A stretch of DNA of 64,000 bases from Clytia hemisphaerica (taxonomy: Eukaryota > Cnidaria > Hydrozoa > Leptothecata > Clytiidae), in the NCBI GenBank assembly GCA_902728285.1, contig CACVBU010001312.1, positions 1,302,001-1,366,000 of the forward strand, given 5' to 3'. The notes under the pieces were generated by a model, which was not told where the DNA came from, did not search any database, and saw nothing but the letters and a program-made list of their open reading frames with translations. A program made the translations under genes and the position numbers. Shown one piece after another: positions 1 to 64,000 of the stretch (positions within the stretch are counted from its first letter, which is position 1; each line of letters opens with the position of its first letter).

Positions 1-528
1 AAAAAATAATATTGGAGAAGGGAGAAAAATAGAAGAAGAACGAAGAAAAAATAAAGATTCATAAAATTATAAAGAAGAACTTTAAAAGTAAGTCTGAAAT
101 AAGAAATTTTTGTAGGCTTGAGCCTTTAATCTTTTTGGGTAAATTATAGGGTCTAAAAAAACTTTAAGCAGCATATATAAATTTAATGTATGTAAATTCA
201 CGGATAAATTATTTTGGTCTTTGATCGATTAATTTGTTTAAGGGGTTAATCAAGTTTTATACAATCAGAAGATTAAACGATTGAAATATTTTGAGAAAAA
301 GGGCGAAGTATAATCAAAGTTTGAAGGCACATATATCACAACTGTAGTAGTTTCTTACTTTCTTGAGTCCAAAGCTTTTTGGATTTCTAAAATCTTGAGA
401 AATACAGGTATTTAGACAAATAAATAATAGGACAGAGCAGAACAGATAAGTTGAAAAGAAATACGACTGTTCTAAATTCGAAAATGGAAAAGGTTATCAC
501 ACGTTACAACGTTGTTTTTTATTTTCAG
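1..528. other. non-coding flank of the K2P-like gene
   Basis: This is AT-rich sequence with no supported coding region. It ends in a polypyrimidine tract and AG (527-528) that reads as a splice acceptor for the exon beginning at 529. It is therefore probably an intron, and any earlier exon of the channel gene lies upstream of the window or is too short to recognise. Confidence 0.5.
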
Positions 529-2332
529 GATCGGTTTGTAACCTTGACATCAACAATTACTGGTCATTAAGAAGACAAAAGAAACACAAGACCCATCTTC
601 TGATTGAAGAAGATCTTCATACAAAACCTATGTCACGTGAACACACCAACCTCTTACGAGAAGCAACCGAGAAACGACGAAACATGTCGGTCAAATGTCG
701 TTCTTTTTGTCGGACATCATGCTGTCGCTTAAAGCCGGAAACCAATTTAGCATTGATGTTATGTTTGGTATTTTATTTGTACATTTGTCTGGGTGGAGCA
801 TTGTTTTTGCTGTTGGAAGGACAAGCAGAAACACCAGATGGTACAAACATCCATAAAGATCGTATGCAAGGATTAATGGTACGTTATTTGAAGGTTTCTA
901 GCATTAGTTTTACAGGTTTTTGATAAAATCAACAATTCAAGGACATGAAGATTGGCTAAAACACCTTATAGGAAATTAGTCTCGACAATCTATGATTTGA
1001 AAAAGATCGTGGAAGCAGAAAATGACGTTTACATCGTATTTTCCAAAGAAAAATTTTGTAAAGATAAATACATTCAAACACTTATGGACCAATCAAATAT
1101 GCTTCTTGAGTCTCCATAAGAGTTTGTATCAGACAACCCATCAAAAAACCATCCATCTCCAACCAAACATTGTCCAAAGACCAACCAAAATGTTCCAATG
1201 TTTTCTACTTCTTATTTTAGGACAATTTAAAGATAGTATTGGATCGAGACAACACGAAACAGATTACACATTATTGTGAGCAATCCACTGGTTTCCAGAT
1301 GAGGAAAAAACCAGCACATGAGAATCTATGGTCATTCTTAGAGTCGACTGATTTTGCATACCAAGTGGTGACTGGACAAGGAACAAGTAAGTCCATGCAA
1401 AAGATTTATCCAAAAATAATCTTGCACTTGCCATGAATATTGTTTAATTATAATTCAGTAATGTAATAACGAATCAGTTTATTGAACGATTCTCACTGGT
1501 ACAGTGATAAAGGATGTTTTCTATCGTAAAAGTGTAATAGATGGGCAAGCATCTATTCATTGGAATCAATATCGAAGCCACATGCAATAGATTGGGCGTA
1601 TGAACGTAATTCATTAAGTCAACTTTATTCATCTCGTAGTTGAACGACCATTACTTTCGTTCTTCTTACAGAGTTAACAAAGAATTCATTCAATATTTTA
1701 CTTTCTTTTCTATTTCAGTTCAATCTACAAGAACCATTTTCACAACTGGTGGCAAGATCTCATACATCATTTTCCTTTTCCTTGGAATACCTCTCACAGT
1801 ATTGACCTTCAGAGCTACTGGGCAACGTTTAAACATCATGGTTTATGCTTTCATTCGGTTTATTAACGTCAAAGTATTCAGTAGGCAACTAACAGCCAAT
1901 GTCCACATAAAAGCCTTGATCTTAAACATTTTCATCTTCATAATCACTATTCTGATTGGGGCGAGCATGTATTGTGTCACACAAGGGTGGAGTTATCTGG
2001 ACTCACTCTTCTACACTATGAGCGTTTCATTTACCGTTAGTAACAGCCAAGAAAATATAGTCAACCAAAACATTGCAATGAATTCGAATAAGGATAAGGC
2101 GTACCGAATCCTATTCAATTTTTATACTTTTGTGGCTTATACAGTCTTGGCTTCGTTGACGTGGAGTGCACATCATTTTACAAGACATATGAGATTTAAA
2201 GCACAGAATCGCCAGTTAAAGAATGGAGACGTACATTCGACTTGTCCATGGGTTGAAGTGACACGAAGTAAAACAGCTTCACCGAGCAAAAGCACCAGAG
2301 AAAGAGAGACTGATCGAGAATCTGTTTGTTAA
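529..2332 (+). CDS. two-pore-domain (K2P) potassium channel-like protein with degenerate selectivity filters
   Basis: Three exons join in phase: 529-878 (open back to the acceptor at 527-528), 1221-1386 and 1719-2332. The first ATG in exon 1 is at 630, giving 342 residues, but the frame stays open upstream, so an earlier exon is possible. What is seen: a first membrane helix (about 780-830 bp) ending in a leucine-rich stretch and Glu; a pore-loop-like stretch across the exon 2/3 junction ending FTTGGK; then LGIPLTVLTFRATGQRLN, matching the M2 region of TASK-type K2P channels; a third helix; a second pore loop starting GWSYLDSLFYTMS; and a fourth helix. The odd part is the filters: the first reads VVTGQG where the family has TTIGYG, and the second reads FTVSNSQ where the family has TTIGFGD. 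There is no stop or frameshift. The fold and M1-P1-M2-M3-P2-M4 order support K2P ancestry; potassium selectivity is doubtful. Acidic and basic residues follow M4, and the tail is Ser/Arg-rich. Confidence 0.72.
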
Positions 2333-3279
2333 CGTTATGATTGATGAAAAAGTGAATAAATGAGTGAACGAATTGAAAACTACAATTATCATCATTCTGT
2401 TAACCTTGGAGTGTGCAATGAGGTAAGAAGTAGCATACTCTTTAGAGAGAAAATCAGTCCTTTCATCTCACATGCAGAGTAGCAGATTACACAAGAAAAA
2501 TCACGTCAGAGAAATTTTGAAATAAAGATCAAGGTAAGAAAACATCGATACTGTTGATATTAAGAAGAATGGACAGATTTCAATGCACCCTTGGTTAGCA
2601 GCAAGTACCAATTGAGATGTTTCAGGAACACATAAAATGAACAATCCAAGCCAAAAACACAGTATGGACTACATTTCTTCACCTAAAAATAGAGAAAATT
2701 TTGAAAGGTTAACTACTCGTCACGTGTGTCAAGTTAAAAAAATTTGAAATAATTCTCCACTATTTGATTGATGATCGATTGACGAAAATATAATGCCGAA
2801 ATGTTGTCCAGAGAGGAAAGAGGAAAGATTTTGATTGACTAATTCTTGCCGAAAATATGTTCTTTGTTTATAAGAATTAACTGAATACGTATTCGTTCTC
2901 GTTTTAGTAACGAAATAACTGTCCGATAATTAGAGTAGATTTATCCACAGCATCGGAATCCCTAATTGACGAGATTATAATTCAGTCAATTCTTCACAAT
3001 CGTTTAATTTCAAGTGCAAATAATATTGTTTGATTTTTCCAAAAATAATTCGAAAATAATGATGTGTAAATAGATGTCTTCCTTTTGTTTTCTTTTTCTA
3101 AAAAAATGTCATAAAATAATTTAATAGAGAATATTTACACTTTTCTGTTCGTTTTTAATTTATATACAATGATTTTAAAATTTTGTCTGGACATAAATAT
3201 ATATAGATTTATTTCTTACTTTTAATCTACGTATAAATCTCTTTAAAATTGTCAGATCGATGAACTAGAAAAAGGTCGC
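2333..3279. other. convergent intergenic region / 3' UTRs
   Basis: This stretch lies between the 3' ends of the K2P-like gene (+) and the zinc-finger gene (-). It is AT-rich with no ORF that I can support. It presumably carries both 3' UTRs. Confidence 0.5.
2355..2360 (+). terminator. poly(A) signal of the K2P-like gene
   Basis: AATAAA lies 23 bp after the stop codon of the channel gene. A second AATAAA is at 2521-2526. Either could direct 3' end formation; the first would leave an unusually short 3' UTR. Confidence 0.4.
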
Positions 3280-6200
3280 TTAGCCCGGACATGGCAACAA
3301 GTAACAGGGACAAGAAAATGAGGTCTGGGACGGAATAATGGTTATGGTTGTAGTTGAGTGATGGTGCTATGAATACGAATAGGGCCGTTAAACAGACAAT
3401 TCAAATTTGAGAAAACATCAAAGTAACGACAAAGTAATCCCTATCCTCTTTCTAGAGAGACAAATGCAGAAAGATTCTAAATAATACCTATATCTATGAA
3501 TTATCCCAAACAGGATAAAATTGAACAACTAAATAATATTCTACACTTCGTAAAAAATTGAATACCTTTTTTCTATTAAAAATTTTGGAAAAGGATATAA
3601 ATGATGATAACAAGATGAAGGACTTTCTAAGGATGCATATTTCTTCCTACCATGGATATGGTGTCCTACAAAGAATGGAATAAAGAAGAAATGGTTAGAA
3701 ATCAGCACACCAAAAGAAACATTTTTCGAGTTCTCGGAATTTTTTTTCATAGCCATTCAGACCTCAGTTTAAAGATAGTAAATTTGGATTTAATGAAATA
3801 ATCAGTTAACTTTATGCCATACAAATAAGAATAAATGATGATGACTGACTGCTCTTTGCAGAGGACACCTGGTTCCGTATTGAGCGGTCTAGGAGTCGTC
3901 TCATTAGAACCGTCTACGCGATGGTTTATACTACGACCAGCTTGCGAGACACTGACACACAGTTTTTGGATCGAGTGCGTTAAGTCCAGCGTGAACCACT
4001 AGGGAACAAGGCCAGCGCACTCTCACCTCATCCACGATGGATTGTGGAATCGATACCTAGCACAGTCACCGACAGGCTTCTTCTGTCTACCCGATTCCCC
4101 TCACATGGCATGGGTTGGCCCGGGCGAAGGTAGCAGCACCGAGCGGGAATCGAACCCCGACCTCCTGGACGGCAGTCAAGATTGATAACCACTACACTAC
4201 TGCGCCTTAATAATAAGAATAAATAGAGTTGTTCATTGTACCTGATTATTGTCATTGTTTTCTTGCAAACCATTGGTGTTTGGTAAGTTTGGCATGTTCA
4301 GTCCTGAAATAGAGAAAATTAAGGACGTTAAAATCTCCAATATTTTTTCACTGAACAACCTAAAAAACATACCCTATTTGTAGAGTTTTAGTTTAATCTA
4401 ATCTATAGCTTAGATTTTCGACTTTTTTTGCCTAATATCGTCTAATGGTGTGTTTTATTGTCTATTACACCCAGCAGGGGACAAATTTTTTAAGATTGAT
4501 CAGCATTGAACTATAAAAATACTTGTACAAAATACAGAGATTCGAAATTCATCGAACAAAATTTCCTTACAAACCTAAAGGAGGAAAAATAGACCATCAA
4601 ATACCGTGAATATTCATCAGTTGTTGTGGGCCATGACCAAGACTTTCTACGAGTCCATGTATCTCTGCAAGGCTCTCGTTATCATTGCTCTGGGAAGAAA
4701 ATAAAGAAGAAAAAAAGTCAAAAACGTTTCTAGCTGTTTGTTGTAATTAAACGACAAAAAATTACAAAAATTGACTTTGCATATTCATGAGCTTGGCTCA
4801 GGTTTAGGAAAGTATGTCACTGAGTCATAAGGGTAGGATCCAAAACATGTAAAAAAATTACTTATATATCATTAGTCCCGAGTTAAGCAAAACAAATTGA
4901 ACGAATGTATACTGTGCAGCAAATGGGAACTACCTCTGCAAAATTAAAGGTGACGACATTGCTTTCGTATTGTGTCTGTGGTAAATGTTCCAAGACCACT
5001 TGGTTGGACATTGAACTCAGCTGTGGGGTAGAAGAACCTGCTTCTTTTCCCTATAAAAATGTCAAAATGCTTTGTTTTATTCGATAACGTTCTTTCACTT
5101 CCATAGGGGACTTCCAAGGGGGTAAAATACATAAGTGCAAGGGTAAGACACGTGCTATGAAACAGGGTATTATTCCCCCTTAAAAAATTGCAAAGAAAGG
5201 GTTAAAAAGAAAGTTTTTGTTTAGGGGTTCAAAAATCATTAAAAAAATTGATCATCTCTTTGGAGGAAACGAATTTTGAAAATTTGGACTAAAACCTAGT
5301 ATCTATTTATGGCTTGTTGAAGAGTATATAATATCAAAGTGCGGCAGTGCTTTTTGAAAAGCGTTTGTTCGACAAAACAACGATGAAAACTTGCGAAAAA
5401 GGTGAGTTCGAGGGTAATAGGGTTGACAAATGTCAAATTTCGTCATTTTGCCCTGATTTATCCAAACTCAGTCCTCTTATTAAGGTTTATGGTTGTGTTA
5501 TTTGAATCTATGTACCTGGATATTTGAATTTGAAGTGCGCGGCACTATGGTCATCAAATCAGCTTGGTAATTGGGTAGATGCGGATCACCAGTCATGATA
5601 CGTTTAGGTAGAATCATATCGACTCCTTCGTCATCAGAGTTGGTTCGTTTCCGTTTGCCAGGTGTGTGGACACCACCACCTACCCCTCCTTGTTTTTGTT
5701 GCATTGAATGTTGGATGGAACTTTGCAGAGATTTCCACATCTGTCAAAGGTTTAAAAAATATTCAATAACATGAATATTTCGCTTCACAAGAGTAACAAT
5801 TTCAATAATCAACAAATAGTACAATTGACTCTTGTTTATTTTAACATAGGAAATCTCATGTGACCGAATTACATTAGAGAGAGGTTCAAATTATACAAAG
5901 TATTCATGAGATTTTTCTCCTTGACAGGAACTGAAAATCGTTTCAATAGAATGATTTTGAAAATAGAAGCTTGAATTAGTCAGCCGTACCTATTTATGAT
6001 TTTGATAAGTTGTGAAGACTAATAATTATAGGACAGAGTAAAAAATTACCTCAACATTTAGAGTATGTGGGTGATCCATGAAGCTTCCATCGCTGAAATT
6101 GCTATCTTCATCATGAGCCGGCACATCTAAAGGACGCATTTCGACACCGGCTCCTTGAGAAGGTGGCTTTGTAATCGAGGCCGAAGCACCAGCGCCGGGT

Positions 6201-9200
6201 TGATTCGTATCGGTAATGCCGTGAGTACGCAGATGATGCTTCAAGCTTATCTTGCGTGAAAATTCTTTCGGACATAAGAAACATTTATGTGGTTTCTCAC
6301 CCGTGTGCGTTTGCAAATGAACTTTGAGATGGGATTGATGGTTGAAGATCTTGTCGCAGATGTTACATTTGTAAGGGTAAATGCCTGTAATGAGAAAAAT
6401 ATTACACAGTGACTGACGAAACTTCATTCGTTCTATTGAAAATTTGAGTCGAAGCAGACTATTTAATAATTACGATATAATCACACAATATCTAAGGTCA
6501 TCATATACAATATAAGTGGTCAAAAGCCAGCAGCTTTCACTTTAATTATTTTGGTTAAGATGGAGTCAAAGTTGACTTCCAGAGTCTGCAAAATCTAATT
6601 ACTAAAATCTAACAAGATTTAGATGTAACACATGTAAAATAATCTAAAAAATATCATGGTTCATCAATCATAGACCCTGCGCTAGGTCGGTATTAATGTA
6701 ATCACATTTCAGCTTTGACTTCAATGAATGTTCCTCTTTCGGGACCGGAAGCCTTTAAATAAAATAGTAAACGCACCTGAGTGTAACCGAATGTGTTCTT
6801 TGAGTGAACTGAACCTTGAGAAGGACTTGGCACAATGTTCACATTTGAAGGGTCGCTCTTCGTGGTGGACGGGTGAATGTGCTTTCAAGTCACCAGCTCT
6901 CGCAAACCTCTTCTTGCACACTCGACATTCATAAGGCTTCTCTCCTAGAGAAGAAATAGAAAAGTGCCATAATAAGTTTGATCTAAAAACGCCTTAGTTA
7001 TTTTACCTGATAATAAAAATGTCTCTTATATTCGGTAAAAGCAATAAATAAACTTAATTCGTGACATCATTCAGTTATGCATGATGTTTTATCAGCACAT
7101 TGCAACAAAGTGATATGTGAAAAAAATCTAACATGAGTCTACCTATATACCGAGTGTCCCAGAAAGAATTCCCCCTCTTTGAAGTGAATTTTCTCGAGTT
7201 CTATAAACTGTCAAAGAACCCTCGTTTTTCTCCTTTTTTAACTTTTTTTGAAAAGTAATGTAATAGCATTTAGGCCATAACTTTTGATCTAATTGACCAA
7301 ATTTGACAAACGACCCCTCAAAATCTCTTTTCAGTGCGAAAAAGTTGATTCTTTAACAGTTCATAAAACTCGAGAAAAATCACTTAAAAGAGTTTTGGGA
7401 CTATTTTCTGGGACACCAGGTATCATATTGGTGCGTTCACAAATAATTTCCGTCGTTCGGGCCACTGCGGGCCGCTTAAACTCGGACCCAATCTCATCTC
7501 GAATTTTGAGTAAATAGATATTTTCGTACCTGAGTGGACGATAGCGTGTCTTTTGAGGGTTTTGGTGGACACAAACACTTTGTTACATATGGGACATGTG
7601 AGTTTCATTTGATCGTGCATTAGTTTGTGATGTTGATGTTCTTCAGTAGTTGGAAAACTAATGTTGCAATCCATGCAGAAGAACGGCTTCCCGCGTGCAT
7701 TGTTCTCGTGCGTTTGCTACAAAAAAAGAAGAGTATAGACAACTAGGGGATTCATAATCTAGTAACGTGAGATTAAAAAAATTCTTTTTTGAATTCATTC
7801 CTTTATGACGATTCGAAAGTTTATGTTTTCAAGATGATTATGATTTTTAAAACACAATGAAAATAGTAACAACATACCTTGTGTGACTTCAATGAGGACA
7901 GCGTTGAAAACGATTTGCCACAAATCTCACAAGTGTACGGTTTTTCGCCTGAAGTAGAAAGATTTCGCAAATTTTTTTTGACCAGTCGGGTACTTTAATC
8001 GTAGAAATTTTAGCGAGATTAATTTTAGCGTTTTAGCGAGTTCTATAAAATAAATAAATCTCGCTAAAACACGCCGAATCAACAAATGGCTAAAATTTAT
8101 CCCCGCGAAATTTCTGGTTATATTGCCTTGATACATTTTTATCAATAGGAAGGGTTTTCAGTGCAAAGAAATGCTAGAAAACGAATTCAGTCAATAAGGT
8201 AATGCGAGTATTCGCTAAAATTTATCCACGCGAAATTTTTTGAAATCGTGATTCGCTAAAATATAAAAAAAATTAAGATTTTCCTGACTCGCTAATATAC
8301 GCTAAAATTGGTCTCGCTAAAATTTCTACGATTAAAGTATTTAATACACTTACAATTTCCAACAAATGAATTTAGATGTATCGATACAAAAGAATTCTTA
8401 CCAGGGTTAAAAGTGCCGAAATAAACGAAATTAGTCTCAGCTGATAAGTGAACACAGTTTGAGATAAAAAATTGAGCTTATTTGATTAATTAGAAAGCGG
8501 GGATTTTAAATATTTAATCATTACCTGTGTGTAACCTTTCGTGTTCACGCAGGCGTGCTGGTCGAGTGAATTGTTTAGGACACATTTTACATTTGTAAGG
8601 TTTTTCACCGCCATGGATGTATTTGTGTTTGACCAGATCGAAAGATTGAATGCAAGAGAAATCACACATGTCACATTTGAACTTCTTCTGACCTAAAGTT
8701 AAAAATTGTTTTTTATAAAAGTTAACTAATTGAGACGTGATTTCCTAGGGGATTTTCCTTGTAAATTTTAACGCCTAAAGATAGCACCTCATATTCGAAG
8801 AAACCCGGAACTTTTTTAAAAATATTTGAAACAATAAAGCACTTCGTTTTTGCAATTTTGCCACAATTTTAATTCCACTGGTGGAGACAACGTTTTGAAT
8901 TAAAACCATTGTTGACGTCCTTTAAAAGAGTATGTTTCAATAACGATCCCTTACCAGTGTGGGTAAAGGAATGTCTTCTCAAATCATCATTTCGTATGAA
9001 AGACTTGTCGCATTTGTCACACTTGAACGGCTTCTCTCCTGTGTGACGAAATTCATGTCTCGTCAACTCTGACGGTGTTTTGAAAGTTTTTCCGCAATCT
9101 TCGTGAGTACATTTGTATGGCTTCTCTTCTTGGTGAACTCTACTGTGTATCCTGATAAACGTAGTAAGTAAGAATATTCATCTGGTGGCTGTCGGTGAAG

Positions 9201-12091
9201 CCGAGAGTAGGGGACTAGTAAGTAAGCTAGATCCGGCCTTCATAATTTAGGTACTATGTTTTCATCTCAAAAAGTTTTTGTAAAATGTTTTGTTGACATA
9301 CCTGAGTGCACTTGCATTGGGGAATGACTTTCCACAGCCATCAGCTTTACAGTAAAAGTTCTTTACGTTGACATGTGTCAGTTGATGGAGGCGTAGAGCA
9401 CTGGCACTATTGAAGTGTTTATTGCAGATGGTGCAGATAAACTCGTCGTAGGTTTTACTTTCTTCTAAAAATAAATGAAAAATAACTAGAATTTAGTTTG
9501 AAAATAATTCATCACCGAAAAGAATGATGAAACAGTCGAGTATAAAAGTTCGGTATGTTTCAGAACAAAGGAAGTCTCCATTTCAGTCAATTTTGAATCT
9601 CAAAATATTTCCTTTCGTCTACTCTTTGAATGAAACTTTAAACATCTACTTGCAGCAAACTTACCATGGCAAATCTGCTCAAATGATAAGGAAATAAAAG
9701 TGATCAAACTTACTAGTTTCACGCTTGTGAGTTAGCAAATGCTGTTTGATTTCTTCCACAGTATCAAAAGACTGTACACAAATCATACACTTATGTTTCT
9801 TGGTCTGAGCACCATGTTCACGCAGATGAGTATAATAAGAGCCAGCCCTGACATACTCCTTTCCGCAGATTTCACAAACAAACTTTTTGCATTCTAAAGA
9901 ATAATATACACATTTTTGTGAGGATAATTATTAGTATACTCGGAGGGGAATATCAAACAACTGCTAAAAACAGAGTCTTCTGGTTTGCAAAGCTATAAAT
10001 GCAAAGAAGTTATATTTGCTGTTGACTTTTCTAAATTAACGACTAACAATTATGTTAACCAAGTAAACTTGATTAAGATTTTTCAGACATTTCCATAACA
10101 TATTCATTACTCGGCTTTCTTGTTCAGGGAAGGATAGTGTTAAGATTATAAGGCAGTGCAAACAAAAATAAGGCTAGAATAGCTAAAACCAATACCTGAT
10201 CTTGCTGTAATGTTTCCTTTAGTTGAAGTAGGAGTGGAAGTTGTGATTTGAGCAGCTTGAGTAGTTGGAAGAGGAATATCTGCTGGCTCTGTTGCCGAGA
10301 CAGTTACGGGAGAATCAGATTTTGGAGTGTGTGCTGCAGTGGGTAGACTGGTCAATCCTGACCGCAAATAACTTGTCCCATCTGATGTTGGAATTGTTAT
10401 TGCGGCAATTGGGATACTGATGCCATTCAATTGAATTGAATATAACGGTTGCCCGTCTATTACATTTATGTTAATGGCAGCTGTTGGTAGTGGTTTTGTT
10501 GATGCTTCATCTTGTCTTTCTTTTGCATCTCTGAAAGCAGTGGTATTAAGACTCTGGTTGTGTCTATCAAAATTAGTTTCATGATGTTGAGTTTCGGGTG
10601 TGCCAGTGGTTGTTGAATGGTCTTTCTTGTGTTTGTTGGTATCAGGTGTTTGACTTACATCAGGGATGTCAATAATCAATTGATTTGTATCATCGAGTAC
10701 AGAGCTGTCCTCACTAACTGCTTAAAAATTATACAAGCGTAATTTATTCATTGTGAAAAAATGGTGAATCAATGCCGTAACATGCTCTGTGAGTCCAGAA
10801 ATGAAGCCAGGCAAAAATTGGAGATTTTAAAAGTAAATAACTCTCGTGGTAATTAATAAGCCAAAAAGAGCTTTTTAGTATAAGTCTTACTACAGTGCAA
10901 ATTAATAAAAACTTACCCCCTTTTTCAACTAATGAATTTGAATTAGACATTTGAACAAGTGACTGCAACAAGTGTTGTGAATTCTCATCAAGACTAAGCG
11001 GTTGATTACTTAATTGCTGGACATTGAAGTTTTGAGGAAATGAAAATAAAACTGTCTGTGATGATTGTGAGCTATTGGGTTGCGCGATTCCAGAAGTTGA
11101 TGAAGTACAGCCCTGGAAATGACTTGGATGTGCTTGAAATGATTGATTTAAGCTCTCTTCTTCAGGAATGTCTGATAAATTTGTATTGCCAAAAGTATCA
11201 TATGCTGGACCTGATATAGAAGTACTGCTACTAATCTGCTTAGATGGAGGTTTGTAAAGGTTTTTACTTTCAACGGTGATACATGTTTTAGAAGTTTGTA
11301 AATCTTCCCTGATGGGATGAAAGTTTTTTGAAGCAACATGTCCAGAGTATTGTCTGTTTTCATCTATATCTCTAAAAGTTTTGGTGGCTGAATAATATGG
11401 TTTATGTGTGTTTTTTGGAGTAAATGAAAGATTCTTTGATGCAAAGTGGTGTGAGTGTGGTGTATGTGAATGAACAGGTGTTGTTCTCAACGGAGAAACC
11501 TTTATAAAGGCTGACTGATTCGAGCTACCAATCACAGCACTTGAACCAGGTGTATTTATATTAGATTTTGGAAAGGTATAATGAGTTCTTGGAATTATAA
11601 TATCATCATTGCGATCCAGGTGACTTGAAAATAATTCTTTTCGATGTTGTGTTGCATTAAAGTCTACACTTGTTTCAAATACATCTGAATGGGGTTGAGA
11701 TGGGCCACTTCTTTGATCCTTTTTTTCTTCTGAAAATAATCTTTTTTTAGGTGACTTTGTAGGTGATATCGTACATATTGGCGGAATATTATAAGGATAA
11801 AGTCCTTCAAAAATATTGGTTTTGGTTGTTGTTGGTATAGGATTTGATGAGACATTTTGACGATTTTCCTGAGTAAATATTGTAAATATATATATATCAG
11901 ATCTTTAATAAATTATATGAAAAGGAAATATTTTTGAGATTATAAGAAGCAGTTTTAATTCTGTATGTAAGATATCTAGGTAGTAAGATTCATAGGTAGT
12001 AAGTAAGGTAGTATATATAATATGTAACAATCAATTCTTACTGTAGTGGTTTGGTTATTGTCAAATTGTGGTTCAATGTTGTTGAGAGAAC
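3280..12091 (-). CDS. large C2H2 zinc-finger protein with 15 fingers
   Basis: Exons on the minus strand, 5' to 3': 12042-12091, 10917-11868, 10196-10717, 9714-9893, 9302-9464, 8955-9151, 8525-8692, 7878-7948, 7530-7716, 6777-6944, 6050-6384, 5516-5740, 4934-5050, 4605-4689, 4242-4303, and a weaker terminal exon 3280-3366. All internal junctions keep phase, giving about 1190 residues. The start codon lies upstream of 12091 and was not found. The first three exons encode about 500 residues rich in Ser, Thr, Gln and Pro without recognisable domains, as in transactivation regions. Exons from 9893 to 6050 encode 15 C2H2 fingers; fingers 4 and 5 have the wide CX4C spacing, and several linkers are TGEKP-like. 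After the fingers come a basic [10 protein letters not shown] patch and an acidic/Gln-rich C-terminal tail. The role is inferred: a nuclear DNA-binding regulator. I do not recognise a specific orthologue. MITE-like elements sit in introns at 7150-7420 and 7993-8337. Confidence 0.85.
3837..4211 (-). mobile_element. tRNA-derived SINE
   Basis: Read on the minus strand, the element begins with a tRNA-like head containing a pol III A box (TAGTGTAGTGG, 4189-4199) and a B box (GGTTCGATTCC, 4146-4156). A GC-richer body unrelated to the head follows, then a short CATCATC tail. It is flanked by a perfect 13-bp target duplication AATAAGAATAAAT at 3824-3836 and 4212-4224. The copy lies in the last intron of the zinc-finger gene, in the same transcriptional orientation. 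The head is too altered in the stems to be called a functional tRNA gene. Confidence 0.9.
7150..7420. mobile_element. TA-flanked MITE with GTGTCCCAGAAA termini
   Basis: The left end reads CCGAGTGTCCCAGAAA and the right end reads TTTTCTGGGACACCAGG, an imperfect terminal inverted repeat. TA dinucleotides flank both ends (7148-7149 and 7421-7422), as for Tc1/mariner-type insertions. It is 271 bp long, encodes nothing convincing, and lies in a zinc-finger gene intron. Confidence 0.7.
7993..8337. mobile_element. TA-flanked MITE with internal GCTAAAATT boxes
   Basis: Terminal inverted repeats of about 25 bp start CTTTAATCGTAGAAATTTTA at the left and are mirrored at the right end. TA flanks both sides (7991-7992 and 8338-8339). 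Inside are several copies of a CGCTAAAATT/AATTTTAGCG box on both strands. It lies in an intron of the zinc-finger gene and has no coding capacity. Confidence 0.75.
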
Positions 12092-12484
12092 CTAATAAGC
12101 AAATTACATAAAATATTAGTTAGTTCTGGTTAGTTCCTTTATTTTTGTTAGCTTAGCACTAAGAAGTTGATCTATTATCAGGAAATCGTTTGGAGTCATT
12201 ACACAGGATGTTTTTGCCACTAACTATAGAGTCAAGATGATATCCTCGCAAAAGGTCTATTCTTTCAAGGGGATTAGAGTCCTTTATTCCAGTTGCAATT
12301 CCAAATTTTTATTGAGATGATGATGCCTTCATCCACATCTTTATTCATTATACCAAAAAGTAAAAAAAAGCCAAAATAACACACCCCACTACCCTGCACC
12401 ACCTCATACTTCACCCTACAATGCATCACGTCAGTACAAACAATAACAATAAAAATCCTGGGTATGTTATAAATCAGATTTGTC

Positions 12485-12796
12485 TTTTGATCAAACCAGA
12501 ATCTCCCACTCAATATAATTGAAAGCTTTTTCAAATCAATGGCTAATCAATAACCAATTAATTGATTCCAATAATTGTTAGATAATCAGGACTCTTGAGT
12601 AAAAATCAATCATCTATTGTTTTTTTTACTGATTGACCATCAATTGTGATCAATCAATCAGTCAACTGCGCCTCTCTTAAAAGCCTGACTATTGATTATC
12701 GAAATCGATTGATATCCAATCTATCGACTGGTTATCGATTGGTCATGGATTGGAAAATGTTATCAATTGTATCAAGTGGGAGATTTGGGTCAAAGC
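12485..12796. repeat. inverted-repeat element rich in ATCAAT/ATTGAT
   Basis: The left arm (TTTTGATCAAACCAGAATCT then CCCACTCAATATAATTGA) is mirrored imperfectly by the right arm ending at 12796. The interior is packed with ATCAAT, ATTGAT and ATCGAT motifs on both strands. It looks like a decayed foldback MITE; the exact ends and target duplication are unclear. Confidence 0.5.
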
Positions 12797-13610
12797 CATA
12801 CTCTCTTTCTCAAAAAGTCTTGGATTAGATTTGGTTTGAAATTGACCAGTTTTAAAATTAATTACAATCAACACTCAACAACTGATGTAGATTCATGACT
12901 TTTATAAATAGGTTTCCATGTCGCACAAAGGAGGACCCCTTTATAAGCAATCAAAGAAAGTCGAGGAGAGGGTTATATCAAAATCAGATAAGGTATATAC
13001 AATCAAGGTTGAAATATATTGAGAATTTTGGTTATTTTAACGTTTTTCAAGATTTAAAGTTCCGGCGAGAAAGTCAATTGTGGGCTATCTCTTTCATTTA
13101 ATTGAATATTTTAATTTGGGAGGGGTTGACAGACTTCCAGGCTATATTCTGAGCCTTATTGGACTATTTTTGAACTTTTGGATCCTCAGATCCTAATGTC
13201 TTAAGTCAAGTATTAAAACTCTACCCTTCCAACCTACTTTAAGAGCACTTCCAAGTCGATTGTGGTTTAAAAACTTCCAAAAACATGTACTAAAAAGCAT
13301 ACGAAAGCGTAGAAGGGGGAGGGAGAGTCAAAAATTTTCCATTTTCGAGCGTACGTATTTTTTGAATGGTCCCAAAGGAAGTTATGATTAAAAGGAGTTC
13401 TTTACCTACCGTTTCTCTGCTAGGTTTATTTACGAGAACCAGATTTTTATAGGAAAGAGCAGTCGCTAAAATACAAAACAATGGAAAATTGTTTGGACAC
13501 GTGCGCAGTCGACACTACTAAACGGTGTATTCTGCTTTTAAAGACGAGGGTACAGAATCAGATATACACTTTCAAACATCTTATTTCAGGATTTAATATG
13601 TTTGGGGGTA

Positions 13611-14367
13611 CCGTAGGATCGTCTAATATCGACATGCGTCTTCTAACTTCGACATAGCTGTAGGCTGGTCTTCGAAATATACATACCAAAGTTATCAACC
13701 AATCAATAAATTGTACTCTCCCTATCACGACCTATCACGTCACAGATTGTTAAGAAAATATAAGAAATGTGAAGTGTTATTACTTATATTTGAAAAGAAA
13801 ACTTTAATGATGTAGTAATCATTAAAAAACTAATTAGCATGCTTTCAACGAAGATGCCCAAATCACAACAACATTTTGCACGCGAGGAATTTTTTAGTAG
13901 ACCTTTTTACCGTGAACCGAAAACAGTTAAAAGAACCCGGTTTCCTTATGAATTTGAAAAGGGACCGGGTGTGCTAGGTGCGGAACCTAGAAGTTTAATG
14001 CAGCCTCTTAGCGCCTAGAGCGCGTGCTTGCAATAAACAATAAGGACGGGGAAACCAGGTCGACTAAGCGCGCAAATTATTTTTATCACGTGACTTGAAG
14101 TGTAATAAAGTTGTAAAATTTTAATGATGGACGCAACAAAGTTACGAGGAAGTTTTCATGCGTTTCGTGTGTTGTGTGAAACTAACTGCTTATAATTTGG
14201 CTGTTCTTTTGATTGAAAGGATTGCAATGTTTACTGAACTTCTAGTTTGATGGATGAACTTGTTCTATAGAATGATACCAAGAATTTCATTCAAGGTTTG
14301 TTTTGATTAATTTACAGATCCGGTGTCGAAATTAGAAGACGCATGTCGATATTAGACGATCCTACGG
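13611..14367. mobile_element. TA-flanked MITE, family with GTCTAATATCGACA termini (757-bp copy)
   Basis: The left terminus CCGTAGGATCGTCTAATATC continuing through GACATGCGTCTTCTAA is repeated inverted at the right end with one mismatch over about 45 bp. TA dinucleotides flank both ends (13609-13610 and 14368-14369). No transposase is visible. Internal sequence from about 14090 to 14340 recurs, inverted, in the element at 57986-58303, so this is the longer member of a non-autonomous family, probably mobilised by a Tc1/mariner-type enzyme. Confidence 0.85.
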
Positions 14368-14666
14368 TAATGATTTTTGAATCCCTCAGCTGTAAATGAA
14401 CTTTTAAGATAGATTGAGTTAATTTTCTCAAACAGTTTAGTCGAATGACAAAGACAGAACTTTTTTTAGTTCTGAAAACGAGACTTTTTTCATGTTTTTC
14501 TGATCCATAGAATTAAAAGTTCCATTTTCGGAACTTTTTTTGATATTAGTAGATCGACACAAGAACGGAAATTTAAAGGAATTTCCCTTCAAATTCACGC
14601 AATCACGCAAACATTTTTCCCAAATTCACGCATTCATGCAATGTTTTTATTGCAATTCATGCATTC

Positions 14667-15010
14667 CAGACCTGCCAACTCTCACGCATTGAGCGTGTGA
14701 CTCATGTATTTCAACATTGCCTCATGCATTTCAACATTGTCTCACGCAATCTCACACATTTTTGATTTTTTTCTCAAATTTTCCAAATTTTGGCAAAGAA
14801 GCCAAAGGATGTCTCCCTAATTTTTGATTTCCGAAAAAATATTTCCAAGATTTTCCAATTTCGGGAAAAATGTTTCCTCGATTTCACGATTTTTGGAAAA
14901 AGTTTCCCCAGTTTCCGACATCGGAAAATCAGAAAACCAAGCTAAGATTTCAGATTTCACTTGGAAATTTTTATCTCACGCAAAATGGACATCTCAAGTT
15001 GGCAGGTCTG
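14667..15010. mobile_element. MITE with CAGACCTGCCAACT termini inside a CACGCA-rich patch
   Basis: The ends CCAGACCTGCCAACT (left) and AGTTGGCAGGTCTG (right) form inverted repeats. GCATTC occurs directly outside both ends (14661-14666 and 15011-15016), a likely 6-bp target duplication. The surrounding 14.58-15.09 kb is full of irregular CACGCA/CACGCAATC repeats, which continue inside the element. Confidence 0.6.
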
Positions 15011-16574
15011 GCATTCACGTAATTTTTTCAAAAATTTTCACGCATTCACGCAAGTGAAAAAGCCCATTCACACATTCACACAAACCGCTGGGGGGGGGGG
15101 CTCCAGTAAACCACTAACTTCTAAAAAACCGCACCAAAAGACAAATAAAATCAAACTTTTCTTGATTCTTTTTATGGTTTGGAAGAATTTTGAATTTTAA
15201 GGCACTTTTTTCGTTTTGTGAAAAAGGTATTTTTTCTTTCATTTCACTAAAATTCAATTGAAATGTCTTAGCATTTCCAAAAAAGAAAGTAATGCAGAAA
15301 CACTTACTTACATTGGTTATATACTCGCATAACTAGACATTATCGACCTCTATAATGGACATTCAGGATGACAAAAACAAAACAAAAGCCAAAGCAAGGA
15401 CAGCATGCACGTGAAAAGTGGAGAGCAATTTTCATAATTTTCGCGCCTTCGACGATCAAGGAACCCCACTTTCATTTTTATCATGACTGGTCAGCGGTAT
15501 CAGCTGTTAATCAAAACAAACTGCTGACACCGATCACGAACCCCTTTTTTCCAGGAAAAAGGGCCTAAAACCAAACGGCACTCTCGCCTCTGCATGGGAT
15601 AAGGCGTGGCATATTGGGAACAAAAATTTTCTGTAGTACCCAAGAGGACAAGAGTACCTAAGGTAGAGAAGGCTTTTTGTGGAGAACTTTGTTTTGATCA
15701 TTTGTTGACCCCTTGCAATTCAGGCAATTCTTGCTGTTGAATGCATGCATCAAGTAAGCTCAAGGTAATTGGTTTGTAGGTTTGTAGTAGCTGAAACAAC
15801 AATGGGCCTGAGATGTTACCCTGGAGATGGTAAAAATGATTCTAACATGTTTTCTAACCTGATGAACTTGATGACATAACGAAATATCGATCCTCGATCT
15901 CTTCAGACAGCGGCTGTTAACTAAATTTTTTTTCTCATAACCGCTGAACTCAAAAATCAGCTGATGTTAAAAGACGGGGGTTCAAGATAATTGAAATTTC
16001 ACTCTGAAATTCAAATAAATCTTCTCTGAAGCTATAAACTTAGAAAGCGGGACGATTTAAGTTTAAATATTTTTAATATTGCTCAGTCATAAAATAAAAC
16101 TACTTACTCGAAGTCTAGTTATTATAATAAAACGCAACTGTTAACCCCCGTCTACATATAAAAATCTGTCACAACAAGATGTTTGATATCAATTACCCGC
16201 GACCGTTTGTAAAAATTTGAATTTTAACAATAGATTAGCGCCCAGTCGTTAACTAGAGCCCATTCTCTACAAATGATTAATCGGGAGCACCAGGTTGCTT
16301 TTGTTTGAGAAATAGAGGATTTTCTTTCTTTATCAGCTGGCTTCTTTATTTTTCTTATCTTTATAGGAATATATTATAAAACGTGTTTCTTATAGACCGT
16401 GTAGCCGGGAAATTTTTTGAATACCTTATAATTTAATTTTCGCGGGACTTATTTTTGCAACTAACTTTGACTGTAAATTTTCGCGAGGATTTAATTTCGT
16501 GAATTGGCGAATTTTTTCACATTTTCACATTTTTTGTTAGTTACAAGATTACGGATTACAAGATTTTGTGTTTA

Positions 16575-17745
16575 CAGTAGAGTCTTCATAACTCGAACGG
16601 CTACGAGGAATGAAAATTTATTCGAATTATAGAGACATTCGAGTAATGGAGACTCATTCAAGAGGGTTTCAAAAAACTTATAATTTTTAGCGTAAAAAAC
16701 TTAATTTTCGCGATGATTAAATTTCGCGAATTTAGCGAGAGATGAGAGTTTGAAAATTGTCGCGAGGGATTATATTTCGCGAAAAAGGCGAAATTCGCGA
16801 AATATAATCCCCGCGAAATGTTATTACCTTGACAAAGCAGTGATATGTTTAGAACAAGGAATTGACAAAAAGAACTGAACACAAATTTTGCCATGAAGGT
16901 CTGCGATCCCGATTTACACTTAAGGGCTCTGACCATAGTCCAAAAATTGATTTTGGTATTTGAACATAAAAGTTATATTTTAGGTTCCTTAACACTTTTA
17001 ACAAAGAATTGCCTTTATAAATTGCTTTTTAATCGAATCCCTTAAGAGTAATTAAGAATTTAATTGCAAAAATGACGTTATGAACTTTAAAAAGATGTTA
17101 ATGATATGTTGCATCACCCTCTTTTACAAAAAATGCTTAGTTTTAATGGGTAATTAACTTTTTTGTTTCAAAATTTCTTTACTCTGTCCGCAAAGAATTG
17201 AACTATTTTAAATTTTGCGGAAAATTTTTCTACAAAGATGTGTCAAAAGTTATGACTGTTTTTTTAAGCAAAATCAAGATAAAAAATTGATGAAAAACCA
17301 CTATTTTGAAGATTTCGAGACAAAGAAGCATTTACAAAAATTTTCCGCAAAAATTTTTATCGTTCGGTAAAAAATACACCATCTACTGCGAAAAAATTTT
17401 CAAAATGTTTTTTCTTCGCCGAAACTAAGCTCTTCAAAGTTGAAATACTCTTCCTCACCAAAGTCTTCATTTTCTTCTTCGTCAAATTTTTTTCAATGCA
17501 ATTTTGGAATTTTCAGATTCAAGAATAGTTTGTCTAACAGAAAATGTATAACATGCCATAGTTTTGTTGGTTACATCAGTCAGAAAACACATTTTAATCA
17601 CGGCAATTATGAAAAATTCACTATGGTCAGAGCCCTTAAGAACTAAACTGAGTCTGGAATAACTGAATACAAAGAGTCAAAAGTTGGGTATAAACCTAGA
17701 ATACTCCAGTTTCCCGTGTTGGTTCGAGTTATGTAGGCTCCACTG
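16575..17745. mobile_element. pogo/Tigger-like MITE carrying a nested TTAA-flanked element
   Basis: The left end CAGTAGAGTCTTCATAACTC is mirrored by the right end GAGTTATGTAGGCTCCACTG, each bordered by TA (16573-16574 and 17746-17747). CAGT-start termini of this kind are typical of pogo/Tigger-type Tc1/mariner elements. The interior is split by the element at 16924-17635. A CGAATTATAGA-type box near the left end recurs at about 21.05-21.17 kb and at the right edge of the window. Confidence 0.7.
16924..17635. mobile_element. TTAA-flanked inverted-repeat element nested in a pogo-like MITE
   Basis: The ends GGGCTCTGACCATAGT and ACTATGGTCAGAGCCC are perfect inverted repeats, and TTAA directly flanks both (16920-16923 and 17636-17639). 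TTAA target choice is the hallmark of piggyBac-type elements, although the termini start GGG rather than CCC. No transposase is visible in 712 bp. Confidence 0.75.
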
Positions 17746-18554
17746 TATACATAAAATACACAAACAAGGGTCAATAAAAGCTATTGATTTTATTCATGAA
17801 AGTCGTTAACACAATAGGCCTAAAATATCAACGTTTTCTCAATTTTTTTTACAATGAACTTAAAAATCTGAAGAAAGAAAGAAAACAGCCCCAAAATAGT
17901 TTCAGAAATAATTCTGTTGATATGGAAGATCATAAGATCAAGACCGCATAATCCTAAAAAGACATTTTCAATGGCCAGTAAGGGAGACAGAAAAGTAACA
18001 TTTCCTTGTTATAAATGATGGTGTTATATTTGCAACGATTAAAACTCGTACTTACAAAATGAATTTGTAAAACGTATGGGTCGTCAAAATTATTAAACCC
18101 ACCAAATTGTCAAATCCGTATGGTGTTAAAAGTATAAATTATAAACTATTTGATTGAAAACGCAGCGAAGATATAACGTCTTTGCCCTTTTATAGTGAAA
18201 CCAGATATGCCCATATTTTGATGGTATGATATAGTAATAGCTTCGACCTAACATTATCATTAAATAATTTAACATTTAAAAATGGTATTATAAAAATGCG
18301 TCAATTTGTATTCGTTATCCATTCCTCCAGACTACTACTAGATTATCGTTCATAGTTATAATTTGACACGATTTCAGTCCGGCTATATTTCATGTTTGAC
18401 ATCCATTATGACCAATCATTGTACATCGGTGGTCATCCAATATTTACAGCTTTAAAAACACGGTGTATGATGTAATCCTAAGGACAATACCGTCCCATAA
18501 ACAATTGACTCTTCTTGTTTGAGTCTATGTGATTTTATAGCTAAGTAACTATTC

Positions 18555-21500
18555 TCATGAGGTTTTATCATCGCCTGTTGCTGGCTTCTCGACAGTGCTT
18601 GATGGAGTCGTTTCCGCTGGTTTAGCAGTTTCACCTTCAGCAGTGGGCGCTGTGGGAGTTTCTAAAAAGTTCGAAGCAATTATAAGTTTAAAACAAAAAC
18701 AAAACACTTACGTTTCATTGTCAGTCAATCGATGGAAAATCTATGATTTAAAAATGTCTTGTAGTTACATTTCTTGGTTTGAGCTATTTTCTAAAAGCAG
18801 ACTTTCTCCATTGATGTTTTGCCATAGTAATACTACGATCAAATCTCTCAGACGCCCATTCATAAATACAACTTGTTTGTTTACTTAGAAAACTCATTGT
18901 TGTTCAATTAAACAATGCCATGCCGAATAAACAGACGCTATTCGAGTATTTACTCATTGTCGGTCAACTTGCAAATAGTTACAAAATTTGAGGACGAAAA
19001 CTTGATAATGAATGATGAATCTTACCTGTTTTCTTGTCCTCAGCCTTAGGTTGTGCCTCAGGTGCGCTGAAAACCAAAGCAAATGATAAGTCAATTAACC
19101 TATCCACAAATATCAGATAGTAATAACAGAAAACTGTTAACGATGACAATCAGAAACGGCACGTGACCATAGCTGCCTTTCTGAATGGGTGTTGAACTTT
19201 TTAAAAACGTCCAAAAAACCTGAAAAGATTTTTCTATTATTTACTATTTGACCCAAAAGTTCTACAGAATAACCCACCCAAAAGAATATAGACGATCAAA
19301 TAATTTAATACCAGCCAGTCAGCCAGAATATAGAAACTTTAGGGAAGTAGGGAATAGAAGAGAAGTTAAATACTTTTTTCAAGCAAATACAGATAGACAG
19401 ACAAATATTACGTTTTCTTTATTTAAAAGGTATAGTAAAGTATTCTACCTCTTTTCTGGTGATTTATCAACATCCATCTTTTCAGGAGAAGTTACTGTTG
19501 TCTTTGCTTCCTCTGTGCTTGGTTTACTAAATAAACGAAAATGGAACATAATGATAGTTAGCATGACTTAAATAAACGCAATCTGATGTTCATGTGCCAT
19601 AATGAAATTAGACTAACAAGAAGGATTACCTTTCTTCAGTCGGAGAAGCTTTCTTATCTTCCGTAGTGTTCTCCTCTTTCTTTGGCCTAGAATTAATGAA
19701 AAAAAAAATTCAATGAAAAAAAAAAACGGTTTTTGGCTGAGAATCTAAAAAAATTGAACTTCCAAGTACAGTTGACTATCACCATGAATTTAATATAGAC
19801 ACTGACTTGATAAACAACAAGCTAGGTTTTCATTGATTCCTCATGATCTAGCCTTGTCCATAGTGGGCACCCACCCTCCCTTGAAAAAAGGGGGGGTTGA
19901 GAATTTTACTGAATTTAAAAGAAGGGGGTTTGTGGAAATTTCAAATAAAAGGGGTGGCTTGTACAAAAAGAGGGGAGGTAAATTGGAAGATTTGGCAATT
20001 TGCAAAAGAGTATTAATTCCATTCATTTTTAAATTTCTCAACAATCATAATATTTATAGTTAGAGATTGTAAGAGTTTGTGCGTAAAAGGTCGAAAAAAA
20101 AAGGGGGTTGAGAAATTTTAGTTTTTAAGAGGAGGTTGAGCTAAAAGAGGGGGTGCCATTTTTAAGGGGGGGGGGCTTGATACCCTTCTGCCCACTATGC
20201 TCTCCTTCCTTCATTAAAAATTATTTCGTAGCATTTTAATCACTTTTTTCATCAAAGCAAGGTCTTTCAATTCCCAAATGAGAATTAAAGTTTTCTTTAG
20301 AGAGGCAAACACATCAAAATAATCGCTAATTTATGTGTCGTTATGACGTTTCAAAAGACACAAAAAACATGCTATGCATGAGAAATTCAATGTTGATACC
20401 AGAAATTTTCAATTTTTAACCTCAACAAAGCTTCAGAGACACTAAATTCTGATATAATGTCAGACCTTTTCATAAATTACGTCACAAACATCACTTGCCT
20501 CGTTTTAAAATGATCGCCATGGTGATTAAGTCCCAGCGGATTTTATTAAAACTACTTCCTATTCACAAAAAAAATCATAGACATAATCACCACGGTAATT
20601 GTTTGAATACGAGGCAAGTGATGTTTGTGAGGTAATTTAAAAAGAGGTCTAGTCTATCTTAGCTCTAATCGGAAAATTGTTAGAAAGGTATTGCCCACTT
20701 AAAATTCAGTTATCACCACTTTAGGCCTTTCGTTTAATTTCTCTTGTCTAATGATGTTTTTGTCACAACAGATTCAATACATGTATCCGTTGATTTTTTT
20801 ATTTTTCAATTTTCGGCGAGTAAAAGATCAAGAAGATAAAGATAATTGACTTTTTAGAAATGTGATCATTTAATCATTTTTCAAAATCAGAGAATTTTGA
20901 GCCGCCAGGACAGTTGTCTTTTGCGGACACAGCTCGAATCACGATTGTTTTCTGAAACAATGGAAATACAATCATCGTTCTCCACCGTTTCATGCGTTGT
21001 TCATCCAGTGTCTATATTAAATTCATGCAAGATATTAGTAATTCGAATTCGAACGGGGAACCGTATTTTTCGAATTAGAGAGATTCGAATTATAGAAAGT
21101 ATTTTGAGAGTTTTTATCCTTGTCAGGAACTTTCGAAGTCAAGTTCGAACTATAGAAAGATTCGATTAATAGAAGTTCGGGGTTTAATGTAGCAAGATAA
21201 CATTATACAAAAAATTCAAAGATCCTTTAAAAAGTTAAATGTATGAGTAAATATGAACAAATAGATGGATTCTTACTCTTCAGTAGTAGTAACAACAGCA
21301 GCTGGCGTTTCTGATTTCGTTACCGGTTCCTCAGTGGTAGCTTTGGCGCCGTTTTGTGGTTTATCTGCAACAGGTACGGAAGCCGCTGGTGTAGTGGTAG
21401 GTTTAGCGTCGCTATTGAGTGTTTCTTCTTTCTTGGTGGCGTCAGTAACCATGTTTTGTATGGGGCTTGCCGTTCGTAGCTTCTTGCGTGGACTCTTATT

Positions 21501-24500
21501 GTGATTTTTCTCATCACGGCGTCCCTCACCTTCGTCTTCCGAATCAGAGTACTCACCGTCGTTCGCGATACGTTTGTCAGATGAACGAACTGTGACACGG
21601 AAAGAAAAGGGATTATTTAGTTGTTTTTTTTACTCCGTGTTTGGTATTCAGGCGATAGTTACAAGAGTAGAAATATAATCTCAACAATGCTTTATTGTGT
21701 AACAAGAGTTTTTATTAGCAAAACAATGGCAATATGGGAAAAGTCATGATTTTGGGCTAAGGTACTAAACAAGAAATTTTCTTGGTCACTATTGACCATC
21801 GGTCCTTTCCTTTTAGCGATCAAGATTGGGCATAACGCATCATTCTTGGACTAGAAAATGAGATTTCTCAGCTGACAGAGTTGATTTGCGGGGATAACCT
21901 ACTGGAGATTCTGTTATCAACGTTCTTTGGGTTATCGTCATCGTCGCTCTCCTCCGGTGCTCCGTCTTCTGGAATCGCTGTTGAAAAGAAAACTTAGTGG
22001 TAAAAGTTGCGCTGGGGATGTCGAGTGATGGATACTGGGAATATTCAGATATAATGGCCATTTATCACAAACCTTAACGTTTACCAGGGTCGGAAATATT
22101 CTATGCATCGGGCAGCAAAAGGCTTAAGGCTAAAAATGGGTTTTATTATTAACAAGTTCCTTGGAGTTGAAGCTACGAAAACTACTTACGAGCCATTTGT
22201 ACACCAGGTGCGTGTGGAATCATTCTCAAATTTTCGAATAACCTTGTTCTAAAGACAAAGGGGAAAGAGTTGAAAATAAACTTCTGATCATACAGTAAAA
22301 ATCGTATAGGTCTAATCATGTTGTCTTGGAGAAGAGTCCAATATCTCAAACTTAAGAGGATTTCCCCTACTCAACCCAAGACGTGAATGAGGTTAGAAAA
22401 TTTATGCTGATAACAGCTGATAAAGGAAACCCGGTCCGAAAAAGGAAACAAGCGAAACTGGAGTTTGTAATCGGCTGTGGCGTGAAACAAGCATTGAAGA
22501 CTTGCGCAAACAACTCGCCAAAATGAAAAAAATGAATGCAAGTATGCATAAAATCAAAAACACGCATAAGTTTTCGAGGAAAAACTTCACAATCAAACTC
22601 AAAAAGTGAGCGACTTGGAAGAGTAGCAGGTAGAAAGCGAGAAAAAGATTGTTGAAATGATATGGATGTCAAAGACAAGAAGAACGCGTAAACAAGATAA
22701 AGACATAAAGTGCCGAAATGTTCCAAGAATTGGACAATGCTGATCGTAAGATCCAATCTTTTAACTTAATCACACAAAAGTCGTTTATCAATAAGTCTAC
22801 AAAACTGCTGAAACGAAATCAGCTAAAAATACGGTGACCGTGTCCCAACAAACCAATCAGAATGTATGAAGATTTTAAATTGCTTTTCCTAACACAGTAA
22901 AATCCTTCTCAAGCTTAGAGAATTGGAGATGTTCCAACACAGTAATTCTCAACCTTGTATCTTCCCCAACTTTCGTAAACCAAGCAAAAGCCAACGGTTA
23001 TTCAAAAGCATCTGCGCATTGTTCAAGAACAACATCCTCTCCAGCGTTGAAACACACTGAATCGAGCGAGCGCTTGATTTGAGTTCGGGAAGAATATCTT
23101 ATGTCAGGTCAGTAGAAGCACCATCTAGATCCCTGCTACCGGGCAAGCTGTAACCTGGTACAACCTGTACAACTAAAGACGATAACACTTTTACGATTGA
23201 AATTTCCTTCCCAGTTAGTTTTCATTCTTTATAATGACTTACTTGATTTTGTCGAGATATTCGGGAGTGTTTTGATTTTGCATGTTGGAAGGTTGAATGT
23301 GGAGTTTAAAATCGGGACCGAAATATTCGAAATAGTCGTTGTAAGGTAATTCTGTAGTTAAAGAAAAAGGAAATTAGAAAAAAGATAAGATCCTGTAACA
23401 ACGGATAATGTTAAAGGATTCTAGATTTACAGGATTAACAAGGGCCTATTAAGAATAACACTATTTCACAACATCAGAGATCAGATGACCAAGCCAGTAT
23501 TGAGCTTAACTTGGCGGAGGCTTTTGAAATCCTATAGTACTGTAGTAACTTCAAATAGCAAAAAATCGATCAAAATTTGTCAACATGTTGCCACTTACCG
23601 TTTGGAATATCAACTTCTAATGCAACTGAGGTTTCATACGTCCAACATCGAGCAACATTACGAATGGTATATCCACCACCACCCAAAATCAACAGTGGCA
23701 AGTTGAATTTCTTAATAAAGTCGACACACTGTGCATGTCCTTTCAAAGAGAGATTGAAACAACCAAGACGATCACCAGACAAGGAGTCAGCACCACATTG
23801 TAGTACGACAGCATTTGGTTGGTACATCTCCATGACTTTGGTTAATACCTTGAAAATGATAAAGAAATCATTCTAATTATTGCATCGTACAAATTTTCCA
23901 TTTTCGAAAATATGATAAAAATTCAGAACGTCGAAAAATATATCCATACTGATCCATAGTACGGGAGGAGGTCACTATCCCCCAGCCTGGGGGCTTCTTT
24001 GATAGACTGGATGGCGCTGATAAGTAGCCCAGTGCACCTATTCGAGTTTTTAGCTTTGCTTGAGGTGGTAGCAAATCTTTATCACTAGATCCAGTCTCTT
24101 TTTGGTGAAAAACGAAGAGAAAAGTATGACCAAGGGATCGATTGTTTTCAAAGTTTGGAGGTATTTCAGCATTTTTATTATAGTTTCATAAATTTTGATG
24201 AGAATGAGGCCATATCTTTTGTATGGAAAGGGAAGATTGATCTAATTTCAGTACATACTGGGTTGAAAATCTTTTCATAAGCATCATCGTCAATACCATC
24301 ACGTAATGGGAAGTTCACAGCATAATATTTCCCCTTGCCAGCACCAATATCCTGTGAAAGCAAAAAGAGTTTACTTCGAAATCTTGGTTCATCATTTCAT
24401 TTGAAACTTTTAAACCACATTGAATTAGAACATGAGAAACTCATCATTAATATAAATTCTCGATAGGTGATTCTCAAAGCACTAAAATTCACTTTGTCTT

Positions 24501-27500
24501 TCAAAGAAGTCCAATCATTATAAAAACCTCCTCCAATGATATATTATTTCAGCTTTCTCATAAAATATTCTTTCCACATAAATAAAAGGAAAGTTAAAAT
24601 TTGATCCTTATACGAAATTTGGCTAATCCCAGGAGAGGGATTTGGTAACGTGATCAAATTTTAACTTACCTTTTAATTACGTGGAAAGAACATTTTACGA
24701 AAAGCTGAAAAAATACATAATTGGAGGAGGTTTTTATAAGTATGCAAAACAAATCAATTCATGTAAGCAATTTGTAACTGTTAAGAGTAGATAGAAACAA
24801 GCCCATTGATTTTAATATTGATTTATAATCAAACAGACCATAATCAAAATATGACTTACTCTAAGGTCACCAGTGCCAGGGAAGTATTCACCATATTTAT
24901 GGAAGGAGACCGTCATAACACGATCCGTTGTATAGAAAGCCTCTTCCACACCATCACCGTGGTGAATATCAATGTCAACGTACAGGACACGCTGATGGTA
25001 TTTCAACAATTCCAGAATTGCCAACACAATGTCATTGACATAACAAAAGCCAGAAGCTTCCGATTTCTTGGCGTGATGAAGACCACCTGCCCAATTGATG
25101 GCAACATCAGCTTGTTGTTTATTTAATTTCACAGCACCAGCTTTGAAAAAGAAAATGAATTAATTTTAGATGTATAGCAAATATATTAAGGGAATTGCAC
25201 CACTCTTATTTTATATCAGTTTGTATATACCATATAACATATTCTCTGACCTTTGAAGTTTATCCATTTATCCAGTCCAGACAAGTCATAATTTTTGAAA
25301 ACAAAATTAGTAATTAGATATTCTGCTATAATCGAATTCGAAATTTACTCCTTTAGAGTAAAGACAAAATCCCTGAAATAATGGTTCCAAGAATCACAAT
25401 GCAGTCTACTTACCAACAGAACCACCAGTTGAAATTTGGCAAAACTCGTAAAGACCATCAAATACTGGGCAATCTTCACCAACATTAACTATGAGAATAA
25501 TGGTAGAAAAAGAATATCATTCCTAATTCATTCACAAAGAAGTCAAAACCATCTGCTTCTTTTTCTGCTACTATACTCTTTTAAAAATAAATAATAACAG
25601 CCCTTCAAAGAAATTACAAGAAACTTGAAAACAAACATGTTAATTATTTGATGATTTGTAACTTACATCTCTGCATTTGCTTGTTATATTCTGAAGTATT
25701 TTCTGGTCTAATTGTTCGTAGAAATTTGATGTAATCATCAGAATGATATTTTGTCATTTCTTCAAAAGAAGCCTTGTGTGGTCTCTAAAGAGAAATCAAG
25801 AATGTGATTTCTCAACATAACAAGCGATACTACCGTTTATAAAACAAATAATAAAAGCTTAATGAAGGCGATGTAGAAACAAAAACTGAATAATTTAAAA
25901 TTTTGCAAGTTGGTGCCAAAATTTTTTTTATAAATATGAACTTTTTCATGTTTAGCACACTGTTAATTAGGAACAACAAATGAACAGATTATTTAAGTCC
26001 AAAAAACCCTATTTTTAGGCATTTTTGGGCCCAAATTAGCCCAAAATTTTTTTTTCAAAAATTGGGCTCCATCACATTTTAGTATTCACCATTTTGCACC
26101 TTTGTACCAAAAATCACAAAATCCCTATGATTCAATCCCGAGAAAAGTTGGTAACAGACGAACAGACGAACACAGGTTTTAATTTATAGAACCTCCAGGT
26201 AGGTCCAAAAAACACGAGTGTTAAACTATTTTTTATATAGGTAATGAAGTACTTAATGCAAAGAGAGTTACTGCTAGCTGCTTTTCTAGGCCATGAGCTG
26301 CAAATACAGTGAGCGAATTTTTAGTTTCATGAAACCTTTGACACAGGATAGAAAAATACTCAAATACTTACGTAGATTTCCATCTTTCTATAAAGTCCAT
26401 AGTTCAAAAGTAAATTGTGTGTCATGCGAATACGGTGAGGTTTCATTGGATGGCCTTGTCCGTAATAATAGTTTCCAACATCACCTGCAAGAAATAAAAC
26501 TTTTCTTCAATGAAAGTAAAATAATCACTGGGTGACCAAAAAAACTCACCCAGCTGGCTGGCTTTCGATCCCAAAACTCAGTTTTTTGAAGCACTCATAG
26601 AATTGACTTAAAATTGAAGTAATTTAACGCCAGTACTTATTTAAGAAGCTCAATCAACAAACCCAAGTTCTACCTTTTTGGTAGAAAAACTTTTGAGGTA
26701 AAAACATGTATATACAAAAACAACAAGCAACATGCTGAAAGGACCTACCTGATGACGAGAATCAGATAAAGATAGGACAACTAGCAAGAGAATAAAAAAC
26801 TGTAGTGAGCAGCTTGAATAGATTATCGTGAGTATCACAGCTCAAATTAATATCAACAGTCTGTGAAGTATAGTTAAAGTCGTATGACTTATAGTCGTAG
26901 ATACTGGGGTGAATGAATATTTTATTGTATTGATGATAAAAGGTGATCTTCCCCAAAGTCCAAAAAACCCATGTTAGGCTCATTTTCCCTAAATATAGCA
27001 AAAAGGAATTTCCCCAAATAAAAAAATTCGATTTTTACAACCAAAAAAAAAATTCCGAAAAAAACTGCTTAAGCCTCTTCTTAGAGAACCTTGCCCTCTA
27101 TTTTTATGCAAAAAATCAGAAAAAACTCCATTTTTAGTGACTTTTTGGCCCAAATTTGCCCCCAATTTTTTTTTTAGAAAATTGGACGCCGTCACTTTTT
27201 GGGAATCACCATTTTGCATCACTGTGCAAAAAATCAGAAAAAACTAATTAGCCAATCCTGAGAAAAGCTGGTAACAGACGAGCGGATGAACGAACATCAG
27301 TTAATTTAAAGGACCTCTGTGGTAGGTCCAAAACACGGTTCAACGGGTGTGGGGTCAGAGATGAGCAAACAGGAGTCAATGAAGGTAGGCGGAAGCCGTG
27401 TTCGTAACGGTTAACACTGTAAAGTGCATTGGATATGTTCAAACTGAAATAGAAAATTGAACAAAAACTAAGTCCTAATGTATATATGAAAATAAAGTAA

Positions 27501-30500
27501 AATTGAAGTTTGAATGACAAAGTTCTATGTGTAAGCTAAGTATAATTGAATACTAGTAGAAAAATAAGTAATGAAAAATGTATCTTAAACCTAATAGCCA
27601 CTGTAAGAAAGCAAAAGGCAAAGGAAGGGAAAGCAAAAAGAGAAAAACTCACCAGCTGGCCTGAATGTGAAAGCTGTGTAGGCAGCATGTACACAGGGTG
27701 TGTTAGACTAACACCAAGTGTATGAAAAGTGACTAAGTTTGTATTGATAAGAGACTAATTTGATGTTGACTCCTTGAATGTCTCTGTTGAAGTGAGGCAA
27801 GTGGCTGAAATGACCTCTATTTATGCATTCTGCAGAACAGATGCATAAATTACAGACCAAAAATTAATTTGACAAAAAATGAAATAAATTAGTGAAAATG
27901 CAAAGTAGATATTGAATTGACATAAATTAATGAATAAAATACTGACCAAACATATAAATTTCACAAAACTAAAGAAAAATACCAAAAGTGGTAGAAAAGT
28001 GTGTAAATTGCAGACCAAACTGAAAAATGTAAACAAACATGACAAAAACAAATGAAGACACAGAAAATGACACTGTGAAAAATGGTGGGAGTGTGATTTG
28101 GGACTCTGAGATTTTGAGAACTTAAGGTTGCCTGCCTTAACACTCCCCCAACAAAATGAAAAATGTTTTTTTTTTTTTTTTTTTTTTTTGATAATTAATT
28201 ATAAGCTAAGGATTCAATTCTTCAACCCATACAATTGTGAGGTGATATCAATTTCATCAATACCATGGATCAATATCAATGAACAGACTGAACGATGGGT
28301 TACACGTTTGGTTTTCTCGTTATTGTTTACATATTCGACATCAACTTCACAAATCTTTCCATCTCGACCATTGTTGACGTTCTGAATTCGACCAAATTGA
28401 TAAGTAGATGCAAGACTTGACTCTTGCTTTGTGAAAAGCACGATATCTCCAGTTTTTATGTCTGTGTCGTTGTTGAACCATTTTGGTTGACTCATCAAGT
28501 TAGGTACATGAGCCGTGAGCCAGCACTCAAACCAAGTGTCGTAAATCTTTTTGTTTGTTCTAATGATCTTGTCGTAGTCATTAGACACAGATAATGGTTC
28601 TGTCGGTGATCTTTCATTGTTACGCCCAAGAAGTAGACGATTTGGAGTTAGTAGATCTGACATCTCGAAATGTTTATGATTTCCAACAGCTAGTGGTAAA
28701 TTGTTGATTGTGTTTGAGATGGTTGATGCAAGTGTTTCCCAATGCAATATGGATAGACGTTCTTTGTTGATAGATTTTTCAATTGACTTCTTGATTTCAG
28801 ATATCTTTCTCTCAACCCGACCATGAACATTATGTCCTCCAACAGGACACGTGGCAAATTCAATGTTGAGCTTGGAATGTAGATGTTGTTGAATATCGAC
28901 GAGGTTCAATTCCATGGTTTCACATGCTTTTATTAGTTGACTTCCCTCATCCACAAGTAGCTTTTTTGGATAGCCCACTTCACATGCCAATCTTGTAAAT
29001 GCTTGAAGAAAAGCAAGAGTGTCATAATTATCCATGACCTTGATTTTTGTTGATGTCGTTGTTGCACAGCAAAATACTACCAGCCAAATCTTGACTGTGG
29101 TTCGTTTGTGATGCTGGGAGTATGATAAGAATGGACCAGCCAGATCAGTCATTGTGGTGTAGAAAGCAGGTGCAATTTTGAGATTATCCTCTGAGAGAGG
29201 ACCCATGATGACATTGAACTTCCGCTTTAGCAGGTAGCGACATCGTGGACAGGATGATCTGACCATCTTGACCAGTGATCGTCCTTCTAAGATATAACAT
29301 TGCTGAAGAACGTAACGCCATGTTGTTTCCACTCCTGAGTGCAGAGCGGTGGGGTGATTCCAATGAATGTCCATAATAATTGAATATGCCAATGGAGAAT
29401 TCTTGTCGACAAGTGGGACGCAAAAGGTTGAAGCAGTGAGGTCCTTCATCGTGGATGTTGCCTTTCCAAGTGTAGAGATTTGATCGGTTGGCAGGATACG
29501 TCCAGTGAAGTAAAGAATTCCGTCCTTTTCCTCTGAGATCTTCTTGAACTTTGATCGATCGTTGAAGTGCTTCACCTCTTGTGTTGCCTTTTTGAAGAAG
29601 TATTGTCTGGAGTTGCTCATATCCTCATCGGTCAAAGATGGTAATTGATTTAGAGGATTGATTTTAGAAGTTGCGGTAAATTTCTTTCGAAGAGCATTGA
29701 TGTATTTGATGACATATCCCATGATTCTGATGACCGTGTGAAATCTTTTGAAGTTGGGATCCAACAAGTAGCATGATAACTTGTACCTGTCTGATATAGC
29801 CTCAGGAAGTGTTAGTTTTGTGGAGGAAATGAAGCAATTGATAACTTCTTTTCGATCATCATCCCTTGATTCCTTTTTCATGAGTTGTTTCTCTTGAGCA
29901 TTGAGTGAGATTTCCTGAACTGATTGGCTTGGAAATGTTGATGCGTCTTGATTCATCCATGGATATCCTTGGATCCAGTGAGAATTTTGATCTATTTCTT
30001 TGATTGATTCACATCTTCTTGTGCCCAAGTCTGCGATCATGTCTTCTGACTTTAAGTATTTCCATTCATTGATATCTGTGAATCGGTGTATTTCTGAAAC
30101 TCTGTTTCTTGTCCATTGCTTGAGATTCAGGTTGTCATTGCTAATCCAATATAATGTGATCTGTGAATCTGTGAATTTTATGGAAGACTTGTGCTTGTCT
30201 TTGAGGGCTTGTTTGATGGTATGTCCTGAATGAGCATTGATCATTGAAGCAAACAATTCAGCCCTTGGTTGGGTGTACTCTTGTGAAATCAGTTTTGAAC
30301 GACCAAATATGAGTTGACACGAATGCAATCCATTTTTCCTTTGGAATCTGACATAAATAGCGATACAGACAAGATATTTGCTGGCATCACCAAATTCAAG
30401 TGTCTGGATGTCCAAGTTTGCTGCATCGTCTGGGATGATTGCACGTTTGAATCTGACTTTCTTGATTTCATCCATCATCTCGAAATGATTGATCCAGAGA

Positions 30501-33500
30501 CTTCTGAGGTTATCTGGAAGGACGTCATCCCAATCCATCTTTCTTTTGACCAGATCGTGGAGGTCCAACTTCATGGTTGCTACAATTGGAGTGATAAGTC
30601 CGGTGATGTCATATAACTCTGCAACTTTGGCAACACATTGACGTCGAGTTAGATCCTTTGGGATTGTAGATTGCAGTGTTGGTTTTCGCCCTCGTGACTT
30701 CTTGGCAAAGTTGAGCTGTTGTACATCGAGTGAGATTTCGTCTTCATGAGGGAACCATCTAAGTCCAGCCACTGATACTGTTTCTCCATCATTTGATAGT
30801 GATTCTTGTGGTCTTTGTCCAGAGAAAGTGAACCCTTTTAGACTGAAACCACCATGACTGATGACAACTTCAAGATTGTCTGCCAGTTTGTGGGCCAAGT
30901 TGACTGTTGGTGCTCCTGATAGGCAATCATCGACATACACATCGTTTGAAACTATTTGATGGATTTGTGGATACTCCTCTTTGAACAGTCGTGCAGTTTC
31001 CCTCAATCCTCTTTCTGCTTGATTGCCACTTGATTTGATACCATATATGAGGGTTTTGATCACTTTTTCTTCTGGTGGCTTTGTAGAGTCGAGCTGATCT
31101 TGCCAAAGGTAACGCTGAAGACCCCAGTGGCTTGGATGTAGTTTGATTGAATTGTACATTTTTTGAACATCTGTGTGGAAAACCACGGAGTGACACCTCC
31201 ACCGCACGAAGATGTCAACAAGACGGTTCATGTTATTCCTTCCCTTGGCGAGAAGGTCATTGAGCGAAAATCCAGAGTTGGTGGTCATGGATGCATCGAA
31301 TACCACCCGACATGGTGTTGATACTGATGATTCTTTCCAAACGGCGCGCCATGGGATGTAATTTTGTAGATTTGATTGCGCCAATGACTGTTGCATTTCC
31401 TTCGGGAGGTTTTTGACATAGTCGACGTAGCCAAGTTTTTGGAGTTTGTGTTCGGAGTTAATGATGTCATCTTTGTCATCAGGGTTTTTGACGAGTCTGT
31501 GAAGCTGTTGATTATACACTTTGAGAGCAATGCCTCGATTTGGAGATAATCTGCTTGGACTGTCCATGAGTGGAAGAGTAGCAATTGACTGGTGGTTTTG
31601 TATGTCCACTGTGACGGAATCATCTATGAATTGTTGTTCAGTTTCTTCTTTGATGCTCATGATCTCGTTGGTGAGGTTTTTGCATTTGGCACATCCTCTG
31701 CAACTGACGCAACGAAAAGTTTGTTCACTTCCAGCACGTTCTGCTTCGTTGAAGGTGTTGATTGTTCATCATCAAAATGATTACTCTTACTGTTGAAGAC
31801 GTCACCAATTTGTGATAGATAACCGAGTAAACGAATGTCTGGATTAACGTCATACCCATTGTGAAAAAGACGAAGTTGGTTTGATACAAAGTGTGTTGAT
31901 AAGTGTGCTGCACCAATCCTGTTGAAGACCTCATGAGGTCCCCCGATGATGCCAAATGAACCATCTGTGTTGACGAACTGTGATCTGTATATGGTAAGTC
32001 CGGATGGTAGTTGAAAGACAGGTTCTGGAAAATAGCGATTGTACTTCATCCCAATCATGAAATCTACATCACCTCCGATTGATTTAGGAACGCTAGGAAG
32101 GAATTGAATATTGTTACCTTCCTTGATGTAGCAATCTTTGATGTCATCGTAAACTTTTCCCTGTAGTGGATATTGTGGAAAGGTTTCAGTGATACGATCC
32201 ATACATGGGCCAATCATCACGGCTTGTGATCCATGGCTGAGTGGAATTGATATTTTGTAGATACCACGTCTTGATACATTCTTTGAGCCACCAACACCAT
32301 TCATTTCGACTTCGTATGATGAGTGTTTGACAGCGTTGGGTCCCAGGTGTCTGACTGCTTCGAAGCGACTGACAAAGTCACTGCAGCCAGTGTCGTAGAA
32401 GATCGTGTACGTTCGCTTGTTGATGCAGATTGACTGTAGCATAAAGATAGCATTGTTTGAGTCATCCACTTGTTGATGATGATTTGATTTGAATGTACTA
32501 TGATAAATCCTGATGTCCTTTGAATAGGTTGGTAGTGGATGTTTTCGGATGCAAACGTCCTTGTAGTGTTCCAGGATGTCCTTGTTGACTTGTTCCAGCT
32601 TGTGTTCGTCGCAGACAAGGATATGCTTCTTGATCTTTTCATTAGCGTGTGACGGATGTTGACAAATAAATCTGTGTTGACATCTCCCTTCATTGTGTTT
32701 GCCTGTGCTGATCTTCGCTCCAGGGTAGAGGCATTGATGGCACAGGCTGTTGTCTTTGAGGAACTTCAGACGTTGGTCGGCTGTCATGTCTACGAACGTC
32801 TTACACGAGAAGTATTGGATCAGCTTGGTGTTCTTCGGGCCATTGGTCGGAACGTGATCATTGGCACCACAAATGAAGCATGTTGACAATGATGGTTGTT
32901 GAGGTGGTGTTGGTTGTCTTGGTTGTTGACCAAAGTAGGATGATCCTCTTCCTTTCTGCCTTCCATCTTTATCCTTGTCTTTCCCAGGGGTGGTGCCAAC
33001 ATTTGAGTGAAGGATGGTAACTTGTTGTTGGATTTTGATCTCCTTCTCCAAAAAGTCGATCATGAGCTTCCATTTATATTTTCCCTCTCTCGGATTGTCA
33101 CAGCTGTATGTAAGCCATCTCATCAGTCTGCTTTGGCCCAACTTGTTTGAGAGGTGTGTAAGTGCGTCCCCATAGTATAATTCATTCTCGATGTGATGCG
33201 TTGAGGCTAGAAGCATCAAATCTCGCATGGTATTGACGATTTTGCTGAGCGATTCTGTGATCTTGGTTGAGTCTTTAACCTTCATATCAATGGATGTGAG
33301 GGTTGCGAGCTTTTGCGAAAGTAGTAGCTTTCGGTCTCCAAAGGCGTCCTTGAGTCGAAGCCAGATTTCATCGATGTCGTTTACGTTCTTAACAAGTTCA
33401 AACGCATGTTTTCCAAGGTGATTGTTTTTCACAAAGTCTGGTTGTAAGGATGTTGGTACGTGATCAGAATAAAGTTTTTTGAAGTTGTCAATGAATGTGT

Positions 33501-36500
33501 AAATATCAATCTCAGCTTCGTAACCAATGAATTTGGGCAATTTGATATTTAGTTGAACCTTTTTGAAAGAGTCAAGTTTATCAAGTTCTCGAGATTTCAT
33601 TTCATCGTTTATGGTCTTTTCATACTGTTGAGCAGATTTGTGAAGTGTATCGTAGTTTGTCTTGATTGGACCATAGACTGCTGCACTGGTGTTGAGTTCA
33701 ATCAGTTCCTTTAGGTTTTCTGAGATAGTGCTAACTTCTGACATGCGTGATTGTAGTTGCTTTTTGCGTAATTTCAAGTCATCATTTGTAACAGTTGTGA
33801 TGGTGACGGTAAAGACTTTGGTGAGATATTCTATTGCCCGTGTAGCTTCTTCAGCGATAAAGGTTGATTTTTGAGAATTGACAGATTGAGTCTCTTTGGT
33901 AGTGGTAAGATCAATATCTTGAATTTGTTTCTGAATAATTTGGACATAGGTAGCAACCTCATTAATTGTTGAAGAGTATGGCTTACCATATTTTTGTTCG
34001 TAGTTTTCCAGAGAGTCTTGATGGTCTTGGAGTAAGAAACGTAGCTCTCTATCTTTATCTCTGTACTTCTTGCGGAGCGCCTGGATGTCAGTGATGCAAC
34101 GTTTCATGACATCAGTCGATTGTTTGATTAGAGGTGGAGCAAAGTCTTGAATGATGTCAAGGATTTCATCTTGATAGCCAATGAGCGAGAACAACAATGC
34201 TTTAACTTCTGGTTTACCGTCCATTTGGATGACTTGGTCGGACGACGGTTGAAGTTGGTCGGACGACGGTTGAAGTTGGTCGGACGACAGTTGAAGTTGG
34301 TCGGACGACGGTTGAAGTTGATCGGATGACAAGTGAGTTGAGTCGGACGACAATTGATTTGAGTCGGACGACAATTGATTCGAGTCGGACGACAAGTGAG
34401 TTAAGCCGGACGACAATTGATTCGAGTCGGACGATAAGTGAGTTGAGTCGGACGACAAGTGAGTTGAGTCGGACGATAAGTGAGTTGAGTCGGACGACAA
34501 GTGAGTTGAGTCGGACGACAAGTGAGTTGAGTCGGACGACAAGTGAGTTGAGTCGGACGACAAGTGAGTTGAGTCGGACGACAAGTGAGTTGAGTCGGAC
34601 GACAAGTGAGTTGAGTCGGACGACAAGTGAGTTGAGTCGGACGACAAGTGAGTTGAGTCAGACAACAAGTGAGTTGAGTCGGACGACAAGTGAGTTGAGT
34701 CGGACGACAAGTGAGTTGAGTCGGACGACAAGTGAGTTGAGTCGGACGACAAATGAGTTGTATCACTTACGGTTGAGTTGAGTTGAGTCTTATTCCCAGT
34801 GTTTCCATAAGTCTTGAAGTTGAAACGATTTTTCGGTCTCAAGTTATAACTCATCTACCAAACAGCGGTTGGTCGGTGAATGTTGATTGAACAGTGCGTG
34901 ATGTGGTGATGCATCAGTTTATGTTGAAACGGTTGATAGCGGCTCTGTTTGAATGTGGGGTCAGAGATGAGCAAACAGGAGTCAATGAAGGTAGGCGGAA
35001 GCCGTGTTCGTAACGGTTAACACTGTAAAGTGCATTGGATATGTTCAAACTGAAATAGAAAATTGAACAAAAACTAAGTCCTAATGTATATATGAAAATA
35101 AAGTAAAATTGAAGTTTGAATGACAAAGTTCTATGTGTAAGCTAAGTATAATTGAATACTAGTAGAAAAATAAGTAATGAAAAATGTATCTTAAACCTAA
35201 TAGCCACTGTAAGAAAGCAAAAGGCAAAGGAAGGGAAAGCAAAAAGAGAAAAACTCACCAGCTGGCCTGAATGTGAAAGCTGTGTAGGCAGCATGTACAC
35301 AGGGTGTGTTAGACTAACACCAAGTGTATTAAAAGTGACTAAGTTTGTATTGATAAGAGACTAATTTGATGTTGACTCCTTGAATGTCTCTGTTGAAGTG
35401 AGGCAAGTGGCTGAAATGACCTCTATTTATGCATTCTGCAGAACAGATGCATAAATTACAGACCAAAAATTAATTTGACAAAAAATGAAATAAATTAGTG
35501 AAAATGCAAAGTAGATATTGAATTGACATAAATTAATGAATAAAATACTGACCAATCATATAAATTTCACAAAACTAAAGAAAAATACCAAAAGTGGTAG
35601 AAAAGTGTGTAAATTGCAGACCAAACTGAAAAATGTAAGCAAACATGACAAAAACAAATGAAGACACAGAAAATGACACTGTGAAAAATGGTGGGAGTGT
35701 GATTTGGGACTCTGAGATTTTGAGAACTTAAGGTTGCCTGCCTTAACAACGGGTTTGGTAGACTTCACTCCAAGTGGTTCTTTTCTCAATTCAAAATTGA
35801 CAATGTTTACATTCCTCTAACCTTCCACAGTACTAGAGTGCACATTTTTATCTACTGCCTTTGTTGCGGAGCACCATGGAGATAGCGAGACTCCTAAACG
35901 GTGTATTCAAAAAGTGCTTTCCTACAGATTGTTGATGATTACTGTGGGTTAGTACCGTTCCTTAAAAATATCAAACTCTTTACTTTGGATGTAAAAAATA
36001 ATTTTTATGAGATCTGTTCTATAATTTCTGAAGGATAGGTAAAAGTTCTTGAGTCTATTTGCACAGAAAATACATTATATCAGTGCTTTTGGTGTACTCT
36101 GCTTTTTGGCAATCTCCTATTTTTCCATTTTAAGAATAGTGTATTCCCTTGTATGTATTAAAGAAGTAATCTCCTTTATTATTTAACTTGATCACTGCTT
36201 TTAAAATATTATCCATTTCTGGTCTTATAATAGTCCGACGGCGATCCAGGATCACCCTTACAATTACTAAATATGGGTTTTTATTTTATTTTCCCATCAT
36301 ATGGTCCCTTGGGACCCCAAAACCGGTTTTTGCCAAGCTGGCAAAGCTGGGGAAAATTTTTTATGGGGGCTTGAAGGGGGTAGGGTCATTTTAGCCTGGG
36401 GGTCCTTAGAAAGTCGATTTTTGAAGTTCTCATTTAGCTAAAAACTGATTGTGCCATCAGATAGAGCTTGAAGAGTGGATCTCCAAAATGGGGTCATTTA

Positions 36501-39500
36501 GTGGACTTAGTCCCCCGGAATTGGTCGATACGTCTTCAAAAATGCAATATTTTGTGCTGACGTCAGGGGGGGTCATGCAGTTATTATATAAACACTATGA
36601 CAATTACTACCGTGGTGGTATATAAACCAAAATTTGGGAAAACAGTTACTCCACCAGTGGACTAACTGCAACATGGGTGGTGCCTAAGCCCAAAATTGTC
36701 GATTTTGGTAGGATATGGTGTACTAAGTGAGCACATTTTTCAATTTTTCACTTAAAATTTTAGGTTTTTAAAAATTCCGGAAGCAAAAAAGTTCAAAACA
36801 TTTTTGTCAAAAGTCAAAAAAAATCACAAAATGTTTTCTTCAATCAAGGCATGAAAGGTATTTTAACAAACTTGGAAAATGATTAAGATATTTAACTCTT
36901 GAACGTCGTTAATAAGACGTACCCAGTAAAATGGTATCAAAATGAGGAATTCAGTGAAAAAATTGCCAAATTTGGCATTTTTGGGGGTGGTATACACCAA
37001 TTTTGAGGGTAAAATCAGTTAGTACACTATGGAATAACTGCAAGGGTGGTGGTGTCTGTAGAAAATGTCCAAAATTGCAGTTACTCCACATAGTGTCAAG
37101 GAGTAACTGCAAGACCCCCCCTGCTGACGTCAGCATTTTTGAGAAAATTTTCAGCGAAAGATACCAGTTTTAACAGATGCGTCTGGAAGAATACTATCGA
37201 TTAGAGGGGTCATTTATAGGGTTTCCTAGGCTAGATCATGAGATATTAGAGTTTGAAATTTTGCTGACTCAGCAGAAAAGGGCTAAAAAGTTGAAAAACG
37301 CTTAGTCAGCAAAATTTCAAACTCAAATATCTCATGATCTAGCCAAGGAAACCTTATAAATGACCCCTCTAATCGATAGTACTTCAAGCCCCCATAAAAA
37401 ATTTTCCCCAGCTTTGCCAGCTTGGCAAAAACCGGTTTTGGGGTCCCAAGGGACCATATAATGAGAAAATAAAATAAAAACCCATATTTACTACTTGTAA
37501 GGGTTGATGCAAAAAGGCCCTTTTCGCCGCCGGACTATAATGTAAACATTTCTAGTTAATTATTTTGTAGTGTAACAAACTAGAGAAAACTCAACATGAA
37601 AAGTTTTTGTTTGGTTGTCAGCCAAGCTAGAATTCTATTTGCTAAAATTAAAGAATTCCCATAAAAAAGGTTACAGTATAAGAATAAATTATCAAACTTT
37701 TTTACTATGTTTTAAATATTCACAAAGTGAAACTTAAGTGTGTAAAGCATTTAAAATTGTAAAAACCATTTATTTTTATTATCCATGGCATTCTCAAAAA
37801 CATTTTCTGCAAAAACCATATCTATAAAAAAATATGCACAGACAGGAAGTTTTGAGCATGAACTGGGTGTCTGTTTTATCAACATAAACTGAAATAAGAA
37901 CTGAAAATATTTGCTTTCTCGTTTTATGAGCGTTTTGTGTGATTAAATTGGAAAGAAGGAATTAGATGTTTCTATCCATTTATTTGCATAAGCCTAAAAA
38001 AGCTACCGTCAACTGCTCTAATTTGGGACGATTGGTCAAAACATGGGACTGTTGCATATCTGGTCTGTATTTTCACTTACTGTAAAATCGAAAGAGAAAT
38101 CGTGTATTTTTAAATACGCCATTCCTTAACTCAAATCAAATGACTTTGGAGGTTCGGTAAAATGGTGGCCGACTAGCCGTCCCATCAGTGTAGCTCTAAA
38201 GCTCTAAAACAGCATCTAATAACATGAAAACCAGAATATGATTCTTCAATGGGAATCAAAACTATAAAGTGCACTTACAAACATCAATATATCAGATCTA
38301 ACAAAATTAATAACGGCACTGTCATCATTGACAATAAAACAAAAGATTTTCTGTCAAGAGTCTTGTAAACATTCCAACAACTTCCATCGAAATGATCTGT
38401 CACAGCTGAGTCTACCATTTTTAACACGGTCTGAGGATTGAGCCGAGAACGCTCGCATACCGCTCGCATACCGCTCGCATACCGCTCGCAGAACGCCCAC
38501 GAACTCCCGCGTGGGGGGAAAATTTAATCTGTCAATCATTTTCTCAAGCGAAGAGTACGCGAAGCGATTCTAGCTTTGCGATGGCACCTCGGATCATCAG
38601 TGGATAGTATTCAATTATCATTATCCTTTTATTTTCATTTCTAGAACTTTTGCAAAAAAAAGGAAAAATAGAAAAGTTGTATTTTTTACTGCTCTATTTA
38701 TTCACATACTGAATTTGAAAGATCTTCTATGTGGCATTTTTTTGCAAACTGCAAAAAACTGATTTTTATCCCGCTTTTCCGGGACTTCAGCTTAAGTGCT
38801 GGTGTGCAGCATAGGGTACAAAGTCCAAATATGTGTTTCCCGTAATTTTTGTATGAAGAGTTAGGTCTACACTGCCCATCTTTTGTCAGTCCCATGTTAG
38901 AGCAGTTGACGGTAACATGTGCGCAATTGCAGTTAGGTAATTTCCCAATGTACCGTGAGGTCGGTTAACTTGCATCAGTGGAGGCTATAATGGATAGCCC
39001 TCAAATGAATGACCTGGCTGGTCATTAAAATACAAAGTTATCTCAAAACAAAAATGGTAGAGTAGGAGAGTGGAGATTTTGCTGCTTTGATGGCTACCGT
39101 CAACTGCTCTAACTTGGGGCGATTGGTCGAAACATGGGACTGGTTGATATCTGGTCTGGATTTTCACTTACTGTTAAATCTCTTTGACAACAAATTTGTT
39201 TTGATAACTCCACCAAGTTTATCAATCATACTTCTTTGTTCCTCTTAGAGTGCACAGACACTTGCGTGTGTTCCACTACGGATATTTTCATATTTTGATT
39301 TAAAAGCCTACTCGGTGCGGTGCTATTTTTTAATACGCCGTTCATTAACTCAAATCAAATGACTTTGGAGGTTTGGTGAGATGGGGGTCGAATTGCCGTC
39401 CCATGTTTTTTCAGATAGATAGAACAGTTGACAGTATGAAAGTTTCATTCCACTGGTGCAAGTTGGGAAATCTGATTTTATTAGAAATTTTTTTGGGGAA

Positions 39501-42087
39501 ATTGGAGAAAAAGGGGAATTTTTCGACCCAATTCTCCAAAATCAAGAAATTTTGCCATTCCATTTTTCCAAAATCTGAATTTTTTTTCAGAAGATCAGAA
39601 AATTTTTGGAAATGCGGGAGATTCAGGAGAAAATCCTGAAAATGTGAGAAAATTGGCTGAATTTTTTTCAATCGGTCGATCGATTCCATTCGATTGAGAT
39701 CGTCTGGCTATTTCCCGGTAATTTCGCCAGACCTCAAACACTGACCCATTTACATGTGCTGAATTAGGGCTATTCCAAAAAAAAATTGTACAGGGGTATT
39801 GACAAACTTTTTTTACTAACCTCCCTGGAAATTTTGGATAACAAACTATCCCCTGGAAATTAGGAGTCGACACCCTTGGAATGTTAAATTTTGTGAAAAA
39901 GGGCCTGGAAAGTGACTATTGATGCCAGTTTAGGAGGAGAGAACCCCCTGGAAACCTTTAATAATCCCCTTGGAAAATCTGAAAATGACCAAAAGCCCCT
40001 TGGAAAATCAAGGCTCAGTCCCCCCTGGAAAAGTTCATCAATACCCCTGTATGGTTTAAAAATGGAATAGCCCAATCTTACTTTAGCGTTTAAACAAGGC
40101 CTTCAAAATCGAAGCGCTGTCTTGGGAATAAAATGACAAAATTTGGTTGTTTGATGCTGCACTTTCGCAATCGGTCATTTTGTCTCATTTTAAGTTTCAA
40201 GTTTCAATTATTGTCTTGGGAACTTGAACTTGATTCTGGTAACTCTCATCCTTGTTGTTGCAAATACATCCTGTAGATGACTGATGTTGTTTTTTCTGAA
40301 AGCTTGATTTCTTAGTGTGACTAGAGTACCCTGCCCAGTTGGCGACCGAAATCTTTTGATTCAAATTTTTCACTTACTTCTTACTTTTTTGAAAATCCTT
40401 TTCGACCAACGGTTAGACAACTTTTAACATGCTCTTCGTGTTTGTTTTGATTTTTTATTTGAGGCGATCTTCTTAGAATAAAAAACTTTCGGGTACTAGT
40501 GCCCAGTTCCCGACCGACGTACCAGTCTGCGACCGATCGCGAGAAAGAAAAAATCAGTGCTCTACTTGCAGGTAAGGTTGTATTAATTAGGGTGGACAGG
40601 TCAAAATTTTCCCCTCAAATTTTGAAAACCAAACTAATTTTATTTGAAAGTCCTTACCTTTGTGAGAAAAATGAGGGGTCATTTGTTAAAATTGGTTAAG
40701 TAGTTCCAAAGTTATTCCATTTTCAAACCACAAAAAAAACACATTTTCAAGGAATCGTCTCCCTACCACGCGCAACCAAGAAGTGACCTTTGGACAGCAC
40801 CGAAAAACATTAAAGATGGCGGGTGAATTCTAGCCTTCCGCGTGGCGGGGCGTGAGGAGTTTTCCTGACGCGGTCTGAAAATCGGCCCGATGACTGTTAA
40901 ACTTTAGCTTATCGAAAATGAGCTGGAAATAATAGCTAAAAACAAATTTCACCACTAGAAAGCTAAAATCCTCAGCTTTCAGATGGTGTATGCTGCTTAA
41001 ATGAAAAAATCCGCAATCTTGTTAAAAAATCGCAATTTCTTCTTGTTTTTCAAAATTCCAGACAGCCTGTAGATTTTCAAACAAAGCAGGTTGTGATAGA
41101 TTGTAGCCTAATCTTACCCTGGGTTTACTAAAAAAACCGCGATTGAAAAGATGAACCAGCTCAATTTCGACAGCCATTTGTTTCAATGTGGGTCGAGAAT
41201 TTTCCGGTGCCGTGGTCAGCGCTAAATCGCGTTTTCACCTTGACGTCGAAAAACATGAATATCTTTGGAAAGAAAAAAGATACTTGGATGCAGTTTTTTT
41301 TACTTGTTTCCCTGATAATTCCTGATTGATTTAAAAAAAGAATGAACAGATTTGGATGATTTAAAGGTAAGTACTAATGCATTGAAGTTCATTTTTGTAA
41401 ATTCTTCCTCGTTCCGCGCAAAAAATCCCGACGAGTGCGCACCCTATATTAATTGATCAGGATGATAAAAAAACTCATAAGCTTTCCCGTATTACATTTA
41501 TTTACACTCGTTCTTTTGTTTTAAAATAGCTCACACGCGTCTGGAATTTTTTAATCGCAATGTAGAGTCTTCTTTTTCATTTTTTGAGTTTGGTCGGTCG
41601 CATCGCAGACTGGACGTCAAATTTCGAAGCTGATTGCGTCAACTTTTTTATCAATATTTCAAACGAAAAAAACTGTATCAAGCTGATTTTTACAGAAATG
41701 CTTTCTAACATATTCATCGTTTTGGACAAGTATTTTTTGGAGTGGGAGTTGAAGCGTTTTTTCTTACGAAGCTTTTTTGTCCACAGGTAGCCATTTTTTA
41801 TTTTTTTCGAAAAATACGGTACGGGAAATAGGTCAAGGCAGATTACTACCAAAAGAAATTCTCCAGAGGTTTGTTTTTGTATGACTTTTCTGCGTTCAAA
41901 GACGTTCGGTCGCCAACTGGACCGGTCGCCAACTGGGCAGGGGACTCTAACTGCCAGAAAAATACCAGATGTGCTTCTGTCTAAAAAGTGGAAGCCTTGG
42001 CTAAAACTATTAAGGTAAAAAGTACAATCTCTTACCATCATAATAGTAACAAATTTTCTTTTTGCTTCCTCCACTTGTGTAAGCCAT
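18555..42087 (-). CDS. HDAC1: class I histone deacetylase (HDAC1/2 type)
   Basis: Zinc-dependent lysine deacetylase, expected catalytic subunit of nuclear Sin3, NuRD and CoREST complexes. Exons 5' to 3': 42036-42087, 26372-26484, 25667-25784, 25414-25488, 24860-25140, 24259-24351, 23599-23848, 23243-23351, 22190-22248, 21903-21977, 21277-21589, 19630-19686, 19449-19526, 19026-19066, 18555-18661. They join in phase to 606 residues. Exon 1 encodes a start Met and [10 protein letters not shown], which continues into [17 protein letters not shown] in exon 2. Visible active-site elements are [36 protein letters not shown] and [10 protein letters not shown]. After [12 protein letters not shown] the tail is Lys/Glu/Thr/Pro-rich and spread over short exons; at 606 residues the protein is longer than the roughly 480-490 of vertebrate HDAC1/2. 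Intron 1 is 15.5 kb and holds a BEL retrotransposon in sense orientation. The start lies 355 bp from the divergent KAT8 start. Confidence 0.95.
19859..20199. mobile_element. G-rich inverted-repeat element in an HDAC intron
   Basis: The ends CATAGTGGGCA (19859-19869) and TGCCCACTATG (20189-20199) are perfect 11-bp inverted repeats. Between them are at least six blocks of GGGGTTGAG/GGGGGTTTG-like sequence on the plus strand, ending with a 10-base G run. Short ORFs inside are repeat artefacts. It sits between HDAC exons 11 and 12. Confidence 0.55.
20473..20639. repeat. foldback MITE in an HDAC intron
   Basis: The left arm TAAATTACGTCACAAACATC through ACTTGCCTCGT is mirrored at the right end (ACGAGGCAAGTGATGTTTGT then GAGGTAATTTA), with the inner ATGGTGATTA also mirrored by TAATCACCACGG. 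The whole element could form one long hairpin. No coding capacity. Confidence 0.7.
21030..21185. repeat. CGAATTATAGA-type repeat fragment
   Basis: Several short CGAATT/CGAACT boxes followed by ATAGA or AGAGA (for example GATTCGAATTATAGAAAG) occur on the plus strand. Similar boxes are at about 16.60-16.65 kb inside a pogo-like element and, inverted, at 63.92-64.00 kb. This is probably a terminus or relic of the same element type. Confidence 0.4.
24519..24738. repeat. foldback MITE in an HDAC intron
   Basis: Two arms of about 95 bp, the left starting TATAAAAACCTCCTCCAAT, are inverted copies of each other and end with ATTGGAGGAGGTTTTTATA. The loop is about 30 bp. The element lies in the intron between HDAC exons 5 and 6 and encodes nothing. 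Confidence 0.8.
26741..27330. mobile_element. repeat element with GGACCTACC termini
   Basis: It starts GGACCTACCTG and ends GTGGTAGGTCC. The right part carries CAGAAAAAACT, a CTGGTAACAGACGAGCGG block and GGACCTCTGTGGTAGGTCC, which also occur (diverged) at 26.1-26.2 kb and, inverted, at 44.5-44.6 kb. It belongs to the same family as the outer element at 44513-53581. The BEL retrotransposon inserted 17 bp beyond its right end. Confidence 0.55.
27348..28142 (-). repeat. 3' LTR of the BEL element
   Basis: This 795-bp direct repeat of 34954-35748 has TG...CA ends. Differences seen include 27733-27735 (TGA versus TTA in the other copy), ACCAAACAT versus ACCAATCAT and GTAAACAAAC versus GTAAGCAAAC. 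The near identity points to a recent insertion. Confidence 0.93.
28214..31660 (-). CDS. pol: BEL/Pao Pol: reverse transcriptase, RNase H, integrase
   Basis: 1148 residues, intact. The N-terminal third carries the reverse transcriptase with the catalytic YVDD box ([12 protein letters not shown]) after [17 protein letters not shown] Pao-type RNase H region follows ([35 protein letters not shown]). The C-terminal third has an HHCC integrase zinc domain ([11 protein letters not shown] ... CPRCRY) and a DDE core ([20 protein letters not shown]), ending in an integrase C-terminal region with GDIVLFTK. The ATG overlaps the stop of the upstream ORF as ATGA, so translation may depend on termination-reinitiation or on -1 frameshifting. 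It probably replicates the element by reverse transcription and integration. Confidence 0.93.
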   Translation of the reverse strand: MSIKEETEQQFIDDSVTVDIQNHQSIATLPLMDSPSRLSPNRGIALKVYNQQLHRLVKNPDDKDDIINSEHKLQKLGYVDYVKNLPKEMQQSLAQSNLQNYIPWRAVWKESSVSTPCRVVFDASMTTNSGFSLNDLLAKGRNNMNRLVDIFVRWRCHSVVFHTDVQKMYNSIKLHPSHWGLQRYLWQDQLDSTKPPEEKVIKTLIYGIKSSGNQAERGLRETARLFKEEYPQIHQIVSNDVYVDDCLSGAPTVNLAHKLADNLEVVISHGGFSLKGFTFSGQRPQESLSNDGETVSVAGLRWFPHEDEISLDVQQLNFAKKSRGRKPTLQSTIPKDLTRRQCVAKVAELYDITGLITPIVATMKLDLHDLVKRKMDWDDVLPDNLRSLWINHFEMMDEIKKVRFKRAIIPDDAANLDIQTLEFGDASKYLVCIAIYVRFQRKNGLHSCQLIFGRSKLISQEYTQPRAELFASMINAHSGHTIKQALKDKHKSSIKFTDSQITLYWISNDNLNLKQWTRNRVSEIHRFTDINEWKYLKSEDMIADLGTRRCESIKEIDQNSHWIQGYPWMNQDASTFPSQSVQEISLNAQEKQLMKKESRDDDRKEVINCFISSTKLTLPEAISDRYKLSCYLLDPNFKRFHTVIRIMGYVIKYINALRKKFTATSKINPLNQLPSLTDEDMSNSRQYFFKKATQEVKHFNDRSKFKKISEEKDGILYFTGRILPTDQISTLGKATSTMKDLTASTFCVPLVDKNSPLAYSIIMDIHWNHPTALHSGVETTWRYVLQQCYILEGRSLVKMVRSSCPRCRYLLKRKFNVIMGPLSEDNLKIAPAFYTTMTDLAGPFLSYSQHHKRTTVKIWLVVFCCATTTSTKIKVMDNYDTLAFLQAFTRLACEVGYPKKLLVDEGSQLIKACETMELNLVDIQQHLHSKLNIEFATCPVGGHNVHGRVERKISEIKKSIEKSINKERLSILHWETLASTISNTINNLPLAVGNHKHFEMSDLLTPNRLLLGRNNERSPTEPLSVSNDYDKIIRTNKKIYDTWFECWLTAHVPNLMSQPKWFNNDTDIKTGDIVLFTKQESSLASTYQFGRIQNVNNGRDGKICEVDVEYVNNNEKTKRVTHRSVCSLILIHGIDEIDITSQLYGLKN
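31657..34854 (-). CDS. gag: BEL/Pao Gag-protease polyprotein with heptad repeat
   Basis: 1065 residues. Residues 1-31 are followed by about 25 copies of a seven-residue unit (mostly STHLSSD, later QLQPSSD) to about residue 206. Next comes a coiled-coil-rich Gag region of the BEL type ([20 protein letters not shown], about residues 430-620), Cys/His clusters (CFICGANDH and CHQCLYPGA), and a retropepsin-like aspartic protease with [12 protein letters not shown]. It ends four bases into the next ORF (ATGA). A repeat-extended Gag N-terminus is not a usual BEL feature. It supplies the particle protein and processing enzyme of the retrotransposon. Confidence 0.92.
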   Translation of the reverse strand: MSYNLRPKNRFNFKTYGNTGNKTQLNSTVSDTTHLSSDSTHLSSDSTHLSSDSTHLSSDSTHLLSDSTHLSSDSTHLSSDSTHLSSDSTHLSSDSTHLSSDSTHLSSDSTHLSSDSTHLSSDSTHLSSDSTHLSSDSTHLSSDSNQLSSGLTHLSSDSNQLSSDSNQLSSDSTHLSSDQLQPSSDQLQLSSDQLQPSSDQLQPSSDQVIQMDGKPEVKALLFSLIGYQDEILDIIQDFAPPLIKQSTDVMKRCITDIQALRKKYRDKDRELRFLLQDHQDSLENYEQKYGKPYSSTINEVATYVQIIQKQIQDIDLTTTKETQSVNSQKSTFIAEEATRAIEYLTKVFTVTITTVTNDDLKLRKKQLQSRMSEVSTISENLKELIELNTSAAVYGPIKTNYDTLHKSAQQYEKTINDEMKSRELDKLDSFKKVQLNIKLPKFIGYEAEIDIYTFIDNFKKLYSDHVPTSLQPDFVKNNHLGKHAFELVKNVNDIDEIWLRLKDAFGDRKLLLSQKLATLTSIDMKVKDSTKITESLSKIVNTMRDLMLLASTHHIENELYYGDALTHLSNKLGQSRLMRWLTYSCDNPREGKYKWKLMIDFLEKEIKIQQQVTILHSNVGTTPGKDKDKDGRQKGRGSSYFGQQPRQPTPPQQPSLSTCFICGANDHVPTNGPKNTKLIQYFSCKTFVDMTADQRLKFLKDNSLCHQCLYPGAKISTGKHNEGRCQHRFICQHPSHANEKIKKHILVCDEHKLEQVNKDILEHYKDVCIRKHPLPTYSKDIRIYHSTFKSNHHQQVDDSNNAIFMLQSICINKRTYTIFYDTGCSDFVSRFEAVRHLGPNAVKHSSYEVEMNGVGGSKNVSRRGIYKISIPLSHGSQAVMIGPCMDRITETFPQYPLQGKVYDDIKDCYIKEGNNIQFLPSVPKSIGGDVDFMIGMKYNRYFPEPVFQLPSGLTIYRSQFVNTDGSFGIIGGPHEVFNRIGAAHLSTHFVSNQLRLFHNGYDVNPDIRLLGYLSQIGDVFNSKSNHFDDEQSTPSTKQNVLEVNKLFVASVAEDVPNAKTSPTRS
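34237..34761 (-). repeat. 21-bp in-frame tandem repeat in BEL gag
   Basis: About 25 units of 21 bp (plus-strand unit AGTCGGACGACAAGTGAGTTG and variants) encode a Ser/Thr/His/Asp heptad. Because the unit length is a multiple of three and has no stop in several frames, long spurious ORFs appear on both strands here. The array grades from highly uniform STHLSSD units to diverged QLQPSSD units. Confidence 0.95.
34954..35748 (-). repeat. 5' LTR of the BEL element
   Basis: This 795-bp repeat lies upstream of gag on the minus strand and should carry the element's promoter and poly(A) site. It is followed on the right by the ACGGG target duplication. Nearly identical to 27348-28142. Confidence 0.93.
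36231..37537. mobile_element. 1.3-kb foldback element with a second inner hairpin
   Basis: The left end TAGTCCGACGGCG and right end CGCCGCCGGACTA open inverted arms of about 150-190 bp (GGGTTTTTATTTTATTTTC, TTGGGACCCCAAAACCGG and CCAGCTTTGCCAGCTTGGC are mirrored). Inside, 37187-37385 forms an independent hairpin with arms of about 80 bp around ATCATGAGATATTAGAGTTT. No coding capacity. It lies in HDAC intron 1. Confidence 0.8.
38006..38912. mobile_element. TA-flanked MITE, family with CCGTCAACTGCTCTAA termini (907-bp copy)
   Basis: The ends CCGTCAACTGCTCTAA and TTAGAGCAGTTGACGG are perfect inverted repeats flanked by TA (38004-38005 and 38913-38914). Internal sequence (GATTGGTCAAAACATGGGAC, CAAATCAAATGACTTTGGAG) is shared with the shorter copy at 39097-39434. 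It contains a 3.6-unit tandem GCTCGCATACC repeat at 38451-38490. Confidence 0.85.
39097..39434. mobile_element. TA-flanked MITE, family with CCGTCAACTGCTCTAA termini (338-bp copy)
   Basis: It starts CCGTCAACTGCTCTAA and ends with diverged TAGAACAGTTGACAG, flanked by TA (39095-39096 and 39435-39436). Relative to 38006-38912 it keeps both terminal regions and lacks the middle, as expected of an internally deleted sibling. Confidence 0.8.
39767..40073. mobile_element. MITE with GGGCTATTCCA termini and internal CCCCTGGAAA boxes
   Basis: The ends GGGCTATTCCA and TGGAATAGCCC are inverted repeats; the next block TACAGGGGTATTGA is also mirrored at the right. About eight variants of CCCCTGGAAA lie between. 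The flanks (ACACTGACCCATTTACATGT on the left) match an unfilled copy of the host repeat at about 58.43-58.56 kb, which lacks this insert. Confidence 0.75.
40324..41947. mobile_element. TA-flanked inverted-repeat element, split by a nested transposon
   Basis: The left end GAGTACCCTGCCCAGTTGGC (continuing GACCG) is mirrored by CGGTC GCCAACTGGGCAGGGGACTC at the right, each bordered by TA (40322-40323 and 41948-41949). The middle is interrupted by the element at 40589-41456. Its right edge is 89 bp from HDAC exon 1. No intact transposase is visible. Confidence 0.75.
40589..41456 (+). mobile_element. 868-bp DNA transposon copy with 8-bp target duplication (left of promoter)
   Basis: It begins AGGGTGGACAGG and ends GTGCGCACCCTA. 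TATTAATT flanks both sides (40581-40588 and 41457-41464), an 8-bp target duplication as seen with hAT-type elements. Sequence matches 43038-43895 in reverse orientation along its length. It is non-coding. Confidence 0.85.
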
Positions 42088-42442
42088 TGTTAGGATTTAT
42101 TTACGAGGTAATTTCAGAAAGTTGCTGGATTCTGCTAGTTGAAATCGTGTTTTTGTGAGCTTTTTTTACCGCTTCGCGTCTTGAGTATAAAGGATTTTAA
42201 TTGATCCGTGGTCAAACTACAAATAGCTCGAATTTGTTATTTGAAACTTTTTCAACTTTTGTAAGTCTGACCACGAATTAGGATCAATAAAGATCAATAT
42301 TTTCTGCCTAGTACCAACATCTCGGTTTTCCTTTTTGAGGACGCCGCTAAAAATCTTTTTTCCATTCCCATAGAAAAACGTAACCGCTTAAACTGACAGT
42401 TAGGAAAGCTTATACTACACGCAGGATTACAAACAAGACAAG
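42088..42442. promoter_or_regulatory. shared bidirectional promoter of HDAC1 and KAT8
   Basis: These 355 bp separate the two divergent start codons, so both 5' UTRs and core promoters must fit here unless non-coding upstream exons exist. No TATA box is evident at a convincing place. CAAGATGGCGGC over the KAT8 start (about 42439-42450) matches the YY1 consensus found at many animal housekeeping starts. An imperfect dyad (TTGATCCGTGGTC near 42200 and GACCACGAATTAGGATCAA near 42270) lies in the middle. Shared regulation is an inference from spacing. Confidence 0.75.
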
Positions 42443-63172
<20,730 letters not shown>

Positions 63173-64000
63173 TGGTATTTGATCGAGAAATGTTGACGAC
63201 TTCGTTCCCAGGACCCTCAAATTTTGCAAGAGAATCACCCACGGTTGACGCAAAATGACGAAACTAAATTAAATGGGATACTTTAAGCTATTTTGGAAAA
63301 ATATACCGGAAATAAGTGAATTCTTAAGATTTATCCATGACGGAAGGACAATTAACAAACATATTTAGAAAGGTGAAGTGGAATTTGCGTGTATTGTTTT
63401 GAACTATTTATAAAAATGGAAGACACCTGCTTATCAACGGACTTGATGAACAGTCAGTCGAGTTTCCAGAGGAAATGAAAGACTGCTTATGTTGCTTGAC
63501 GTTGAGAGTTTACTCCATCTTTTTGTGATAAAGTCTAGAGACTAGAATTATCATGTTTTCATCTATCATACTAATTTGTTAGTTTACTAAATTTTTCCCA
63601 TCTGTTTTTTTTTTCGAGAAAGAAACAGCTTGTCAGTTATTTATAAAAAGGATATTGAGTTTTCAAATTGTTTTTATCACTATCCGATTCACTTTGAATC
63701 CTGTTTTTCTCAATTAACAAGCAAGGCTACATTGGGAGAATCCTGATTATATAATATATTCATGTGTTGGGATTTTATTTAGGAGAAGTAATACTTATTT
63801 TTCAAACGTAAATTGATGTTTATGTTTCAGGGTTTAAATATTTATGGGTTTTTATTTTTCCCATGTGGTGTTAATTTTAAATTGGTGTTTTGGCCTTTGA
63901 AACCGACTTTTGATTTCATTCGAATCTTTCTTTTTCGAACTAATTCTCAGTTCTCGTCAAGGGAAATGTGAAATACCCTCTATAATTCGAATCTTTCTGT
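63173..64000. other. KAT8 3' UTR and downstream sequence
   Basis: No coding region is supported. The first part is presumably the KAT8 3' UTR; I see no canonical AATAAA. The last 90 bases contain inverted CGAATTATAGA-type boxes (ATTCGAATCTTTCT twice), matching the repeat at about 21.05-21.17 kb, so a DNA element probably begins here and runs out of the window. Confidence 0.5.

What the first reader, a model, noticed from the sequence alone, without database searches (positions are those of the whole stretch)
42036..42644. Histone deacetylase and histone acetyltransferase genes head to head, 355 bp apart
HDAC exon 1 (minus, ATG at 42085-42087) and KAT8 exon 1 (plus, ATG at 42443) diverge from one short spacer. 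Exon identity is firm: each tiny first exon splices in phase to its distant remainder ([10 protein letters not shown] to DVGNYYYGQ for HDAC). The two enzymes have opposite activities on histone lysine acetylation, so a common promoter could keep writer and eraser levels balanced. I know of no described conserved pairing of these two genes.
Basis: partly seen in the sequence, partly recalled or inferred. Interest (0 to 1): 0.85.

Follow-up and report, generated by a model that had tools for sequence, protein, structure and literature searches.

The report
Head-to-head HDAC1/2 and KAT8 genes
In what is very probably a jellyfish genome, the gene for a main histone deacetylase and the gene for a histone acetyltransferase start back to back, 355 bases apart, so they may share a promoter; such head-to-head pairs are common, but this pairing of opposite enzymes is unusual and easy to test.

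Summary
HDAC1/2 (minus, 15 coding exons, ATG 42085-42087) and KAT8 (plus, 9 coding exons, ATG 42443) diverge from a 355-bp spacer (42088-42442). Both exon-1/exon-2 joins, across introns of 15.5 and 16.5 kb, occur in transcript-derived proteins. The genome is very probably Clytia hemisphaerica. Of 8 HDAC-domain loci found, this is the only HDAC1/2.

Not shown: a shared promoter, co-expression, or balancing of writer and eraser. No TSS data were available, and a strong splice-acceptor-like site 69 bp upstream of the KAT8 ATG leaves its cap site open.

Best reading: an authentic divergently paired gene unit with a compact promoter region, a common genomic kind with an unusual pairing. Selection for balance is possible but untested. 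The spacer also holds a hairpin-forming inverted repeat of uncertain significance.

The parts
42088..42442 (.). 355-bp intergenic spacer, candidate shared (bidirectional) promoter region
   Evidence: GC 0.355, CpG o/e 1.25 against 0.79 (SD 0.38) for 180 window tiles; 1 match in own genome
42036..42087 (-). HDAC1/2 coding exon 1 ([18 protein letters not shown]...)
   Evidence: join to exon 2 present in P0121
26372..26484 (-). HDAC1/2 coding exon 2 (after a 15.5-kb intron)
21277..25784 (-). HDAC1/2 coding exons 3-11: 25667-25784, 25414-25488, 24860-25140, 24259-24351, 23599-23848, 23243-23351, 22190-22248, 21903-21977, 21277-21589
   Evidence: GT-AG exons; PF00850 on the first 327 residues
18540..19686 (-). 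HDAC1/2 coding exons 12-15: 19630-19686, 19449-19526, 19026-19066, and the last exon starting at 18661; the low end given is a search boundary, the stop lies just above it
   Evidence: fit to transcript protein P0121 under a GT-AG constraint, 603 of 606 residues identical
42443..42644 (+). KAT8 coding exon 1 ([10 protein letters not shown]...KKTDGEW)
   Evidence: join to exon 2 present in P0001
59195..63172 (+). KAT8 coding exons 2-9: 59195-59266, 59603-59769, 60098-60316, 60607-60696, 60982-61122, 61953-62046, 62355-62505, 62959-63172
   Evidence: GT-AG exons, 449-aa open frame; Tudor-knot, zf-MYST, MOZ_SAS
42439..42450 (+). CAAGATGGCGGC, YY1-type motif overlapping the KAT8 ATG (consensus recalled)
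   Evidence: AANATGGCGGC occurs 2,996 times in the genome against 433 for the pattern read backwards, but several sampled copies share a repeat context and the motif ATG does not favour long ORFs in 30 sampled loci
42358..42374 (+). Strong 3' splice-site-like sequence, first base after AG at 42374, in the KAT8 leader (possible spliced-leader or 5' UTR intron acceptor)
   Evidence: score 10.7, equal to the best leave-one-out score among the 18 acceptors of the two gene models; AGs scoring 10 or more occur 0.31 per kb per strand in the window
42193..42295 (.). Imperfect inverted repeat in the middle of the spacer, hairpin-forming on either strand
   Evidence: fold z -5.2 (+) and -6.3 (-), 0 of 200 shuffles each, in a chosen register; unregistered scan z -3.5; alignment tests disagree
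40589..41446 (+). 858-bp transposon-like element copy 1, in HDAC intron 1, flanked by 8-bp direct repeats TATTAATT
43038..43895 (-). 858-bp element copy 2, opposite orientation, in KAT8 intron 1, flanked by 8-bp direct repeats ACTAAAGT
   Evidence: 92% identical to copy 1 over 855 aligned bases

Best explanation
This is an authentic divergently paired gene unit: the genome's HDAC1/2 gene and its KAT8 (MOF) gene start back to back. Shown: first coding exons, splicing, identities, 355-bp spacing, single-copy spacer. Inferred: transcription of both genes starts in the spacer or within a few hundred bases of it, from back-to-back core promoters in one open-chromatin region, as in ordinary bidirectional housekeeping promoters, giving broad and correlated expression. 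The pairing probably arose by rearrangement within the cnidarian or hydrozoan lineage and need not have been selected for writer-eraser balance.
For: Gene models with consensus splice sites. Transcript-derived proteins carrying both exon-1/exon-2 joins. In-frame stops just upstream of both ATGs. Spacer CpG o/e 1.25 against a mean of 0.79, about 1.2 SD and so weak. Single-copy spacer. Two copies of one transposon family sit on either side of the 1.6-kb core 41447-43037, none inside it. Base rate: 31.6% of fly genes are divergently paired (PMC2670823, abstract passage), more than 10% of human protein-coding genes (PMC3552671, abstract start in a search listing), and 11,379 head-to-head sponge genes have TSSs within 1 kb (PMC4773876, passages).
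Against: No cap-site, chromatin or expression data were available. The strong acceptor-like sequence at 42374 allows the KAT8 promoter to lie farther upstream. No core promoter element stands out: the YY1-type motif is partly repeat-borne here and not ORF-linked in 30 sampled loci. The CpG excess is within chance.
Confidence: 0.62

Rival explanations
1. Chance neighbours with separate control. The genes are close, but at least one (more likely KAT8) starts elsewhere: its leader is trans-spliced or has a 5' UTR intron with acceptor at 42374 and a donor such as 42107 or 42260, so its promoter may overlap HDAC exon 1 or be distinct. No shared regulation.
For: Acceptor score 10.7 at 42374; plus-strand donor candidates at 42107 (7.3) and 42260 (6.3). 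Spliced-leader addition is known in hydrozoans (PMC11067881, passages; Hydra in PMC3273482, passages).
Against: Acceptor-like sequences of score 8 or more occur about once per kb per strand, so this may be chance. A KAT8 5' exon ending at 42107 would still lie within tens of bases of HDAC exon 1, leaving the promoters overlapping.
Confidence: 0.27
2. Selected writer-eraser coupling: one shared promoter is kept because it fixes the ratio of HDAC1/2 to KAT8, so that global acetylation is buffered.
For: Opposite activities by family (established knowledge). In flies, divergently paired genes are more alike in function than random pairs (PMC2670823, passages). KAT8 and HDAC1 report the same 86,977,266-bp contig length in Hydra.
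Against: In 11 of 12 comparable species the genes are on contigs of different length. At least 8 HDAC-domain loci and 4 contigs with MYST matches exist in this genome. KAT8's main target H4K16 and HDAC1/2's broad targets only partly overlap (recalled). No expression evidence.
Confidence: 0.09
3. Assembly error joining two unrelated loci at the spacer.
For: None found; the two inverted transposon copies flanking the unit are the sort of repeat that can mislead assembly.
Against: The copies are 92% identical and each is flanked by its own 8-bp direct repeats, as expected of intact separate insertions; no reads were available to test the join.
Confidence: 0.02

Closest known systems
Divergently paired genes / bidirectional promoters of animals (e.g. 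PMC2670823, PMC4773876)
   Same: Two protein-coding genes on opposite strands, start codons under 1 kb apart, short single-copy intergenic region.
   Different: Transcription starts are not mapped here; the pair joins an acetylation writer and eraser, for which the listings of my searches show no described case.
PREPL-C2ORF34 bidirectional pair driven by NRF-2 and YY1 (PMC2713978, title and abstract start in a search listing)
   Same: Head-to-head pair; a YY1-type motif is present here too.
   Different: Here the YY1-type motif sits only at the KAT8 ATG and is not shown to act.
Hydractinia Hdac2, the hydrozoan HDAC1/2 studied with SoxB2 in neurogenesis and regeneration (PMC8141815 and PMC6067865, passages)
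   Same: Probable orthologue: a Hydractinia echinata histone deacetylase entry (P0130) is 84% identical over the whole provisional query.
   Different: The passages seen do not describe its genomic neighbour or promoter.

Membership tests
HDAC1/2 (class I histone deacetylase) | Complete Hist_deacetyl domain | tested here: met
   PF00850, 303 bits, profile 1-296 of 298
HDAC1/2 (class I histone deacetylase) | Closer to HDAC1/2 than to other HDAC classes | tested here: met
   Listed hits whose names give a class say HDAC1 or HDAC2; others say only histone deacetylase or hypothetical (best 120 of 7,993). The other 7 HDAC-domain loci are at most 59% identical to it; L004 matches HDAC8 best, L005 HDAC3 best. 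No tree was built
KAT8 (MOF), MYST family | Tudor-knot/chromo barrel + MYST zinc finger + MOZ_SAS domain, in that order | tested here: met
   PF11717 at 55-106, PF17772 at 169-223, PF01853 at 228-405
KAT8 (MOF), MYST family | KAT8 rather than KAT5/6/7 | tested here: met
   Solved chains: best KAT8 631 bits; best KAT7 353, HTATIP (KAT5) 344, KAT6A 329. Listed hits whose names give a class say KAT8 or males-absent on the first (best 120 of 7,861)
Divergently paired genes | Adjacent genes on opposite strands, heads together | tested here: met
Divergently paired genes | TSSs less than 1 kb apart | tested here: inconclusive
   Start codons 355 bp apart; TSSs not mapped; possible leader splicing at 42374
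Bidirectional promoter | One region drives both genes; correlated expression | not testable with these tools
   no RNA-seq, cap-site or reporter data
Conserved gene pair | Same adjacency in related genomes | tested here: inconclusive
   Contig-length comparison only: same length in 1 of 12 species (Hydra vulgaris), different in 11; hydrozoan adjacency itself not readable here

The most novel reading that the evidence does not exclude
The spacer is a selected acetylation homeostat of hydrozoans. A near-symmetric promoter, with the inverted repeat at 42193-42295 presenting the same module to each gene, drives HDAC1/2 and KAT8 together; both products act on the chromatin of their own promoter, so the writer-to-eraser ratio stays fixed while the level adjusts.
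Probability: 0.05. Interest if true: 0.75.

Novelty: new member of a known kind. Interest (0 to 1): 0.4.

Why it matters
If both genes really share one promoter and are co-expressed, a laboratory jellyfish would offer a natural test of whether physical linkage of an acetylation writer and eraser buffers global histone acetylation. If not, it is one more divergent pair, useful as a caution against reading regulation from adjacency.

Tried and rejected
1. Retrocopies as evidence of the spliced 5' end: none of the other 7 HDAC-domain loci is a copy of this gene. Against P0121 they are 26-27% (L001-L003), 41% (L004), 59% and 47% (L005, two pieces), 28% (L006) and 38-49% (L008, two short pieces) identical. 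No help.

2. YY1-type motif as a start-site mark: AANATGGCGGC is 6.9-fold more frequent than the same pattern read backwards (2,996 against 433), but in 30 sampled loci the motif ATG opens frames hardly longer than 2,783 other ATGs (median 14.5 against 12 codons; 30 codons or more in 5 of 30 against 20%), and several copies share a repeat context. I do not use it as evidence of a start site.

3. Dyad symmetry of the spacer: significance depends on scoring. 584 of 2000 shuffles and 54 of 180 window tiles reach the observed score with loose gaps; 348, 24 and 2938 of 3000 shuffles, and 29, 11 and 174 of 180 tiles, with three other settings. The hairpin fold is strong in a chosen register but only z -3.5 in an unregistered scan, in which 13 of 1727 windows, in 9 places elsewhere, reach -4.5 or lower. 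Rfam gives no match at gathering score and only sub-threshold hits. Kept as a note and as part of the boldest reading only.

4. Core promoter elements: no TATAWAW, CCAAT, NRF1, GC-box, ETS, CRE, DRE, E-box or TCT consensus on either strand of 42000-42500; nine initiator-like matches, not tested against chance. One TATAAAG stands on the plus strand at 42186-42192 (by eye), also not tested against chance.

5. Conserved adjacency by DNA: no eukaryote relatives are held in the genome tools. I used the longest-contig column of the protein searches instead. Limits: it describes a 90%-identity cluster; in 3 of the 12 species (Diadema, Lingula, Scylla) a cluster has more than one contig; and the two rows of a species may come from different assemblies (likely for Channa and possible for Scylla and Pocillopora, judging by the style of the names), in which case a difference says nothing. 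I read the species by eye from the 120 listed rows of each of the three searches. Thirteen named species stood in both; Saccoglossus was dropped because its KAT8 row gives no contig.

6. Flanking genes (L048-L052) as a macrosynteny control for Hydra: no clean short orthologue was seen by eye; not pursued.

7. The copy number of the 858-bp element, the stricter motif CAAGATGGCGGC and a genome search with KAT8 exon 1 did not complete by the genome machine.

8. In one search the donor set (19) wrongly included the end of the provisional last HDAC exon, later replaced; acceptor scores are unaffected.

Full report
Source. The window is G000:C898:1302001-1366000 of a 417-Mb, 951-contig genome. The KAT8 protein read from it matches, at 448 of 449 residues, a protein whose source name is TCONS_00052684. 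TCONS identifiers are used for Clytia hemisphaerica transcripts of the MARIMBA database (PMC9525680, one passage), so the species is very probably Clytia hemisphaerica. This rests on identifier style and near identity; no record names the genome.

The two genes. HDAC1/2 lies on the minus strand in 15 coding exons from 42087 down to about 18,550. Its 14 introns have GT-AG ends, the last four fitted under that constraint. The protein, 606 aa, agrees at 603 of 606 aligned residues with P0121 (608 aa), which comes from a 1,947-bp contig. KAT8 lies on the plus strand in 9 coding exons, 42443-63172, 449 aa, all 8 introns GT-AG, with Tudor-knot, zf-MYST and MOZ_SAS domains and KAT8 as best solved relative. 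A 2,209-bp contig from an unnamed source (P0002, 92% identical over 90% of the query) carries the matching exon-1/exon-2 join.

Copy number. The genome shows 13 HDAC-domain matches in 8 loci and 12 MYST-domain matches on 4 contigs (the tool calls such counts lower bounds). Of the 8 HDAC loci only the window's is HDAC1/2: the others are 26-59% identical to it over their matched pieces, L004 is closest to HDAC8 (348 bits against 317 for HDAC2), L005 to HDAC3 (468 against 416 for HDAC1), and L001-L003 and L006 look HDAC6/10-like by eye. L008 is not classified. The other three MYST contigs were not classified. The spacer is single copy at the sensitivity.

The spacer. 355 bp, GC 0.355 like the window, CpG o/e 1.25 against a mean of 0.79 (SD 0.38) in 180 tiles: in the direction expected of a promoter, but weak. 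The KAT8 ATG lies in CAAGATGGCGGC, a YY1-type motif (consensus recalled; over-representation of YY1 motifs just downstream of human starts is described in PMC8384218, passages). The motif's genome-wide excess (2,996 against 433) is partly repeat-borne, and in 30 sampled loci it does not mark open frames, so I give it no weight. A splice-acceptor-like sequence at 42374 scores as high as the best real acceptor of these genes. Hydrozoans add spliced leaders (PMC11067881, passages), so the mature KAT8 5' end may be trans-spliced there, and then cDNA 5' ends would not mark its promoter.

Inverted repeat. An imperfect inverted repeat at 42193-42295 folds as a hairpin on both strands (z -5.2 and -6.3, 0 of 200 shuffles each). 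The register was chosen after seeing it; an unregistered scan gives -3.5 there, while 9 places elsewhere in the window reach -4.5 or lower, and alignment tests disagree. It may be a symmetric protein-binding region, an unrecorded small-RNA hairpin, or chance.

Flanks. The unit is flanked, in the first introns, by two 858-bp copies of one transposon-like element in opposite orientation, 92% identical over 855 aligned bases, each with its own 8-bp direct repeats (TATTAATT, ACTAAAGT), hence probably two independent insertions. No copy lies in the 1.6 kb between them, which fits constraint on the promoter and first exons, but two insertions prove little. Larger retroelement-like frames (by eye) sit in each first intron.

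Is the pairing conserved? The genome tools hold no eukaryote relatives. As a proxy I compared the longest-contig value reported for KAT8 and HDAC1/2 in the 12 named species present in both listings with a value in each (Saccoglossus, a thirteenth, lacks one). Hydra vulgaris gives 86,977,266 for both. The other 11 differ: Pocillopora damicornis, Glandiceps talaboti, Diadema antillarum, Macrobrachium nipponense, Lineus longissimus, Acanthaster planci, Scylla paramamosain, Asterias amurensis, Lingula anatina, Salvelinus fontinalis, Channa argus. The rows of Diadema, Scylla and Lingula involve clusters with more than one contig, and those of Channa, Scylla and Pocillopora may mix assemblies, so they are weaker; Glandiceps, Macrobrachium, Lineus, Asterias and Salvelinus, with contigs of 15 to 101 Mb, are the strongest. 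With 15 chromosome pairs reported for hydrozoans including Hydra (PMC11067881, passage), sharing a chromosome by chance is roughly 1 in 15, and the same paper reports macrosynteny extending across several cnidarians, so this is only compatible with an old hydrozoan linkage.

Interpretation. Divergent pairs are common: 31.6% of fly genes (PMC2670823, abstract passage), more than 10% of human genes (PMC3552671, abstract start in listing). A 355-bp head-to-head spacing is therefore ordinary; the identity of the partners is the unusual part, and it was noticed after the fact among very many possible meaningful pairs. I judge a promoter region lying between the two genes likely, selection for writer-eraser balance unlikely but cheap to test. 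Paper searches whose listings show no described HDAC/HAT head-to-head pair: 7 papers; 3; 6; 21 found, 12 listed; I saw titles and abstract starts, plus passages of PMC2670823. In one search a title reports that YY1 promotes HDAC1 expression in hepatocellular carcinoma cells (PMC5522268, listing only).

Searches were added to classify the other HDAC loci; the upstream KAT8 stop was recounted (14th codon); limits of the contig-length comparison were added.

Noticed in passing
window 42193-42295: Imperfect inverted repeat in the spacer that folds as a hairpin on both strands (z -5.2 and -6.3 in a chosen register); no Rfam family at gathering score.
   Followed up: partly
window 40589-41446 and 43038-43895: Two 858-bp copies of one transposon-like element in opposite orientation with different 8-bp flanking repeats, one in each first intron, flanking the head-to-head unit; recombination between them would swap the two first exons.
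   Followed up: partly
window 45675-47099: Near-perfect palindrome (656-nt arms, 99% complementary, 113-nt centre) in KAT8 intron 1; an exon-like reading frame in one arm has no Pfam match at E 0.1.
   Followed up: partly
window 28214-34854 (minus) and 47775-52043 (minus): Long retroelement-like frames (BEL/Pao-like and Copia-like by eye, no family search) in the first introns of HDAC and KAT8; the first has a THLSSDS repeat array near its start.
   Followed up: no
window 42358-42374: Strong splice-acceptor-like sequence 69 bp upstream of the KAT8 ATG; possible spliced-leader addition site.
   Followed up: partly
L002/L003 (G000:C129:1650599-1653496): Two HDAC6/10-like frames (by eye) in tandem, each in one long open frame; another similar at L001.
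   Followed up: no
L017-L046 (G000): AANATGGCGGC is 6.9-fold commoner in the genome than the same pattern read backwards; several sampled copies share the context AAATCGAAATTCAAAATGGCGGC, suggesting a dispersed repeat.
   Followed up: partly
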